A stretch of DNA of 64,000 nt. Origin: Pectobacterium brasiliense (lineage in GTDB: Bacteria; Pseudomonadota; Gammaproteobacteria; Enterobacterales; Enterobacteriaceae). Below are positions 1 to 64,000 of this stretch, one piece after another (within the stretch, counting starts at the first letter, position 1; the number at the start of each line of letters is the position of its first letter). The notes beneath the pieces are model-generated. The model was not told the origin of the DNA. It did not search any database and saw only the letters and a list, made by a program, of their open reading frames with translations. The position numbers and the translations under genes were made by a program. Where the stretch lies: NCBI RefSeq assembly GCF_016950255.1, contig NZ_JACGFN010000001.1, positions 1,674,001 through 1,738,000 of the forward strand. Reading direction: 5' to 3'.

Positions 1-152
1 ATATCGGGATGGTCAGCGGTATACTTCCCGTCGTTGGCGTGCCGCTGCCGCTAGTCAGCTACGGCGGGTCGGCGCTGGTCGTCTTAATGGCGGGGTTCGG
101 TATCGTCATGTCGATACATACTCACCGCAAACTGCTATCTAAGAATTTATAA
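1..152 (+). CDS. rodA: RodA (MrdB), C-terminal end only
   Basis: This is the tail of RodA, the SEDS-family peptidoglycan glycosyltransferase that works with PBP2 in the inner membrane during elongation. The frame is open from the window edge (first full codon at 3) to the stop at 150-152, leaving about 49 residues. They include the SEDS motif [14 protein letters not shown] beside the last membrane segment and the basic tail [10 protein letters not shown]. rlpA follows after 13 bases, the normal mrdB-rlpA-dacA order. The rest of the gene lies outside the window. Confidence 0.93.
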
Positions 153-165
153 CACGAGGTGAGCA

Positions 166-1284
166 ATGCGTAAGGATTGGCTTTGGATCGGCGTAGCAAC
201 TCTGGCGCTTGCGGCCTGTACCACAACGGAACAGCGGCAGCCTGTGCCGCCCGTGACTCAGGTTTACAGCGGCCCGACGGAAGAGATCGGTGGTGCAGAA
301 CCGCGCTATGAACCCTACAATCAGGGTACGCTGCAAGACTACAGCATCAAAGGCAAGAGCTATAAGATTGTCAAAAATCCGCAAAATTTTAGCGAGACAG
401 GCTTAGCCACATGGTACGGCGAAGAAGCCAGCGGTAACCGCACATCTATCGGTGAAACGTTTGATCCTAATGCGATAACCGCCGCCCACCCAACGCTGCC
501 TCTGCCAAGCTATGTCCGCGTGACCAACCTGAGTAACGGCCGCCGTCTGGTTGTACGCGTAAACGACCGCGGGCCGTATACGCCGGGCAGAATTATCGAT
601 TTGTCGAAGGCCGCAGGCGATCGGCTGAATATCTCGAACAATACCAAAGTAAAAGTGGACTTCATCAACGTCGCACCAGACGGTACGCTCTCCGGTCCCG
701 GAACCGTGGGCACCACCGTCGCTAAGCAAAGCTTCGCCCTGCCGGAACGCCCAAGCTTCGGTGCCAGCGGGCTGGGCACACCGATGATGGAAACGACGTC
801 ACCAACGCCCAACAACGCCGTGCGCCCGATCAGCAATAGTAGCCTGAGTGCACCAGCAGACAGCGCACAGCCGCAGAGTAGCGCGACGTCGCACAGCGGT
901 GGTTTTCTGGGCGCGCCTTCCGCCCTGCGCGCTGGCGTGGTTGAGTCCAGCGTGACGCCAGCGGTAGCGCCATCGTCATCCGCTGCGCCAATGAACGTCG
1001 CGCCAGCTGCAACGGTTGTCGCGCCCGCGGCTGTAACGCCATCTGCCACGGGTCGCTATGTGGTTCAGGTCGGTGCATTGAGCGATCAACAACGCGCACA
1101 AACCTGGCAGCGCAGCCTGAGCGAACGCTTCCACGTGGCTGGGAAAGTCACGGCGAGCGGTGGCCTGTATCGTATTCAACTGGGGCCGTTCCAGAATCGT
1201 CAGCAAGCCGCTGAACTTCAACAACGTTTGTCAGTCGAAGCTCAGCAGCAGTCGTTTATTACCGCCGCACCCAGCACCCTCTAG
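166..1284 (+). CDS. rlpA: RlpA, septal-ring lytic transglycosylase lipoprotein
   Basis: RlpA is an outer-membrane lipoprotein; family members cleave glycan strands that lack stem peptides and localise to the septum. The 372-residue protein has a lipoprotein signal peptide ending at LALAAC (Cys18). A double-psi beta-barrel domain lies at roughly residues 85-175 (ATWYGEEASGNRT, NDRGPYTPGRIIDLS). A long Ser/Pro/Ala-rich linker follows, then a C-terminal SPOR domain from about residue 295 (YVVQVGALSDQQRA) that binds denuded peptidoglycan. A ribosome site (cgaggtgag) lies just before ATG 166. The gene closes the rod-shape operon; a terminator precedes dacA. Confidence 0.93.
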   Translation: MRKDWLWIGVATLALAACTTTEQRQPVPPVTQVYSGPTEEIGGAEPRYEPYNQGTLQDYSIKGKSYKIVKNPQNFSETGLATWYGEEASGNRTSIGETFDPNAITAAHPTLPLPSYVRVTNLSNGRRLVVRVNDRGPYTPGRIIDLSKAAGDRLNISNNTKVKVDFINVAPDGTLSGPGTVGTTVAKQSFALPERPSFGASGLGTPMMETTSPTPNNAVRPISNSSLSAPADSAQPQSSATSHSGGFLGAPSALRAGVVESSVTPAVAPSSSAAPMNVAPAATVVAPAAVTPSATGRYVVQVGALSDQQRAQTWQRSLSERFHVAGKVTASGGLYRIQLGPFQNRQQAAELQQRLSVEAQQQSFITAAPSTL

Positions 1285-1315
1285 TAACAGATAATCGGCA
1301 GACTCACGCAGCGAA

Positions 1316-1350
1316 AACGGCGGCTATGGCATTGAACATACCGCCCTTTT
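1316..1350 (+). terminator. Rho-independent terminator after rlpA
   Basis: GGCGG-c-TATG (1319-1328) pairs with CATA-CCGCC (1337-1345) around an 8-base loop with one bulged C, followed by c-TTTT. It separates the rodA-rlpA transcript from dacA, so dacA probably has its own promoter in the remaining 100 bases, where a TATAGT-like -10 is visible near 1400. Confidence 0.7.
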
Positions 1351-1450
1351 GCAAAATCACGTAACGTAATGTCTGATGCCTGCCTATTTCCCATCTGATA
1401 TAGTGTGGCTCGTTTTTTAACTCATACCCACGGATGTTGTTGTTCCAATC

Positions 1451-2662
1451 ATGAATACTGTAAACACGTCTCGTTTTACTAAACGTACTGCGCTTGGCGC
1501 ACTGCTCGCCATTAGCGCCTCTTCTTTTGCCTATGCCGAAGATATCAATCTTAAAACGATGATCCCCGGCGTCCCGCAAATCGATGCTGAATCCTACATC
1601 CTGATTGATTACAACTCTGGGAAAGTGTTGGCGGAAATGAATGCCGACACGCGCCGCGATCCGGCCAGCTTAACGAAAATGATGACCAGCTACGTGATTG
1701 GTCAGGCCATTAAATCAGGAAAAATCAGCCCGAACGACATCGTTACCGTCGGTAAAGATGCCTGGGCAACCGGCAACCCGACCTTCCAGGGCTCTTCCCT
1801 GATGTTCCTGAAACCGGGCGACCGCGTTCCTGTCTCCCAGTTAAACCGCGGCATCATTCTGCAATCTGGTAACGATGCCTGCGTCGCGATGGCCGACTAC
1901 GTTGCCGGCAGTCAGGATGCCTTCGTTAACCTGATGAACGGTTACGTGAAAGCACTGGGGCTGAAAAATACCAATTTTGAAACCGTGCACGGTCTTGATG
2001 CGCCGGGTCAGTTCAGTTCGGCACGCGATATGGCTCTGATCGGTCAGGCGCTGATCCGCGATGTGCCAGAAGAATACGCGACCTACAAAGAGAAAGAGTT
2101 CACGTTCAACAATATTCGCCAGCCTAACCGCAACGGTTTGCTGTGGGATTCCAGCCTGAATGTTGACGGCATCAAAACGGGCCATACCTCATCAGCAGGC
2201 TTTAATCTGGTCGCCTCTGCAACAGAAGGCCAGATGCGCCTGATTTCTGCGGTACTGGGTGGACGTAACGCCAAAGGCCGCGAATCAGAAAGTAAGAAAC
2301 TGCTGACCTGGGGCTTCCGCTTCTTTGAAACCGTCGCGCCATTGAAAGCAGGCAAAGAATTCGCTTCTGAGCCCGTCTGGTTTGGCGACAGCGACCGCGT
2401 TGCGCTGGGTGTTGAGAAAGATGCCTACCTGACTATTCCGCGCGGCCGAATGAAAGATCTGAAAGCCAGCTATGTTCTGGACAACACGGAACTGCATGCG
2501 CCGTTAGCCAAAAATCAGGTTGTGGGTTCCATCAACTTCCAACTGGATGGCAAAACCATCGATCAGCGCCCGCTGGTGGTCATGAATGAAGTGAAAGAAG
2601 GCGGGATCTTTGGCCGCATGATCGACTACATCAAACTGATGTTCCATCACTGGTTCGGCTAA
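1451..2662 (+). CDS. dacA: D-alanyl-D-alanine carboxypeptidase DacA (PBP5)
   Basis: PBP5 removes the terminal D-Ala from pentapeptides in the periplasm, limiting cross-linking and keeping cell shape. The 403-residue protein has a cleavable signal peptide (about 1-29, ending SSFAYA). All three active-site motifs of the S11 family are present: SLTK (Ser73, Lys76), SGN (138-140) and KTG (241-243). A C-terminal beta domain and a final amphipathic membrane anchor ([18 protein letters not shown]) complete it. The length equals E. coli PBP5. It sits between rlpA and ybeD as in other enterobacteria, with terminators on both sides. Confidence 0.96.
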
Positions 2663-2708
2663 TCCCCCTTGTGTGGGGCCAAAACGTCCCCATATAAATA
2701 CCATCCAT

Positions 2709-2740
2709 AACTCCCGCAGAACGCGGGAGTTAGCTTTTTT
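2709..2740 (+). terminator. Rho-independent terminator after dacA
   Basis: AACTCCCGC (2709-2717) pairs perfectly with GCGGGAGTT (2723-2731) around a 5-base loop and is followed by agcTTTTTT. It lies 46 bases past the dacA stop. Confidence 0.9.
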
Positions 2741-2811
2741 AGTATACTGTACTGATGTCAGTGCTAATACCGTCGGAATAATGCCGACGTATTACCCTCT
2801 CTGGAGCGCAA

Positions 2812-3075
2812 ATGAAAACCAAATTAAACGAACTGCTTGAATTCCCCTGTGTTTTTACCTACAAGGTCATGGGTGAGGCAAAACCAGAGTTGGTCGATCT
2901 GGTCGTTGAAGTGGTACAGCGTCATGCGCCAGGCGACTACACGCCGCAGATCAAACCCAGCAGCAAAGGGAATTATCACTCCGTTTCCATCACCATCACT
3001 GCGACACACATTGAACAGGTGGAAACGCTGTACGAAGAACTGGGCAACATCGACATCGTGCGCATGGTTCTCTAA
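2812..3075 (+). CDS. ybeD: YbeD, UPF0250/DUF493 family protein
   Basis: A small cytoplasmic protein of 87 residues, the same size as E. coli YbeD, which has an ACT-like ferredoxin fold and no settled function. The family pattern is clear: an N-terminal [14 protein letters not shown] strand, a central [18 protein letters not shown] segment, and a C-terminal helix and strand ([15 protein letters not shown]). The start is ATG 2812 behind tctggagcg. It lies between dacA and lipB, as in E. coli. The conserved link to lipB hints at lipoylation, but nothing in the sequence proves it. Confidence 0.92.
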
Positions 3076-3124
3076 AACATAGAATTCTGTAAAGCATAGA
3101 GTTCTGTAAGACCTAGGGTTCTGT
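3074..3124 (+). repeat. Three tandem copies of a 17-bp unit
   Basis: Imperfect 17-base units run head to tail at 3074-3090, 3091-3107 and 3108-3124, each ending in TTCTGT. They begin at the ybeD stop codon and fill the first half of the ybeD-lipB gap. Units 1 and 2 differ at two positions; unit 3 is more diverged. Confidence 0.85.
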
Positions 3125-3251
3125 AAAAGTCATACGGTAATCAAAACGGGCGGGAAAATTGGCGAGTGCGGCAGGGTTTTGTGATTTTGCAAAGTGCTGT
3201 TCGCTGAGGCTTCCCGCCGTTATAATCCCCCCACCTTTCCTTAACCTGAAG

Positions 3252-3935
3252 ATGACACACTTGCTACAGGATAAGATCATCGTACGCCAATTTGACGTAC
3301 AGCCGTATGAACCCGTCTCTCTGGCGATGCATAATTTCACCGACCGACGTGATGATAAAACCCCAGATGAAATCTGGCTGGTTCAGCATCCTCGCGTATT
3401 TACGCAGGGTCAGGCAGGCAAAGCCGAACATGTCCTCATGCCCGGTGATATTCCCGTGATTCAGAGCGACAGAGGCGGTCAGGTGACTTACCACGGCCCC
3501 GGTCAGCAGGTCATGTACGTGTTGATTGACCTGAAGCGTCGCAAACTCGGCGTTCGTCAGCTCGTCACCGCCATCGAAAACACCGTGATTGGCACACTGG
3601 CACATTTCCAGATTGAAGCTCATGCGCGCCCTGATGCGCCCGGCGTTTACGTAGGCGAGCGTAAAATCTGTTCGTTAGGACTGCGTATCCGCAAAGGCTG
3701 TTCTTTCCACGGGTTGGCGCTCAATATTGCCATGGATCTCTCCCCTTTCCTGCGTATCAACCCGTGTGGTTACGCCGGAATGGAGATGACGCAACTCAGC
3801 GATCTGGTGCCGGGCATCACGTTGGATGACGCCGCCCCTGTGCTGGTGAACACCTTTTTGCAGTTAGTCGGCTACTCCGCACCCGAATTTGTTTCGTGGA
3901 ATCTGGACGTTCAGGGTGAGCCGCTTCCTGGTTAA
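3252..3935 (+). CDS. lipB: Octanoyl-[acyl carrier protein]:protein N-octanoyltransferase LipB
   Basis: LipB moves the octanoyl group from acyl-ACP to lysines of lipoyl domains (PDH, OGDH, GcvH), the first step of lipoate assembly; LipA then adds the sulfurs. Visible family blocks are [36 protein letters not shown] with the conserved lysine, and [11 protein letters not shown] with the acyl-accepting cysteine. The frame is open further upstream, but ATG 3252 ([13 protein letters not shown]) matches the N-terminus of known LipB proteins, giving 227 residues. The tail is slightly longer than in E. coli. lipA follows after 227 bases, without the ybeF regulator gene found there in E. coli. Confidence 0.94.
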
Positions 3936-4162
3936 CGCATGTTATCCTGTTAATAAAAATCAGTCAGTTAGACGATCGTTTTTTGATAAATTACATTTTA
4001 TTCACATAATTTCTTCATTTTGATCGCGCAAAGGCTGATTGTGGTTAGGCAAGATGATATAATTTTTATAGTTTTTTAAAAAAAAGTTTAACTAAAAACA
4101 TAATCCTTTGAATTTGAATTACAAATTTAAAGAAACGATTCAGAACTGGAACTTACGCAAAC
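3936..4162 (+). promoter_or_regulatory. AT-rich lipB-lipA intergenic region with a probable lipA promoter
   Basis: This 227-base gap is strikingly AT-rich next to its neighbours. A perfect TATAAT lies at 4058-4063, with a weak -35 (CTGATT, 4035-4040) 17 bases upstream. No open frame or RNA gene is apparent. Confidence 0.45.
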
Positions 4163-5128
4163 ATGAGTAAACCGATTCAGATCGAACGCGGCGTTAAATA
4201 CCGCGATGCCGATAAGATGGCGCTAATCCCGGTACGTACCGTCGTTACCGAACGCCAAGAGCTTCTGCGCAAACCTGAATGGATGAAGATTAAACTTCCG
4301 GCAGATTCAAGCCGTATTCAGGGAATCAAAGCGGCCATGCGCAAAAACGGGTTGCACTCAGTTTGCGAAGAAGCGTCCTGTCCGAATCTGGCGGAATGTT
4401 TCAACCACGGTACCGCCACCTTCATGATTCTGGGTGCTATTTGTACCCGTCGCTGCCCGTTCTGTGACGTTGCCCACGGCCGCCCGCTTACGCCGGATGC
4501 CAATGAGCCAGAGAAGCTGGCACAGACCATTCATGACATGGGCTTACGCTATGTCGTGATCACTTCCGTTGACCGTGATGATCTGCGCGACGGCGGAGCC
4601 CAGCACTTTGCAGACTGTATCAGCGCCATTCGCCGCAAAAACCCGAGTATCCGCATCGAAACGCTGGTGCCAGACTTCCGTGGCCGTATGGATCGCGCGT
4701 TAGAGATCCTGACCGCCACGCCGCCAGATGTATTCAACCACAATCTGGAAAACGTACCGCGCGTTTACCGTCAGGTTCGTCCTGGTGCAAATTATGAGTG
4801 GTCACTGAAGCTGCTGGAAAACTTCAAGAACGCGCATCCAGATATCCCAACCAAATCTGGTCTGATGGTTGGATTGGGGGAAACCAATGCGGAAATCGTG
4901 GAAGTGATGCGTGACCTGCGCCGCCACGGTGTGACGATGCTGACGCTGGGACAATATTTACAGCCGAGCCGCCATCACCTGCCAGTACAGCGCTACGTCA
5001 GCCCGGATGAATTCGATGAGATGAAAGCCGAAGCGATGGCGATGGGCTTTACCCACGCTGCCTGCGGTCCATTTGTTCGCTCGTCCTACCATGCCGACTT
5101 ACAGGCAAAGGGCATCGAAGTAAAATAA
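4163..5128 (+). CDS. lipA: Lipoyl synthase LipA
   Basis: LipA is a radical-SAM enzyme that inserts two sulfurs into protein-bound octanoyl groups. The 321-residue protein has both cluster motifs: the auxiliary cluster cysteines in [12 protein letters not shown] (Cys68, 73, 79) and the radical-SAM CxxxCxxC in CTRRCPFC (Cys94, 98, 101). The C-terminal RSSYHAD segment holds the serine that ligates the auxiliary cluster in known structures. Length matches E. coli LipA. A strong hairpin terminator follows, shared with the convergent tatE. Confidence 0.97.
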
Positions 5129-5164
5129 GCGCTCATACATATTTACACATTTTTTGTGTGGCAT

Positions 5165-5196
5165 AAAAAACGGACGGCAATTGCCGTCCGTTTTGC
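5165..5196. terminator. Bidirectional terminator between lipA and tatE
   Basis: A perfect 20-base palindrome (5171-5190, arms CGGACGGCAA and TTGCCGTCCG) is flanked by A6 on the left and T4 on the right, so it can end transcripts from both lipA and tatE. Confidence 0.9.
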
Positions 5197-5210
5197 TGTG
5201 TGAGATGCGA

Positions 5211-5408
5211 TCAGGATTCTTTACGAGATGAATCATGCAGCGCTGCCGTATCATCCGTCTTTGCTGGCTGCTCGTCACTCATCGCCTTCTTGAAGCCTTT
5301 AATCGCCGCGCCCAAGTCACCGCCGAGGCTACGAAGTTTATTCGTACCGAACAGCAGAATGATTAACGCGCCAATCACCAACAGCTTGGCAATACTGATA
5401 CCTTCCAT
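5211..5408 (-). CDS. tatE: Sec-independent translocase subunit TatE
   Basis: TatE is a small TatA paralogue that helps form the twin-arginine translocation pore in the inner membrane. The 65-residue protein has an N-terminal membrane helix ([18 protein letters not shown]), the conserved [14 protein letters not shown] hinge and amphipathic helix, and a polar tail. Placement beside lipA, away from a tatABC operon, supports TatE rather than TatA. Confidence 0.93.
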
Positions 5409-5660
5409 ACAAACCTACCTGATTTAGATGCTGGAGACGCCAGCGAACGAGAACGATTTTTATTGAAAATAATTCTTTACTCTATGTCCTCTATCTAAGA
5501 CCTTATGCGGCATGACACAATTTGCATCTGTAACAAATTGCATCTATAAAAAAGTAAGACGCGGCAAAAGCACTTTCGCCCGTATTCAGATGGCTTTACA
5601 ACTTTCGCCTCGGCAGCACTACAAAAGTCCCTTCTGACGGCGTAGACTTTCCCTACTAAA

Positions 5661-5754
5661 GCGGAGATGACATTCCTCCCTACCCTCGCGCAGCCAAAAC
5701 GCTGACAGCCTTAAAAACAGGGTACAACCGCCACTCGGCTAATGATGTCTACGT
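5661..5754 (+). ncRNA. Fluoride riboswitch (crcB motif) in the crcB leader
   Basis: The leader has the hallmarks of the fluoride aptamer: a GGAG...CTCC hairpin (5663-5666 with 5675-5679) whose loop carries GACAT (5669-5673), and downstream a short GCC-ACTC-GGC stem joined to TAATGATGTCTAC. GACAT pairs with ATGTC (5745-5749) to form the long-range pseudoknot; known members use GGCAT/AUGCC, so the pairing is kept by compensatory change. An extra TACCCT/AGGGTA helix (5681-5686 with 5719-5724) closes an insertion between the two halves. It lies about 90 bases before crcB, a fluoride exporter gene, the expected target. Confidence 0.85.
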
Positions 5755-5842
5755 CCACCTCGCAGAGAGGGCGTAGCGTCCTGCCCCATACTCTCCGAGA
5801 CCACAAAAGCAATTCAGGCAAAACAACCCAAGAAAGGTTTCT

Positions 5843-6226
5843 ATGTTCAGTACATTACTCGCGGTATTTATTGGTGGCGGAGTCGGTAGCGTGGCGCGCT
5901 GGCAGCTTGGCGTGAAGTTTAACAATCTGTATCCAACGCTGCCGCTGGGCACTCTGCTTGCCAACGTGATCGGGGCTTTTGTTATTGGCGGCGCACTCGC
6001 TTTCTTCCTGCGCCATCCTCATCTCGATCAGGACTGGAAAATATTGATTACTACCGGGCTGTGCGGCGGTTTAACGACGTTTTCGACCTTTTCCGCAGAA
6101 GTCGTCATGTTCCTGCAAAGTGGGCAATTGGCGGCAGCGGGGCTACACGTCCTGTTGAATCTGGCGGGTTCGTTGCTCATGACCGCACTGGCGTTTGCGC
6201 TGGTCACGTGGGTGACAACACACTGA
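5843..6226 (+). CDS. crcB: Fluoride ion channel CrcB (FluC)
   Basis: CrcB forms dual-topology dimers in the inner membrane that let fluoride out of the cell. The 127-residue protein has four predicted membrane segments and the family motifs [24 protein letters not shown] and [16 protein letters not shown]; the last includes the pore-lining phenylalanines and the central sodium-site region. The start at 5843 follows aagaaagg. Regulation by the fluoride riboswitch upstream fits the function. A two-way terminator separates it from convergent cspE. Confidence 0.96.
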
Positions 6227-6263
6227 GGTCACGTGGAAATTGATAGCACGTGGAAAATAAAGC

Positions 6264-6291
6264 AAAAAAAACCCGCCATCGGCGGGTTTTT
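6264..6291. terminator. Bidirectional terminator between crcB and cspE
   Basis: ACCCGCC (6271-6277) pairs with GGCGGGT (6281-6287) around a 3-base loop, with A7 before and T5 after, so it serves both convergent genes. Confidence 0.88.
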
Positions 6292-6307
6292 CACGAAATC
6301 GGTATAA

Positions 6308-6517
6308 TTAAATAGCGTTAACGTTAGCAGCTGAAGGACCTTTAGCACCATCAGTGATTTCGAACTCTACACGCTGACCTTCAGCCAGAGTTTTGAAACC
6401 GTTGCTCTGGATGGCAGAGAAGTGTACGAACACGTCTTTGCTACCATCTTCAGGAGTGATGAAACCGAAGCCTTTAGACTCATTGAACCACTTAACACTA
6501 CCTTTAATCTTAGACAT
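6308..6517 (-). CDS. cspE: Cold-shock-family RNA chaperone CspE
   Basis: A 69-residue OB-fold protein that binds single-stranded RNA and melts secondary structure. The RNP1 (KGFGFI) and RNP2 (VFVHF) motifs are intact. The frame continues upstream, but ATG at 6517 ([10 protein letters not shown]) is the family start and lies behind aaaggtaag. The position next to crcB and tatE is that of E. coli cspE. A leader of about 150 bases to the next gene may carry post-transcriptional control; I see no specific element in it. Confidence 0.94.
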
Positions 6518-6734
6518 CAAACTTACCTTTACATGAATGAAAGACACAAAATCTGTGTCAGGTACAGTACAACAATAGATTGGCCTTTTGTCCAGTTGAA
6601 GTTGGATAAAAAGTGATAAAAGTCGCTAAAAATGTATACCGCGCAACTCAGCTGTCCTATTTTAACCCGATGCAGAACGCAGAGAGTTCAGTTCGGGCCA
6701 ATTCATCACTTTTTACGATATGAAGGAAGGCATC

Positions 6735-7445
6735 ATGGTAAGCAAAACGCTGGGTCTGATCGGGGGCATGAGCTGGGAATCCACCATCCCGTATTACCGC
6801 ATTATCAACGAGTATGTGAAAAGCCAACTTGGCGGCCTGCACTCCGCAAAAATCATCCTGCACAGCGTCGATTTCCACGAAATCGAACGGTTGCAGTCAC
6901 AAGGTGATTGGGAGCAGTCAGCCGCTGTACTCAGCAATATCGCAGTAGGATTACGTCAGGCGGGAGCAGAGGCGATCGTCATCTGTACCAACACCATGCA
7001 TAAAGTGGCCGATGACGTTGAACACGCCTGTCAGCTTCCTCTTTTGCATATTGCCGATGCCACCGGTGCCAGCCTGAAACAGCATGGATTGAAGAAAGTC
7101 GGTTTGCTTGGAACCCGCTACACGATGGAGCAGGATTTCTATCGCCAGCGCATTCAGGAACGATTTGGCGTGGAGGTGATAGTTCCTGACCATGAGGGAA
7201 AAGAAGCCGTTAATCGCATCATTTACGATGAATTGTGCCTGGGAAACATTAACGACGCATCGCGGCAGATCTATAGGGACATTATCCAGCAGCTTGAACA
7301 ACAAGGCGCGGAAGGCATTATTCTGGGTTGTACGGAGATTCCGCTGTTAATCAGCGCCCAAGATGCGAAGGTTCCTCTTTTTGATACCAGCAGGCTCCAT
7401 GCGATTGCCGCTGCGAAATTTGCGCTTAACCAGCCATCAACTTGA
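6735..7445 (+). CDS. ygeA: Broad-specificity amino-acid racemase, YgeA type
   Basis: A PLP-independent racemase of the aspartate/glutamate/hydantoin family; E. coli YgeA interconverts L- and D-homoserine and several other amino acids. The 236-residue protein has an N-terminal GLIGGMSWESTIPYYR and the two catalytic cysteine motifs IVICTNTMHKVAD and GIILGCTEIPLL, one from each half. ATG 6735 is chosen over the ATG five codons earlier because aaggaagg lies correctly before it. The gene is monocistronic. In E. coli ygeA lies elsewhere, so its place here is local. Exact substrate cannot be read from sequence. Confidence 0.85.
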   Translation: MVSKTLGLIGGMSWESTIPYYRIINEYVKSQLGGLHSAKIILHSVDFHEIERLQSQGDWEQSAAVLSNIAVGLRQAGAEAIVICTNTMHKVADDVEHACQLPLLHIADATGASLKQHGLKKVGLLGTRYTMEQDFYRQRIQERFGVEVIVPDHEGKEAVNRIIYDELCLGNINDASRQIYRDIIQQLEQQGAEGIILGCTEIPLLISAQDAKVPLFDTSRLHAIAAAKFALNQPST

Positions 7446-7489
7446 ACCAGACTGAAATAAAAAAAGTCCAAAAACAGGCCATTCACTGA

Positions 7490-7523
7490 GATATATCTCA
7501 TAACATAGAATATGAGATATATC
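7490..7523. promoter_or_regulatory. Perfect 13-bp inverted repeat upstream of the GDSL autotransporter
   Basis: GATATATCTCATA (7490-7502) is exactly mirrored by TATGAGATATATC (7511-7523) across 8 bases. It sits between the racemase and the autotransporter, 130 bases before the latter's start. There is no T-run, so an operator is at least as likely as a terminator. Confidence 0.6.
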
Positions 7524-7652
7524 CTATGTATTGCTATCGCGGTATTAATACCCTTCCTCAGTTTTATTACAATAAATACGTATATTTCCCACTATCATTA
7601 ATTTACTCCATAAAGATAATTTATTTTCCATCATGACAGGAGCATAAAACTG

Positions 7653-9539
7653 ATGAAGCCGATCCGGAAATCAATGACGGTTGATAGCCGTAGTAACCAC
7701 ATGAATAAGATGAATAGACCATTGTGGCGAAAATCAAAATCATTTTTATTTCTCATTATTTCTGTATTATTCTTTTACATATATCCTGCAGGAGCAGAAA
7801 CATTTAACAATACCGTTGTTTTTGGCGACAGTTTAAGTGATGCGGGTAATCTCTCACAAGCCATTGGGATTGGTGTTTCACGATTCACAACCAACCCAGG
7901 AGAAACCGCTGTCATGTATGTAGCAGATGGTTTAGACCTGCCTGCTACCGCATCATCTTCTGGCGGCAACAATTATGCCTGGGGGGGTGCTGGCGTCCTT
8001 AATAATTACCAGTTAGGCCTTATTTTTTCACCCACTATCCAATCTCAAGTTAACAATTATCTGAAAAACAATAAGGTTAGCGCATCAACTCTTTATCAAA
8101 TGTGGGGGGGAGCCAATGATATATTTTCGATTTACGAATCAGCCCCAGGCACAGCAACAGCGAGAATTATTCCTGTAGCAAATACTGAAGTATCATTGCT
8201 AAACGATTTATACCATGCAGGCGGAAAGTATGTTGTCGTTTATAACCTGCCTAATCTTGGGGAAACGCCAGATGCAAAAAATAGAAATTTACAAAAAAAA
8301 TATCAAGAAGTGGTAAATCAATATAATCAGACCTTAGATAGCGGTCTTGCAACATTGAGTAAGAACGGGCTTAATATTATTCCCGTAAATGTTTATGCGC
8401 TCCTGTCTGAAATAATGTCTAGCCCATCAACTTATGGCATTATCAATACCACGAACGCAGCCTGCAATACATCATCATCATTGACCTGTAATACGCAAAA
8501 CTACACGAGAGGAACCGAGCAGACCTATCTTTTTGCTGACAATGTCCACCCGACAACGGGTGTCAACAAAATGCTCGCCAACGTCGTTTTATCTGAAATT
8601 TCAGCGCCAGGTAAAATTTCATTACTGAGTAAAGCCCCGCTGATGGCAACAAAATCTCAGTACAATTTGTTACGCAAAGAAATCATTACCGATACCTCTG
8701 ACGGTGATACGCGGGTATTCCTTAATGGTGATTATCGCCATCAGGCCAACTCAACCAACGATCCCTTTTCAAGCAGTAGTAATAACCGTTTTGCTTCAGT
8801 CGGCGGCGACGTGAAACTAAATGATAATCTTAACGTCGGGGCACTGGTCACTACCTCTAACCAAAAGACAACGCTTAATGATGCAGGCTACACGTTATAT
8901 GACCACAGTGTCGCGCTTTACCAGGTCTACCACACCGACCATCTCTGGATGAGCGCCTTCGTCAATGCAGGCACTTCGAATTTTGATGATGTTTATCGCA
9001 CCATTCACATCGGCCCGGCGATGCGCACAGAATCAGGTTCAGCGAAAGGACGCCATTTTGGTGGTGGTATTGATGCTGGCTGGTGGTTTGATCTGGGGAC
9101 CTCCGTCAAAACAGGGCCTTTTGCCCGCCTGGAACGTCAGTCTATTGAGATAGAGGGTTATAACGAACGTGGAAATGATAGTTCCGCCATGTGGTTTTCT
9201 GAACAGCGCCGTAACGCTCTGGTTTCCAGTCTTGGGTGGCGAACTCAGGGCCATTTACTCGCCGTTGGTTTGGATGTTAGTCCTTACGTAGAGATGGCAT
9301 GGAATCACGATCACATGGCAGATAATGTGCGTCCAATCACCGCTGGGTTGAATTCCATGAGTGGTCACTTCACCATGTCGAGCGCACCCTCAGAGAAAGA
9401 CTGGGGCGTGGCAGATGCGGGGGTCATGGTCAATCTTACAGCCAATCTGCATACATGGTTGCAATATTCCAATGAGTTTGGTGGTAATCCTAGAAAAGGC
9501 AACTATGGTGCCAGTGTAGGCATGGAATATACGTTCTGA
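7653..9539 (+). CDS. Autotransporter GDSL esterase/lipase (EstA/ApeE type)
   Basis: A 628-residue type Va autotransporter: a signal sequence with a long charged front (hydrophobic stretch about 31-47), a GDSL/SGNH hydrolase passenger to about residue 315, and a C-terminal 12-strand barrel ending GASVGMEYTF. Catalytic motifs are FGDSLSDAGN (Ser60), GGAND (152-156, oxyanion Asn) and DNVH (Asp296, His299). The family hydrolyses short- and medium-chain esters at the cell surface. The ATG at 7653 has aggag at a proper distance; ATG 7701 would give a shorter signal region. The passenger half is clearly more AT-rich than the barrel half, suggesting mixed ancestry. Two G7 tracts lie in the passenger. 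Confidence 0.87.
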   Translation: MKPIRKSMTVDSRSNHMNKMNRPLWRKSKSFLFLIISVLFFYIYPAGAETFNNTVVFGDSLSDAGNLSQAIGIGVSRFTTNPGETAVMYVADGLDLPATASSSGGNNYAWGGAGVLNNYQLGLIFSPTIQSQVNNYLKNNKVSASTLYQMWGGANDIFSIYESAPGTATARIIPVANTEVSLLNDLYHAGGKYVVVYNLPNLGETPDAKNRNLQKKYQEVVNQYNQTLDSGLATLSKNGLNIIPVNVYALLSEIMSSPSTYGIINTTNAACNTSSSLTCNTQNYTRGTEQTYLFADNVHPTTGVNKMLANVVLSEISAPGKISLLSKAPLMATKSQYNLLRKEIITDTSDGDTRVFLNGDYRHQANSTNDPFSSSSNNRFASVGGDVKLNDNLNVGALVTTSNQKTTLNDAGYTLYDHSVALYQVYHTDHLWMSAFVNAGTSNFDDVYRTIHIGPAMRTESGSAKGRHFGGGIDAGWWFDLGTSVKTGPFARLERQSIEIEGYNERGNDSSAMWFSEQRRNALVSSLGWRTQGHLLAVGLDVSPYVEMAWNHDHMADNVRPITAGLNSMSGHFTMSSAPSEKDWGVADAGVMVNLTANLHTWLQYSNEFGGNPRKGNYGASVGMEYTF

Positions 9540-9678
9540 TAATGCAGCGGCGTATTTATTCTTACAAAAGTGGTAACGGAGTCCTCTTCGCCTCGCTACC
9601 CTCATGTAATCTAAGGGAAAAATGAGCGACAGCAATAATACCCTCTTTTATTTACTCAGGTTTCCTCTTTTTACATAG

Positions 9679-9717
9679 AAAAAAAGCAGTATTGAGAGAC
9701 TCAATACTGCTTTATTC
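9679..9717. terminator. Bidirectional terminator between the autotransporter and ypfM
   Basis: A perfect 13-base stem AAGCAGTATTGAG (9684-9696) / CTCAATACTGCTT (9700-9712) with a 3-base loop, A7 on the left and TTTATT on the right. It fits best as the ypfM terminator on the minus strand and can also stop the convergent autotransporter transcript. Confidence 0.85.
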
Positions 9718-9769
9718 GTATGATTTTATTCCTGGTATGGTATGCAATGACTAACAGTACTTCTCGTTA

Positions 9770-9829
9770 TTATTTACGTAACATTGCTTCAATAAAATCT
9801 TTCCAAGTACTTACTTCTACTTCTACCAT
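9770..9829 (-). CDS. ypfM: YpfM, 19-residue small protein
   Basis: A 19-codon frame on the minus strand encodes MVEVEVSTWKDFIEAMLRK. The second half, WKDFIE-x-MLRK, is nearly identical to E. coli YpfM, a 19-residue protein shown to be made but of unknown function. A good ribosome site (AAGAGG) precedes the ATG, and a strong terminator lies 58 bases downstream. It is divergent from yffB-dapE, as in E. coli. The N-terminal third has diverged (VEVEVS), while spacing and length are conserved, which argues for a real translated gene. Confidence 0.88.
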   Translation of the reverse strand: MVEVEVSTWKDFIEAMLRK

Positions 9830-9867
9830 GCGAACCTCTTGGTGATTAACAGCGACGCATTATATGC

Positions 9868-9892
9868 ACACTTTTTAATCAGGAAAAAGTGT
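9868..9892. promoter_or_regulatory. 9-bp inverted repeat upstream of ypfM
   Basis: ACACTTTTT (9868-9876) and AAAAAGTGT (9884-9892) are separated by 7 bases, 38 bases upstream of the ypfM start in the ypfM-yffB divergent region. It could be an operator or a small hairpin. The rest of 9830-10062 shows no gene. Confidence 0.4.
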
Positions 9893-10062
9893 TATGAAAG
9901 TATAAAAACTATACTCCCTCACATTTCTGCTACACAGTTCACAGTAGATCTCCCCGCCTTTTTTCGGCATGCTGGGCTATCGCACGATTAGGCTCAGTCA
10001 GGCCGTGCTGTCCTGAACAGCAATCGTCATGCAACCCAATAAGCAGAAAGGATTTTATCCCT

Positions 10063-10440
10063 ATGGCGCTGACCATGTATGGCATCAAAAACTGTGACAC
10101 TATAAAGAAAGCGCGCCGCTGGCTGGACGATCAACAAGTGGCGTATCGCTTCCACGATTACCGTGCCGATGGTCTGGATGAACAGCTGCTACAGCGTTTT
10201 ATCGACCAACTGGGGTTTCAGGCCTTACTCAACACACGCGGAACGACCTGGCGTAAACTCAGTGAAGACCTGCGTGAACGGATCAACAGCGATACCAGCG
10301 ACAGCGCAGAGGCCGCCAAAAACCTGATGCTGGAACAGCCAGCGGTGATTAAACGGCCGTTGCTGATAACCGACGACGGCCACGCGCTACTTGGTTTCAG
10401 TACCGACAGCTACCAGAAATTTATTGCGGAGAACAAATAA
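10063..10440 (+). CDS. yffB: YffB, ArsC/Spx-family thioredoxin-fold protein
   Basis: A 125-residue member of the ArsC/Spx-like family. The [17 protein letters not shown] front carries a single CxxT-type cysteine (Cys11) in place of a CxxC redox pair, and the C-terminal half has the family signature IKRPLL followed by LLGFSTDSY. Its biochemical role is unproven; in vitro data on relatives suggest a glutathione-dependent reductase fold. It ends one base before dapE, the conserved enterobacterial arrangement, so the two are surely co-transcribed. The start is ATG 10063 behind gaaaggat; an internal ATG at 10075 is possible. Confidence 0.9.
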
Positions 10441-10441
10441 C

Positions 10442-11569
10442 GTGTCTTGCCCAGTCATAGAGCTCGCTCAACAGTTAATTAAACGCCCTTCCCTCAGCCC
10501 GAATGACGAGGGTTGCCAGGCGCTCATGATTGAACGCCTGACGGCGATTGGCTTTACCGTCGAAGCGATGGATTTTGGCGATACCCAGAATTTCTGGGCA
10601 TGGCGCGGCACAGGAAAAACGCTGGCCTTCGCCGGACACACCGATGTGGTTCCCAGCGGCGATGAAAGCCACTGGCAGCATCCACCGTTTGAACCCATCA
10701 TTCGTGATGGCATGTTGTACGGTCGCGGCGCGGCGGACATGAAAGGTTCACTGGCTGCAATGGTGATTGCCGCTGAGCGCTTTGTCGCCGCCCATCCTAA
10801 TCACCAAGGGCGTCTGGCGTTCCTGATTACCTCGGACGAAGAAGCCAGCGCCGTTAACGGCACCGTGAAAGTCGTTGAGGCGCTGATGGCACGCAACGAG
10901 CGATTGGACTTCTGTCTGGTCGGCGAGCCGTCCAGTACGCATGTTGTGGGTGATGTGGTCAAAAATGGCCGTCGTGGTTCTATCACCGCGAATCTGCGCG
11001 TACACGGCGTGCAAGGGCACGTAGCTTATCCTCATCTGGCGGACAACCCCGTTCACCGTGCAGCACCGGCACTCAACGAACTGATCGCCACCGAGTGGGA
11101 TCAGGGCAACGATTTCTTCCCGCCGACCACGATGCAAATCGCCAATATTCAAGCAGGCACCGGTAGCAATAACGTCATCCCCGGCGAGTTGTTTGTGCAG
11201 TTCAATTTCCGCTTCAGCACCGAATTGACGGATGTGTTAATCCAGCAGCGCGTGGCGGAATTACTGGATCGCCACCAGCTTAATTACACCATCGACTGGA
11301 AGCTCTCCGGCCAGCCATTCTTGACCGCACGCGGCGAACTGGTCGATGCCGTGGTGAATGCCGTCAAACATTACAACGAGGTTACCCCAGAGCTGCTGAC
11401 CACCGGCGGTACCTCTGATGGCCGCTTCATTGCTCGCATGGGCGCACAGGTCGTTGAACTGGGCCCCGTGAACGCCACAATCCATAAAGTGGACGAATGC
11501 GTCAGCGCGGCAGACCTTCAACTGCTGAGCCGCATGTACCAGCGCATTATGGAGCAGCTCATCGCATGA
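10442..11569 (+). CDS. dapE: Succinyl-diaminopimelate desuccinylase DapE
   Basis: DapE is a dizinc amidohydrolase (M20) that releases LL-diaminopimelate from its N-succinyl form in lysine and peptidoglycan-precursor synthesis. The start is GTG 10442 ([13 protein letters not shown]), one base after the yffB stop; this gives 375 residues, the E. coli length. Metal and catalytic motifs are [10 protein letters not shown] (His, Asp), DMKGSLAAM (bridging Asp), [11 protein letters not shown] (Glu pair), LVGEPSS, and the C-terminal [12 protein letters not shown] histidine. The stop overlaps the next gene in ATGA fashion, indicating translational coupling. Confidence 0.97.
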
Positions 11570-12240
11570 TGACGCCAGCTACGTTAACCGGTAAAAGCGA
11601 CCAACATCTGGTCGCTTTACAGGGTCGTCATCGCCTGCAACCGGAGGCGGTAACCGCGTTTCGGGCGCTACAACAGGCGGCAAAAACGGCAGGATTTAAC
11701 CTACAGCCCGCTAGCACATTTCGTGACTTCGAGCGCCAACGTCAGATCTGGAATGGCAAATTTCGCGGCGAGCGTCCCGTCATGGATGTCAACAGCCAGC
11801 CGCTGGACGTGTTATCTCTGGACGAAGGCGAGCGCTGTGAAGCGATTCTGCGCTGGTCCGCCATGCCCGGTTCCAGCCGCCACCATTGGGGCAGCGATCT
11901 CGATATCTACGATCCCGATTTATTACCCGCAGGCCGTTCGCTCCAGTTGGAACCGTGGGAATATGAGGAAGGCGGTTACTTTGCTGCACTGAATACGTGG
12001 CTGAGTGCGCACATGCATGAATACGGTTTTTATCGACCTTATGCGCACGATCTCGGCGGTGTCGCAGCCGAACTCTGGCATATCAGCTATTATCCATTAG
12101 CACAGTATGCGGAAGAGCAGCTTACACCCGACCTCATTCTTGCCGCCTGGCAAGATGAAGACATTGCAGGCTACCACTGGCTCAGCCAGAACTTGCCGCA
12201 GCTGTTTACCCGTTATATTCATAATGTTGATGAGGCGTAA
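11566..12240 (+). CDS. M15-family (VanY/LAS) D-Ala-D-Ala carboxypeptidase-like protein
   Basis: A 224-residue zinc peptidase of the LAS/VanY type. The motif [13 protein letters not shown] is the family arginine block; [13 protein letters not shown] gives the HxxxxxxD zinc ligands; ELWHISYYP supplies the third histidine with its catalytic glutamate nearby. There is no signal peptide, so it is predicted to be cytoplasmic, where such enzymes can trim recycled muropeptides; that location is inference. ATG 11566 overlaps the dapE stop (a second ATG at 11569 also overlaps), and ypfN starts two bases after its stop. E. coli has no gene at this point. Confidence 0.85.
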
Positions 12241-12242
12241 CC

Positions 12243-12437
12243 ATGGCATGGCTGGCTGATTACTGGTGGATAATTCTGATTGTCCTGATAGGCATGCTGA
12301 TTAATGGCATCAAAGAATTGCGCAACGTTGACCATACGCGTTTTCTGCTCAATAAACCGAAATTGCCTCCACACCGTGACAACAACGACAAGTGGGACAA
12401 GGAAGAAGACGACGACTGGCCGAAGAAAAAACCCTGA
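12243..12437 (+). CDS. ypfN: YpfN, UPF0370 small membrane protein
   Basis: A 64-residue protein with one N-terminal membrane helix ([17 protein letters not shown]) followed by a conserved cytoplasmic segment ([23 protein letters not shown]) and a very acidic-basic tail ([13 protein letters not shown]). It matches E. coli YpfN in size and position downstream of dapE. Function unknown. It is the last gene of the yffB-dapE-M15-ypfN unit. Confidence 0.92.
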
Positions 12438-12450
12438 TACCTATCCTCGC

Positions 12451-12486
12451 AAACCGCCTGCACGCGAGCTAAGCGGCGGGCGGTTT
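12451..12486. terminator. Probable terminator between ypfN and the LysR gene
   Basis: AAACCGCC (12451-12458) pairs with GGCGGTTT (12479-12486) across a loop that can pair further. It lies between the convergent stops. Only short A/T runs flank it, so the call is moderate. Confidence 0.5.
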
Positions 12487-12492
12487 CGATTC

Positions 12493-13392
12493 TCACGCGG
12501 CGGGAACAAAACTTTCCGCCCGCTCCAGAAGAAAATCATAAAACTCTTTCGCACACACTGAAAGCTGACGCTCCCTATCCGTAACCAGATAGATACCGCG
12601 CTGTAGCGATAAATCCCGAAACGGGATAATCGCAATGTCTTTGTGCTGAAACTGGAACAGTGTCAACCCCGTCACAATACTCACGCCATAATTTGCCGCC
12701 ACCAGCCCCATCATGGTGGTCAGCTGACGTACTTCCAGCACGTAATTAAAACCTTCCGGCTCGATAAGCTGATCGGTGTACTGCCGGATACTGGTGCCTT
12801 TGCAAAACCCGACAAACGGATATTGCGCTACATCGGCCACATCAACACTGTCGCGCTGCGCCAGCGGGTGGGAGTTCTGGCAGATCAGGTAAAAACTGTC
12901 GGAAAACAGCATGCGAGAGCTGAATGTTCCCGGCGACGGCTGCCCTGCTGTCAGCGCCAGATCGGCGCGCCCATCCAGCACCGCCTTCAGGCAGCGATCC
13001 CACTGCGTATCCAGCAGTTCAACCTTAATCTTGGGATAAGCGCGGTGATATTGCGCCAGCACCTGAGGCAACCATTCCACCGCCATTGAAGGCAATACCG
13101 CCAGCACAATCTTTCCCTTGTAGCCCGTGGCATACGACTTGATCTCACCGACGGCATCATCATGGGTCTGCACCAGCCGACGGGCAATATCAATGAAATG
13201 AAGGCCATCGGCATTGAGTTGCACCTTACGTGTATCGCGATCAAATAGCCGATAGCCGACCTCTTCCTCCAATCCGGCGATTAATGAACTAAATGCTGGC
13301 TGAGAGAGATTTATTTTCTGAGCAGCACGCGTGAAATTATCAGTTTCCGTCAACGCGATAAAAGCTCGTAATTGTTTTATCGATAAGTTCAT
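12493..13392 (-). CDS. LysR-family transcriptional regulator of the adjacent catabolic cluster
   Basis: A 299-residue LysR protein. The N-terminal winged helix-turn-helix is clear (LRAFIALTETDNFTRAAQ, LSQPAFSSLIAGLEEEVG, LFDR), followed by the two-lobed inducer-binding domain from about residue 90. Start ATG 13392 (MNLSIKQLRAF) fits the family; the frame runs 23 codons further upstream. It is divergent from the transporter gene at 13875 with nearly 500 bases between, the standard layout for a LysR activator of the neighbouring operon. The inducer is presumably the transported substrate or a breakdown product. Confidence 0.88.
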   Translation of the reverse strand: MNLSIKQLRAFIALTETDNFTRAAQKINLSQPAFSSLIAGLEEEVGYRLFDRDTRKVQLNADGLHFIDIARRLVQTHDDAVGEIKSYATGYKGKIVLAVLPSMAVEWLPQVLAQYHRAYPKIKVELLDTQWDRCLKAVLDGRADLALTAGQPSPGTFSSRMLFSDSFYLICQNSHPLAQRDSVDVADVAQYPFVGFCKGTSIRQYTDQLIEPEGFNYVLEVRQLTTMMGLVAANYGVSIVTGLTLFQFQHKDIAIIPFRDLSLQRGIYLVTDRERQLSVCAKEFYDFLLERAESFVPAA

Positions 13393-13874
13393 AGTGTTTT
13401 TATATAAATAAAATGAAGTCTCCTGTAAGAAAGCGACAAACTCAATAAAAAAAATCGGCAAATACCATTTTTATGATCCTTCCCGCATTTATTTAATTCC
13501 ATTCAAACAACGCCCACTATTCATAAAAAAGAATATTCTGGATAAACATCACAAATCATAAAGAACAATTAAGTAAAAAGGATTAACTATGCAAACCAAA
13601 TCAATGAATTAACCATTAATAAGGAAATCAAAACGATTCATACCATTAACAAATAAAATAAACCTATCAGATTTACGAATAAAACCATTTCGATTACGAG
13701 TTAGTATAAAGAGGGATGAGAGTGATAAAAATAGTGCAGACAAAAAATCAAATGACTCTGAGATAAGCATTCATTTTTTATTTGTTAATTATCACATGGA
13801 TTGTTATTGAGTTGTTTAATTTATTGTAAATAAAACAGATAGACAACGTACAATTATACTAATGAGGAGTTTTT
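13393..13874. promoter_or_regulatory. Divergent control region of the LysR gene and catabolic operon
   Basis: 482 very AT-rich bases with no convincing gene. TATTC (13518-13522) and GAATA (13531-13535) form an inverted repeat spaced by 8, running into GAATATTC, a plausible LysR-type site. TTTGT-N6-TCACA at 13781-13796 resembles a weak CRP site about 80 bases before the transporter start. A 7-codon frame at 13589-13612 (MQTKSMN) follows aaaaagga and could be a leader, but nothing proves it. GAGGAG at 13864-13869 serves the transporter start. Confidence 0.45.
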
Positions 13875-15197
13875 ATGCTGGCTCTCATCGGGGTACTAAC
13901 CATAGCCACCCTGCTATTTTTCATCATGACCAAACGAATGTCGCCTCTGGTGGCGCTTATCGTGATTCCGGTTCTTGGCGCGCTCGCAGCAGGCAGCGGC
14001 ACCGATACCGCGAAATACGTGGTAGACGGCATCACCAAACTCGCCCCAATGGCGGCGATGTTTGTGTTTGCCATCGCCTTTTTCGGTGTCGTCACCGATG
14101 CCGGCATGTTTGATCCTATCATCAAAGGGATCTTACGCATGGTCGGCACCAGCCCGGTAAAAATCATTATCGGCACGGGCGTATTAGCACTGATCGCGCA
14201 CCTGGACGGTAACGGTGCCGTCACCTTCCTGATCACCATTCCCGCAATGCTGCCGCTGTTTAATAAGCTCGGCATGGATAAGCGTATTCTGGTCGGTATT
14301 ACCGCGCTCAGCGCAGGTGTTAACTTCCTGCCATGGACCGGGCCGATGATACGCGCCGCCGCCGCGTTAAACACCACCACGCACGACCTGTTTATTCCGC
14401 TTATCCCAGCACAACTTTGCGGTCTAACCTTCATGGTGCTCATGGGCTATTACTGGGGCAAGAAAGAAGAGAAGCGTCTGGGGTTAGCGTCAGGGAATCC
14501 GCTGGCTGGCGGCTCACCGTCCATCACGGCCGAAGCGCATGTGAAAGAACTGACCGATGCGGAAAAAGTATTGCGTCGTCCTAAGATGTTCTGGGTCAAC
14601 ATCGCGCTGGTACTTGCCGTTATCGGCACCATGGTGTTTACCAAAATTTCCCCCACGGTCGCCTTCATGATCGCGCTGACGCTAGCGCTAATGTTCAACT
14701 ACCCCAATGTTGAAATGCAGAAAGAGCGCATTAATGCCCATGCCAAAGCGGCACTGATGATGGCCAGCATCCTGTTTGCTGCGGGTGCGTTCACCGGCAT
14801 CATGAGCGGCACCGGTATGCTGAAAGCCATGTCGCTCTCGGCGGTCAGCTTTGTGCCGGAATCTTTTGCCTACCACATCCCGTTTATCGTCGGCCTGATC
14901 TCTATGCCGCTGAGTCTGGTGTTTGACCCTGATTCGTACTACTTCGGCATCATGCCAGTCATTGCCCACACCGTGGACATGCTGGGTGTACCACCGATTC
15001 AGGTCGCGCAGGCTTCCGTATTAGGACAGATGACCACAGGCTTCCCGGTTAGCCCGCTGACGCCAGCCACCTTCCTACTGGTCAGTCTGGCGGGTGTCGA
15101 TCTCGCCGATCACCAGAAGTTCTCTATTCCTGTGCTCTGGGCCGCCAGCGTCATCATGACGTTCGCCTGCGTCATCTTCGGGGTCTTCCCCTTATAG
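13875..15197 (+). CDS. CitMHS-family carboxylate:proton symporter
   Basis: A 440-residue inner-membrane protein of about 12 segments in the CitMHS (citrate-Mg2+:H+) group. Recognisable blocks are MTKRMSPLVALIVIPVLGA, HLDGNGAVTFLITIPAMLPL, GVNFLPWTGPMIRAAAALN and the C-terminal MTTGFPVSPLTPATFLL. The family carries metal-complexed citrate, but the neighbours (CoA transferase and thiolase) suggest a substrate breaking down to acetoacetate-level units, so citrate is not assured. It is the first gene of the operon opposite the LysR gene; the next gene starts 61 bases after its stop. Confidence 0.87.
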   Translation: MLALIGVLTIATLLFFIMTKRMSPLVALIVIPVLGALAAGSGTDTAKYVVDGITKLAPMAAMFVFAIAFFGVVTDAGMFDPIIKGILRMVGTSPVKIIIGTGVLALIAHLDGNGAVTFLITIPAMLPLFNKLGMDKRILVGITALSAGVNFLPWTGPMIRAAAALNTTTHDLFIPLIPAQLCGLTFMVLMGYYWGKKEEKRLGLASGNPLAGGSPSITAEAHVKELTDAEKVLRRPKMFWVNIALVLAVIGTMVFTKISPTVAFMIALTLALMFNYPNVEMQKERINAHAKAALMMASILFAAGAFTGIMSGTGMLKAMSLSAVSFVPESFAYHIPFIVGLISMPLSLVFDPDSYYFGIMPVIAHTVDMLGVPPIQVAQASVLGQMTTGFPVSPLTPATFLLVSLAGVDLADHQKFSIPVLWAASVIMTFACVIFGVFPL

Positions 15198-15258
15198 GGC
15201 ACGTACGGTTTCCCATTGATTACGCCAACAGACACATTTCATTGATAAAGGTAAGTTT

Positions 15259-16599
15259 ATGAAGACAATTCGTATTGGTTCAGGCGCTGGCTATGCTGGC
15301 GATCGCATCGAACCGGCCGTAGAACTGGCTCAAAAAGGTGACATTCAATATCTGATATTTGAATGTCTGGCGGAACGCACTATCGCTATCGGCCAAAAGC
15401 AGAAGCAGCAGAACCCTGAAAAGGGCTACAACGAACTGCTGGCTGACCGCATGCACGCCGTGCTGCCGCTCTGTCTGGAAAAAGGCATCAAGATCATCAC
15501 CAACATGGGCTCGGCTAACCCTGTCGCAGCCGGTCAGCGCGTATTGGAAATCGCCAAAGAGATTGGTGCAGACAAGCTAAAAATCGCCGTCGTGACTGGT
15601 GATGATGTGCACTCAGTGCTGATTGCACAGGATTCCAAGCTAGATGAGATGGGTCAGCCGGTTTCACGCTGCGGCAAAGACATTATTTCCGCGAATGCCT
15701 ATCTGGGCGCGGATGCGCTGGTAGAGGCTCTGCGTCAGGGTGCAGACGTGATTATTGCCGGACGCGTTTCCGACCCGTCGCTGTTCCTGTCCGCCATGAT
15801 GTATGAATTCAACTGGGCAGCCGATGACTGGGATCATCTGGGCAAAGGCACCTGCCTCGGTCACCTGCTGGAATGTGCAGGTCAAATCACTGGTGGCTAC
15901 TACGCCGATCCCGGTGTTAAAGACATCCCTCATCTTGATCGTTTGGGCTTCCCAATCGCAGAGATTAGCGAAGATGGCAGCGCCGTGATTACCAAAGTTG
16001 AAGGTTCCGGTGGCCGCGTCTGCGTGGATACCTGCAAAGAACAGCTGCTGTACGAAATCCACCGCCCGGATAGCTATATCACCCCGGACGTGATTGCCGA
16101 TTTCAGCCACGTCACGTTTACCCAAGACGGTGAAAACCGCGTACGCGTACAGGGTGCCACTGGACGCGCGAAAACCGACACGTTGAAAGTCTCCGTCGGC
16201 TATCAGGATGGGTTCATCGGCGAAGGCGAAATTTCTTACGCCGGTCCCGGTGCCGTCGCGCGCGGCCGTTTAGCGCTGGATATCGTCAAAGGGCGCTTTG
16301 CGGTGTGCCAGATCGCTTTTCAGGAAGTGCGCTATGACCTGATCGGTGTCGATGCCCTGCACGGTGCGCAACGGTCGCAAAGCAGCGAACCGTATGAAGT
16401 GCGCGCGCGCGTCGCAGCACGCTGCACCTCCAGAGCGCAGGCGGTCAAAGTAGGTAACGAAGTTGAAACGCTCTATACCAACGGCCCGGCAGGCGGCGGC
16501 GGTGTTAACAAAGCGGTGAAAGAAATACTGGCGATGGATTCTACCCTACTGTCTCGCGCCTGCGTCACACCAGCCGTTGATTATCTGGAGATTAAATAA
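15259..16599 (+). CDS. AtuA-family (DUF1446) protein, main domain only
   Basis: A 446-residue cytoplasmic protein of the AtuA/DUF1446 family. The N-terminus IRIGSGAGYAGDRIEPAVELAQKGDIQY is diagnostic; DVIIAGRVSDPSLFL, GTCLGHLLECAGQITGGYYADPG and NGPAGGGGVNKAV are other family blocks. AtuA of Pseudomonas aeruginosa belongs to acyclic terpene catabolism but its reaction is not established. There the protein has an extra C-terminal ferredoxin-like domain of about 100 residues; here that domain is encoded by the next gene, which overlaps this stop by one base. The pair therefore probably forms one complex. Confidence 0.85.
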   Translation: MKTIRIGSGAGYAGDRIEPAVELAQKGDIQYLIFECLAERTIAIGQKQKQQNPEKGYNELLADRMHAVLPLCLEKGIKIITNMGSANPVAAGQRVLEIAKEIGADKLKIAVVTGDDVHSVLIAQDSKLDEMGQPVSRCGKDIISANAYLGADALVEALRQGADVIIAGRVSDPSLFLSAMMYEFNWAADDWDHLGKGTCLGHLLECAGQITGGYYADPGVKDIPHLDRLGFPIAEISEDGSAVITKVEGSGGRVCVDTCKEQLLYEIHRPDSYITPDVIADFSHVTFTQDGENRVRVQGATGRAKTDTLKVSVGYQDGFIGEGEISYAGPGAVARGRLALDIVKGRFAVCQIAFQEVRYDLIGVDALHGAQRSQSSEPYEVRARVAARCTSRAQAVKVGNEVETLYTNGPAGGGGVNKAVKEILAMDSTLLSRACVTPAVDYLEIK

Positions 16600-16898
16600 T
16601 GAAACTGCGTGAAATTGCTCATTCCCGTACCGGCGATAAAGGAAATACCTCCAATATTTCGCTGATTGCCTACCGGGCAGAAGACTATGACGTGCTGAAA
16701 GAGAAGATCACGGCCGAGAAGGTAAAGGACTGGTTTGCCGATATCGTGACAGGTGATGTGGTTCGCTATGAGCTACCCGCGATCGGCGCCCTGAACTTCG
16801 TGATGTACGGTGCACTGGGCGGTGGCGTTACACGTTCACTGGCGCTGGATATGCACGGCAAAGGATTAAGCTCGGCCATACTGGATATCGATATTTAA
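16599..16898 (+). CDS. AtuA-like C-terminal ferredoxin-fold subunit
   Basis: A 99-residue protein matching the C-terminal domain of full-length AtuA proteins: LREIAHSRTGDKGNTSNISL at the front, then YELPAIGALNFVMYGALGGG and a closing LALDMHGKGLSSAILDIDI. Its ATG overlaps the stop of the DUF1446 gene (TAATG), so the two are translationally coupled, as expected for subunits made in equal amounts. No catalytic residues can be assigned. Confidence 0.82.
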   Translation: MKLREIAHSRTGDKGNTSNISLIAYRAEDYDVLKEKITAEKVKDWFADIVTGDVVRYELPAIGALNFVMYGALGGGVTRSLALDMHGKGLSSAILDIDI

Positions 16899-16910
16899 TC
16901 CGATAACAGA

Positions 16911-16941
16911 GAGCAGGTGGAGGTTATTTACTCCCCTGCTC
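16911..16941 (+). other. Stable hairpin between the AtuA pair and atoD
   Basis: GAGCAGG-t-GGAG (16911-16922) pairs with CTCC-CCTGCTC (16931-16941) with one bulged base and an 8-base loop. No T-run follows, so it may protect or process the transcript rather than end it. Confidence 0.55.
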
Positions 16942-17022
16942 CCGCTAAATAAATGACATGTGCCGCAATAATTAGCAGGTATTTATTTATCTGTGGGAAT
17001 TCGTGCGGCCATTTTCCAGAGT

Positions 17023-17049
17023 CATCATTTAAGAGCCATCATTTAAGAG
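17023..17049 (+). repeat. 13-bp direct repeat just before atoD
   Basis: CATCATTTAAGAG occurs at 17023-17035 and again at 17037-17049, one base apart, ending 10 bases before the atoD start. The second copy contributes aagag as the ribosome site of atoD. Confidence 0.8.
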
Positions 17050-17059
17050 TAAATACGCA

Positions 17060-17716
17060 ATGAATAATAAAGTCATTGATGCCAGCCATTTCCGTTCTTA
17101 TTTATTTGACGGAATGACAATTATGTTCGGTGGTTTTATGGGCGTCGGAACACCGAAATTATTGGTAGATGAGATCATTAAATCCGGCGTCTCTGATTTA
17201 ACCCTGATCGGAAATGATACCGGCTTTGTCGATACCGGCGTTGGGCCGTTAATTGTCAGCGGTCAGGTAAAAAAACTGATTACCTCACATATTGGTACGA
17301 ACCCGGAAACCGGGCGTCGTATGCTCGCCGGTGAACTGGACGTAGAGCTGGTGCCGCAAGGAACGCTGGCAGAACGTATTCGCAGCGGCGGTGCGGGCTT
17401 AGGCGGTTTTCTGACGCCAACGGGCGTTGGGACCATTGTCGAAGAGAATAAACAAAAAATAACCATTAACGACATTACCTATTTATTAGAACTGCCCATT
17501 AAGGCCGATCTCGCCATCTTGCAGGCCAGTATTTCCGACACCAGCGGAAACCTTATTTACCATCTCACCGCCCGTAATTTTAACCCGCTCATTGCGCTCG
17601 CCGCGAAGAAAGTCGTGGCGCAATGCGAGCAGGTTATTCCGGTTGGTCAATTAGCACCGGAATGTATTGTCACCCCAGCGGCGCTGGTCGATCACCTTTA
17701 TTTGGGAGAAAAATAA
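17060..17716 (+). CDS. atoD: 3-oxoacid/acetate CoA-transferase subunit alpha (AtoD type)
   Basis: A 218-residue class I CoA-transferase alpha subunit. It has the glycine-rich [17 protein letters not shown] near the start, LIGNDTG, and [20 protein letters not shown], which binds CoA. With AtoA it moves CoA from acetyl-CoA to acetoacetate or a related short acid. Its stop overlaps the atoA start (TAATG), typical of these obligate pairs. It sits in the LysR-linked catabolic cluster, 161 bases after the AtuA-like subunit, the longest gap in the operon. Confidence 0.92.
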
Positions 17717-18363
17717 TGGATGCGAAAGAATTAATCGCTCGCCGCGTCGCGCTGGAGCTGAAAAACGGCGACGTGGTGAATTTGGGTATTGGTTTGCCCA
17801 CCAAAGTCGCGAATTACGTACCACACGGCATTGAAGTCACCTTCCAGTCGGAAAACGGCTTTTTAGGGTTGGGAGCAATCACCGAACCGGACAGCAATCT
17901 GGTTAATGCCGGTGGCCAGGCATGCGGCATGGTGCCAGGCGCAGCCATGTTCGACAGCGCGTTTTCCTTTGCGCTAATTCGCGGCGGCCACGTCGATGTC
18001 TGCGTGCTGGGTGGCTTGCAGGTGGATGAGCACGGTAGCCTCGCCAACTGGATGGTGCCGGGGAAAATGGTGCCCGGCATGGGCGGCGCGATGGATCTGG
18101 TTGTCGGCGCGAAGAAAGTCATTATCGCCCTCGAACACTGCGCCAAAAATGGCGATGCGAAGCTATTACACCAGTGCACCTACCCACTAACCGCCGCCAA
18201 TAAAGTCAGCATGGTCGTCACTGAACTGGCTGTCTTCCAGTTTATCGACCAACAAATGGTGCTGACCGAAATCAGCCCTGACATCACCGTGGACGAACTG
18301 CGCCAAAAAACCGAGGCGAACTTCATCGTGTCCGCCGATTTAACTCCCTTCAGCATCCATTAA
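17716..18363 (+). CDS. atoA: 3-oxoacid/acetate CoA-transferase subunit beta (AtoA type)
   Basis: The 215-residue beta subunit. The catalytic glutamate lies in [11 protein letters not shown], where the family forms the glutamyl-CoA intermediate. Other blocks are [37 protein letters not shown] and [18 protein letters not shown] 17716 is chosen because it overlaps the atoD stop and gives the normal family length; the open frame reaches further upstream. The thiolase gene follows after 11 bases. Confidence 0.93.
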
Positions 18364-18374
18364 TCGAGGCGACC

Positions 18375-19553
18375 ATGAACGACTCCGTTGTTATTGTTAA
18401 TGCCAAGCGCACCGCAATCGGTAAATTCGCAGGCAGTCTGGCCAACACATCCGCTATCGAGATGGCGTCAGCCACCATTCGTGACTGTCTGTCGACGCTG
18501 CCGGACACGCTGGCGGTTGATGAAGTGATTCTCGGCAATGTGTTACAAGCCGGTCTGGGACAAAACCCGGCACATCAGGCGAGTCAGGCTGCCGGTCTCT
18601 CTTTTGAGACCCCCTCGCTGACCGTCAGCAAAGTCTGTGGTTCCGGCCTGAAGGCCGTCGTGCTCGGCGCGCAGTCTATTCTGTCCGGCGATAATCAGGT
18701 CTGCGTAACGGGCGGGATGGAAAACATGAGCGCTGCGCCTTACCTGCTGGAAAAAGCACGCCACGGTTACCGCATGGGGAATGGCAAGCTCGTTGACATC
18801 ATGATTAACGATGGCCTGTGGTGTGCGTTTAACGATTACCACATGGGCACCACGGCGGAAAATATCGCCGAGCGCTATCAGCTTACCCGTGAAGAGCAAG
18901 ATCGGGTGGCGCTGGCGTCCCAGCAGAAAGCCGTCGCCGCGATTGAGGCTGGCCGTTTCAAGGCGGAAATTACTCCGCTGTCACTGCGTAACAAGAAAGA
19001 GACGCGGATCTTCGATCGGGACGAATTCCCTCGTGCGGATACCACGCTAGCGTCGCTGGCAGCGCTACGTCCGGCATTTTCCGCGAACGGCACCGTCACC
19101 GCAGGCAATGCGTCCGGCATTAACGATGCGGCCGCGACGCTGGTGTTAATGCGTGAGTCCGAAGCGAAAAAACAGGGGATTACCCCGCTGGCACGTATCC
19201 GCAGTTGGGCGTCAGCCGGTGTACCGAGCGAGGTCATGGGGCTGGGGCCAATTCCCGCGACGCAGAAAGCGCTACTCAAAGCCGGGCTGACAATCAGCGA
19301 TATCGACCTGATTGAAGCCAACGAAGCCTTTGCCGCGCAGTTTCTAGCCGTACAGCGCGATCTCCATCTCGATCCAGAAAAAGTGAACGTCAACGGCGGT
19401 GCGATTGCGTTAGGTCACCCTATCGGAGCAAGCGGCGCACGCATTCTTGTCACGCTGGTGCACGCGCTGCACAGCTACAACAAAACGCTGGGATTGGCGA
19501 CGCTGTGCATAGGCGGCGGGCAAGGTATCGCGATGATCGTCGAGCGCGTTTAA
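18375..19553 (+). CDS. atoB: Acetyl-CoA C-acetyltransferase (thiolase, AtoB type)
   Basis: A 392-residue biosynthetic-type thiolase. Catalytic residues are Cys88 ([11 protein letters not shown]), His348 ([10 protein letters not shown]) and Cys378 (CIGGGQG). Working after AtoDA it would split acetoacetyl-CoA into two acetyl-CoA. It is the last gene of the cluster; a strong terminator follows 21 bases past its stop. Length and motifs are normal. Confidence 0.95.
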
Positions 19554-19574
19554 ACGGGATTATTTCCACCAACA

Positions 19575-19610
19575 TCAATGCAGGCCATAATGGCCTGCAT
19601 TGATTTGTTT
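19575..19610 (+). terminator. Terminator after the thiolase gene
   Basis: A perfect 13-base stem, TCAATGCAGGCCA (19575-19587) with TGGCCTGCATTGA (19591-19603), a TAA loop and a trailing TTTGTTT. It lies between the convergent thiolase and chemoreceptor genes. Confidence 0.88.
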
Positions 19611-19639
19611 GTGTTATACGTTTCAACCCTACTACTCAG

Positions 19640-21310
19640 TTAAAACGTTTCCCAATTCGCATTTGCCGAGCCAGCAGATGCAGATTTGGGTAGCAGAGAT
19701 CTCGGTAATGCAGCAAGAGACGGCGCACTCTCGGCACGATATTCCTGTGCTGCCGATTGATTAATTTTGAACACCGCCACCGCATCCTGTAAATATCTGG
19801 CCTGCTCTTCCAATGCCGCTGCGGCAGAAGCGGATTCTTCCACCAGCGAGGCGTTTTGCTGGGTGACGCGATCCATTTCATTGACCGCCTGTCCAACCTG
19901 ATCGATTCCCCGACTTTGCTCATCGGACGCCGAGGCGATTTCCCCCATGATATCCGTTACCCGGCTCACCGCACCGACGATTTCTTTCATCGTGTCACCT
20001 GCGTCTTTCACCTGCAAAGAGCCGGTATTGGTGCGGCTAACCGAATCATCAATCAGCGATTTGATCTCTTTGGCGGCCTGAGCACTGCGCTGTGCCAGCG
20101 TTCGCACTTCCCCCGCCACCACAGCAAAGCCTCGCCCTTGCTCCCCAGCTCGAGCCGCTTCTACCGCCGCATTCAGCGCCAGAATATTAGTTTGGAAGGC
20201 GATGCTATCAATCACGCTGGTAATGTGAGCAATTTTTTGTGAACTGTCGGCGATCTCATTCATCGTCTTCACAACATTGTCGACGACAGTGCCGCCTTTA
20301 TTGGCCGTCTCCGACGCATTTTTTGCCAGCAGCGTAGCCTGACGCGCATTGTCTGAGTTCTGCTTCACCGTTGAGGTCAGTTGCTCCATGCTAGCCGCGG
20401 TTTCCTGTAGCGATGCGGCCTGCTGCTCCGTGCGCGAAGACAGATCGTTGCTACCCACCGAGATTTCACTGGCTCCAGAATGGATGGAGTGGGAGCTGTC
20501 GCGCACCAGACTCACGGTACGGATTAATGACTGCTGCATATGATGTAGCCCCACCGCAAGCTGGCTCATCTCATTGCGCCCAGTTGTATCAATAGGATGT
20601 GTCAGATTGCCCTCGGCAATCGCGCTGATATGCTGCATGAGCGTGCGCAGCGGATGCAAAAGAATACGCTGCAACCCGATCCAACTGAGGATAATCACCA
20701 GCACGACGACGACGGAAAGTGCGCCCAGAAGCCACAGCATCGTTTCAAATGCCGCGTGGTTTTCCTGTAGCCCGTCATCTGACAGCTGGTTTTGCGCCGC
20801 CCGCCACGTAATATAGGCGTCCTGCATGGCCACGTTCAGCGGCGTGGCACCGCTACTTAATTTCATCGCCGCCCCCGCTAACCCACCGGAAAGCGAATCC
20901 ACAATATCATTCAGTAGCTTGTCGTAAGCGGTATAGCTCGCCTCAAGTTTTTTGGATAATGCGTCATCCAACCCGGGCGTATTAGGCAGAGACAAATAGT
21001 GTTTATAACTACTCTCTGAGGCGGCCAATTGCGATTTTGCTTGCTGTAAAAGAGCCTGCATAGCCTCTTTATCCGCATTCCCCATCATCATGTTTTGTAT
21101 AATAGAACCGATAGCGATGCGCGTCTGATTCATCATAATCCATGCATCAGTAAAGGCAGCTACATTCTGGTTAGAGCGTTGGGAAACCAGGAATCCCTCT
21201 CTGTCATTAGTCAATGCACGAACGGATAGTGCACCAGTTAAAAATTGAGATATCCCCAACACAAACAATAAGATAACAAGGATGGTAATGACTTTAATAC
21301 GTTTAAACAT
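19640..21310 (-). CDS. Methyl-accepting chemotaxis protein, Tsr/Tar type
   Basis: A 556-residue chemoreceptor: membrane segment at about 7-29, a periplasmic four-helix ligand domain to about 190, a second membrane segment (about 191-212), a HAMP domain to about 265 (LMQHISAIAEGNLTHPID) and a long signalling coiled coil. The highly conserved tip is present (IAFQTNILALNAAVEAARAG and GRGFAVVAGEVRTLAQRSA). The C-terminus ends in NWETF, the pentapeptide that tethers CheR and CheB, so this is a full-service receptor able to adapt. The ligand cannot be read from sequence; convergence on the catabolic cluster invites the idea that it senses the same substrate. Confidence 0.93.
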   Translation of the reverse strand: MFKRIKVITILVILLFVLGISQFLTGALSVRALTNDREGFLVSQRSNQNVAAFTDAWIMMNQTRIAIGSIIQNMMMGNADKEAMQALLQQAKSQLAASESSYKHYLSLPNTPGLDDALSKKLEASYTAYDKLLNDIVDSLSGGLAGAAMKLSSGATPLNVAMQDAYITWRAAQNQLSDDGLQENHAAFETMLWLLGALSVVVVLVIILSWIGLQRILLHPLRTLMQHISAIAEGNLTHPIDTTGRNEMSQLAVGLHHMQQSLIRTVSLVRDSSHSIHSGASEISVGSNDLSSRTEQQAASLQETAASMEQLTSTVKQNSDNARQATLLAKNASETANKGGTVVDNVVKTMNEIADSSQKIAHITSVIDSIAFQTNILALNAAVEAARAGEQGRGFAVVAGEVRTLAQRSAQAAKEIKSLIDDSVSRTNTGSLQVKDAGDTMKEIVGAVSRVTDIMGEIASASDEQSRGIDQVGQAVNEMDRVTQQNASLVEESASAAAALEEQARYLQDAVAVFKINQSAAQEYRAESAPSLAALPRSLLPKSASAGSANANWETF

Positions 21311-21583
21311 GGCACACCCTCTTTTTCCATAAGGATGCGATACTTATATCTGAAAAAATAAGATAAATATTGAACACTCAACACAAATAAAAACATTACC
21401 TATATTATTTAACATTCAAATATGGATTATATTCTTTTTAATATGGATAAATTCTCATTCCATAAAATATATTCTCTCATTTGAATAACGGCAGCGCCGA
21501 AAATTCATTTCGCACACCGTACGTAATGATAACGAACGCTGCCATATCAGAAATTACCAATAAGATAATCTGATGGAATATGT

Positions 21584-22201
21584 TTATTTCAGATAAGCCA
21601 GCGCCTGCTTCAGCATTTGTTCATCAATGCCGTGCCCGACAGCGGGGGCAACATCCAACGTAAACGACGTCCCCAGTTCCTGAAAACGCTGAGCGGCAGC
21701 ATGAGCATGTCCAACCACAATCACGCCGTCCGCTTCACCGTGAATGAGGTGTACTGCAACATCAGCAAAGGCTTTTTCTGGCAGCACAGCAAAGCGACCG
21801 CTGAACGCGATAATGTGCCCAGCCAGCAAGGATTCAGACTTCAACGCTTCCAGCGACATAATGCTGCCCTGCGAGAAGCCCACCAGCACGGTTTGTTCCG
21901 CACTCACGCCGCTTTGCACCTGCCAGTGGCGTACCGTCTCAATAAAACGCGGCAGGTTTGCTTCAATACGAGATAACCGATTCTCTTCCGTGACACCCTG
22001 AACAGAGAACCACTGCCGCCCGTCACCATAGCCAGTACTGAACGGCCCGGCAATACTGACTACCATCGCCTGCGGTAAGGCGGCAGCAAAATAGCGCCCA
22101 ATCTGTGCCATGCCTGCGGCGGTATCACCCACGCCATGAAACAGCAGGATTAATCGATTTGCTTCTGAGGGTTGCTGAACAACAACATAATCTTGATTCA
22201 C
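21584..22201 (-). CDS. ypfH: YpfH, alpha/beta-hydrolase carboxylesterase
   Basis: A 205-residue cytoplasmic esterase. The oxyanion-loop region LLFHGVGDTAAGM, the nucleophile elbow VGFSQGSIMSLEAL (Ser of GFSQG), the aspartate in IHGEADGVI and the histidine of VGHGIDEQ form a standard catalytic set. It matches E. coli YpfH but is shorter at the C-terminus. The start is GTG 22201, seven bases behind AGGAGAG; an upstream frame extension lacks a ribosome site. In E. coli ypfH lies between ypfN and tmcA; here it is stranded between two large inserts. Confidence 0.9.
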   Translation of the reverse strand: MNQDYVVVQQPSEANRLILLFHGVGDTAAGMAQIGRYFAAALPQAMVVSIAGPFSTGYGDGRQWFSVQGVTEENRLSRIEANLPRFIETVRHWQVQSGVSAEQTVLVGFSQGSIMSLEALKSESLLAGHIIAFSGRFAVLPEKAFADVAVHLIHGEADGVIVVGHAHAAAQRFQELGTSFTLDVAPAVGHGIDEQMLKQALAYLK

Positions 22202-22364
22202 ATTTCTCTCCTGAAGGCATGCGCCGAACACGTCACCTGCCGATATTCGTCATAAAGTACGGTTAGCTCTCACTATACGCCGCGCAATAACAGGAGAAAT
22301 CGGGAATTACTGAAGGAGATGTTCCATTTTTTGCAACGACAAAGGGAATATCCGACCCACCCTG

Positions 22365-22592
22365 TCAGTGCGGTTTGATAATACGGATCGTTGAAGCCGG
22401 ATCGTTTACCAGACAGCGTGCCGGACGCACCGGCCGTTTGACCAGTTCGCCGCCGCAGTTCGGGCAGGCGTGGTGAAACACGGTATCCGCACAGTCAGGA
22501 CAGAACGTGCATTCGTAGGAGCAGATATACGTTTCGGCATCCGGCGGCAAATCACAATCGCAGTGCTCACAGTTGGGGCGCAATTCCAGCAT
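22365..22592 (-). CDS. DUF1272-family zinc-ribbon-like small protein
   Basis: A 75-residue protein rich in cysteine: CxxCxC at 8-13, CxxxCxxCxxC at 24-34 and CPNC at 43-46, all in the first 46 residues, followed by a basic RPVRPARCL tail. This is the DUF1272 pattern (LELRPNCEHCDCDLPPD). The cysteines must bind metal, probably two zinc ions. Function unknown. The gene is monocistronic between ypfH and the divergent protease gene. Confidence 0.82.
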   Translation of the reverse strand: MLELRPNCEHCDCDLPPDAETYICSYECTFCPDCADTVFHHACPNCGGELVKRPVRPARCLVNDPASTIRIIKPH

Positions 22593-22795
22593 CGGCTTAT
22601 CCTGATTTAATAAAAAATTATGTCGCTCTCGCTGTCACTTTTCTGTGGCTATTGCACAAAGATCAGTGAAGGAGAATGAGGCTCTTTTCTACCAGAAACC
22701 GTCCTTCATGCAAATGGGGTTTATTCAGCAGAATAACGTCTCTCATTAACGGCAATTGACTTTCCAAATCCCTGTTTTTCTTGGGAGGCGGCTCT

Positions 22796-25765
22796 ATGTT
22801 CTCAATAAATACAGGGAAAAAAACAATGGCGATGGCAGCACAGCTATTTTCGTTAAAAAGAACAGTTTCGTTAAAAAGAAAAACATTTCGGCAATCCATC
22901 ATCGCAGCCAATATCAGTATCGCATTGCTGATGTTGGCAGGTTGTGGCAGTAGCGGAGGTGGCGGCGGTGAAACCGCCAACGTCACGCCAACCTCGCCAT
23001 CCCCAACGACGCCGACAACCCCAACCACACCGGAAACACCGACAGTATCCGCCGTTAAAGTGGGGATTATTGATTCTGGTCTGGAAGCGGCTCGGCCAGA
23101 GTTTAATTACGGCAACCTGCACTTTTCCTCTTTTGTCGGCGGCTCACAGCTTAACGATAATCAGGGCGTTAACGGCCACGGTACGTTGGTGGCATTAGCG
23201 TTAGCGGGTCTGGCAACAGAAAACTATGTGGGAGGCGTAGCACCAGACAGCGAACTCTATATTGCACAAACGTCGTTGAATAATCGCTTTGACTATCAAA
23301 ACACCGCGTCTGCCGTGAATTGGCTGCTCAATTCAGGCGTGAAAATCATCAATATGTCCTATGCGGCAGATGAGCGACTTACCACCACCGCCGAGCTGAA
23401 TAATGCCAGTAACAACTTTAGCTATCTCTTAGTCCGTAACGAACTGAAAAGCATCGTCGATGCCGAGGCACTGAGCATCGTCGCCACGGGGAACAATGCC
23501 ACCTCCACACCGTCCCCCAATACCCAGATCCCACTGATTTTTGACGATGCCTCGCTGCAAAAAGGGATTTTGGCTGTCACTGGCTACATTCCTGAATGGG
23601 TGGGGCAAGAAGGAACAGAACGCCCTGCTGAACTGTATCTTTTTGATAAGTGCGGCAATGTCGCGGCCTACTGCATGAGTGCGCCAGGCTATGTGGATTA
23701 TCCCGTTGCGGGCAGCAGTTCGTCAGAACGTTCGCACGGTACCTCTTTTGCTGCGCCACGCGTAGCGGGCGGTGCCTCTCGGGTACAGGCTGCTTATCCA
23801 TGGATGACAGGCTACAACTTGCAACAAACACTACTGACAACCGCGACCTACCACACCGATGGCTATACCCGATACGACGCGGAGAATTCTTACTATGAAA
23901 TCATCAGGGACAGCGAGGGTAACGTCACAGGAAGTATTTTCCATCCCGCCTATATCAGCGTCGCCGATACCGCCAACGGCCGCCCTTATAACGATACCTT
24001 TGGCTGGGGCGATCTGGACGTTGATAAAGCCGTAAAAGGCCCGGCGATGTTTTATGCCGATAACTTCACCGCTCGTTTAACTGCGGGCGATTACACGTTC
24101 GCTAACGATATCCGCGGCGACTACGGCCTGATCGTCAACGGCACCAACAATGCGGGAGGCGTTCTGCATTTAACCGGCAGTAACACCTATAGGGGCGATA
24201 CGCTGATTACCGCCAACAGCCTGTACGTTGACGGATCAATCGCGGGTAACGCCAGCGTATCCGGCTTCGGCACGCTGGCAGGAAAAGGCCGCATTGGCGG
24301 TAATGTGAGTAACACCGGTACCGTTGCTACCACCGCAGAAGGCGGGCTGACCGTCGCAGGTAACTATACTCAGGGCAGTAGCGGCCTGCTGAGCGTGACG
24401 CTGGCAAATCCGTTTACCGTAGAAGGAACGGCTACATTAAATGGTGGATTACGCGTTGGCCTGCCCAGCAACACCTACATTGTCCAAACGCAGGAAACGC
24501 TGCTGCACAGCAATCAGGGCATCAGCGGCACATTTAGCACCACCGACCTCGGGCTATTCCTGACGGGAAACCTGACTTACGGCAGCAACGATCTCACCGG
24601 CGCATTCAGTCGCCTCAACACCGTAGATGCAGTCACCAGCAGCGGCTTGCAAAGCACCGCGCAGTTACAGACTGCCGCCAATATTGAATCGGCGCTACAG
24701 GTTGCTGACCGCTGGTCAGCCTTATCCTCAACCAGCGAGCAGCAATCAAGTTTGCTGGCAAAAGCCGCCGCCTTCCAGCAGTTAGGCAGCGCAGGTGCCG
24801 CAGCCATCGCGCTGGATTCGCTGTCCGGTCAGGCGCATGCATCCAGCAATGCCATTTTGTTTAACAGTCTGGATTACCAGAATCAGCTCCTGAATAATCG
24901 GTTAGATCTGTTAGGAAGCGGGAAAAACTACGGCCTGTGGATTGAAACCGGCAAGCTGCGTGGCGACCTGAAACAGTCCGGCTATCTGGGTAGCCATTAC
25001 GATATCACCCTGACGGCCATTGGTACGGATACCGACTTCAACACCTCAGGATTGCGCGCTGGGATTGCCTATACCAACAGCCAAATCAAAGCCGACTACG
25101 ACGGTAGCGGCGGCAGTAGTGATAATGAGCTGCACGGAGTCATGACCTACGCGCGCTACAACCTCACGCCGGAATGGTTCGTTCAGGGCAACCTGAGCTA
25201 TCAACACGGCCGCGATAAGCTGAAGCGTTCTATCCTGCTGAATAATGTCGAAGCCGTTTCCAGCAGCACCTCAAGCGATAGTTGGCAAAGCCTGCTCAAA
25301 ACGGGATACGAATTTGCACTCAACGATATCTTTAGCGTTCAACCCTATGCAGGACTCAAATACAGCTACCTGTCTACCGGCGGCTTTACGGATACCGGCA
25401 GCGCACTGGGGCTGACGGGAGAAGGCAACGACTATTCGCGTACCGTTGGTCTGACAGGGCTTAACCTGCGCGCCCTGCTGCAATGGAATCAGGGATGGTG
25501 GAGCAGCGTCGGCCTTAGCGGTGAGTATCAACATGCGTTTACCAACCCATCGCTCGATGTCTCAGCCCGCTGGAGCGGACTGGGCCGTGAAGGAGAGCGC
25601 CTCGATATTCCGGGCATTCGACTGGACAAAGACTCGCAGTGGGCAGGCGTGAGGTTGGACGTAGGTAAAGCGGCGGATGCGCGTTTCTTCCTGCGTGCTG
25701 ACAAACATTTTGCCGATCGCGGTAACGAAGAAGTGTTGCGCGGTGGCGTCGACATTTCCTTCTAA
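22796..25765 (+). CDS. Lipoprotein autotransporter with subtilisin-like (S8) protease passenger
   Basis: A 989-residue autotransporter. The signal region ends in a perfect lipobox (LLMLAGC, Cys50), so the mature protein is probably lipid-anchored, like NalP and SphB1. A Thr/Pro linker follows, then an S8 domain with Asp93 (GIIDSGLE), His128 (NGHGT), the oxyanion ATGNN and Ser317 (SHGTSFAAP). Residues from about 420 form a passenger stalk with an autotransporter repeat (GGVLHLTGSNTYRGDT). The barrel ends EVLRGGVDISF. ATG 22796 is chosen for its ggagg at 22784-22788. The signal region contains an in-frame 18-bp duplication. NalP-like proteases release other surface proteins; whether this one does is untested. 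Confidence 0.88.
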   Translation: MFSINTGKKTMAMAAQLFSLKRTVSLKRKTFRQSIIAANISIALLMLAGCGSSGGGGGETANVTPTSPSPTTPTTPTTPETPTVSAVKVGIIDSGLEAARPEFNYGNLHFSSFVGGSQLNDNQGVNGHGTLVALALAGLATENYVGGVAPDSELYIAQTSLNNRFDYQNTASAVNWLLNSGVKIINMSYAADERLTTTAELNNASNNFSYLLVRNELKSIVDAEALSIVATGNNATSTPSPNTQIPLIFDDASLQKGILAVTGYIPEWVGQEGTERPAELYLFDKCGNVAAYCMSAPGYVDYPVAGSSSSERSHGTSFAAPRVAGGASRVQAAYPWMTGYNLQQTLLTTATYHTDGYTRYDAENSYYEIIRDSEGNVTGSIFHPAYISVADTANGRPYNDTFGWGDLDVDKAVKGPAMFYADNFTARLTAGDYTFANDIRGDYGLIVNGTNNAGGVLHLTGSNTYRGDTLITANSLYVDGSIAGNASVSGFGTLAGKGRIGGNVSNTGTVATTAEGGLTVAGNYTQGSSGLLSVTLANPFTVEGTATLNGGLRVGLPSNTYIVQTQETLLHSNQGISGTFSTTDLGLFLTGNLTYGSNDLTGAFSRLNTVDAVTSSGLQSTAQLQTAANIESALQVADRWSALSSTSEQQSSLLAKAAAFQQLGSAGAAAIALDSLSGQAHASSNAILFNSLDYQNQLLNNRLDLLGSGKNYGLWIETGKLRGDLKQSGYLGSHYDITLTAIGTDTDFNTSGLRAGIAYTNSQIKADYDGSGGSSDNELHGVMTYARYNLTPEWFVQGNLSYQHGRDKLKRSILLNNVEAVSSSTSSDSWQSLLKTGYEFALNDIFSVQPYAGLKYSYLSTGGFTDTGSALGLTGEGNDYSRTVGLTGLNLRALLQWNQGWWSSVGLSGEYQHAFTNPSLDVSARWSGLGREGERLDIPGIRLDKDSQWAGVRLDVGKAADARFFLRADKHFADRGNEEVLRGGVDISF
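22848..22880 (+). repeat. 18-bp-period direct repeat inside the autotransporter signal region
   Basis: TTTCGTTAAAAAGAA occurs at 22848-22862 and 22866-22880. The period of 18 is in frame and duplicates about six residues (FSLKRT / VSLKRK), doubling the basic front of the signal peptide. Confidence 0.8.
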
Positions 25766-26132
25766 TCATCCATGACGCTGGCGGTATCTCCATCGGCGTC
25801 AATTTGATATCCACGTCATCGTTCAAAAGAGCGAGTGATTTAAACAGAAAAACCCATCTTCTCGTGGCGAATTAATGATTATTGTCATGTGCTCCATATA
25901 GCTATATTTTATCTATTCTATGCCAATTTAATTATGAAACATCAAATAGGTCGCAGGCGATAAACCACGTAAAATAATAAAACGATAGCGTTAGCCCGTT
26001 AATTAACGCATGAATCACCAGTGCCCCTTTTCTGATAGGCGGCCTTATTACGCTGAAAACCTTTCATCGTTCTCATAAAAACACACCATCCAGAAACGAG
26101 TAAATTCGTCTCAGTATTATGGGGAAAATAAA
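25766..26132. other. Gene-free gap before the ATPase gene
   Basis: 367 AT-rich bases. Only a weak GACGC/GGCGTC hairpin near 25780-25800 is visible, possibly the end of the protease transcript. No reading frame of note and no clear promoter. Confidence 0.4.
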
Positions 26133-26897
26133 GTGGAGCAGAATAATAAACCCTATTTGCAGCGCATCTATTTTCATCCGCAAAAAACACTCGACCCGCA
26201 GGCTTACCCATTAACCATTCCAGCGATAAACGATCTCGAAAAAATCCGCTTTCATCCCGATGTCACCTTTCTGGTCGGCGAGAACGGCTCTGGTAAATCG
26301 ACGTTGCTCGAAGCCGTGGCAATCGCGATGGGGTTCAACCCGGAAGGCGGCTCACGTAATTTCAATTTCAACACCCGCGATTCCCATTCCAACCTGAGCG
26401 ACTATCTCCGCATCGTCAAAGGCATAACACGTCCGCGTACCGGCTATTTTTTACGGGCAGAAAGTTTTTTCAATGTGGCGACAGAAATAGAAAATATCGA
26501 TCCCGGCCTGATTCAGCTGGCTTACGGTGGTGTTTCGCTCCATCAGCAGTCGCACGGCGAATCATTCATGGCGCTGTTAAACCACCGCTTCGGTGCCAAC
26601 GGGTTTTATCTGCTGGACGAACCAGAAGCTGCGCTGTCTCCTACTCGGCAGCTCACCGCTCTGGCGCGCATCCATCAGTTGGTGAACGCAGGGTGTCAGT
26701 TCATCATCGCTACCCACTCACCTATTATTCTGGCCTACCCTAATTCAGTGATTTATCAGTTCAATGAAAACGGTATTCAGCAGGTGGCATGGCAGGATAC
26801 GGAGCATTATCAAATCACGCGACAGTTTTTAAATAACCCACAGGGCATGATGAAGATATTACTCGCCGATGAAGACGGCACCGGTGAAAACGCTTAG
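26133..26897 (+). CDS. AAA/ABC-type predicted ATPase (COG3910-like)
   Basis: A 254-residue stand-alone ATPase with an ABC/SMC-type fold. Walker A is FLVGENGSGKSTLLEAVA (about 48-65), the signature-like segment is SHGES, and Walker B is FYLLDEPEAALSP, followed by ATHSPIILAYP with the switch histidine. No membrane or DNA-binding domain is present. Close families are annotated only as predicted ATPases. The start is GTG 26133 behind gggga. A small unknown gene follows after 37 bases and may be its partner. It could be a repair, stress or defence ATPase; the sequence does not decide. Confidence 0.78.
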   Translation: MEQNNKPYLQRIYFHPQKTLDPQAYPLTIPAINDLEKIRFHPDVTFLVGENGSGKSTLLEAVAIAMGFNPEGGSRNFNFNTRDSHSNLSDYLRIVKGITRPRTGYFLRAESFFNVATEIENIDPGLIQLAYGGVSLHQQSHGESFMALLNHRFGANGFYLLDEPEAALSPTRQLTALARIHQLVNAGCQFIIATHSPIILAYPNSVIYQFNENGIQQVAWQDTEHYQITRQFLNNPQGMMKILLADEDGTGENA

Positions 26898-26934
26898 CAT
26901 GTCGCCATATTTTCTAAAACCAAGGAAATGAGCG

Positions 26935-27306
26935 ATGGCAGGTGACAACAATGAAATGTATCGACTCGTGAGCGAGCTATTGCGCAGCATCCAACATGGC
27001 GATCCGGCTATTTTAGTGGATTTTGGCGTGAGCCCTGCTATTTACGCAGAGATTCTTGAGGAGTTGGATAGCGCGGGGGAAAACCTGGCGGAGTTGACGA
27101 TTCCGCCTTATGACATCGCCTTTACCCCTGATAGAACGGGTAGGACACCGCTGTGCAGCTACGTGATGGATGCAGCCCCTCAGCAAAAGAGAATAGAGTG
27201 TCAGCTCTGGTCTGAAGAGAAGAAAACTGACCTCACATTAATTGCCGACTACCCAGACAATCAGAAGAAAGCCCCTCTGGTTTTCCGACTCTTAGAGACG
27301 CAATAA
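26935..27306 (+). CDS. Hypothetical 123-residue protein downstream of the ATPase
   Basis: I do not recognise this protein. It is soluble and acidic, with an N-terminal helical part (NEMYRLVSELLRSIQHGD, then ILEELDSAGENLAELT) and a beta-rich C-terminal half (KKTDLTLIADYP, APLVFRLLE). A ribosome site (aaggaaatg) precedes ATG 26935 and a terminator follows its stop directly, so it is probably expressed, most likely with the ATPase. The short size and acidity resemble immunity or antitoxin proteins in a general way only. Confidence 0.6.
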   Translation: MAGDNNEMYRLVSELLRSIQHGDPAILVDFGVSPAIYAEILEELDSAGENLAELTIPPYDIAFTPDRTGRTPLCSYVMDAAPQQKRIECQLWSEEKKTDLTLIADYPDNQKKAPLVFRLLETQ

Positions 27307-27336
27307 CTCCGCCCATGTTCGAGCGGAGTTATTTCA
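27303..27336 (+). terminator. Terminator after the hypothetical gene
   Basis: ATAACTCCGC (27303-27312) pairs with GCGGAGTTAT (27323-27332) around a 10-base loop, followed by TTC. It overlaps the stop codon and lies between convergent genes. Confidence 0.75.
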
Positions 27337-27355
27337 TTGAAGACAGCAGAAAATA

Positions 27356-29158
27356 TCACTCCCCGCGCCAGGCAAAACCACGTTCACTAAATGCCCTATC
27401 AGAATCTGGATGCGGCAGTGCATCCTCGCCCACATAAGCATCCTTCTCATGCCGACTGTCACTTTCGGCTAACGGTGTCAGGTGTAGATGATGAGTATGC
27501 AAAGCCGCCAGCGATTCCCGATGCGCCACGCTGATAATAGCGCTCTCAGGTAAGGCAGTGACTAATGCCTGATACACCTGCTGCTCGGTTTCAGGATCGA
27601 GCGCACTGGTGGCTTCATCCAGAAAAATAAAATCGGGCCGATGCAACAACGCGCGGGCTATCGCCATTCGCTGCTGCTCACCGCCGGATAACCGCTGCTG
27701 CCAGCGATCTTCATCATCCAACTGCGAGGCCATGTCCGATAATTTGCTGTCGATGAGCGCCTGTCGGCACTGCTCGTCGGTAAAATCCCGCACGTTGCTG
27801 GGGTAGCACAATGCCGCTTTCAGCGTTCCCGTCGGGAGGTAGCTTTTCTGCGGTAAAAACAGCGTGCGGCAGTGGTGAGGCCGTGTAATCACCCCACTAC
27901 CGTGCTGCCATAGTCCGGCACAGGCGCGTAGCAGCGTGCTTTTACCCACACCAGATGCACCGTTAATCATCCAGCGCTCACCGGGCAAGACCTGCCAGTC
28001 ATCTAACGCTGTCAGCGCACGGCCATCCGGCGTTAACAACCGCAGATTCTCACAGGAAAACCCAAGACCATCATGTTCCGTCACCCGAATAGGCGATGAC
28101 GTCCGCACACTTTTGTTCAGCGCAGCTTCCATATCCTGCAAACGCCTCGTCAGCGCCAGCCAGCGCGTGAATGACTGATACGCCTGCATAAAATAGCTCA
28201 GCGTCGCCCCCAGAGAACCATAAGCCATCTGAATCCGCGTCAAATCGCCGAAGGTGATCTCTCCACGTAACAGCTGTGGCAGCGCCAATAGCGTCGGTAA
28301 CGGTGAAAGAAAATGGCTAAACAAACTCTGACCAAACGACACCTTAAAACCACGCAGCAGCACAGACAGCGCATTGTCACGCACGCGAGCAAACCGCTGG
28401 GCCAGCCGTTCACCTTCCCGCGTCCCTCCCTGATAGAAGGCAATCTGTTCGGCGTTTTCGCGTAATTGAACGCCCAGAAAGCGGAAGTCACCTTCCGCAT
28501 TCTGTTGGTTCATATTCAGTTTTATCAACGCCTTACCCAGCCAGTGCGACAGCGCAACCTGAAGGATATATTCGATATAGAGGGCGTAAACCATATAGCC
28601 GGATATCGCCCAGTCGCTGCCCATAAACGAGAAACGCAGTACCCCAGACACCGACCACAGCAACGCCGTGTACGTGACGGTACTGATGACGACCGAGATA
28701 AGGCTGAGAAAAAAGTTCAGCGAGGCCGATACCAGTTCGTTAACGTCATCGGCGATACGCTGATCGATATTCGACAGCGCACCGTCTCTCTCTATTTCGT
28801 AATAAGCCGATGTCCCCGTCCAGCGCCGGATATAGTGGAGCGTCATCCAGGTACGCCAGCGCAACGCCAGATAGCCCTGACTGAGCACGTTTACCCATCT
28901 CAGCATCATGGCGCTCAAACCGAGGATGAAGCTGAAGATAAACAGCGGTTTTATTTGCTCCCAATCCAGCCCAATCAACGCATCGGTGAATTTCCCCGAG
29001 ACTCGGTTCGCCTCCACGCTGATGTAGGCCGTACCCAGATTGATACTAATAATCACCGCCAGAATAAACAGCGCCAGATATTTCTCTGGCGTCTGCCAAT
29101 AGGGCATCAGAATCTGGCCGATGCCCGGTCTGGTCGTGCTCGTCTCACTTGCGTTCAT
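27356..29158 (-). CDS. SbmA/YddA-type ABC transporter, fused permease and ATPase
   Basis: A 600-residue protein with an SbmA/BacA-like membrane domain (about six segments in residues 25-340) fused to a nucleotide-binding domain, the architecture of YddA. The ATPase half has Walker A GASGVGKSTLLRACAGLW near residue 415, the signature LSGGEQQRMAIARALL, Walker B FIFLDEATSALD and the switch VAHR. SbmA-domain proteins import peptides such as microcins, though SbmA itself lacks an ATPase; direction here is not known. The start lies 74 bases after the TonB-receptor stop on the same strand, so the two form an operon. Confidence 0.88.
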   Translation of the reverse strand: MNASETSTTRPGIGQILMPYWQTPEKYLALFILAVIISINLGTAYISVEANRVSGKFTDALIGLDWEQIKPLFIFSFILGLSAMMLRWVNVLSQGYLALRWRTWMTLHYIRRWTGTSAYYEIERDGALSNIDQRIADDVNELVSASLNFFLSLISVVISTVTYTALLWSVSGVLRFSFMGSDWAISGYMVYALYIEYILQVALSHWLGKALIKLNMNQQNAEGDFRFLGVQLRENAEQIAFYQGGTREGERLAQRFARVRDNALSVLLRGFKVSFGQSLFSHFLSPLPTLLALPQLLRGEITFGDLTRIQMAYGSLGATLSYFMQAYQSFTRWLALTRRLQDMEAALNKSVRTSSPIRVTEHDGLGFSCENLRLLTPDGRALTALDDWQVLPGERWMINGASGVGKSTLLRACAGLWQHGSGVITRPHHCRTLFLPQKSYLPTGTLKAALCYPSNVRDFTDEQCRQALIDSKLSDMASQLDDEDRWQQRLSGGEQQRMAIARALLHRPDFIFLDEATSALDPETEQQVYQALVTALPESAIISVAHRESLAALHTHHLHLTPLAESDSRHEKDAYVGEDALPHPDSDRAFSERGFAWRGE

Positions 29159-29232
29159 GTGCCGTTTCTACCTGCTGATTCGTGTGAATGACCGTTCTCG
29201 TTATTTGTCTAACAGATTGGCCGAACGGATTA

Positions 29233-31608
29233 TCAGAACGAATATGTCCCAGTGAGACGCCATGTCCGCCCTTCTTTCACCCCGATATACAGCGGCGTCG
29301 TGCTGGTGTAATAGATATCGCGATCGAAGACGTTATTGACGCCCAGCGTCAGCGACCAGTCAGGCTGGCGGTAAAATACCGATGCGTCGGTTGATGCCGA
29401 ACTGCCGATGTTGAAAGCATTATTGCTCGGGCCATTCTGCGTTCTTGATGAACCGCTGATACCGACTGATGCACCAGCCCCTTGATAGCGTCCAGATTGC
29501 ACTTCATAAGACGTCCACACATTTCCAGAGTGGCGCGGCGTAATCGTGCTACGAACGGTAGTAGGATCCTTATTATCCGAGTAGGTATAGCTGGCCGTGA
29601 CATCCCATCCCGGCAACAAAGAACCATTCAGATCCACGTCAAAACCTTCACTTTTGCGTCCCGTGGTCGCAATGGGGAAACCGTTTCTATCCGTTACTGC
29701 CAGGTTTTTTTGCTCAATGCTGAATACGGCTGTCGTCAGCGTGAGGTCGTCATCAAGCAGGTTAAACTTCAGCCCCGCTTCTTTAGACTGCCCCGTCGTT
29801 GGCGGGAGCTGAACGCCTGAACGCGAAACCTGCGCGCTGCCGCTAAAGCTATTCAGCAGGTTGGCGTAAATCGTAACGTCCGGTGTGATATCGAAGCTAA
29901 TGCCGTAATTGGGAATCCATTTGGTCGCGGTGTACGTCGATGCTCGCGTTCCCACCAAATAGCTGTTGTTCCATGTTGACCGCTTCACCGCCAGTTGGAA
30001 ATGCAGGCGGTCAAAGACATCGATCTGATCCTGGAACAAGAAACCGCTTTGAATCAGCTTGGACGTGTACGTCCGGCTATTTGGTTCACCGATGCTCGGG
30101 AACACCAACGAGTCCGGGTTATACACATTCCCATTGGTCATCAGGATAAAGCTGCCGTCATAGCTGGCGTAACGTTCATGCTTATAGTCATGACCGAGCA
30201 ACAAGGTCTGCGTGACGGGCCCGGTTTCGATTTTCCCGCGAATATCATTTTGCTGGCTCCACGTCTGATTGGTGGACTTATAGGCCAACGGATGGCTGAT
30301 CTTGTTGCCATTGGCGGCGATATCCAGCGTTTCGTTCATCTTCATCTGCGAAGCCGTACTCTGGAAACCCGCTTTACTGTTAAAGGTCCAATCGCCGACG
30401 AGTTTTTGCTCCAGTTCATAATAGGCATTCGTCGTTTTCATCTTGTTATGATCGTCTTTATCTCCCAGACGATATTCCGGCAGCTTCTGTATTCTTCCGT
30501 TAGCGTAAATCGTTCCGGCAGGTCCTGATTTACGCGCCTGATTCACTTCTGCGCCAACGGTGATCCGCGTATTGTCATTTTTCCAGGTCAGCGCTGGGGC
30601 TAAATAATCGCCGTGGTTACCGTGGTAGTCAGGAAAGGAGTGCTGAGATTTCATGGTTGAGGCATTCAAACGGTAGCTGAACGCTTTATCGTCCGTGAGC
30701 GCGCCGCCCAGATCGATAGCCGTTTTAAATTCCCCGTAGCGCGCCGCCTCGACTTTGAGGACATGCAACGGTTCGGTTACCGGTTTTTTACGCACAACGT
30801 TAATCGTTCCCGCGGCAGAGCTACTCCCCGCCAACACCGACTGCGGCCCTTTCAGCACTTCAACACGTTCGATCCCCTCAATCGCCGTACCTTGACCAAT
30901 ACCGGCGTTGCTGGAGCCAGACAGGCCATCCGTCGCACCGGACGTCACCGCATAGCCACGCATCCAGTACGTAGGCGTACCGCGGTTTGACTGAATGGTG
31001 ACCACGCTGCCCGAGTTTTTTAACGCTTCTTCCAGCGATGTGGCCTGACGAGCGGTAATCAGCTTATTACTGATTACCTGAACCGACTGTGCCGTTTGCT
31101 GCAACGACGTGCTGGTGCGTAATGCCGAAGAGGAGGTGCCGGGGTTCAATACGGTTTCATCTTCGCTGCCTGCGCTGACGGTAATCGCAGGCAGCGTTTT
31201 GTCACTCGCCTGCGCCACTTCCGCATCATTAGCGCGGGAAGAAACTATGGTCAGCGTGCCATTATCCGTCGTCGTCAATAATAAGGGCGTGCCTTGCAGT
31301 AAGCGTAAAATAGCCTGACGCGTTGAATAGTTGCCATTCAGCGCGGCGCTCTGGTAATTCGCCACCAGCGCAGGATTAAAAGAGAGTGTCTGCTTGCTTT
31401 GATTGGCGATTGCCAATAGCCCTTTTTGCAGGTCGCCCGCAGGAATAGAAAATGCCACGGTGTCATTTTCACCCGCCGCATATGCAGCCACAGGAACGGT
31501 CGTCGCCCCCACGAATAACGCAGAATTCATTGTCAGCATAGTAGTGAAGAATAAGCGCTTCTTAACACTCAGCCCCAGAGCAGGAGAGGCAGCATTACCT
31601 TTTTTCAT
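29233..31608 (-). CDS. TonB-dependent receptor with N-terminal signalling (STN) domain
   Basis: A 791-residue outer-membrane transducer. After a signal peptide (to about residue 45), a secretin/TonB short N-terminal domain covers about 50-125 (VAFSIPAGDLQKGLLAIANQ), which touches a FecR-type regulator. A plug follows (SVQVISNKLITARQATSLEE, VEVLKGPQSVLAGSSSAAG) and a 22-strand barrel ending WRLTGTYSF. The signalling domain, with divergent sigma and anti-sigma genes next door, indicates substrate-induced transcription as in FecA. The family is annotated as siderophore receptor, but nothing here fixes the ligand. ATG 31608 follows GAGGG. It is the first gene of the receptor-ABC operon. Confidence 0.92.
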   Translation of the reverse strand: MKKGNAASPALGLSVKKRLFFTTMLTMNSALFVGATTVPVAAYAAGENDTVAFSIPAGDLQKGLLAIANQSKQTLSFNPALVANYQSAALNGNYSTRQAILRLLQGTPLLLTTTDNGTLTIVSSRANDAEVAQASDKTLPAITVSAGSEDETVLNPGTSSSALRTSTSLQQTAQSVQVISNKLITARQATSLEEALKNSGSVVTIQSNRGTPTYWMRGYAVTSGATDGLSGSSNAGIGQGTAIEGIERVEVLKGPQSVLAGSSSAAGTINVVRKKPVTEPLHVLKVEAARYGEFKTAIDLGGALTDDKAFSYRLNASTMKSQHSFPDYHGNHGDYLAPALTWKNDNTRITVGAEVNQARKSGPAGTIYANGRIQKLPEYRLGDKDDHNKMKTTNAYYELEQKLVGDWTFNSKAGFQSTASQMKMNETLDIAANGNKISHPLAYKSTNQTWSQQNDIRGKIETGPVTQTLLLGHDYKHERYASYDGSFILMTNGNVYNPDSLVFPSIGEPNSRTYTSKLIQSGFLFQDQIDVFDRLHFQLAVKRSTWNNSYLVGTRASTYTATKWIPNYGISFDITPDVTIYANLLNSFSGSAQVSRSGVQLPPTTGQSKEAGLKFNLLDDDLTLTTAVFSIEQKNLAVTDRNGFPIATTGRKSEGFDVDLNGSLLPGWDVTASYTYSDNKDPTTVRSTITPRHSGNVWTSYEVQSGRYQGAGASVGISGSSRTQNGPSNNAFNIGSSASTDASVFYRQPDWSLTLGVNNVFDRDIYYTSTTPLYIGVKEGRTWRLTGTYSF

Positions 31609-32017
31609 TTTTCCCTCGTCAATTGCTTCAAAAAATCAGTTTTTATTGGTCTTCGTATGATTTGTGCAATGACGATGAAAAAGTGACAGCAGGAAAGTCA
31701 TTTTTCCCGTAATTATTTTTTCTCGGTAGAAAACAGATTGATTTGGAAAAACCTTTTCTCTGTATTTTTAAATATAAAAAATGAATCACTCTTCTGAATC
31801 ATCTTTTTTATCTCCCACTAAGAAACATCCAGAAATAGCGATTTACCCATTCCAATCAGTAACAGAACATTTCTAACTAACGATAGAAAAAAAACGTGGT
31901 TTGACTCCTGCAAATTTTGACTTAAAAACAGCACAGGACGCACCGTTCCTTTTGTTCTGCGGCCCTGGGGTATCCCGGTTCAAGCATTGTTGTGATTTAC
32001 GCGATTTAAGGATGCCC
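31609..32017. promoter_or_regulatory. Divergent control region between receptor and sigma-factor genes
   Basis: 409 mostly AT-rich bases between divergent starts. The minus-strand side carries the shared 30-bp motif (31661-31690). I searched for a Fur box (GATAATGATAATCATTATC-like) by eye on the sigma side and did not find a convincing one. No gene is supported within it. Confidence 0.5.
31661..31690 (-). promoter_or_regulatory. Shared 30-bp promoter-region motif, receptor copy
   Basis: Read on the minus strand this block has TGTCAC, TTTTT, then TCATTGCACA, in the same ungapped spacing as the copies before tonB (33549) and the TldE gene (35894). It ends 52 bases before the receptor start. 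Identity to the tonB copy is 21 of 30. It is a candidate target of the adjacent FecI-type sigma factor. Confidence 0.65.
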
Positions 32018-32539
32018 ATGTACACAGAGGCTGCTAAAAAACCCGACTTACTGTCGCTGATATTTCGCAGCGATTATCGCTGGCTAACGGACAAATTACG
32101 CCGCCGTATTGCCTACGGCTGTGAAGCGGAAGATGTCGCCTCAGAGGCATTTCTACGTTTAGCCTCGCTACCAAACCTTGCCAACGTACAAGAACCGCGC
32201 GCGATGCTCACTACGCTCGCCAAACGCGTACTGTATGAAAACTGGCGTCGCCGCGATCTGGAAAAAGCTTATCTCACCGCGTTGGCAAGTAAACCTGAAT
32301 TTCACCATCCATCGCCGGAAGAGCAACAGCTGTTGATGGAGGCGCTGCTCACTATCGATCAGGCGCTGGATGGGCTATCCACCAAAGCACGGCAGGCATT
32401 TCTGTTCAGCCAGCTTGATGGCATGACCTATACCGACATTGCCGTGCAGCTCGATGTCTCCGCCAGTATGGTGAGAAAATATATCGCCAAAGCGCTGACC
32501 AACTGTTATCTGGCCACGCAGGACAGCAGTGACTTATAG
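32018..32539 (+). CDS. FecI-type ECF sigma factor
   Basis: A 173-residue iron-starvation-type sigma factor, the typical FecI length. Region 2 is at about 15-80 (LSLIFRSDYRWLTDKLRRR, GCEAEDVASEAFLRL) and region 4 at about 105-165 (LSTKARQAFLFSQLDGMTY, TDIAVQLDVSASMVRKYIAKAL, the helix-turn-helix). ATG 32018 is preferred: aagga lies 5-6 bases before it, while the ATG at 32012 is too close. The FecR-type gene follows directly. In this family the anti-sigma protein relays occupancy of the STN receptor to the sigma factor, which then switches on transport genes. Confidence 0.92.
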   Translation: MYTEAAKKPDLLSLIFRSDYRWLTDKLRRRIAYGCEAEDVASEAFLRLASLPNLANVQEPRAMLTTLAKRVLYENWRRRDLEKAYLTALASKPEFHHPSPEEQQLLMEALLTIDQALDGLSTKARQAFLFSQLDGMTYTDIAVQLDVSASMVRKYIAKALTNCYLATQDSSDL

Positions 32540-32548
32540 GTGAACCGC

Positions 32549-33517
32549 ATGGCAAGACGACACATGGATGACCCGATTGCCGAACAGGCGATTGAATGGA
32601 TGGTGCTGCTGCGTTCCGGCGAAGCAACACAGACCGACTACGATGAATACCGCCGCTGGCGGTATGAAAACCCTCTACATGAACGAGCCTGCCAACGTAT
32701 CGAGCAAACGCTGGGGAAATTTCAACCGCTTCTCGCCGCACTGCCTCACGAACCGATTCGCCAGGCGCTATTAGCCCCATCAAGTCGACGCAAAGTTCTG
32801 CAATATGGGCTGGGCATGGTGGCTGTCGCCTCGCTAAGCAGCCTGCTACTTAACCAACATTACCCCCTGTCACCGCTTTTGTCCGATGTGAAAACCGCCA
32901 CAGCACAGCGTCAGCAGGTTCCACTCAGCGATGGCAGTACGCTCATGTTGAACGCGCGTACCGCCGTCGATATCAATGTGGAACCAGAAAATACCCTTCG
33001 TCAGGTCGGCATTCTCAATGGTGGTGTCTTCGCGAAGATTAAGTCGGACACACAGCGCCCTTTTATTATTGATACCAAGATGGGCAATATCGTCGCGCTT
33101 CAGGCCAATGTGAACGTACGTTATGAAAGCGGCGGCATCCACGTCGGCGTGTTGGATAACATCGCCAAGGTGACTAACCACGCAGGGCAAAGCCTGAGCC
33201 TTCACGCGGGGCAAGGCGTCTGGTTCGATCATTCAACGCTCTATCAGGTTGCCGTCACGCCGGAGGCAGAAAGCGCCTGGATGCAGGGGCGGCTGGAAGT
33301 CCGCGATCGATCGCTGGCGTCGGTTATCAACGCGCTGCGTGATTACACTCCCGGCATTATCCGGTTGGATCCCGCTATCGCCGATCTGCGCGTCAGCGGT
33401 AATTTCCCGTTAGATAACCTGAACTACACGCTGGATTCTCTGGCGCAAACCATGCCCATCGCGATTGTGCATACCACGGATTACTGGATACATATCCGCG
33501 CCGCCAAACCGGCATAA
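32549..33517 (+). CDS. FecR-type transmembrane sigma regulator
   Basis: A 322-residue inner-membrane regulator. The N-terminal cytoplasmic DUF4880 part (PIAEQAIEWMVLLRSGEAT, YRRWRYENPLHERAC) would hold the sigma factor. One membrane helix at about 90-107 (VLQYGLGMVAVASLSSLLL) follows, then the periplasmic FecR domain (VPLSDGSTLMLNARTAVDI) and a C-terminal STN-like module. ATG 32549 has aggtg six bases before it; the GTG at 32540, right after the sigma stop, is the alternative. It completes the receptor-FecR-FecI signal path of this locus. Confidence 0.92.
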   Translation: MARRHMDDPIAEQAIEWMVLLRSGEATQTDYDEYRRWRYENPLHERACQRIEQTLGKFQPLLAALPHEPIRQALLAPSSRRKVLQYGLGMVAVASLSSLLLNQHYPLSPLLSDVKTATAQRQQVPLSDGSTLMLNARTAVDINVEPENTLRQVGILNGGVFAKIKSDTQRPFIIDTKMGNIVALQANVNVRYESGGIHVGVLDNIAKVTNHAGQSLSLHAGQGVWFDHSTLYQVAVTPEAESAWMQGRLEVRDRSLASVINALRDYTPGIIRLDPAIADLRVSGNFPLDNLNYTLDSLAQTMPIAIVHTTDYWIHIRAAKPA

Positions 33518-33548
33518 ACAATAAGCCATCAAAAAATTTCACGCACGT

Positions 33549-33578
33549 GGTGACACTTTTCCTGCCTCGTTGCACATC
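33549..33578 (+). promoter_or_regulatory. Shared 30-bp promoter-region motif, tonB copy
   Basis: GGTGACAC, TTTT, then TCGTTGCACATC, preceded by an A6-TTTC patch. It matches the copy at 35894-35923 at 26 of 30 positions without gaps. It lies 81 bases before tonB, after the FecR gene, and so would start the tonB-exbB-exbD transcript. Confidence 0.7.
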
Positions 33579-33658
33579 GTTAATAGAGGTCATCACAATC
33601 CCGATGTCAGGACGGCATACAGCGTCCGACAACGTAAGCAAGAGCAGCAGAGGAAAAC

Positions 33659-34540
33659 GTGCAACAGGCATCTGTGCAACACCTTTCGTTAAACGCGCGC
33701 ATTGATGCGGCACCTGCCGCACGGCATGACGTCGCATCCACACAGCCATCGCTCAGTATGACGGTGGCGGCACCCGCCCGGGGAGAAATGGGGAAGATTG
33801 CGCTCAGCTTTCTGACGGTCGCGCTGATCCATGCGGGTGTCGCTGCCTTACTCATCACTCGAACCACCGAATACACACCGATCAACCTGCTCAATCCAGC
33901 AGCCAGTATCAGCATTCAGGCCACGATGGTTGAAGCACCGGAACCCGAATCGATTCCCGAACCGTCGCCGGAGCCCCCCGTGCTGACATCAGAACAGGGT
34001 GAACGTGAAATTGCGCCCGTCCCTGAAAAGCCCGTCGTTGAGAAACAGCAAACACCGCCGCCTACGGTCAAAAAAGAGGTTCACCAGCCGCCGGTTAAGC
34101 CAGTGGTAAAACCGCAGCCCGTTCGCCCAAAAACCACCGCCGAGCGTCAGCCTGCGGCGCGTCCTGTATCGGAACCGTCTTCCACCACACCGGAAGCGAC
34201 GCCAGTCCCGCAGACGACCGCCAGCAAGGGCAACCTGATGCAGAACAGCCCTGGTGCTCAGCCTAAACAGGTCGCATCCGTTGGCTGTATCGTTCCGCAA
34301 CCTGACTACCCTCGCCGCGCCAAGCGTCTCCAGCAGGAAGGCAACGTGCTGGTTCGTCTGGTGATTAGCCCAGAGGGGCGATTGATTCGACACGACATTG
34401 CCCGCAGCAGCGGCTATGACGCCCTCGATCAGGCCGCGATTGAGGCCGTGGCGCAGGCACGCTGTACGCCTTACCGCGAAAATGGACAGGCCATTACCGT
34501 CATGACGATTCAGCCCGTTAATTTCCGGCTGACTCACTAA
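33659..34540 (+). CDS. tonB: TonB, energy-transducing protein of a dedicated system
   Basis: A 293-residue TonB-family protein: cytoplasmic tail, one membrane anchor (about 45-67, IALSFLTVALIHAGVAALLI), a long Pro/Glu/Lys periplasmic spacer (about 90-190) and a C-terminal TonB domain (CIVPQPDYPRRAKRLQQEG, VLVRLVISPEGRL). The spacer is unlike the EP-KP repeats of the housekeeping TonB, and the gene is followed by exbB and exbD, so it probably serves the local receptor. GTG 33659 is the start, behind agagga. Confidence 0.92.
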   Translation: MQQASVQHLSLNARIDAAPAARHDVASTQPSLSMTVAAPARGEMGKIALSFLTVALIHAGVAALLITRTTEYTPINLLNPAASISIQATMVEAPEPESIPEPSPEPPVLTSEQGEREIAPVPEKPVVEKQQTPPPTVKKEVHQPPVKPVVKPQPVRPKTTAERQPAARPVSEPSSTTPEATPVPQTTASKGNLMQNSPGAQPKQVASVGCIVPQPDYPRRAKRLQQEGNVLVRLVISPEGRLIRHDIARSSGYDALDQAAIEAVAQARCTPYRENGQAITVMTIQPVNFRLTH

Positions 34541-34618
34541 GAAAGCACCCGAGTTGAAATAGCGCATTCGCCGTTTCGCAAACACGCCCGAATCAGGTTA
34601 TTGCATAGGAGGTCACAC

Positions 34619-35359
34619 ATGAACACGTTAGATATCCACCATTTCTGGCAGCAGGGCGATGTCGTCACCCACTCGGTAGCCATCATTCTGCTGATCATGT
34701 CGCTGCTGTCATGGACGGTCATGCTGCTCAAAGCACGGCAGTTGCTCGCATTGAACAAGAGCGTGCAATACAGTCGGAATACCTTTTGGCAGGCGACCAG
34801 CCTGCAAGAGAGCGTCGAGAAATTCGGTAAGCAGCGTTTTAACCCGTTCCGCGATCTGGTGATCGAAGGACATGCGCTGCTGAAACACCCACACAAATTC
34901 TCTTCCACGCTAGGCGGACACGTCGATCTCAGCGACTGGCTGGTGCGCGGCCTGAGCAACACGCTGGACACCAACTCAGGCAAACTGCAATCCGGCCTCG
35001 GCACGCTGGCATCTATCGGCAGTACCGCGCCGTTTATCGGTCTGCTGGGCACCGTGTGGGGCATTTTTCACGCGCTACAAACCATTAGCACCATCGGCCA
35101 GCCCGATCTGGCTCAGGTTGCTGGTCCCGTCGGAGAAGCCTTGATCATGACGGCGTTTGGCCTGTTCGTGGCGATTCCCGCCGTATTAGGCTTCAACGCG
35201 ATCAACCGCCGCAATCGCATCGTCCTGCATGCCATGAATCGCTTTGCGCACGATCTGCACGCTTACCTGCTGACTGGCGCGCGCGTGGATACCAGTATTA
35301 CCGACCTGAATAGCGCGGCACGGTATGAGCCGACTCACCCCGTTGAGCGCTCCGCCTGA
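34619..35359 (+). CDS. exbB: ExbB-type proton-channel subunit
   Basis: A 246-residue MotA/TolQ/ExbB protein with three membrane segments: one near the N-terminus (VAIILLIMSLLSWTVMLL) and two flanking the conserved TAPFIGLLGTVWGIFHAL and MTAFGLFVAIPAVLGFNAI. With ExbD it uses the proton gradient to energise TonB. ATG 34619 follows ggaggt; the tonB stop is 78 bases upstream. Confidence 0.94.
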   Translation: MNTLDIHHFWQQGDVVTHSVAIILLIMSLLSWTVMLLKARQLLALNKSVQYSRNTFWQATSLQESVEKFGKQRFNPFRDLVIEGHALLKHPHKFSSTLGGHVDLSDWLVRGLSNTLDTNSGKLQSGLGTLASIGSTAPFIGLLGTVWGIFHALQTISTIGQPDLAQVAGPVGEALIMTAFGLFVAIPAVLGFNAINRRNRIVLHAMNRFAHDLHAYLLTGARVDTSITDLNSAARYEPTHPVERSA

Positions 35360-35373
35360 AGAGGAACATCGCC

Positions 35374-35796
35374 ATGAGTATGTCATCTCCGTTTGAAAGT
35401 CAGGAAGACGCCCTGCTTAACGACATCAACATGACGCCGTTTATCGATGTCATGCTGGTGCTGCTGATCGTGTTCATGATTACCCTGCCGGTCATTAATC
35501 ATGCCGTCAAAGTGGAGCTACCGCGCGCCAGCGTCGAGAAAATCAAGAAAGATCCACAGGCTGTGGATATCGCAATTACTGCAACCGGACAAATTAACTG
35601 GAATAAAGAAGCCGTTGATGATGCCCAACTGATCGCCAAACTCGATGCGGCCTCAGCCGAAGGCACTCACCCAAATATACGGCTGTTTGCCGATCAGGCC
35701 GTCGAATATGGTCGAGTGGCGTATGTCATGACCAATGCTCAGCAGCGTGGCCTGAGCAAAATCGATTTCGTCCTGCAACCCGTCAAAGCACCCTGA
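35374..35796 (+). CDS. exbD: ExbD-type proton-channel subunit
   Basis: A 140-residue ExbD/TolR protein: a short cytoplasmic front, one membrane helix with the essential aspartate in INMTPFIDVMLVLLIVFMI, and a periplasmic domain (DIAITATGQINWNKEAV). It follows exbB after 14 bases and ends the tonB-exbBD unit; the next gene is 162 bases away and has its own motif copy. Confidence 0.95.
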   Translation: MSMSSPFESQEDALLNDINMTPFIDVMLVLLIVFMITLPVINHAVKVELPRASVEKIKKDPQAVDIAITATGQINWNKEAVDDAQLIAKLDAASAEGTHPNIRLFADQAVEYGRVAYVMTNAQQRGLSKIDFVLQPVKAP

Positions 35797-35893
35797 CCTC
35801 CCTTTTCGCTCTGGTGCTGACAGCCGCGCCAGCACCAGAGCGCATCATCTTCTCCATCATCCAACACCTCAGCGTAAAAAAGTTTCGTCTCGC

Positions 35894-35923
35894 GGTGACG
35901 CTTTTCTTTCTTCGTTGCACATC
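35894..35923 (+). promoter_or_regulatory. Shared 30-bp promoter-region motif, TldE copy
   Basis: GGTGACGC, TTTT, then TCGTTGCACATC, preceded by A6-gTTTC. It ends 35 bases before the TldE gene start. Being almost identical to the tonB copy while the surrounding DNA is unrelated argues for selection on a regulatory site. Confidence 0.7.
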
Positions 35924-35958
35924 ATGAGTAGAACACTGTTACGCATGGATACCGAATA

Positions 35959-37323
35959 ATGCCTTCTCTTGATGAATCCCCCGTTCTTGCTACGCCGCAG
36001 ACCGACACGCTTCAGTCGCTGGCCGGAGACGTACTGGACTTCGCGGCCACAAAAGGCGCGAGTCAGGCGGTCGTCAGCATCTCGCAGGGAAACCGCCGTA
36101 CGATCCGCGTCAGGAACGGCGATATTGATACGCTGACGCAAAACCAAAGCCGCTTCCTGTCCGTTACGGTCTACTTCGGCCAGCGCGCAGGCACCGTTTC
36201 TTCGACCTTGTTTAGCAAGGAAGCGTTGCAGGATGCCGTGGACGCTGCCAGCACGCTGGCAAAATATGCTGATGAGGATCCGTGTAGCGGTCTGCCGGAA
36301 GCGCAGCATTTCGCCCGTGAGATTTACGATCTTGCGCTGCACAACGCCGATACGCTGACAGTTGAGCAAGCGCTGTCGCTGGCGCTACGCGCCGAGCAGG
36401 CCGCCAATACCACACATGAACATGGCTACAGCGAGAGCACGGAAATCACCTCACAGCAGGGAGATTTTATTCTGGCGAACTCTGCCGGTTTTTCGGCGGG
36501 CTACCCGACGTCGTTACACACCCTGTGGAGCCATGCGATTGCGCGTAACGATACGCAACGCCAACAAGGTTTCTGGCACACCACCGGCAGAGCACCGTCG
36601 CTGCTGGCCTCGCCAGAGGCCATCGGGCATACCGCCGCACAACGTGCGGTGGCACAGCTAGGAGCACAGAAACTCTCAACCCGCCGCTGTCCAGTGCTGT
36701 TTGATGCCCCAGTGACGCACAGCCTGATTCATCATCTGGTCGGTGCGCTGAGCGGTGCGGCACTTTATCGCTCCACATCATTTCTGGGTCAGTGCCTCGG
36801 TGAAACCATCACTGCACCGCACCTGAGCCTGTATGAAAATCCGTTTATTCCCGGTGCACTGGCTAGCGCCTGCTTTGATGCCGAAGGCGTCGCCGCGGCT
36901 CCGCGGCATGTCATCCACGACGGCATTGCACAAGGCTATTTTCTCTCAAGCTACAGCGCTCGACGTCTGGGGCTCACGACGACCGGACACGCAGGTGGAG
37001 CCTATAACCTGACCGTCAGCAGCAGCCAAAGTCGCAATGACGATGACTTGCCAGCGCTGCTGCGCCAGATGCACACAGGGCTGCTGGTGACCACGCTATT
37101 GGGGCACGGACTGAACCCAATGACGGGCGACTATTCGCAGGGCGTGGCGGGCTTTTGGGTCGAAAACGGCGAAATTCAGTATCCGGTCGAAGAGATCACG
37201 ATTGCGGGCAACCTGAAAACGCTGCTCCTGCACTGTGTCGCGCTCGGGGCGGACATCCACACGCAGGGCAATCTCTCCTGCGGTTCCCTATTGATTGAAG
37301 AGATGCAGATCGCCGGGCAGTAA
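35959..37323 (+). CDS. pmbA: TldE/PmbA-like metalloprotease partner subunit
   Basis: A 454-residue TldD/PmbA-family protein lacking the HExxH motif, which marks it as the TldE-type partner that builds the active-site wall in TldD-TldE dimers. Family features are VVSISQGNRRTIRVRNGDID near the front and YNLTVSSSQSRNDDDLPALL plus MTGDYSQGVAGFWVENGEI at the end. In E. coli tldD and pmbA lie far apart; here the partner follows after 34 bases, suggesting a specialised second pair. Known dimers trim unstructured peptides such as microcin B17 precursor and CcdA. It begins its own unit behind the shared promoter motif. Confidence 0.88.
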   Translation: MPSLDESPVLATPQTDTLQSLAGDVLDFAATKGASQAVVSISQGNRRTIRVRNGDIDTLTQNQSRFLSVTVYFGQRAGTVSSTLFSKEALQDAVDAASTLAKYADEDPCSGLPEAQHFAREIYDLALHNADTLTVEQALSLALRAEQAANTTHEHGYSESTEITSQQGDFILANSAGFSAGYPTSLHTLWSHAIARNDTQRQQGFWHTTGRAPSLLASPEAIGHTAAQRAVAQLGAQKLSTRRCPVLFDAPVTHSLIHHLVGALSGAALYRSTSFLGQCLGETITAPHLSLYENPFIPGALASACFDAEGVAAAPRHVIHDGIAQGYFLSSYSARRLGLTTTGHAGGAYNLTVSSSQSRNDDDLPALLRQMHTGLLVTTLLGHGLNPMTGDYSQGVAGFWVENGEIQYPVEEITIAGNLKTLLLHCVALGADIHTQGNLSCGSLLIEEMQIAGQ

Positions 37324-37357
37324 TCCCACATCGCGTCATAGAAACAGGATCACCATC

Positions 37358-38803
37358 ATGGCAATACACGCTTCCAGAGCGCCAGTCTCACCTGTGCTGT
37401 CGGCATTTTCGCTGGAAACGACGGAGATAACGCACGCGCTGAACCACATCATGCAGCGTCAGGTGGACTATGCCGATCTCTATTTTCAACGCCGCCAGCA
37501 GGAAGGCTGGCAGTTAGAAAACGGTATCGTGCGCCCAACAGGATTTAGTCGCGATCAGGGCGTTGGCGTCCGCGCCGTCAGCGGCGAGAAAACGGCGTTC
37601 TCCTACACTAATGACCTCCGTCCGCAGGCGATTCTACAAGCGGCCAATACCGTAAGAGAAATCAGCCGTCAGGGACAGAACGCTAGTGTGGCACTACCCG
37701 TATCGCTGCCGCACGGCATTACCACGCTCTACCCGTCAGACAATCCCTTACTTGCCGTAACCGAAGAACATAAACGTCAGCTTCTGCTCTCGATCGACAG
37801 ACAGGCGCGCGCCCGCGATCCCCGCGTGACGCAGGTAACGGCTTACCTGAATGCTTCGCACGAAACCATTCTGATCGCCCGACATGACGGCAGGCTCGCC
37901 ACCGACGTTCGCCCACTGGTGAATCTGGTCATCAATGTCGTCGTCGAACAGCAGGGTCGCCGAGAGAACGGTTCCAGCGGTGGCGGGCGACGTCTCGACT
38001 ACCGATTCTTTGCTGACGAGACGGTCAGCCAGTGGGTTAATCAGGCCGTCGATCAGGCGCTGAATAATCTGGATGCCAGCCCGGTGCCAGCAGGCACTTA
38101 CAGCGTGATCCTCGGTGCTGGTTCACCCGGTATTTTGCTGCATGAAGCTATCGGGCACGGGCTGGAAGGCGATTTTAATCGCAAAGGCAGTTCCGCATTT
38201 TCTAGCCTATTAGGAGAACGCGTTGCCGCGCCGGGCATTACCGTCGTGGATGACGGCACGCTCGCCAACCGGCGGGGTTCGCTGCATGTGGACGATGAAG
38301 GCACGCCGTCGCAGTGTACAACGTTAATCGAAGACGGCATCCTGCGCGGCTATTTACAGGACAGCCTCAACGCCAGACTGATGAATACCGCCCTGACGGG
38401 CAACGCGCGTCGGGCTTCCTACTCCATGCTGCCGCTGCCGCGCATGACCAACACCTACATGCTAGCTGGACAATATCCCGCCGAAGAAGTGGTCGCATCG
38501 GTCAAAAACGGCCTCTACGCCGTCGGCTTCGGCGGCGGGCAGGTTGATATCAGCAGCGGGAAATATGTCTTTTCCACCACGGAAGCTTACCTGATTGAAA
38601 ACGGACGCGTCACTCGTCCGGTTAAAGGTGCCACGCTGATTGGTCACGGGCCAGAGGCGCTGCTGCACGTCGCGATGGTGGGCAACGATCTGGCTTTGGA
38701 TGACGGCAATATCGCTTGCACCAAAGAAGGCCAATCCCTGCCCGTCAGCGTCGGCCAGCCAACGCTTCGTATCGACAACATGACCGTAGGCGGCTCGCAG
38801 TAA
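37358..38803 (+). CDS. tldD: TldD-like zinc metalloprotease subunit
   Basis: A 481-residue TldD-type protein with the catalytic HEAIGHGLEGDFNRKG (His262, Glu263, His266) and the third-ligand region MLPLPRMTNTYML. Other blocks are VDYADLYFQRRQQEGWQLENG and GGGQVDISSGKYVFSTTEAYLIENG. ATG 37358 (MAIHAS) is chosen over an upstream in-frame extension that overlaps the TldE gene. With TldE it should form a closed protease acting on small unfolded peptides in the cytoplasm. Placement after a TonB receptor and SbmA-type transporter suggests that the imported material is its substrate. Confidence 0.9.
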   Translation: MAIHASRAPVSPVLSAFSLETTEITHALNHIMQRQVDYADLYFQRRQQEGWQLENGIVRPTGFSRDQGVGVRAVSGEKTAFSYTNDLRPQAILQAANTVREISRQGQNASVALPVSLPHGITTLYPSDNPLLAVTEEHKRQLLLSIDRQARARDPRVTQVTAYLNASHETILIARHDGRLATDVRPLVNLVINVVVEQQGRRENGSSGGGRRLDYRFFADETVSQWVNQAVDQALNNLDASPVPAGTYSVILGAGSPGILLHEAIGHGLEGDFNRKGSSAFSSLLGERVAAPGITVVDDGTLANRRGSLHVDDEGTPSQCTTLIEDGILRGYLQDSLNARLMNTALTGNARRASYSMLPLPRMTNTYMLAGQYPAEEVVASVKNGLYAVGFGGGQVDISSGKYVFSTTEAYLIENGRVTRPVKGATLIGHGPEALLHVAMVGNDLALDDGNIACTKEGQSLPVSVGQPTLRIDNMTVGGSQ

Positions 38804-38867
38804 GCCGTGCGTCACGGTTCATTGCCCCTACTCAATTTACTCACGATTTTCTCTGAACGGAGACACC

Positions 38868-40133
38868 ATGTCAGACGCCATTATCACTGCCAGCGACACC
38901 TCGTTGGATGCGTTGCTCACGACTAGCGACAAACCCATTTTGCTCGATCTGTGGGCACCCTGGTGCCAGCCGTGTAAAACGCTGGCTCCTTTGCTGAACA
39001 CGATTGCCGATAACACGCCAGACAACCTGACCGTCGCTAAGCTGGATGTGGAGCAGTATCCGGCATTCATGCAGCGTTTTGGCGTGCGCGGCATTCCTAC
39101 GCTGCTGCTGTTTAAAAATGGGCAAGAGATTTCACGACAGATCGGCGTGAAAACACTGGCACAGCTACGCGGCTGGCTGGAATCGCACGAGATTGCGATA
39201 CAGAACACCGTACAGCCGCTGGCAGACATCCGCGTTACGTGGAGCACGTTCTATGGTGATGCTTCGCTACACACTTTCCTCCACCAGCGGCTACGTCAGC
39301 ATGCGGCGGACGGCAATATCGAACACGCGTTTTCCCCCTATTGGCAGGACAACAAAGGCTCAGTCTCTGCTGCACTGGCACACAACGCAGACATTCGCAT
39401 CTTTGAACGCATCACCGGACTACCTGCCGCGCTCGGCTTACTGCTGGAAAAACTGCCGAGCACCACACCAGAACAGGTTGATGCCCTCTTTGCGGCGCTT
39501 GCTCCGGGAAAAACGGTAGATGGCGTTGCGCTGCAATGGCTGCACCACTGGTTAAGTCACGAAGGAAATCCGTGGTCTGACTGGCTGGCAGATAAAACCG
39601 TAGATGGCTTGCGCCAACAGTGGGTTCAGGCAATTTCACGACTGCTAGCAGGTGAAGCCGTGGCAGAAAGCGAATGGACGGCACTGCACCAGCAGGCAAT
39701 AAGCTGGGAAGAAAAAGCGGCTACCGAACTGGGCCTGGAAAAGAATGTTGCAACAATACTCGCCAGCCTATCGCCGCCGCCTGCCGCGTCCGACGCTGAT
39801 AGCTGGCGCAGCATCAGCATCACTCTTGGCTTCGCGCTGGCGCAGATCCTGCAAATTAAAGACGGATGGAGCAGAGAAGAACGCGCAACGCCAGATAGAC
39901 GCTTCCGCTGGTTTCAGGCACAGGAAGACGCCACGCCGAGCAAAAAGCTAACGGATGAACAAATTACCACGCTGCGTGAGCAGTGGCTTCAGGAAAACCC
40001 AGATTTTTCCGCGAAAGAGGACGCATTTTATCAGCGCTATCCGCAGCTGTCAGAAGCGCAGAAAATCCTCTTACAGGAAACGCTATGGGAATTGCTTCGT
40101 CGTGCGCCCGCCTTCAAATCACAGCTGGACTGA
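38868..40133 (+). CDS. Thioredoxin-domain protein with a large unassigned C-terminal region
   Basis: A 421-residue cytoplasmic protein. Residues about 1-108 are a complete thioredoxin fold with the active site WCQPCK (Cys33, Cys36) and the cis-proline GVRGIPTLLLF. The remaining 310 residues are helical and tryptophan-rich, and I cannot assign them to a family; a segment at about 110-195 resembles tetrapeptide-like thioredoxin-associated regions only vaguely. No signal peptide. It follows the TldD gene by 64 bases in the same direction and ends the locus. A likely role is reducing disulfides of the imported substrate, or holding a partner. Gln in place of Gly in CxPC is unusual for thioredoxin. 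Confidence 0.8.
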   Translation: MSDAIITASDTSLDALLTTSDKPILLDLWAPWCQPCKTLAPLLNTIADNTPDNLTVAKLDVEQYPAFMQRFGVRGIPTLLLFKNGQEISRQIGVKTLAQLRGWLESHEIAIQNTVQPLADIRVTWSTFYGDASLHTFLHQRLRQHAADGNIEHAFSPYWQDNKGSVSAALAHNADIRIFERITGLPAALGLLLEKLPSTTPEQVDALFAALAPGKTVDGVALQWLHHWLSHEGNPWSDWLADKTVDGLRQQWVQAISRLLAGEAVAESEWTALHQQAISWEEKAATELGLEKNVATILASLSPPPAASDADSWRSISITLGFALAQILQIKDGWSREERATPDRRFRWFQAQEDATPSKKLTDEQITTLREQWLQENPDFSAKEDAFYQRYPQLSEAQKILLQETLWELLRRAPAFKSQLD

Positions 40134-40159
40134 TTCCATCGTCAGCCTCTCTGTAGTAC

Positions 40160-40181
40160 GGCGTCTCAGGGATGAGACGCC
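40160..40181. terminator. Hairpin between the thioredoxin-fusion gene and tmcA
   Basis: GGCGTCTCA (40160-40168) pairs with TGAGACGCC (40173-40181), a 9-base perfect stem with a 4-base loop, overlapping the tmcA stop codon. No long T-run, so it is only a probable terminator for the two convergent genes. Confidence 0.5.
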
Positions 40182-42241
40182 CCTCTCGTCAAACGAGTAG
40201 AAAGCCCCCACTCTCTCCAGCGCTCACACCGCTGCGCATCAAGATCGACCAGTGCATTGGCGGCTTCTTCGCGCCAGCGTTTCAGGAGCGCTTTCCTGCC
40301 GGTTAGCCCCAGCGTCATGGCTATCTGCTCGCTTTCACCCGGCTTTTCCGCCAGCAGGCGTAGCGCAGGCAGCGGCAATGCGGTGTGAACCAGCAGGCGG
40401 CAAAGCGCGGAGAAACTAGCCTCCATCGGCCGATGCGCAAACGCAAAACCCGCCAGCTCACGCCAGTCATCTTCATCCAGCTCGGTATTTCCTGTCTGCG
40501 GTAGTGCGAGGTTAAGCGGAATCAAGCGCTGTAACCAATGCCAGTCACGCGCCAATTGCTGACTTCCCTGCTCCGCCAGTCTATGCCCTGCTTCACTCAG
40601 CGGCAGCACCGCCATCGCGCTGTAGCAGCCGCTGCTGGCTTCAAGATGGCTGCCAATACGCACCAGTTGAAACCCACACGACTGCCAGAACGCCCACAGC
40701 TCTGACTGATAACCGAAGCTAACCGACAAATAATCCAACGCCTGTCGCTGTGCCTCACGCCTCTGCTCTGCAATGAGCGCCCGGCCAATCCCTTGTCGGC
40801 GACATGAGGATGCCACTGCAATCCGGCTCACCCGGCGTGCACGTAGCGTCGGCGCATGCCATAAGCCAGCGTGTGCCGCCAGCGACTGTGCCACCAAATT
40901 ACCGCGCGGGCGTCGCCGTCCTGCCCACACCTCATGAGCCAGCGAGTCCGACAGCCCGCCTTCCTCCACCAGCCACAGCACACCACACATCTCGCCCGCC
41001 ACCTGTGCGCTGGCAATATGCATGCCCGGCGCATCCATCAGGCGGCGCAAATCCAGCGGCGAAGTACGATAATGCGCACTGCACAAAAGCGTGTAGCACC
41101 ATGCCAGACGCTCAGGGTGTATTAGCCAGTCGTCGGCACGTTCGATTCGACTTTCCAGCGCAGAAGAAGGAATAGCTCGAACGGGCTGTTGCAGGGAATG
41201 AAACGCGTCGGGCTCGTTGAATAGCAGCGCCCGATCCAGCACCCGCTCTAGGGGATCGTTCGCGACCCAGCGCAGCGGATCGTCCAGCGTAAACGCCCGC
41301 CACTGCGGCAGCGTCGCACAGAACTTCAGCAGAAATCCCCGTCCGGTGCCTTCGTACCCCTGTACCGTCGTGGTCATCAGAATGCGGGAAAAATACGGTA
41401 ACAGCGCGGAGAGCACGGAAGACGGAATCGCCGCCGCCTCATCAATTAACAACCAGTCGATATTGGGAGCGCCATGAAGGCGACAGTGTGCCAGCAGCGC
41501 ATCCGGTGCCCAGAACTGCGCATCGGTACGTGCGTGCTGTTGCAGAATCTCCGCCGCTGCGCGGGAAGGTGCGGTAATCCAGCAGGTTCCGCGACTGCGC
41601 TGCGTCAGCATGCCCGCCAACGCTGATTTCCCCCGCCCGCGTGGTGCGGTAATCACAAACACGCCAGATTCTGCGGCATTCAGCTCATGCAGAATCTGCT
41701 GCTGTTGCGCTGTCGGTTCACCGTTCGCAGGCTGCCAGTCCGATCGCGCGGCCAGTGGCCGAATCACGACGTCCTGATCCTGCTGCCAAAGAACAACGTC
41801 CTCATCGGCCAACAGCTGGCGTTGAAAATGCTGGATAAAGTGCGGGGTAGCAATCGGCTGTTCTTGTTCGCTCCAGCGCAGGCTGTCTTCATCCGGCTGC
41901 ATCGGCCATGTCTGCCACGACGGCACCAGCATAATCAGCCAGCTACCGACCTGTAGCGTGCCTGACAGCATCGCCAGCGCCTCGACGTCCACGCCTTTGC
42001 GCGCATCAAACACCGCGTGAAGAAACTCCTGCCCTAGCAGCGTCCGCACTCGACTGGCTGGCAGCGCGGTGACGGAATCAGGCGCGGACTCGCCGATCCA
42101 CAGCCAGTCACCAGACGATTGGTGGCTGAGCGCCAGCGCCTGTTCTTCACACCAGTTCGGCTCGCCGCTCAGCACCAGCAATCGCCGGAGGCCATAGCGC
42201 TGCTGCTGGCACTGGCTGTGGAGAAAATCACGCAACATCAT
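40166..42241 (-). CDS. tmcA: tRNA(Met) cytidine acetyltransferase TmcA
   Basis: TmcA makes N4-acetylcytidine at the wobble base of elongator tRNA-Met, using ATP/GTP and acetyl-CoA. The roughly 691-residue protein has the helicase-like ATPase domain with Walker A APRGRGKSALAGML, DWLLIDEAAAIP and MTTTVQGYEGTGRGFLLKF, then a GNAT acetyltransferase domain (VSRIAVASSCRRQGIGRAL). The N-terminal RRLLVLSGEPNWCEEQAL is characteristic. GTG 42244, ATG 42241 and ATG 42238 are all possible starts; none has a strong ribosome site. It belongs to the ypfH-tmcA backbone now split by an insert of about 18 kb. Confidence 0.93.
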   Translation of the reverse strand: MMLRDFLHSQCQQQRYGLRRLLVLSGEPNWCEEQALALSHQSSGDWLWIGESAPDSVTALPASRVRTLLGQEFLHAVFDARKGVDVEALAMLSGTLQVGSWLIMLVPSWQTWPMQPDEDSLRWSEQEQPIATPHFIQHFQRQLLADEDVVLWQQDQDVVIRPLAARSDWQPANGEPTAQQQQILHELNAAESGVFVITAPRGRGKSALAGMLTQRSRGTCWITAPSRAAAEILQQHARTDAQFWAPDALLAHCRLHGAPNIDWLLIDEAAAIPSSVLSALLPYFSRILMTTTVQGYEGTGRGFLLKFCATLPQWRAFTLDDPLRWVANDPLERVLDRALLFNEPDAFHSLQQPVRAIPSSALESRIERADDWLIHPERLAWCYTLLCSAHYRTSPLDLRRLMDAPGMHIASAQVAGEMCGVLWLVEEGGLSDSLAHEVWAGRRRPRGNLVAQSLAAHAGLWHAPTLRARRVSRIAVASSCRRQGIGRALIAEQRREAQRQALDYLSVSFGYQSELWAFWQSCGFQLVRIGSHLEASSGCYSAMAVLPLSEAGHRLAEQGSQQLARDWHWLQRLIPLNLALPQTGNTELDEDDWRELAGFAFAHRPMEASFSALCRLLVHTALPLPALRLLAEKPGESEQIAMTLGLTGRKALLKRWREEAANALVDLDAQRCERWREWGLSTRLTRGASHP

Positions 42242-42258
42242 CACATGCGCCAGATGAA

Positions 42259-42711
42259 TCAGGTCTTGCCAATCAGCAGGGAAAGCAGCCCTGCGGCAAT
42301 CAGTGGACCAACGGGAACGCCGCGAAACAGCGCCACGCCCATGACCGTGCCCACCAGCAGCCCTGCCACCACGGAGGGCTGGTTACTCATCAGCGACACG
42401 CCGCGTCCGCCAAGCCAGGACACGGCAACACCAATGAGAATCGCCAACAGAGATTTCCAGTGCAGGAAGGAATGCATGACTTCACTGGCGGTAATTTTTC
42501 CGCTGGCAATCGGTGCCATCACGCCAATCGTCAGAATGACGATACCGATGCTCAGGCCGTATTTTTCCACCCACGGAAAATAGCTGTTCAACGGTGTGAT
42601 ACGTACCGCCAGCAGAACCAAAATCGCCAGCGTGACGGTCATGTTGTGGCTGATGATACCCAGCCCCGCCAGGACGAGCAGAATTAACAATGTTGGATCG
42701 AGATAGGTCAT
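42259..42711 (-). CDS. DUF441 membrane protein (YeaL-like)
   Basis: A 150-residue inner-membrane protein with four predicted helices, close to E. coli Yea[47 protein letters not shown] and [22 protein letters not shown] are shared blocks. Function unknown. ATG 42711 ([12 protein letters not shown]) gives the family length; the upstream extension is not conserved. Its stop is 14-17 bases before the tmcA start on the same strand, so they are probably co-transcribed. In E. coli yeaL is elsewhere and ypfJ lies here. Confidence 0.85.
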
Positions 42712-42911
42712 GGATGCGAGTCTGTCGAAAGTAGTCAGATTGTGCGTTAAGCAAACCGCGATGATAGCATTAATCGGGGTCATGGCAGGAATCGAAGTAA
42801 AGGCCAAGTGAGCAAATCATTCGGGCAGAGACGAGAATAGAAAGGCAGCTTTTCGAGAGAAAAATGGGCAAAACATTCAGGCCGTCAGCCTATCGCCGAC
42901 TGGCGACCCGA

Positions 42912-42927
42912 ACGTAAACGATTGCGC
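42912..42927. promoter_or_regulatory. PurR-like operator just past the purC stop
   Basis: Read on the minus strand, GCGCAATCGTTTACGT matches the PurR consensus ANGCAANCGNTTNCNT at all fixed positions but the first. It lies only 2 bases downstream of the purC stop codon rather than in the purC promoter. Confidence 0.45.
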
Positions 42928-42929
42928 AG

Positions 42930-43643
42930 TTAGTCTAATTTTACGCCGATACGGTGCGCAACTTCTTCATACGCTTCAATCAAGCCACCGAGGCTCTGAC
43001 GGAAACGGTCTTTATCCATTTTGTTCAGCGTTTCTTTGTCCCACAGGCGGCTACCGTCTGGTGAGAACTCATCACCCAGCACAACTTCACCTTTGAACAG
43101 ACCGAACTCCAGCTTGAAATCGACCAGAATCAGCCCGGCGTCGCCAAACAGTTTGCTCAGCACGTCGTTCGCCTTGTAGCTCAGCTCTTTCATGCGAGCC
43201 AGATTCTCTTCATTCACCCAGCCGAACGTCTTGCAGTAAGATTCGTTCACCATCGGGTCATGCATCTCATCGTTTTTCAGGAACAGATCGAACAACGGTG
43301 GGTTCAGCTCGATACCTTCTTCGATACCCAGACGTTTTACCAGCGATCCCGCCGCGCGGTTGCGCACGACACACTCGACCGGCACCATGTCCAGCTTTTT
43401 CACCAGCACTTCATTGTCAGACAGCAGGCTCACCATTTGCGTTGGGATTCCAGCTTCTTCCAGTTTGCTCATGATGAAATGGTTGAATTTGTTATTCACC
43501 ATTCCTTTACGGTCAAACTGCTCAATGCGTGCACCGTCTCCTGCTGATGTATCATTGCGGAACTCCAGCACCAGTAGATCGGGATCTTCGGTGGTGTAGA
43601 CGGTTTTCGCCTTTCCACGATACAGCTCAGCTAGCTTTTGCAT
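42930..43643 (-). CDS. purC: SAICAR synthetase PurC
   Basis: PurC condenses CAIR with aspartate in step 8 of purine synthesis. The 237-residue protein equals E. coli PurC in length and has the N-terminal [19 protein letters not shown] nucleotide loop, [18 protein letters not shown], and [10 protein letters not shown]. It is separated from bamC by a hairpin and probably has its own promoter; a weak PurR-like half match (GGCAACCGTT) lies about 60 bases upstream. Confidence 0.97.
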
Positions 43644-43753
43644 CTTTAATTACTCCACACAGTGAGGGTCAACAAGTACGACCCGATATTTAACGCTTCC
43701 CCGAACGGTTGCCGATAGCGCCCGTCAATTCGGGTAGAGATTGTTGAATGAAG

Positions 43754-43776
43754 AAGGGCCGGATAATCCGACCCTT
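43754..43776 (-). terminator. Hairpin terminator after bamC
   Basis: AAGGG-x-CGGA (43754-43763) pairs with TCCG-x-CCCTT (43767-43776), one mismatch and a 3-base loop. On the minus strand CTTCTTC follows the stem. It ends the dapA-bamC transcript 15 bases past the bamC stop. Confidence 0.65.
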
Positions 43777-43790
43777 GGTTTACTTATGCG

Positions 43791-44828
43791 TTATTTACTG
43801 AACGCCGCCTGGAATACGGCCACCAGTGCATCATTCTGAGACTGGGTTAGCGTATGCCCTTTGGAGTCGATAAATTGCAGACTGCTACGGTTATCTAAAT
43901 CGCCGACCTGCAATTTGTAATCGCCGTTAGGCAGTTCAGGATTTTTCGCACCCAGGTCATCCCAGGTTCCGCCGCTCGGTGCACGATACGTCACGGAGAC
44001 AGACCCCTGCGGACGGCTGCGATCGTTAACCTTCATGCCGATTTTGTCCAACGCGACAGGCAGACGATCCCACACCACGGTATACGGACCGCGCACAATC
44101 AGCAGTGGCAAGCCAGTGTCATCCGCCCCGCTCTGCACATCCAGCGAACCAATGGTACGGTTTGCCAGCGCGTTTTCGCGTGCGGTTGCCTGAGTATCCA
44201 GACCATTACTGAGCACATTCAGCATCAGGCCGGTGTAGCGCTGAGCCTGATCGCCCTCCGTCACCGGCTGACCGTTCAACTGTAATCCCAGCAGTTTCAC
44301 GATCAGTGCGACCTGATAACCCTGCTGCTGCACGGAAATCTGATAACGCCCTTGATACGGAACGTCTTCATCTTCACGCGGCCATGAGATCCAGTCGGTC
44401 GTCAACGTTTGGCTGGCATCCTGACGGCTGGCAATGGTGAACGCCTTGTCTTGCAACACGCGGATAACCTGAGACCAGAGCTGGCTGTTTTGCGCGCTGT
44501 TTTCTAACAACAGCGTTGCCGTATCTCCTGAGATCTGGGTACGGGAACCATTCAACAAAGCCAATGGCTGCACTGGAGGACGGATATCCAGTTCCTTGCC
44601 GACCGCACCATTCAGGGTAACTGGCGGTATATCGAAATCCCCGTTCTGCACCGGTAAAATCATCCCGGCAGGCGTATTCAGCGCGTGTAGCGCCGGTGCC
44701 TTCAGATAGGATTCATCGCCACTGACCTGACGCTTATAGCGCTGATCGCTGGAACAAGCCGCCAGCAACATCACGAGTGATATGCCAACAACTTTCGCCA
44801 CCATAGACTTTTGTAATGAATAACTCAT
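43791..44828 (-). CDS. bamC: Outer-membrane assembly lipoprotein BamC
   Basis: BamC is a lipoprotein subunit of the BamABCDE machine that inserts beta-barrel proteins. The 345-residue protein has a lipobox LLAAC (Cys25), the unstructured N-terminal segment that binds BamD ([17 protein letters not shown]) and two helix-grip domains; the C-terminal [20 protein letters not shown] block is nearly identical to E. coli. It follows dapA by 16 bases on the same strand, the normal dapA-bamC operon. Confidence 0.96.
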
Positions 44829-44844
44829 TAAATCTCCCTAACGA

Positions 44845-45723
44845 TTACAGCAAACCCGCTTGCTTAAGTGCTTGCCCCATCACCGTACGACCGGAATCGG
44901 TCAGCGGTGTCATCGGCAGGCGCAGCGTATCGGTCGCCATGAGTCCCAATTCCTTACAGGCCCACTTCACCGGAATAGGATTGGGTTCAACAAATAATTT
45001 CTGATGCAGTGGCATCAGGCGCTGATTTAAACGGCGCGCTTCAACAAAATTGCCCTGTGCCGCCAGCTTGCAAAGTTCCGCCATTTCACGCGCAGCAATG
45101 TTCGCCGTTACGGAAATCACACCGTTACCACCGAGTTGCATAAAGTCCAGACCGCTGGCGTCATCGCCGCTCAGCAAAATGAAGTCTTCACTAACCAGCT
45201 CTTGGATCTGGCTTACCCGACTTAAGTTCCCCGTCGCTTCTTTAATTGCGACAATATTTTTCACTTCGGACAAACGGGCAACGGTTTCCGGCAGCATGTC
45301 GCAGCCGGTGCGGGAAGGTACGTTATACAGGATTTGCGGCAGATCGGTATGCTCGGCAATCGCTTTGAAGTGCTGGTACAGGCCTTCCTGCGTCGGTTTA
45401 TTGTAGTACGGTGTGACCGTCAGGCAGCCAACAACGCCGGTGCCATGAAAGCGTTTAGTCAGTGAAACGCCTTCAGCGGTAGCATTCGCACCGGTTCCAG
45501 CGATGACAGGAATACGTCCGTCGCTCAGTTCCAGCGTCAACAGCACGACATCGCCATGTTCGTCATGGCTCAGCGTGGCTGATTCGCCCGTTGTGCCGAC
45601 AGAGACAATCGCCGATGTACCGCTAGCGACATGATAATCAATCAGTTTTTTCAAGCTCGCCCGATCGACAGCGCCTTTGGCGTCCATCGGCGTAACTAGC
45701 GCAACAATACTTCCCGTAAACAT
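44845..45723 (-). CDS. dapA: 4-hydroxy-tetrahydrodipicolinate synthase DapA
   Basis: DapA condenses pyruvate with aspartate semialdehyde, the first committed step to diaminopimelate and lysine. The 292-residue TIM barrel has the Schiff-base lysine Lys161 (IKEATGN), Tyr133 (LYNVPSRTG) and the [10 protein letters not shown] loop. ATG 45723 ([14 protein letters not shown]) is the conserved start; six upstream codons are not. The enzyme of enterobacteria is feedback-inhibited by lysine. The 440-base region upstream holds the hairpin-rich repeats and lies between dapA and divergent gcvR. Confidence 0.97.
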
Positions 45724-45900
45724 TGGCCATCCCCTCCACAAACAAGTGCTTCATGGTACTTTTGACCTCTATGCAAAAGCAAGCGGACAAGGGCGTTGTA
45801 GGTGCCTGACGCAGGTTTTTTTATGACGCAGCAAACGAAATTAAAAATGCTTCTGATGTTTTGGGGAAATAGGCTAGCAAGGATAGCCAACATGGCTCCC

Positions 45901-46110
45901 GTTTTTTACGGCGGGCTATCCCTGCCCGCCACCCTTCGGGCCGCCGCAAGCGGCGTTAAAAATTGCTCCCATTTTTTACGGTGGGCTATCCCTGCCCACC
46001 GCCCTTCGGGCCGCCGCGAGCGGCGTTAAAAATTGCTCCCGTTTTTTACGGCGGGCTATCCCTGCCCGCCGCCCTTCGGGCCGCCGCAAGCGGCGTTAAA
46101 AATTGCTCCA
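45901..46110 (+). repeat. Three tandem 70-bp hairpin-rich repeats
   Basis: Units at 45901-45970, 45971-46040 and 46041-46110 have an exact 70-base period. Each begins with a T-run and ACGG and folds into three hairpins: an 8-bp CGGCGGGC-type stem, a small stem capped by TTCG, and a CGCCG stem with a 4-base loop. Unit 2 changes the first stem to CGGTGGGC/GCCCACCG, so both arms changed together. They lie between divergent dapA and gcvR. No coding capacity. Confidence 0.9.
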
Positions 46111-46122
46111 GGCAATTTTTTA
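46098..46122 (+). terminator. Terminator-like hairpin closing the repeat array
   Basis: AAAAATTGC (46098-46106) pairs with GCAATTTTT (46112-46120) around a 5-base loop. It stands 44 bases before gcvR and could stop transcription entering from the repeats, in either direction. Confidence 0.55.
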
Positions 46123-46163
46123 TGTTTACCATGTGATTAATGGGAAAAAAGACAGGAAGCATG

Positions 46164-46715
46164 ATGTTGCCAAGCTCACAAGAACACTATCTGGTTATTA
46201 CCGCGCTGGGAGTCGATCGCCCCGGTATTGTCAATGCGATTACGCGCCACGTCAGTAGCTGTGGCTGCAACATCGAAGATAGCCGTCTTGCTATGCTGGG
46301 CAAAGAGTTCACCTTCATTATGCTGCTGTCCGGTAGCTGGAACGCGATAACGCTGATTGAATCAACCCTGCCGCTGAAAGGCGCGGAGATGGATTTGCTG
46401 ATCGTGATGAAGCGGACGGAGTCACAGGCTAGCCAACCAACCCCTTCTACTGTCTGGGTGAAGGTTGACGTTGCCGACTCCCCTCACATCATCGAACGTT
46501 TTACCGATTTGTTCGATTCTCACCAGCTAAACATTGCTGAGCTGGTTTCCAAAACCCAGCCTGCCGAGGGTGACAAACCGCCGCAGCTGTATATTCAGAT
46601 TGCCGCACACAGTTCTGCCACGCTGGATAGCTCAATTATTGAGCCAGCTTTTCATCAGCTATGTACAGAATTGCACGCACAAGGCAGTATTAGCGTCGTT
46701 AACTATGCCCAATAG
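46164..46715 (+). CDS. gcvR: Glycine-cleavage repressor accessory protein GcvR
   Basis: GcvR binds GcvA and makes it a repressor of the gcvTHP operon when glycine is low. The 183-residue protein has two ACT domains: the first opens YLVITALGVDRPGIVNAI and continues SSCGCNIEDSRLAMLG, the second VDVADSPHIIERFTDLFDS. ATG 46164 (MLPSSQEH) has aggaag at a good distance and fits E. coli GcvR; ATG 46161 is too close and ATG 46140 lacks a ribosome site. bcp follows in the same direction. Confidence 0.93.
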   Translation: MLPSSQEHYLVITALGVDRPGIVNAITRHVSSCGCNIEDSRLAMLGKEFTFIMLLSGSWNAITLIESTLPLKGAEMDLLIVMKRTESQASQPTPSTVWVKVDVADSPHIIERFTDLFDSHQLNIAELVSKTQPAEGDKPPQLYIQIAAHSSATLDSSIIEPAFHQLCTELHAQGSISVVNYAQ

Positions 46716-46777
46716 CATAACGCTGAAAGATTATGGGTATATCCACAGCATGAAGAGAAACAAGACGGAGAGTCGTG

Positions 46778-47245
46778 ATGAACACACTGAAAGCCGGTGA
46801 TATTGCACCGAAATTTAGCTTGCCCGACCAAGATGGCGAACAAGTAAATTTAACCGACTTCCAGGGACAGAAAGTGTTGGTGTATTTCTACCCTAAAGCG
46901 ATGACGCCAGGATGCACCGTTCAGGCCTGCGGCCTGCGCGATAATATGGACGATTTGAAAAAACATGGCGTTGAAGTTCTCGGTATTAGCACGGACAAAT
47001 CAGAAAAACTGTCCCGCTTCGTCGAGAAAGAAGTCTTAAATTTCACGCTGCTTTCTGATGAAGATCATCAGGTTTCAGAAGGATTTGGCGTTTGGGGAGA
47101 AAAAACCTTCATGGGGAAAACCTATGACGGTATTCATCGCATCAGCTTCTTGATCGACGAAAACGGCAAGGTAGAGAAGGTTTTTGACGACTTCAAAACC
47201 AGCAACCACCACGACATCGTTCTCGATTATCTGAAAAACGCCTGA
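46778..47245 (+). CDS. bcp: Thiol peroxidase Bcp (peroxiredoxin BCP/PrxQ)
   Basis: Bcp reduces peroxides using thioredoxin. The 155-residue protein has PKAMTPGCTVQACGLRD with the peroxidatic cysteine (Cys46) and the resolving cysteine five residues on. ATG 46778 (MNTLKAGDIAPKFSLPDQDG) matches E. coli; the preceding GTG codon is not needed. It pairs with gcvR as in E. coli, and a terminator follows. Confidence 0.96.
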   Translation: MNTLKAGDIAPKFSLPDQDGEQVNLTDFQGQKVLVYFYPKAMTPGCTVQACGLRDNMDDLKKHGVEVLGISTDKSEKLSRFVEKEVLNFTLLSDEDHQVSEGFGVWGEKTFMGKTYDGIHRISFLIDENGKVEKVFDDFKTSNHHDIVLDYLKNA

Positions 47246-47266
47246 CTCGCGGTTTTCAGCTCGTCC

Positions 47267-47296
47267 ACCGGCACCGTCATACGTGCCGGTTTTTCC
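47267..47296 (+). terminator. Terminator after bcp
   Basis: ACCGGCAC (47267-47274) pairs with GTGCCGGT (47283-47290), followed by TTTTTCC. Confidence 0.85.
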
Positions 47297-47414
47297 TGCC
47301 ATTCTCTCTCTTCACCACGTTTTTCCCGCTCGGGCATTTCTTTGTCTGCCATCGCTGGCTAAGATAGTCAGCAGAATGTTTTCACGTTAGCTGTTGATAA
47401 GGTTATCTTCCGTT

Positions 47415-48878
47415 ATGTCTATTCGGTTAAGAAAAACGGTCATGTCCGTCCTGTTTGGGACATTACTGGCTGGCAACCTGCTTCCTGCTCAGGCCGACAC
47501 GCAGGATCGGCTGCCGGATATCGGCACCACCGCCGGCGGTACGCTCAGTATCAATCAGGAGCTGGCAATGGGCGATTTTTACGTCCGCCAACTGCGGGCG
47601 GGTGCGCCGCTTATCAACGATCCGCTGCTGTCCAATTACATTAACCAGCTAGGCAACAGATTGGTCAAACAGGCCGATTCGGTGCGTACGCCGTTCCATT
47701 TTTACCTAATCCGCAATGATGACATCAACGCCTTCGCCTTCTTCGGCGGCAACGTGGTACTGCATTCCGCGCTGTTCCGCTATGCCGACAGCGAAAGCGA
47801 GCTGGCCTCAGTGCTGGCACATGAAATCTCTCACGTTACCCAGCGCCATCTGGCGCGCAGCATGGAATCACAGCAGCGTAGCGCCCCGCTCACCTGGGTG
47901 GGCGCACTCGGTTCTATTCTGCTGGCGATGGCCAACCCACAGTTGGGGATGGCGGCGCTCAGCGGTACGCTGGCGGGCGCGCAGCAGGGCATGATTACGT
48001 TCACGCAGTCAAACGAACAGGAAGCCGACCGCATCGGTATTCAGGTATTGCAGCGCGCGGGCTTTGATCCGCAGGCCATGCCGAATTTCCTGCAAAAGCT
48101 GGCGGATCAATCACGCTATGCTTCCAGGCCGCCGGAAATGTTGCTGACTCACCCCTTGCCGGAAAGCCGCCTGTCCGATGCCCGCAACCGCGCTAACCAG
48201 ATGCGCTCAACGCCGGTGCAATCTTCTCAGGATTTCCTGTTCGCCAAAATACGCACCTTTGGTATGTATGGCTCACCGGAACGTCCGCTGAACAACGATC
48301 TGCTGGAGCAATGGGAAAAAGGCAACGTGCGAGAGCAACTGGCCGCGAAATATGGCCGTGCGATACAGCTTTATCAGGCGAAGAAGTACGATGAAGCCCG
48401 TAATGTGCTGCAACCGCTGCTAAGCAGCGCGCCTGAAAATCCGTGGTTTCTGGATATGATGACTGATATCGATCTGGGACAAAGCCGTGCGACACAGGCT
48501 ATCGCCCGTTTACAAAACGTGCCCGGAATGCAGGCGAACCCAGTACTTCAGCTTAATCTGGCGAATGCCTATGTGGAAGGGAAACAGCCCGCTGCCGCCA
48601 GCAAAATACTGTATCGCCACACCTACACACACCCTGACGATTCAAACGGCTGGGATCTGCTGGCGCAAGCCGCAGCAGCCCAAGGACAGCGGGCAGAAGA
48701 ACTGGCCGCGCGAGCGGAGAGTCTGGCCCTCAGCGGCCAGCTCGATCAATCCATTCGGTTACTGAGCAACGCGAGTTCACTGGTTAAATTGGGAAGTCTG
48801 GAACAGGCGCGTTACGACGCCCGCATTGACCAGCTCCGCCAGTTGCAGCAGCGCTTCCGCCAGTACCAGAAATCCTGA
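47415..48878 (+). CDS. bepA: Periplasmic beta-barrel assembly protease/chaperone BepA
   Basis: BepA checks outer-membrane protein assembly, helping LptD mature or degrading stalled BamA and LptD. The 487-residue protein has a signal peptide (about 1-28, ending PAQA), an M48 zinc-protease domain with HEISH at 136-140 (same number as in E. coli) and the downstream EQEADRIGI, then a C-terminal TPR domain from about residue 310. ATG 47415 gives the E. coli length; a TTG seven codons earlier is unlikely. yfgD follows after 14 bases. Confidence 0.96.
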
Positions 48879-48892
48879 TAAGGAGTATGACG

Positions 48893-49270
48893 ATGACACC
48901 GTCCTCAACCCAAACACCTGTGACGATTTACCACAACCCGCGCTGCTCCAAGAGCCGCGAAACGCTGGCACTGTTGCAAGAACACAATATTACGCCCAAC
49001 GTCGTGCTCTATCTCGACACGCCGCCCGACGCCGCAACGCTGGCTCAGCTTATCAAGCAGTTGGGCTTTACTGGCGCACGAGAATTGATGAGAACCAAAG
49101 AAGAAATTTATCAGCAGTTGGGGCTGGCCGACGCCTCACTAACGGAAGCGCAGCTGATTCAGGCGATGATCGATAATCCGAAGCTCATCGAGCGACCTAT
49201 CGTCGTGGCACAAGGTCAGGCACGTATTGGCCGTCCGCCGGAACAAGTGCTGGAAATACTGCCGCGGTAA
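48893..49270 (+). CDS. yfgD: YfgD, ArsC-like glutaredoxin-dependent reductase family
   Basis: A 125-residue ArsC-family protein with the catalytic cysteine in IYHNPRCSKSRETL and the arginine region LIERPIVV. E. coli YfgD is annotated as a putative oxidoreductase; arsenate activity is not shown, and no ars genes are nearby. ATG 48893 has aggag seven bases before it; the ATG at 48887 is only one base from it. It is co-transcribed with bepA and convergent with hda. Confidence 0.92.
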   Translation: MTPSSTQTPVTIYHNPRCSKSRETLALLQEHNITPNVVLYLDTPPDAATLAQLIKQLGFTGARELMRTKEEIYQQLGLADASLTEAQLIQAMIDNPKLIERPIVVAQGQARIGRPPEQVLEILPR

Positions 49271-49307
49271 GCGATCCTCAACGACGATCGTTAGTAAAGA
49301 TCGTCAA

Positions 49308-50009
49308 CTACAGCCCGAGGATCTCTTTCACAAAAGGAATGGTCAGCTTGCGCTGTGCAGTGATGGAAGCATGGTCGAGCTGATCGAGCGTCATAAATAA
49401 CGTACGCATTTCCCGATCCAGACGCTTAAGCAGAAAACGGCTGACGTCTTCCGGCAATTCGAACCCGCGCAGTCTGGCACGCAGCTGTAGCGCCTCCCCT
49501 TTTTCGTCATCCGACAGCGGCTGCAACTTGTAGATTTGTCCCCAATCAAGGCGAGAAGCCAGATCGGGCAGACGTAAATTCAGCTGACGCGGCGGACGAT
49601 CGCCAGTAATCAACAGCCGGGCACGCCCTGTTTCCTGAATGCGGTTATACAAATTAAACACCGCCATTTCCCACTCTTCATCGCCCGCAATCGATTCGAT
49701 GTTATCGATACACACCAGCGCCAGTTGCTCCATCCCTTCCAGCACATCGGGTACAAAGTAGGCACGTTTATCCAAAGGCACATAGCCCACCGCACGTTCC
49801 AGACGCGACAATTCGGCGCAGGCAGCATGCAGCAGATGGCTGCGCCCGCCCCCTTCGCGTGACCAGAAATAGATGTAGCTACCATGCTCCTGATACAAAG
49901 CATTATTGACGGCGGCAAGAAGAGACGCGTTTTCACCCGGATAGAAACTGGCAAATGTTTCGTCATCGGGTAAGTAGAGTGGCAATGAAAGCTGTGCCGG
50001 CGTGTTCAG
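49308..50009 (-). CDS. hda: DnaA inactivator Hda, CTG start
   Basis: Hda, with the DNA-loaded beta clamp, makes DnaA hydrolyse its ATP and so prevents re-initiation. The 233-residue AAA+ protein has the clamp-binding motif QLSLPLYL near the N-terminus, the P-loop-like [21 protein letters not shown] and the arginine-finger region [10 protein letters not shown]. There is no ATG/GTG/TTG start in a fitting place, but CTG at 50009 lies three bases behind GAGGTG and yields exactly the E. coli length (MLNTPAQ); E. coli hda also uses CTG. It follows uraA by 105 bases on the same strand. Confidence 0.93.
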
Positions 50010-50064
50010 AATCACCTCAAGCAAAACGGGCAGGAAACGGATCGAGTTTATCACAGAAACCGGC

Positions 50065-50101
50065 CCCTGTTGAGGACGCGATACGCACGGCCTCAACAGG
50101 G
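50065..50101 (-). other. Long-stem hairpin between uraA and hda
   Basis: CCCTGTTGAGG (50065-50075) and CCTCAACAGGG (50091-50101) form a perfect 11-bp stem with a 15-base loop. No T-run follows on the minus strand, so it may partly terminate or stabilise the uraA message before hda. Confidence 0.6.
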
Positions 50102-50114
50102 CGAAATAACGCGG

Positions 50115-51404
50115 TTATGAACGCGCGTCGTTCTCTTCCGGCGCATCGAGAATCTCTTCCTCTTTGCGGAACAGGCTGATGACCTTAAACACCAGACTCA
50201 TGCCGATACCGACAACCGTCGCCAGCGCCATGCCCTTCAGTTCAGTCGAGCCCAGATGCACTTTCGCGCCGCTGACACCGATGATCAGAATCACGGAGGT
50301 CAGGATCAGGTTCTGCGCTTTGTTGTAATCCACTTTGGATTCAATCAGCACGCGAATACCGGATGCACCTATTACGCCATACAGCAGCAGCGACACGCCG
50401 CCCATAACAGGAACTGGTACAGCCTGAATCGCCGCCGCCAGTTTACCCACGCAGGAGAGAAGAATCGCCAGGATCGCCGCACCGCCGATCACCCAGGTGC
50501 TGTACACTTTGGTAATCGCCAGTACGCCGATATTTTCGCCGTAAGTCGTGTTCGGCGTAGAGCCAAAGAAGCCGGACAGCACGGTAGAAATGCCGTTGGC
50601 GAACATGGAACGGTGCAGCCCCGGTTCACGCATCAGGTCTTTCTTCACGATATTCGCCGTCACCACCAGGTGACCAACGTGTTCCGCAATCACCACCAGA
50701 GCCGCAGGCAGAATAGCCAGAATGGCAAACCACTCAAAACGTGGCGTATAGAATGTCGGCATCGCGAACCAATGTGCTTCACGAATCGGAGTCAAATCCA
50801 CCACGCCCAGCGCGAACGACAGCGCATAGCCCGCCAGTACCCCGATCAGAATCGGGATGATCGCCAGAAAGCCGCGAAACAGCACCGAACCCAGAATGGT
50901 GATCGCCAGCGTCGCCAGTGAAATCGTCACCGCGGTAGAATCGACAGAAGTGCCATCGGCAGGCAGCAACCCAGCCATTCCTGCTGCGACACCCGCCAGT
51001 TCAAGACCGATAACGGCGACAATCGCCCCCATCGCCGCAGGCGGAAACAGCACATTCAGCCAGCCAGTGCCCGCTTTCTTAACAATCAGCGCCACCAGAC
51101 AGAACAACACGCCGCACATAATGAAGCCACCCAGTGCAACTTCATACCCAAGCGGCAACAGCAGCAAAACCGGGGAAATAAATGCGAAGCTCGATCCCAG
51201 ATACGCCGGGATTTTTCCCTTACAAATGAATAAATAAAGCAGCGTCCCCACACCGTTGAATAACAGTACGGTTGCCGGATTGATCTTGAACAGAATGGGT
51301 ACCAGAACGGTAGCGCCAAACATCGCGAACAGATGCTGGAAACTCAACGGGATGGTTTGTAACAAGGGTGGTCGTTCACTTACCCCGATGGCGCGACGAG
51401 TCAT
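50115..51404 (-). CDS. uraA: Uracil:proton symporter UraA
   Basis: A 429-residue nucleobase transporter (NCS2/UapA fold, 14 segments). Motifs include LSFQHLFAMFGATVLVPIL, the substrate region AEHVGHLVVTANIV and STPNTTYGENIGVLAIT, and VPVPVMGGVSLLLYGVI. ATG 51404 (MTRRAIGVSERPP) is the E. coli-like start and follows GAGGA; two upstream codons (TTG AAG) are not needed. It lies downstream of upp, its usual operon partner, past the upp terminator, so read-through or a second promoter must supply it. Confidence 0.96.
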   Translation of the reverse strand: MTRRAIGVSERPPLLQTIPLSFQHLFAMFGATVLVPILFKINPATVLLFNGVGTLLYLFICKGKIPAYLGSSFAFISPVLLLLPLGYEVALGGFIMCGVLFCLVALIVKKAGTGWLNVLFPPAAMGAIVAVIGLELAGVAAGMAGLLPADGTSVDSTAVTISLATLAITILGSVLFRGFLAIIPILIGVLAGYALSFALGVVDLTPIREAHWFAMPTFYTPRFEWFAILAILPAALVVIAEHVGHLVVTANIVKKDLMREPGLHRSMFANGISTVLSGFFGSTPNTTYGENIGVLAITKVYSTWVIGGAAILAILLSCVGKLAAAIQAVPVPVMGGVSLLLYGVIGASGIRVLIESKVDYNKAQNLILTSVILIIGVSGAKVHLGSTELKGMALATVVGIGMSLVFKVISLFRKEEEILDAPEENDARS

Positions 51405-51585
51405 CTTCAATATCCTCTGTAATGTTGCTATTTATGTGTGCAGGTAGACCCACACTTCTTATGACAGCCAGACGCATCCCGCCCCACCGTAGTGAAGCAG
51501 GAATATGTTGACTGCTGATGTATAAAAGAACCGCGTGTGACGTAACACAGGCCGTGGCGCGCCATAGGAAATACTTAGGTTTACG

Positions 51586-51615
51586 CCAAAAAAAAGCCGA
51601 CTATCAAGTCGGCTT
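51586..51615 (-). terminator. Terminator/attenuator after upp
   Basis: AAGCCGACT (51594-51602) pairs with AGTCGGCTT (51607-51615), loop 4. On the minus strand the stem is followed by eight T's. It sits 5 bases past the upp stop and limits read-through to uraA. Confidence 0.9.
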
Positions 51616-51620
51616 ACCTG

Positions 51621-52247
51621 TTATTTCGTACCAAATATTTTATCGCCCGCATCACCCAGGCCCGGCATGATGTAACCCTGCTCGTTGAGGCCTTTATCGA
51701 TGGATGCCGTGTAAAGCTCAACATCTGGATGGGCTTTTTCCAGTGCGGCAATCCCTTCTGGAGCAGCAACCAACACCAGCACCTTAATGCTGTGACAACC
51801 CGCTTTTTTCAGCAGATCGATCGTCGCGATCATTGAGCCACCGGTTGCCAGCATAGGGTCAACCACCAGCGCCATGCGCTCTTCGATATTGGAAACCAGC
51901 TTCTGGAAATAAGGAACAGGCTCCAGCGTCTCTTCATCACGGTAGATGCCGACAACGCTGATACGCGCGCTAGGGACATTTTCCAGCACGCCTTCCATCA
52001 TCCCCAACCCTGCACGCAGAATCGGTACGACGGTAATTTTCTTGCCCTTGATCTGATCGACTTCAACCGGACCGCACCAGCCATCAATGGTGACTTTTTC
52101 GGTTGCCAGGTCAGCCGTCGCTTCGTAAGTCAGCAAACTTCCCACTTCGGAAGCCAGCTCACGAAAACGCTTCGTGCTAATATCGTTCTCACGCATCAAA
52201 CCCAGTTTGTGTTTGACGAGTGGGTGTTTCACCTCGACGATCTTCAT
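51621..52247 (-). CDS. upp: Uracil phosphoribosyltransferase Upp
   Basis: Upp makes UMP from uracil and PRPP in the salvage pathway. The 208-residue protein has the PRPP loop [20 protein letters not shown] and the uracil-binding [20 protein letters not shown] 52247 ([20 protein letters not shown]) gives the E. coli length. A dispersed copy of the hairpin repeat lies about 45 bases upstream, inside the probable leader. Confidence 0.97.
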
Positions 52248-52290
52248 CATTATCTCCCCATCGGCTAGTGGACGGACAAAAACGCCAAAC

Positions 52291-52356
52291 GCGTTTTTAA
52301 ACACCGCTTGCGGCGGCCCGCAGGGCGGCGGGCACGAGAGCCCGTCGTAAAAAAAA
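52291..52356 (-). repeat. Single dispersed copy of the 70-bp hairpin repeat
   Basis: On the minus strand this stretch follows the unit found before gcvR: T-run, ACG, GCCCGCC arm, GCCC-TGCG-GGC small stem, CCGCCGCAAGCGG, then GTTTAAAAA. The arms are slightly diverged. It lies 44 bases upstream of the upp start. Confidence 0.8.
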
Positions 52357-52471
52357 TCGCGGGATTATACCGCCTTTTTTACTTAGCGCCATATGATTAA
52401 GCCTGATCCAGATCAACCGAGGAGAGAAATTGTCGCCATTGACGAAAAATAGCCAGCCAATGACTCATCAC

Positions 52472-52487
52472 TCGCAAACGATTGCCT
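52472..52487 (+). promoter_or_regulatory. PurR operator upstream of purM
   Basis: TCGCAAACGATTGCCT matches the PurR consensus ANGCAANCGNTTNCNT at every fixed position but the first. It lies 98 bases before purM, as expected for the PurR-regulated purMN operon. Confidence 0.8.
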
Positions 52488-52584
52488 ACACTGTTAGAAT
52501 TAGCGCGCACTATTTTTACCACAGTATGTTTTCTAAATACCGTGTTTTCTGAATACGACCCGTAACCTTCGTGGGGACTCAGCA

Positions 52585-53622
52585 GTGACCGACAAAACCT
52601 CTCTCAGCTATAAAGACGCAGGCGTGGATATCGATGCGGGTAATGCATTGGTAGACCGTATCAAAGGTGTAGTGAAACAGACCCGTCGCCCGGAAGTTAT
52701 GGGTGGATTGGGTGGTTTCGGTGCCTTGTGCGCCTTACCGCAAAAATACCGCGAACCGATTCTGGTTTCCGGCACTGACGGAGTCGGCACCAAACTGCGC
52801 CTGGCGATGGATCTAAAACGCCACGATACGATTGGTATCGATCTGGTTGCAATGTGCGTGAACGACCTGGTCGTTCAGGGCGCTGAACCACTGTTCTTCC
52901 TCGACTATTACGCCACGGGCAAGCTGGATGTTGACACCGCTGCCAGTGTGATTACCGGTATCGCGGAAGGCTGTAAGCAATCAGGCTGTGCGCTGGTCGG
53001 TGGTGAAACCGCCGAAATGCCGGGGATGTATCACGGTGAAGACTACGACGTTGCCGGCTTCTGCGTCGGTGTCGTAGAAAAATCAGAAATTATTGACGGC
53101 AGCAAAGTGCAGAACGGCGATGTTCTGGTTGCCCTCGCTTCTAGCGGCCCGCACTCAAACGGCTATTCGCTGGTGCGCAAAGTGCTCGAAGTCAGCAAGA
53201 CCGATCCAGAGCAGTTCGAGCTGGAAGGCAAATCACTAGCCGATCACCTGCTGGCTCCGACCAAAATCTACGTGAAATCTATACTGTCCCTGATTGAGAA
53301 AGTCGATGTCCACGCCATTTCTCACCTGACCGGCGGCGGCTTCTGGGAAAATATCCCGCGCGTGCTGCCAGAAGGCATGCAGGCGACAATCGACGAATCC
53401 AGCTGGCAATGGCCTGCCGTTTTCAACTGGCTGCAACAGGCCGGTAATGTCAGCCGTCACGAAATGTATCGTACTTTCAACTGCGGTGTTGGTATGATCA
53501 TCGCACTGCCAGCCGAACAGGCAGACGAGGCCGTTGCATTACTCAACAGCAGCGGCGAAAACGCATGGAAAATCGGCGTCATTACTCAAACCGATGCCGG
53601 AGACGCAGTGGTTATTAACTGA
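52585..53622 (+). CDS. purM: AIR synthetase PurM
   Basis: PurM closes the imidazole ring, making AIR from FGAM with ATP (step 5 of purine synthesis). The 345-residue protein has the family blocks [47 protein letters not shown] and [16 protein letters not shown]. The start is GTG 52585 behind gggga. The stop overlaps the purN start (TGATG), so the two are coupled. A PurR operator lies upstream. Confidence 0.97.
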
Positions 53623-54260
53623 TGAAAAACATCGTTGTGCTGATTTCAGGTCATGGAAGCAACTTACAGGCGTTGATTGACGCCTGTAAGAACGGACGCC
53701 TTAAAGGAAAGATCGTCGCCGTATTCAGTAATAATGCGGAGGCTTACGGGCTAGAACGCGCACAGGATGCGGATATTCCTACGTGCGTCCTGAACCCTGA
53801 AGACTTTGCCGACCGTGCTGCATTTGATGCCGCACTGGCAAACGAAATTGAGCAATATGAGCCGGCGCTGGTGGTTCTGGCAGGTTACATGCGGATTCTT
53901 AGCCCGGAATTTGTTGCCCAGTTTGCCAGCAAAATGCTGAACATTCACCCTTCCCTGCTGCCCAAATATCCTGGCCTGCATACACACCGCAAGGCGCTGG
54001 AAAATGGCGATCGGGAACATGGGACATCCGTCCATTTCGTCACTGATGAACTGGATGGCGGCCCACTGATTCTGCAAGCGAAAGTGCCTGTATTCAGTGA
54101 CGACACGGAAGAAAGCCTGAGCGAGCGCGTGAAGACGCACGAGCATACGATTTATCCGATGGTCATCAACTGGTTCCTGAACGGCAGACTGGTGATGCGT
54201 GATAATGAAGCCTGGCTGGACAGCGTGCGTATTCCACCGCAGGGCTACGCTGCCGAGTGA
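53622..54260 (+). CDS. purN: Phosphoribosylglycinamide formyltransferase PurN
   Basis: PurN transfers a formyl group from 10-formyl-THF to GAR (step 3). The 212-residue protein shows LISGHGSNLQALIDA, VLAGYMRIL, the catalytic NIHPSLLPKYPGLHTHRKAL (Asn, His) and VTDELDGGPLI with the catalytic aspartate. It overlaps purM by one base; a strong terminator follows 28 bases past its stop. Confidence 0.97.
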   Translation: MKNIVVLISGHGSNLQALIDACKNGRLKGKIVAVFSNNAEAYGLERAQDADIPTCVLNPEDFADRAAFDAALANEIEQYEPALVVLAGYMRILSPEFVAQFASKMLNIHPSLLPKYPGLHTHRKALENGDREHGTSVHFVTDELDGGPLILQAKVPVFSDDTEESLSERVKTHEHTIYPMVINWFLNGRLVMRDNEAWLDSVRIPPQGYAAE

Positions 54261-54287
54261 TGTTGTCAGCTCATCGCTTCATCATAG

Positions 54288-54319
54288 AGTAAGGCTCCCC
54301 TGCGGAGCCTTACTTTTTA
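54288..54319 (+). terminator. Terminator after purN
   Basis: AGTAAGGCTCC (54288-54298) pairs with GGAGCCTTACT (54304-54314), a perfect 11-bp stem, followed by TTTTT. Confidence 0.92.
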
Positions 54320-54496
54320 CTGCGTCTTCTTATTACGTCTTCTTTTCTACATCCACTCATTAATTATCACCCTTTTCCCTTCCCTCTCCGCGCTTTAAAT
54401 ATTTACTAATCTTTACGGAATAATCACTAAGACTCAGATAAAAAAGAACATTTCCATCAACCGGCATTACACGCACTCTTCATCGGTTGAAAACGG

Positions 54497-54515
54497 AAAT
54501 GACAATGATTATCTT
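54497..54515 (+). promoter_or_regulatory. Possible Fur box before the siderophore-uptake pair
   Basis: GACAATGATTATC (54501-54513) fits two adjacent NATwAT hexamers of the Fur consensus with one mismatch; flanking bases are weaker. It lies about 30 bases before the binding-protein gene, where Fur would block the promoter. Confidence 0.5.
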
Positions 54516-54544
54516 TCCCCATCTTAAATTTTGTGAACTCCCTC

Positions 54545-55651
54545 ATGCGCACCGTTTTACTGCTTTGCCTGCTTTTTCTCAGCCCGCTCTTGCAGGCAAA
54601 AACCGTCACCGACATTTTAGGCCGACAGGTCACGATCCCAGACAATCCTCAGCGCATCATTCTTGGCGAGAGCCGCATGCTGTATACGCTGGCGTTGCTC
54701 CAACCTGATAATCCGGCAAAACATGTCGTCGGCTGGCCGGGAGATATGGCGCGCTACGATGCGCAGAGCTGGTCACGCTATACCGAAAAATTCCCACAGC
54801 TGAGCCAGATCCCCCAGTTAGGTAACGGCAGCCTGCAAGCAATGAACGCGGAGATGCTGCTGCCGTTAAAACCCGACCTGGTCATTCTTCCACGGCTGGC
54901 AAAAAATGCGGCTAATGAAGACCTCCTGCAACAAACGCTGACCCGTGCGGGGATCCCTTTCATTTATGTCGATCTGCGTGTCGATCTGCTTAACAACACG
55001 TTACCCAGTATTCGTCTGCTCGGCGAGGTATTGAACCAATCCCAGCGCGCTGCGGCCTTCAGCAATTTCTATCAGCAGCATATGGACGTGGTTCGCCAAC
55101 GTATTGCGCGCCATCACGGTAAAAAACCGACAGTCATGTTGCATCTGCATTTGGGAAGACGAGATACCTGCTGCACCACGGCGGTCGGCGGCAGCTTAGG
55201 TGATCTGCTGACTTTCGCTGGCGGCGAGAATATTGCCAGCGGCACCATCAATAGCGTCTACGGAGAGCTGAGCCCGGAGCGCGTTCTGGCCGCCAATCCT
55301 GACGTCTATATCGCCACCGGCATGGCAGGGCCGGAGGGCAAACGTTTCTCCAGCCTGATGCTCGGACCTCTGGTTAATGCAGAGCAGGCGAAAGAGAGCT
55401 TCGACACGCTTATCCGTCAGGAACCTATTTTGTCTCACCTGCGCGCCGTGCAAACGGGCCATGCCTGGAGCATGTGGCACAACTTCTACCTCAGCCCGTA
55501 CCACGTCGTCATGGTCGAGATGTTTGCCAAGGCGCTCTATCCAGATCGGTTTGCCGATATCGATCCGCAACAAACACTACAACAACTTTATCAGCAGTTT
55601 TTACCTATTGAATTTTCAGGGATTTATTGGAGTAAGGTTTCACATGAATAA
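54545..55651 (+). CDS. Periplasmic iron-siderophore-binding protein (ABC substrate-binding)
   Basis: A 368-residue class III (FhuD/BtuF-type) binding protein. The signal peptide (MRTVLLLCLLFLSPLLQA) precedes VTDILGRQVTIPDNPQRI, the standard front of these proteins, then LKPDLVILPRLA and NIASGTINSVYGELSPERVL. It would hand a ferric siderophore to an inner-membrane permease, but no permease or ATPase gene is adjacent. ATG 54545 is used; a GTG four codons earlier is an alternative. The stop overlaps the receptor start by 8 bases, so the two are translated together. Confidence 0.88.
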   Translation: MRTVLLLCLLFLSPLLQAKTVTDILGRQVTIPDNPQRIILGESRMLYTLALLQPDNPAKHVVGWPGDMARYDAQSWSRYTEKFPQLSQIPQLGNGSLQAMNAEMLLPLKPDLVILPRLAKNAANEDLLQQTLTRAGIPFIYVDLRVDLLNNTLPSIRLLGEVLNQSQRAAAFSNFYQQHMDVVRQRIARHHGKKPTVMLHLHLGRRDTCCTTAVGGSLGDLLTFAGGENIASGTINSVYGELSPERVLAANPDVYIATGMAGPEGKRFSSLMLGPLVNAEQAKESFDTLIRQEPILSHLRAVQTGHAWSMWHNFYLSPYHVVMVEMFAKALYPDRFADIDPQQTLQQLYQQFLPIEFSGIYWSKVSHE

Positions 55652-57758
55652 AAAGACCACGTTACGTCACGGCTGGCCGCTGCTGGCACTGTTGCCGTTT
55701 AGCATTCAGGCCGCCATCGTTGATGGCAAAGCAGACACGATGGTGGTAAACGCCACCACGGGCGATCAGGCAGGAAAAGAGGCCGGCTATCAGCCGCATA
55801 AAACCGTGACCGGCACCCGTACCGATAGCCGCCTGCTGGATGTCCCGCAGGCCGTCAACGTCGTCCCGACTCAGGTGCTCGACGATCGTGCGGTACGCAA
55901 CATTGATGAAGCGCTGTATAACGTCAGCGGCATCACCCAGTCCAATACGCTGGGCGGCACACAGGATGCCATCATCAAACGTGGCTTCGGCGATAACCGC
56001 GACGGTTCAATCTTTCGTGATGGCGTGCGCTCCATTCAGGCACGTAACTTTACGCCCAGCAGCGAACGCGTCGAAGTGCTGAAAGGTCCGGCTTCCATGC
56101 TCTACGGCATGGGCGAACCCGGCGGCGTGATCAATATCATCAGTAAGAAGCCCGAACTGGTACAGAAAACGCACATTGAAGGCTGGGGAAGCAGCTTCAA
56201 AGGTGGCGGCGGGCAGCTGGATGTCACCGGCCCGTTAGGTACGTCCGGTCTGGCTTACCGTATGGTGGTCGATCACGATGAAACTGATTACTGGCGCAAC
56301 TTCGGGCGTAACCGCCAAACGACAGTGGCTCCCTCCCTCATGTGGTACGGCGAAGACACCACCGTGCGCGTAGCCTACGAACATATGGAATACCTGACAC
56401 CTTTCGATCGCGGCACTCTTATCGATCCGAAGACGGGCAAGCCGGTTAATACGCCACGCGATCGCCGCTTTGATGAAAGCTACAATGCAACACGCGGCGA
56501 TCAGGACAGCGTCACCATGCAGGTTGACCGTAATCTGAATGACCGCTGGAAAAGCAGCCTCACCTATTCGTATAACCGCAACCGCTACAGCGACAATCAG
56601 GCACGCGCCACGAAATACAATGCCAACACGGGAATCCTGACGCGCCAGCCAGACGCGACGGGTTACGCACATAGTCAGGCACAAATCGTCCAGCTCACGC
56701 TGAACGGCGATGTGGACTGGGGGCGTATCAATCACCAGTTACTGTTTGGGTTTGATTATGAAGCGGATAGGACATTCCGTGGCGATATGATTCGCGGCAC
56801 CGCTACGCCAGGGTTCAACATCTATAACCCGGTATACGGCCAGTTGCCTGCCTCTACCGCCGTCAACGCAAAAGACAGCGACCAGCGTGAGAATATCGAC
56901 AGCAAAGCGCTCTTTATGCAGGATGCTATCCGCCTTAACGACCGCTGGCAATTGTTGGGTGGTCTGCGTTATGACACGTTCGATGTCATGGCGGGTAAAG
57001 GGCGTCCTTTCCTCACCAACACAGACAGCTCATACCACCGCGTCGTACCACGTGCAGGCATCATTTACAGCCTGACGTCATACTCATCGCTCTATGCCAG
57101 CTACAGCGGGTCATTTAAACCCAACAGCAATATTGCCAATAATATCGGTGCCCTTCCGCCTGAAATCGGCAAGTCTTACGAAATGGGTGCCAAGTTGGAT
57201 CTGCCTAATCGTATTACCGGTAACGTGGCCTTGTTCGACATTGAAAAACAAAACGTGATGGTCAAGGTCGATGACAATCTTTACCGCACAGCAGGAAAAG
57301 TACGCTCACAGGGCGTTGAACTCGATCTGGCGGGCAGTCTAACGGATACCCTGAGCCTGCTTGGTTCTTATGCCTACACCGACGCCCGTGTTACCGCTGA
57401 TCCAGAAAACACCGGTAAACGCATGCCTAACGCTGCACGCCATACCGCCTCGCTGTTCCTGACGCAGGACTTCGGCAACATTGGTTTGGCGGCTGGTGAC
57501 GATCTTCGTGCTGGCGCAGGCGCGCGCTACGTCAGCCGTCGCGCGGGTGATGCAGCAAATACCTTCTATCTGGATGATTACACCGTCGCCGATGCCTTTG
57601 TTGCCTATAGTCTGCCGCTCAACGGTTACAAGGTGAAATGGCAGCTCAACGTGAAGAACCTGTTCGACCAGACCTATTATCCATCCAGCGGTAACAATCT
57701 GCGCGTCGCCATCGGTGAACCGCGTCAGGTGGTACTGCGCGCCAGCGTCGATTTCTGA
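55644..57758 (+). CDS. TonB-dependent siderophore receptor, FhuA/FhuE-like
   Basis: A 704-residue outer-membrane receptor: signal peptide (about 1-24, ending SIQA), TonB-box-like DTMVVNA, plug (about 50-165; LLDVPQAVNVVPTQVLDDRA, VEVLKGPASMLYGMGEPGGVINIISKKP) and a 22-strand barrel ending RQVVLRASVDF. There is no STN domain, so it does not signal through a FecR, unlike the receptor at 29233. ATG 55644 overlaps the end of the binding-protein gene. The sequence suggests a hydroxamate-type ferric siderophore, by family only. Confidence 0.9.
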   Translation: MNKKTTLRHGWPLLALLPFSIQAAIVDGKADTMVVNATTGDQAGKEAGYQPHKTVTGTRTDSRLLDVPQAVNVVPTQVLDDRAVRNIDEALYNVSGITQSNTLGGTQDAIIKRGFGDNRDGSIFRDGVRSIQARNFTPSSERVEVLKGPASMLYGMGEPGGVINIISKKPELVQKTHIEGWGSSFKGGGGQLDVTGPLGTSGLAYRMVVDHDETDYWRNFGRNRQTTVAPSLMWYGEDTTVRVAYEHMEYLTPFDRGTLIDPKTGKPVNTPRDRRFDESYNATRGDQDSVTMQVDRNLNDRWKSSLTYSYNRNRYSDNQARATKYNANTGILTRQPDATGYAHSQAQIVQLTLNGDVDWGRINHQLLFGFDYEADRTFRGDMIRGTATPGFNIYNPVYGQLPASTAVNAKDSDQRENIDSKALFMQDAIRLNDRWQLLGGLRYDTFDVMAGKGRPFLTNTDSSYHRVVPRAGIIYSLTSYSSLYASYSGSFKPNSNIANNIGALPPEIGKSYEMGAKLDLPNRITGNVALFDIEKQNVMVKVDDNLYRTAGKVRSQGVELDLAGSLTDTLSLLGSYAYTDARVTADPENTGKRMPNAARHTASLFLTQDFGNIGLAAGDDLRAGAGARYVSRRAGDAANTFYLDDYTVADAFVAYSLPLNGYKVKWQLNVKNLFDQTYYPSSGNNLRVAIGEPRQVVLRASVDF

Positions 57759-57767
57759 TGCACTTTC

Positions 57768-57792
57768 GCCCCGCGTCTCACCGATGCGGGGC
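57768..57792 (+). terminator. Hairpin after the siderophore receptor gene
   Basis: GCCCCGC (57768-57774) pairs with GCGGGGC (57786-57792) with an 11-base loop, 9 bases past the stop. The following ACCTTGCTG is not a T-run, so termination is uncertain. Confidence 0.5.
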
Positions 57793-57925
57793 ACCTTGCT
57801 GTGCTTCATTCCACATTCAGCGTTCAGTACCAGCCTCTCCACCGCTATACTAGCGTTGGCATACTCATGCCAGCGTGACCTAAGTAACCACGGCTCACGT
57901 CCCTTTTATCAATTAAGGATTCACT

Positions 57926-58501
57926 ATGTCCGGTACGAGCAATTCCGTTCGGCTACGACCGCTGGAGCGGGACGATCTCACTTTTGTTCATCAGTTGGAT
58001 AACAATGCCAGTGTGATGCGTTATTGGTTTGAAGAGCCTTACGAGGCCTTTGTCGAACTCAGCGATCTGTACGACAAGCATATTCATGACCAGAGCGAGC
58101 GGCGCTTCATTATTGAACACGAGCAGACCAAAGTCGGTCTGGTTGAGCTGGTGGAGATTAACCATATCCACCGCCGCGCGGAATTTCAGATCATTATCGA
58201 TCCCGCGTATCAAGGCCGCGGCTACGCCAGCACGGCAGCCAAGCTGGCGATGGATTACGGTTTCTCGGTATTGAACCTCTATAAGCTGTATTTAATTGTG
58301 GATAAGGAAAACCAGAAGGCGATCCACATCTACAGTAAGCTGGGGTTTGAGGTCGAAGGCGAACTGATCCACGAGTTTTTCATCAACGGTGAATACCGCA
58401 ACACGATCCGCATGTGTATTTTCCAGCATCAATATCTGGCGAAACACAAAACCGTGACGGGAACCGGCGGCGAAGCACCGGGAAGTTCTATCAGTCAGTG
58501 A
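57926..58501 (+). CDS. speG: Spermidine N1-acetyltransferase SpeG
   Basis: SpeG acetylates spermidine and spermine, keeping polyamines below toxic levels. The 191-residue GNAT protein has [20 protein letters not shown] at the front, the acetyl-CoA loop [18 protein letters not shown] and the acidic allosteric-site region [19 protein letters not shown]. It is slightly longer at the C-terminus than E. coli SpeG. ATG 57926 follows aaggatt. A mobile element begins soon after it. Confidence 0.94.
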
Positions 58502-58509
58502 GGTAAAAA

Positions 58510-58525
58510 GGCCAGCTCGCTGGCC
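58510..58525. terminator. Short hairpin after speG
   Basis: GGCCAGC (58510-58516) and GCTGGCC (58519-58525) make a compact stem 8 bases past the speG stop; A5 on the left gives a T-run only for minus-strand transcripts, so it would stop reading into speG better than out of it. Confidence 0.45.
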
Positions 58526-58634
58526 TAAAGCGATTTACATCCTCTTTTCGCACGTCTCTTAAGCTCGTTTTATGTAGGCTTGGAGACAATTTCGTGCGCA
58601 ATGATACCGGCATTTTCATGCTACTTCATAGCAC

Positions 58635-58800
58635 GCGCCCGACGCAGGGCGCTTGTATCTTTCTCACGTAGTGATTAGCTATCACTACATGAAACAGAGT
58701 GAGCTTCCGCAGGGCGCTAAGGTTATCAACCTTGTGATTGAGTTTAAGCCCTCTGTTTCACCTTTCACGCCAGCATTAACATTGAACGGTTACCTAGAGC
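58635..58800 (+). ncRNA. Candidate bridge RNA of the IS110-family element
   Basis: The region before the transposase folds into several perfect helices: GCGCCC/GGGCGC (58635-58640 with 58647-58652), GTAGTGAT/ATCACTAC (58668-58675 with 58681-58688) and a 10-bp TGAAACAGAG/CTCTGTTTCA (58690-58699 with 58751-58760) enclosing AAGGTT/AACCTT (58719-58724 with 58728-58733). IS110-group elements express such an RNA from the left end; its loops pair with target and donor DNA and guide the recombinase. Exact RNA ends are inferred. Confidence 0.55.
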
Positions 58801-58858
58801 ACTGACTCTGAATGTACAAGCGGAACGGGCGTGACGGCTTCAGTGAAAGGGGGACATT

Positions 58859-59848
58859 ATGTATTACGTCGGCATTGATATCAGTAAACGTTTTATCGAT
58901 GTGTGCTTATTGGTTGATGGCATTAAAGGTAAACGGAAGACGAAAGCGTTACCCAATGACCCCAACTCAGCACACGCTTTGGCTCAATGGTTAATCCTGC
59001 AAAAATGTGACCCGAGTCAGGCTCATATCATCATGGAAGCCACTGAGGTTTATCACGAACACCTCGCTGATGGCCTTCACCAGTCGGACATTCTTGTCTC
59101 CGTGATAAACCCTCATCGGGTGCGTGAATTCGCCAAAGGAATGGGGATATTGACGAAGACGGATAAAGTGGATGCCTATGTTCTGGCGTGCTATGGCTGC
59201 CTGAAACAACCAGAAAACTGGCTCCCGCCTCCGCAAGAAATAAGGAAACTCAAAGCCTTGTTACAGCACAGGGATAGTCTGCTGAATGATAAACAACGCA
59301 TAGAAAATCGACTGAGCGCGTTAAAATCTACCACGGCCCCGGAAGAAATCCTGACCTCGCTGGAGTCGATTGAGCGAAATTTGAAGGATGAGCTGGCAAG
59401 GATTGAACGCCTGATAGCGGAGCATATAGATAAGCATCTCAGGCTAAAAAACGACCTGAAACTGCTGAAATCGATTGATGGAGTGGGAGAGCAAATCGGG
59501 TGGAATATGTTAGCCATCATCCGGGGCAATAACTTCAGGAGCGCGGAACAGGTGGCGGCATACCTGGGCGTTATTCCGGTTGAACGTCGTTCTGGCACGT
59601 CAGTGTGTGGCAGGGCCAGACTGTCGAAAATAGGGCCGCCGGGTATCCGGGCAAAACTGTATATGGGAGCCATAGCGGCTATCAGTTGGAACAGTCATGT
59701 GCGAGGCCTCTATGAAAGACTGCGGCTAAAAGGAAAAGCGAAGATGGTGGCGATAGGAGCGGCAATGAGGAAACTGGTCCATCTGTGTTATGGTGTGCTG
59801 CATACGCAGCAGCCCTATGATAAAAATCATGGGGCGGTAGCTGGTTAG
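58859..59848 (+). CDS. IS110-family transposase (DEDD recombinase)
   Basis: A 329-residue IS110-type recombinase. The N-terminal RuvC-like domain opens with GIDISKRFIDV (Asp6) and has IIMEATEVYHEHL and TKTDKVDAYVLACY, giving the DEDD acidic set; a coiled-coil linker (about 130-205) follows; the C-terminal Tnp domain has LLKSIDGVGEQIGWNML, GVIPVERRSGTS and the serine-containing RARLSKIGPPGIRAKLYMGA. The gene looks intact and full length, so the element may still move. ATG 58859 follows aaaggggga. Confidence 0.93.
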   Translation: MYYVGIDISKRFIDVCLLVDGIKGKRKTKALPNDPNSAHALAQWLILQKCDPSQAHIIMEATEVYHEHLADGLHQSDILVSVINPHRVREFAKGMGILTKTDKVDAYVLACYGCLKQPENWLPPPQEIRKLKALLQHRDSLLNDKQRIENRLSALKSTTAPEEILTSLESIERNLKDELARIERLIAEHIDKHLRLKNDLKLLKSIDGVGEQIGWNMLAIIRGNNFRSAEQVAAYLGVIPVERRSGTSVCGRARLSKIGPPGIRAKLYMGAIAAISWNSHVRGLYERLRLKGKAKMVAIGAAMRKLVHLCYGVLHTQQPYDKNHGAVAG

Positions 59849-59911
59849 AGGACTTGACTAACAACACGGTTACTCAATCGCCGCCGCCCTGCGAACCCAG
59901 GCTTTCCAGCT

Positions 59912-60046
59912 AAATTATGCCGCTGCGCGGTGCCATCGGTGTTCATGACCGCTAATCGAGCCGTCAGTGACGCGTTCCCGACGCGGCACTGACTTTCGCG
60001 ACGTCCTGTCGCTCACTCGACGTTCATGCCCACCGCTGCATAATTT
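59912..60046. repeat. 135-bp imperfect inverted-repeat element next to the IS
   Basis: AAATTATGC...GCGGTG (59912-59920, 59927-59932) is mirrored by CACCGC...GCATAATTT (60031-60036, 60038-60046). Inside, GTCAGTG-a-CGCG (59963-59974) pairs with CGCG-g-CACTGAC (59982-59993). The whole could fold into one long branched hairpin. It contains no gene. It may be the right end of the IS, its insertion target, or a separate small repeat. Nothing else is seen between it and the ybbP stop. Confidence 0.65.
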
Positions 60047-60119
60047 TTTACGCCGGATGATGAGCAAAATCATCACGCTATTGTGTTTATTGCCTGAAGC
60101 TAGCTCAGTAAATACATTT

Positions 60120-62549
60120 TTATCCCGCGAACTGCCGGAACAGTGCTTTACCGCGTAAGAGTCGTAGCCCCAGCCAGCCGCCGCAGAGCGACAGCAGGAA
60201 CGCCGCGATTAACGGCAGTGCTATCCACATCCCGATATTCGGTTCCCAGGCAAAGTTAAAGACCTTACGCTGCAACAGCCACAGGGCCGACTCTGCGCCA
60301 ATCGCCGCCGCCGTTCCCGCAACCAGGCCCAGCACCGCGAATTCACACCACAGCGTGGTACGCAGCAGGCGTAGCCCAGCTCCCAGCGTTCGATACACCA
60401 TCAGTTCCTGACGTCGCTGACGCATCCCGACCTGAATCTGAGCCAGCAACAGCAGCACGCCACAGAACAGTACCAGAATGACCATAATCTCCAGCGCGCG
60501 ACTCACCTGCTGCAAGACCTGCCCAACCTGACGCAGAATACTGCCGATATCCAGCACGCTCACCGTCGGGAACTGGCGATTCAGTTGCGTAATCATCTTC
60601 TCGTCGCCATCGTAGCGGAAGCTGGTCAGCCAGGACTGCGGCTGGTTATCCAATGCCCCCACGGGGAAAATAAAGAAGAAATTCGGACGCAGGCTTTCCC
60701 AATCCACCTGACGGAAGCTGGTCACCGTGGCGCTAAACGGCTGCGTGTCGCCGGTAAAGGTCAGCGTATCACCAATTTTGATCCCCATCTCTTTGGCTTC
60801 TTTCTCTTCCATTGAGACTTCGCCCGTCTTCGGCGCTTCGCCCTCTACCAGCACATTGTGTTGCGGGATCCCGTTCATCCAGGTCAGATTCAGCTCACGG
60901 TTCACTGTGTTACCACCCGGATCGTCCTCGTGGATCACTTCCGTCGCGACCTGCTGATTAATCTCCGTCAAGCGCGCACGAATAATGGGGAAGAACTGCT
61001 CCGGCATCACCTCATGCTGAGAAAGGAAATCCCTTATCTGTGGCACCTGATCTGCCGTGATATTCAGCAGGAAATAGTTCGGGCTACCCGGCGGCAACTG
61101 CTGCTGCCAGCGTTCCAGCAAATCACCGCGCATCACCAGCAATAGCGCCAATAGCATGAAGGACAGCGAAAACGCGGCCAGTTGACTGAGCGTCGACCAC
61201 GGCTGACGCAGCAGGCGATTAATCGCCAGACGCAACGCCAGTCGTTTAACCGTCAAACGCCGTAGCAGCAGCAGACCGCCCCAGCCAATCACACCCAAAA
61301 GTAGCGACAGCACCGCCACGCCACCAAGCAACGACCACAACAGCACACCGCCACCGGACAACACGGCTAGCAGCCCGACGACAATAATCAGGACGATCGG
61401 CAGGTAATAGCGCAGCTGCCACACGTTCGCCACCACATCCTGACGCAACACGCGCAGCGGCTGTGTCGCCAGCAGTAGTCGATAAGGACGCAGCCCAACC
61501 AGCAGTGAGATCAGCACCAGCGATCCCAGCGCCCATATCCACGGCCACAGACCGGAGGCAGGCAGTGTCGCAGGCAGAACCGGCGCCAGCATTTTCATCA
61601 GCAGAGCCTCAAATCCCAGACCAAGCACGCTACCGCAAACCGCCGCCAGACCAAGCACGGAAAGCCACTGCCCGATGATTAATCGCCTCAGCGCCTGTTT
61701 GCCTGCCCCCAGCGTTTTCAGAATGGCGACCAAATCATAGCGGCTGCGGCAGTAGTGCCCCATCGCCACCGCGACCGCGGCAATAGACAGCAGCAGCGTC
61801 AGCAGCGCCGACAGCAACAGGAACTGCTGCGACCGCTTTAACGACTGGCTCAGCGCCCCTTCAGAATCCTCCATGCCATACCAGCGCTGATCAGGCTTGA
61901 GCTGTGGCTTGATGAAGTTGCTGAACTCACTAATTTGCTTCTCATTGCCAGAAAACATGTAGCGCCAGGTAATGCGGCCCCCCGGCTGAATCGCCCCCGT
62001 TTTCTCGACATCGTCCAGATTCATCAGAATACGCGGCGCGGTCTCAAACGGATTGAAGCCGGAATCCGGTTCCTGAATCAGTTCACCGCTGATGCGCAGC
62101 GAGGTATCGCCAACATCCAGCATGTCACCGACTTTCAGATCAAGTAAGGCCAACAGTCGTGGAGCCACCAGCACCGTTCCCGCTTCCGCATGTAGCCCTT
62201 CAGGACGAGTCTGCAAATTGCCGTACAGCGGATAACGTTGGTCCGTCGCTTTAACCTGTACCAGCTGCGGCATATCGCCCGCAAACGTCATGGTCATAAA
62301 GGAAATCTGCCGGCTGAGCGTCAGCCCGCGCTGCTGCGCCTCCTGAAGCCAGGAGTCCGCGACAGGCCGCGACGCACGCAGCACGCGGTCGCCTGCCAAA
62401 AAATCACGGCTCTGCTGACTGAGCCCTTTCTCCATGCGGTCGCTGATCGTACCTAGGGCAAGCACGCAGGCCACCGCCAGCGTTAGCGCTAACCAGACAA
62501 TCAATAAGGAAGGAGAGCGCCATTCGCGCCAGAACCACCGCCAGATCAT
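60120..62549 (-). CDS. ybbP: YbbP, FtsX-like ABC permease
   Basis: An 809-residue inner-membrane protein of the MacB/FtsX type with ten predicted helices in two halves, each following a large periplasmic domain. Blocks include VWLALTLAVACVLALGTISDRM at the N-terminus, DLVAILKTLGAGKQALRRL and RRQELMVYRTLGAGLRLLRT (the repeated FtsX core). It forms a transporter with the YbbA ATPase, whose stop codon overlaps its start by four bases (ATGA). The substrate is unknown; the tesA link suggests a lipid-related role. The IS element lies just beyond its 3' end without damaging it. Confidence 0.93.
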   Translation of the reverse strand: MIWRWFWREWRSPSLLIVWLALTLAVACVLALGTISDRMEKGLSQQSRDFLAGDRVLRASRPVADSWLQEAQQRGLTLSRQISFMTMTFAGDMPQLVQVKATDQRYPLYGNLQTRPEGLHAEAGTVLVAPRLLALLDLKVGDMLDVGDTSLRISGELIQEPDSGFNPFETAPRILMNLDDVEKTGAIQPGGRITWRYMFSGNEKQISEFSNFIKPQLKPDQRWYGMEDSEGALSQSLKRSQQFLLLSALLTLLLSIAAVAVAMGHYCRSRYDLVAILKTLGAGKQALRRLIIGQWLSVLGLAAVCGSVLGLGFEALLMKMLAPVLPATLPASGLWPWIWALGSLVLISLLVGLRPYRLLLATQPLRVLRQDVVANVWQLRYYLPIVLIIVVGLLAVLSGGGVLLWSLLGGVAVLSLLLGVIGWGGLLLLRRLTVKRLALRLAINRLLRQPWSTLSQLAAFSLSFMLLALLLVMRGDLLERWQQQLPPGSPNYFLLNITADQVPQIRDFLSQHEVMPEQFFPIIRARLTEINQQVATEVIHEDDPGGNTVNRELNLTWMNGIPQHNVLVEGEAPKTGEVSMEEKEAKEMGIKIGDTLTFTGDTQPFSATVTSFRQVDWESLRPNFFFIFPVGALDNQPQSWLTSFRYDGDEKMITQLNRQFPTVSVLDIGSILRQVGQVLQQVSRALEIMVILVLFCGVLLLLAQIQVGMRQRRQELMVYRTLGAGLRLLRTTLWCEFAVLGLVAGTAAAIGAESALWLLQRKVFNFAWEPNIGMWIALPLIAAFLLSLCGGWLGLRLLRGKALFRQFAG

Positions 62550-63277
62550 GCGTCCTCCCGCAGCTTGCCGTCGACTAACCGCAGACGTCGCTCGCAGCGT
62601 GCCGCCAGTTGTTCATCGTGTGTCACCAGAATCAGCGTGGTGGCATAATCACGATTGAGGGAAAACAGCAGATCAACGATGCGTTCACCGGTTTTACGAT
62701 CCAGATTCCCGGTCGGTTCATCGGCAAACAAGACGTTAGGACGACCGCTGAACGCGCGCGCCAGCGCCACACGCTGCTGCTCACCGCCGGAAAGCTGAGC
62801 GGGAAGATGATGTAAGCGCTCACCCAGCCCAAGCTGTTGTAACAGTTGCTCAGCCTGACCACGGCTGTGGCTGTCGCTTTCACCGCGCAGCAACGCGGGT
62901 AACTGTACGTTCTCCAACGCATTCAGCGTCGGCACCAGCATGAAAGACTGAAAGACAAAACCAACATGCTGAGCACGCAGCGCCGCACGGCCTTCTTCAT
63001 CCAATGCGTTGAGTGATTTGCCCATCAGGCTCACGTCGCCTTCTGTGCCATCATCCAGCCCGGCCAAAATCCCCAGTAAGGTCGATTTCCCCGAACCAGA
63101 TTCCCCAATCAGGGCAATTGTCTGCGCAGGTTTGACAATAAGCTCAACTCCGGTAAGGATGGAAAGCCGATTTTCTCCCTGACCAACGTGCTTACTAAGA
63201 TGATGAACTTCAAGAATGTTTTCTACGTGCGCAGTTTCGCTTGGCGTAGCACTCGCTGGGCTGGTCTTCGCAAACAT
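62546..63277 (-). CDS. ybbA: YbbA, ABC transporter ATP-binding protein
   Basis: A 243-residue ATPase of the LolD/MacB type: Walker A GESGSGKSTLLGILAGLDDG, Q-loop VFQSFMLVPTLNALENV, signature LSGGEQQRVALARAF, Walker B VLFADEPTGNLD and switch VTHDEQL. E. coli YbbA is about 15 residues shorter at the N-terminus, but the codons there are not usable starts (GTA at the matching place), so ATG 63277 stands. Its 5' end overlaps the divergent tesA by 78 bases on the opposite strand. It is coupled to ybbP. Confidence 0.92.
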   Translation of the reverse strand: MFAKTSPASATPSETAHVENILEVHHLSKHVGQGENRLSILTGVELIVKPAQTIALIGESGSGKSTLLGILAGLDDGTEGDVSLMGKSLNALDEEGRAALRAQHVGFVFQSFMLVPTLNALENVQLPALLRGESDSHSRGQAEQLLQQLGLGERLHHLPAQLSGGEQQRVALARAFSGRPNVLFADEPTGNLDRKTGERIVDLLFSLNRDYATTLILVTHDEQLAARCERRLRLVDGKLREDA

Positions 63278-63883
63278 GTTTTCGTCCTTTTGCTTCTGGG
63301 ATTATGCAGCGTACGCGCTTTCGCCGCTGACACATTATTAATTCTGGGCGATAGCCTCAGTGCGGGCTACCAGATGCCAGCCGCTAACGCGTGGCCAACG
63401 CTATTGAACACGCAGTGGCAGACACAGAAAAAAGGCGTCACGGTGGTTAACGCCAGTATTAGCGGTGACACCACCGCACAAGGGCTGGCGCGACTTCCTG
63501 CCCTGTTGAAACAGCATCAGCCACGTTGGGTGTTGATTGAACTGGGCGGCAATGATGGGCTCCGGGGATTTCCGGCAGCCAATATCGAGCAGGATCTGAC
63601 GAAAATCATCACGCTGGTCAAACAGGCTAACGTCCAGCCGCTGCTCATGCAGATCCGTTTGCCGACCAACTATGGCCGTCGCTACACCGAGTCATTCAGC
63701 AATATCTACCCCAAATTGGCGGAGCAGTTTGCGCTTCCTCTGCTGCCTTTCTTTATGGAGCAGGTGTATCTTAAACCGGAGTGGATGATGGAAGATGGCA
63801 TCCATCCAACCCGGGATGCCCAACCGTTTATCGCAGAATGGATGGCGAAGCAGCTGGAACCCTTAGTTAACCATGAGTCTTAA
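63200..63883 (+). CDS. tesA: Thioesterase I / protease I / lysophospholipase L1 TesA
   Basis: TesA is a periplasmic SGNH hydrolase acting on acyl-CoA, esters and lysophospholipids. The 227-residue protein has a signal peptide (to about residue 42, ending VRAFAA) with a longer front than E. coli's, then the motifs LLILGDSLSAGYQM (Ser), ASISGDT, ELGGNDGLRG and DGIHPTRDAQP (Asp, His). ATG 63200 (MMNFKNVF) equals the E. coli start; ATG 63188 is possible. ybbO follows after 28 bases, as in E. coli. Confidence 0.95.
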   Translation: MMNFKNVFYVRSFAWRSTRWAGLRKHVFVLLLLGLCSVRAFAADTLLILGDSLSAGYQMPAANAWPTLLNTQWQTQKKGVTVVNASISGDTTAQGLARLPALLKQHQPRWVLIELGGNDGLRGFPAANIEQDLTKIITLVKQANVQPLLMQIRLPTNYGRRYTESFSNIYPKLAEQFALPLLPFFMEQVYLKPEWMMEDGIHPTRDAQPFIAEWMAKQLEPLVNHES

Positions 63884-63911
63884 TAAATAGGCTTTTGAAT
63901 TAGGTAAAGTT

Positions 63912-64000
63912 ATGCAAAAAACGGTCTTCATTACCGGTTGCTCCAGCGGCATTGGCCTGATTGCCGCTCAGGATCTGCAAAAACGTGGCTATCGCGTGAT
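63912..64000 (+). CDS. ybbO: YbbO, short-chain dehydrogenase, N-terminal part only
   Basis: The first 29 codons of a short-chain dehydrogenase/reductase. The NADP-binding TGCSSGIGL motif appears at residues 8-16 (MQKTVFITGCSSGIG). E. coli YbbO is an NADP-dependent aldehyde reductase lying next to tesA, the same place. The gene runs out of the window. Confidence 0.88.
   Translation, partial: MQKTVFITGCSSGIGLIAAQDLQKRGYRV

Follow-up and report, generated by a model that had tools for sequence, protein, structure and literature searches.

What joint task, if any, could bring a TonB-dependent receptor, a protease pair and a thioredoxin together in one stretch of a Pectobacterium brasiliense genome? 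The window analysed here is a stretch of 64,000 nucleotides, in which positions 27356-40133 hold ten genes recognized with Pfam: ABC transporter, receptor, FecI, FecR, TonB, ExbB, ExbD, TldE, TldD and a thioredoxin fusion that we call TrxF (Table 1). The initial annotation had placed all of these parts in one stretch, and every gene lay where it had been drawn, including the private TonB-ExbB-ExbD set, whose three genes are all present within the cassette by their Pfam matches. The two arms of the cassette are divergent, with the ABC transporter and receptor genes on the minus strand and the other eight genes on the plus strand. Two gene starts may differ from those tabulated: TldD likelier begins at Met22 (37358), and the true start of FecI is probably at about 32012-32018 because NCBIfam NF008889 aligns from residue 40.

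Table 1. Features of the cassette, in positions of the window.
Feature	Positions	Strand	Basis
YddA/FusD/Rv1819c-type ABC transporter, fused ATPase, BacA/SbmA-like membrane region	27356..29158	-	Pfam PF06472, PF05992, PF00005
TonB-dependent receptor, STN signalling domain, siderophore-receptor family	29233..31608	-	Pfam STN, Plug, barrel; TIGR01783
Divergent promoter region, receptor/fecI	31609..31900	.	Intergenic
FecI-type ECF sigma factor	31901..32539	+	Pfam sigma70 regions 2 and 4; NCBIfam NF008889
FecR-type anti-sigma/sigma regulator	32540..33517	+	Pfam FecR, DUF4880
Private TonB	33659..34540	+	Pfam TonB_C
Private ExbB	34601..35359	+	Pfam MotA_ExbB
Private ExbD	35374..35796	+	Pfam ExbD
TldE (PmbA-like, non-catalytic partner)	35959..37323	+	Pfam PmbA_TldD 1st-3rd
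TldD (catalytic subunit)	37295..38803	+	HEAIGH; alignment with E. coli TldD 5nj5
TrxF: thioredoxin + ~300-residue C-terminal domain	38868..40133	+	WCQPC; thioredoxin match

We consider it somewhat probable that the cassette encodes a ligand-induced system that imports, reduces and digests a compound that is a small peptide or resembles one. The STN receptor would bind the compound outside the cell and signal via FecR to FecI, switching on the locus, and the private TonB-ExbB-ExbD would power passage through the receptor. Transfer into the cytoplasm, with the compound largely intact, would then fall to the YddA/BacA-like ABC transporter; there the helical domain of TrxF would hold the compound while the thioredoxin reduces its disulfides or otherwise opens it. 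TldD/E would trim the opened chain from its N-terminus, and the cell would gain amino acids, a bound metal or the destruction of a toxic peptide. In this scheme, the chemical class of the substrate and the direction of its transport are inferred, as are its reduction and digestion, the induction of the locus and, from their N-termini, the cytoplasmic location of the proteins.

TldD/E, a protease that occurs widely, is known mainly for its part in one toxin (PMC5810440), and its everyday purpose is unclear. The cassette TldE has no HExxxH motif, and its best solved relatives are PmbA; against the PmbA (TldE) equivalog NF008268 it scored 391.8 bits, below the cut-off of 438, and by sequence it is a diverged TldE. 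TldD carries HEAIGH at 283 and a Cys-containing C-terminal region, both aligned with E. coli TldD (5nj5), so that the pair has the pattern of the TldD/E heterodimer: HExxxH and the conserved Cys in TldD, the motif absent in TldE. TldD/E takes in unfolded peptides only (PMC5810440, accessible portion), through a narrow channel, and TrxF would open the chain for it. Residues 1-106 of TrxF are an active-type thioredoxin (WCQPC, above the TIGR01068 cut-off), and in a structure comparison of the whole TrxF model the matches covered residues 2-109 in most rows. The remaining ~300 residues had no Pfam match at cut-off and make up a predicted helical domain of no known family. Inspection and hydropathy gave no evident export signal at the N-termini of TldE, TldD and TrxF, which suggests a cytoplasmic location. 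A role in anti-phage defence was rejected on PADLOC results, which held no match for TrxF, TldE or TldD and reached the ABC protein through its ATPase only.

A second TldD (56% identity to the cassette TldD) is encoded elsewhere in the window's genome, as it is in all nine family genomes searched for one, so the private TldD may be redundant. The cassette copies fall outside the housekeeping TldD clade of the family. A single origin of the cassette TldDs was unsupported (76/20); the branches are long, and one or two recruitments both fit. Across 12 Pectobacterium loci the divergences of TldE, TldD and TrxF are correlated (r 0.82-0.91).

The initial annotation had proposed a search for conserved co-occurrence and would have taken its rarity elsewhere as a refutation, and here co-occurrence of exactly these genes was supported. 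Outside Pectobacterium, all ten genes recur in five genera, in rearranged order and with 38-70% identity. Six genomes from other genera in the first family sample (295 genomes) matched TrxF along its length; five of them, with strong TrxF matches, carry the complete ten-gene set, and the sixth (G098), with a weak match, has the receptor, ABC proteins and TonB-ExbBD and no TldDE. The complete set is also present in 12 of 25 Pectobacterium genomes, and nine of the 25 have no TrxF and none of eight cassette genes at the site, where tmcA and a carboxylesterase gene lie 0.4-2.5 kb apart. TldE-TldD is missing, and the rest kept, in two of the 16 TrxF-positive Pectobacterium genomes; when one such junction was aligned, the 3' end of TldD was still there. 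The cassette is thus a real unit, and chance clustering was rejected on its recurrence in five genera. That the genes are neighbours with no common function is extremely improbable: the second TldD elsewhere and the two genomes that dispense with TldDE would fit such an arrangement, but the set recurs with shuffled order across genera and is absent as a whole from nine Pectobacterium sites.

Whole-TrxF profile searches are swamped by ordinary thioredoxins, so TrxF counts were taken only from rows that reach the C-terminal part. That domain was matched in 13 of 392 family genomes. Nine have the TldDE cassette; two have the receptor, ABC protein and TonB-ExbBD with no TldDE or M16 match within the stretch read; one has a partial domain match that lacks the thioredoxin, beside a receptor, ABC protein, TonB-ExbBD and M16; and one retains only a truncated TrxF remnant. 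A single genus, with one of its genomes matching Tatumella terrea, supplied two cases of TrxF, receptor and ABC protein without TldDE in the stretch read, and a Salinisphaera, whose TrxF has lost its CxxC, supplied another. Relatives of TrxF named Pseudomonas, Nitrospirillum and Roseateles exist; no further full-length TrxF was present among the matches listed in a class search of 369 genomes, and a search of 20,395 E. coli records with the DNA of TrxF found nothing. The TrxF C-terminus is present in one plasmid record. A match in G1014 was judged by eye, from its phage-like surroundings, to be due to chance.

The receptor and its regulators bear on a different use of the locus, in which a ferric and possibly peptidic xenosiderophore or other metallophore is taken in, the ABC protein transports inward, TldDE and TrxF free the metal by taking apart a peptidic chelator or have a minor part in cleaning up, and iron, not the peptide, is the goal. 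The receptor scored 268.8 bits against TIGR01783 (TonB-dependent siderophore receptor; cut-off 223.5), the solved structures nearest to it are those of CntO and FoxA, with FpvA among others of that kind, and BLAST at E up to 1 did not match it to the genome's own FusA, so that its ligand may be a simple siderophore, an outcome that the initial annotation had named as a refutation. The STN receptor, FecR and a FecI-group ECF sigma factor adjoin one another in the FecA-FecR-FecI type of arrangement, the sigma factor scoring above the NF008889 cut-off and below that of the FecI equivalog. Iron acquisition is further suggested by the receptor of a TrxF-bearing Klebsiella locus, described below, which resembles pyochelin and pyoverdine receptors. 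Against it, the cassette contains no FecBCDE-type importer, and a scan of ten flanking ORFs in the five other genera found a FecCD permease beside one only (L148). The divergent promoter had no Fur-box-like site above shuffles, which is weak evidence because the Fus promoter used as a control was likewise negative. A protease pair and a thioredoxin are, to our knowledge, not usual siderophore partners. We regard metallophore uptake as rather unlikely, although a less distant prospect than the other alternatives, and retain peptide import and digestion as the preferred reading.

The ABC protein fits the import of a peptide. It matched ABC_membrane_2 (156.8 bits), SbmA_BacA (62.3 bits; cut-off 24) and ABC_tran in Pfam and has Walker A, signature and Walker B motifs; its best solved relative is 6tqe, which we take to be Rv1819c, and the genome's FusD-like protein shares 32% identity with it (266 bits). 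The SbmA/BacA peptide importers, among them SbmA, which takes up microcin B17, are an SbmA_BacA membrane domain without an ATPase of its own. With its ATPase fused, the cassette protein is of the YddA/Rv1819c type and not SbmA itself, which narrows an earlier assignment to an SbmA/YddA type. Exporters also use this ABC fold, and the direction of transport is unreadable from the sequence. The locus could work in reverse: the ABC protein would export and TldDE would mature an endogenous RiPP or peptide metallophore, its precursor encoded elsewhere, with the receptor retrieving the product. TldD/E removes the leader from microcin B17 (PMC5810440, accessible portion), and in clusters with a lasso-peptide isopeptidase a TonB receptor likewise accompanies sigma and anti-sigma factors (PMC9266682, accessible portion). 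The gaps between the genes, however, had no clear conserved precursor in those compared, the result being less certain for four other genomes, and no modification enzyme is present in the cassette or constant between genomes among the ten flanking ORFs. The precursor scan, confined to gaps, yielded 73 small ORFs (at least 18 residues), and comparing these across genomes gave 14 matches, each 9-24 residues long. Thirteen of these fell within the receptor-fecI gap of L145-L148, and their differing starts led us to read them as conserved DNA; the stretch before fecI conserved in three of these loci (L145, L147 and L148) had no Rfam match. The small ORFs of the same gap in the window matched nothing in another genome, and the window's sole gap-ORF match (10 residues, E 0.007) was in the ExbD-TldE gap. 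Secretion with re-uptake is, on these grounds, highly unlikely.

The peptide-import reading gains from the company that TrxF keeps elsewhere. A Klebsiella plasmid, typed as mobilizable, carries TrxF beside two M16 proteases, and in Pectobacterium araliae the two halves of TrxF are separate proteins, also beside two M16 proteases. Two unrelated proteases thus share TrxF as a partner, which strengthens the logic of a thioredoxin coupled to a protease. By inspection the M16 proteins of the TrxF loci have no evident export signal, in which they differ from the FusC-like protein of the window's genome. Hydropathy by itself leaves the two sets unseparated, one P. araliae M16 reaching 2.00 compared with 2.07 for the FusC-like protein; we discounted the former value since it comes from the first strand of the protease domain. 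More tentatively, and with doubts that outweigh our confidence, we propose that TrxF is the hallmark of a class of import systems: an outer-membrane receptor and a BacA-like ABC transporter would bring a folded disulfide peptide intact to the cytoplasm, and a dedicated thioredoxin-chaperone fusion would open it for one of two unrelated proteases, a leaderless M16 or TldD/E. Among the plant-associated bacteria Pectobacterium, Brenneria and Gibbsiella, the substrate would be a cysteine-containing plant or bacterial peptide, and TldD/E would acquire a second natural role, the digestion of imported peptides.

The same route could protect rather than feed the cell, antimicrobial peptides such as plant defence peptides or bacteriocins being drawn in for destruction. 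A BacA-like ABC protein would suit this purpose, as would a protease and a thioredoxin that both lack an evident export signal, the patchy, accessory distribution of the cassette, the plasmid-borne M16 version and a receptor that varies among strains; the rhizobial BacA model (PMC8175422, accessible portion) offers a precedent. Energized import across the outer membrane by a specific receptor would, however, be an unusual way to handle a toxin, and we consider detoxification distinctly unlikely. Nutritional import and digestion of a peptide remains our favoured reading. The locus predicts both a concrete job for TldD/E and a testable order of events. The C-terminus of TrxF, as an unclassified domain, is also a handle for finding further systems, including the plasmid-borne one.

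How, then, does the cassette compare with known systems? Its surface signalling and receptor family are those of siderophore loci of the Fec, Fox and Fpv type; we know of no protease or thioredoxin in textbook FecI-FecR-receptor siderophore loci. Lasso-peptide clusters likewise combine a ligand-sensing TonB receptor, a dedicated peptidase and a FecI/FecR-like pair, but their peptidase is an isopeptidase and they carry their own peptide biosynthesis genes (PMC9266682, accessible portion). In the microcin B17 system, with SbmA for uptake, the protease is of the same family and the membrane region is related, yet that protease matures a home-made toxin (PMC5810440, accessible portion), whereas the cassette has neither modification genes nor a clear precursor and its transporter has its own ATPase. 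In rhizobia, import by BacA followed by destruction by the cytoplasmic M16 peptidases HrrP and SapA has been proposed for cysteine-rich plant peptides, which are resistant to cleavage in their oxidized state (PMC8175422, accessible portion). A BacA-group inner-membrane importer, a cytoplasmic metalloprotease and the need for peptide reduction are common to both; the rhizobial system, as described there, has no dedicated receptor or thioredoxin and uses M16 in place of TldDE, and here the functions lie in one locus.

Protease-associated import is already established for the Pectobacterium ferredoxin uptake system FusABCD and for E. coli YddA-YddB-PqqL (PMC6793856, PMC5095587), and the cassette resembles both in joining a TonB receptor, a TonB-like protein, a dedicated protease and a YddA/FusD-type ABC protein in one locus. 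A Fus operon, its neighbours named by gene order and size, lies elsewhere in the same genome, and its receptor matches the solved FusA and YddB entries only. The cassette receptor has no BLAST match to that FusA and has siderophore receptors as its solved relatives, TldE-TldD takes the place of a periplasmic M16 protease (FusC/PqqL), of which the cassette genes include none, and a thioredoxin fusion, FecI/FecR and a complete TonB-ExbB-ExbD are added. Receptor and protease thus rule out membership of the Fus family, and the initial comparison with Fus applies to the function and the ABC protein only; overall, the initial reading was partly supported, through co-occurrence and a strengthened thioredoxin-protease logic. 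We found no description of the gene combination in the open-licence literature, as judged partly from titles and the beginnings of abstracts, in keeping with the earlier statement that no system with such a set had been described. The parts are of known kinds and their combination appears undescribed, while protease-coupled TonB import as such is known. The absence of an evident export signal from TldDE would place processing in the cytoplasm, unlike in Fus, and the cassette would extend protein and peptide piracy past Fus/PqqL by moving the cutting step from the periplasm to the cytoplasm.

The search for co-occurrence of the set that the initial annotation had proposed showed that the ten-gene cassette is a unit. 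The thioredoxin fusion (TrxF) was matched over its length in 9 of 295 genomes of the family (three Pectobacterium, five strong matches elsewhere and one weak match), and each of the five strong non-Pectobacterium genomes carried all ten cassette genes together at 38-70% identity. TrxF identity assigns one of these to Biostraticola tofi (100%) and another to Brenneria goodwinii (99%); a third is Gibbsiella-like (93%). Their genes form two arms, receptor-ABC-TrxF-TldE-TldD and FecI-FecR-TonB-ExbB-ExbD. TldE-TldD and TrxF thus lie on the opposite arm from that in Pectobacterium, and their association with the set therefore survives the change of arm. Cassette loci of four genomes from other genera (L145-L148) share a strongly conserved segment of roughly 80 bases (AAAAAATATACTTATA...ATTATTGGCTCG...) just upstream of fecI, for which three of the loci gave no Rfam match; it is possibly a promoter or leader, conceivably a small gene.

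A profile of the TrxF C-terminal domain matched 13 of 392 genomes in a second family sample, nine of which had the TldDE cassette. Two others belong to a single genus, one of them matching Tatumella terrea at 403 of 411 residues; both carried a receptor, TonB-ExbB-ExbD and a pair of ABC proteins, and the stretch read contained no match to TldDE or M16. One partial match was to a protein without thioredoxin, encoded near an M16 protease and ExbB-ExbD-TonB as well as two ABC proteins and a receptor, and one was a truncated TrxF remnant standing alone. TldDE was not found in the roughly 20 kb surrounding TrxF in three genomes, namely two of one genus and one Salinisphaera; the search for M16 covered the same-genus pair only. 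Matches in a phylum sample were limited to 6 of 398 genomes, with all four strong ones inside the family of the window's genome. A protein search retrieved at least 64 TrxF relatives, of which 62 have a length of 412-433 residues, with names that include Dickeya, Pseudomonas, Nitrospirillum and Roseateles.

Within Pectobacterium, TrxF was present in 16 of 25 genomes (the window and 15 fetched loci), and 12 of the 16 had the complete set. Another had all ten genes in pieces, two kept everything except TldE-TldD, and one retained only TrxF and part of the ABC gene. Both TldDE-less genomes keep the housekeeping TldD. When the junction of one (L194) was aligned to the window, the 3' end of TldD proved to be retained, so a deletion removed TldE-TldD in that genome. 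The other junction (L195), set beside the first unaligned, gave nearly the same reading. The nine TrxF-less genomes have only 0.4-2.5 kb between tmcA and the carboxylesterase gene (presumably ypfH), and the 9.5 kb read in each contained no match to ABC, receptor, FecR, TonB, ExbB, TldE, TldD or TrxF, the eight genes queried, of which TrxF was sought genome-wide. Because the TrxF-positive loci are mostly complete and the TrxF-less sites show none of these eight genes, we conclude that the block is gained or lost largely whole at the tmcA-carboxylesterase site; of the 16 copies, three have partly decayed and one more is broken. The subtilase autotransporter next to the cassette is partly kept in L201, from a genome with most of the cassette gone.

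Features in and around the cassette and at related loci (L numbers, fetched stretches; G numbers, sampled genomes; G000, genome of the window)
Feature	Location	Remarks
LysR regulator, citrate-type transporter, AtuA-like protein, CoA transferase, thiolase	window 12493-19553	looks like a separate catabolic operon
Carboxylesterase gene	window 21584-22231	flanks cassette site
Subtilase autotransporter	window 22781-25765	adjoins cassette, same interval
Small AAA ATPase	window 26133-26897	similar to ATPases of defence systems (PtuA, AriA, Mads models); at cassette edge, outside cassette
Third YddA-type locus	G000 contig 1, 2343000-2362900; L188 5226-11171	receptor and ABC by BLAST; FecI-like and FecR-like by eye; no protease or thioredoxin gene
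Salinisphaera TrxF relative	L017 9719-10960	active-site cysteines (CxxC) gone; ABC, receptor and FecI neighbours kept
Weak TrxF C-terminal-domain match without thioredoxin	G811, L175 9607-10536	follows ftsK-like gene and 933-residue ORF, the latter without match to the window's receptor
M16-based import locus, P. araliae	G1026, L174 3359-18753	two receptors, two M16 proteases, FecI, FecR, separate thioredoxin, two stand-alone TrxF C-terminal-domain relatives
TrxF-M16 locus, Klebsiella pneumoniae plasmid NZ_CP055068.1	L214 9787-28104	TrxF-M16-receptor-ABC-ABC-TonB-ExbBD-FecR

Across 12 Pectobacterium loci, mean pairwise identity was lowest for the receptor (83%), TonB (84%) and TrxF (84%) and highest for TldD (95%, never below 90%). 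Divergences were correlated among receptor, FecR and TonB (r 0.75-0.93) and among TldE, TldD and TrxF (r 0.82-0.91) and more weakly between these groups (r 0.27-0.58), the pairs not being independent in any comparison. The outside-facing (recognition) and processing halves may have been exchanged separately between strains. The best solved relative of the ABC protein is 6tqe, which we take to be Rv1819c of M. tuberculosis; the protein shares 32% identity with the FusD-like protein encoded in the same genome's Fus operon and 34% with that genome's third YddA-type transporter. The cassette TldD is 56% identical to the second, housekeeping-type TldD and aligns with E. coli TldD across the HExxxH motif and the Cys-containing C-terminus; the TldD tree fits one or separate recruitment of the Pectobacterium and other-genera pairs. 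Because the Salinisphaera relative keeps its import neighbours without the CxxC, TrxF may have a non-redox role as well.

The protease partner of TrxF loci can be TldDE or M16. P. araliae (named by protein match) has the TldDE cassette plus a second, M16-based locus, and on the Klebsiella plasmid a full TrxF is flanked by M16 and receptor genes, the locus also encoding another M16, a pair of ABC proteins, TonB-ExbB-ExbD, a sigma factor and FecR. The plasmid is typed as mobilizable, and its TrxF locus sits amid insertion sequences about 3-5 kb from the annotated resistance genes sul1, qacEdelta1 and aadA2. By inspection, the M16 proteins of both loci start directly at the protease domain. The FusC-like protein of G000, by contrast, opens with a signal-like stretch, which TldE, TldD and TrxF lack as well. 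Because of these N-termini, proteases of both kinds appear to act in the cytoplasm, a placement made by inspection and a simple hydropathy value rather than a dedicated predictor. The value alone does not separate the sets (2.00 for one P. araliae M16 versus 2.07 for the FusC-like protein), the P. araliae stretch being read as the first strand of the protease domain.

The receptor falls into TIGR01783, the family of TonB siderophore receptors, with solved relatives that include CntO, FoxA and FpvA, and had no BLAST match to the FusA of G000. Given a receptor that is siderophore-type rather than FusA-like, the cargo is probably small, perhaps a siderophore. No Fur box stood out at the cassette promoter, nor at a control promoter. 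Beyond gene content, we infer every step of the route we favour, which is import followed by reduction and digestion in the cytoplasm. TldD/E binds peptides irrespective of sequence, and its narrow channel takes unfolded chains only, N-terminus first (Ghilarov et al., 2017; PMC5810440). The cargo would be imported into the cytoplasm, where the thioredoxin part of TrxF would open its disulfides and supply unfolded chains suited to TldD/E, which would then digest them. The favoured route also has a precedent of matching logic in rhizobia, where BacA brings in cysteine-rich plant peptides, presumably for destruction by cytoplasmic M16 peptidases, and HrrP hardly cleaves the peptides in their oxidised form (PMC8175422). 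Counting against this route as a settled account are the siderophore-type receptor, the two Pectobacterium genomes that dropped TldE-TldD but not the other genes, the three genomes with no TldDE around TrxF, the Salinisphaera TrxF lacking CxxC, and a TldD tree that fits either one recruitment or two.

The initial annotation knew of no described system with this set, and the open-licence literature, partly judged from titles and the starts of abstracts, yielded no description either. Within it, no work combined TldD/TldE with TonB and thioredoxin, TldD with TonB and FecI, or thioredoxin with M16 peptidase, TonB-dependent import and FecR; among the papers listed on TldD with TonB-dependent receptors, peptide import or Pectobacterium, titles and abstract starts showed nothing resembling the cassette. 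A term search found neither TldD nor thioredoxin in the main text of Grinter et al. (2019; PMC6793856), which approaches import clusters through FusA homologues, some accompanied by other proteases and others by suggested redox partners (cytochrome c peroxidases). We judge the cassette to be a new form of a known kind of system, in which a dedicated protease is coupled to TonB import.
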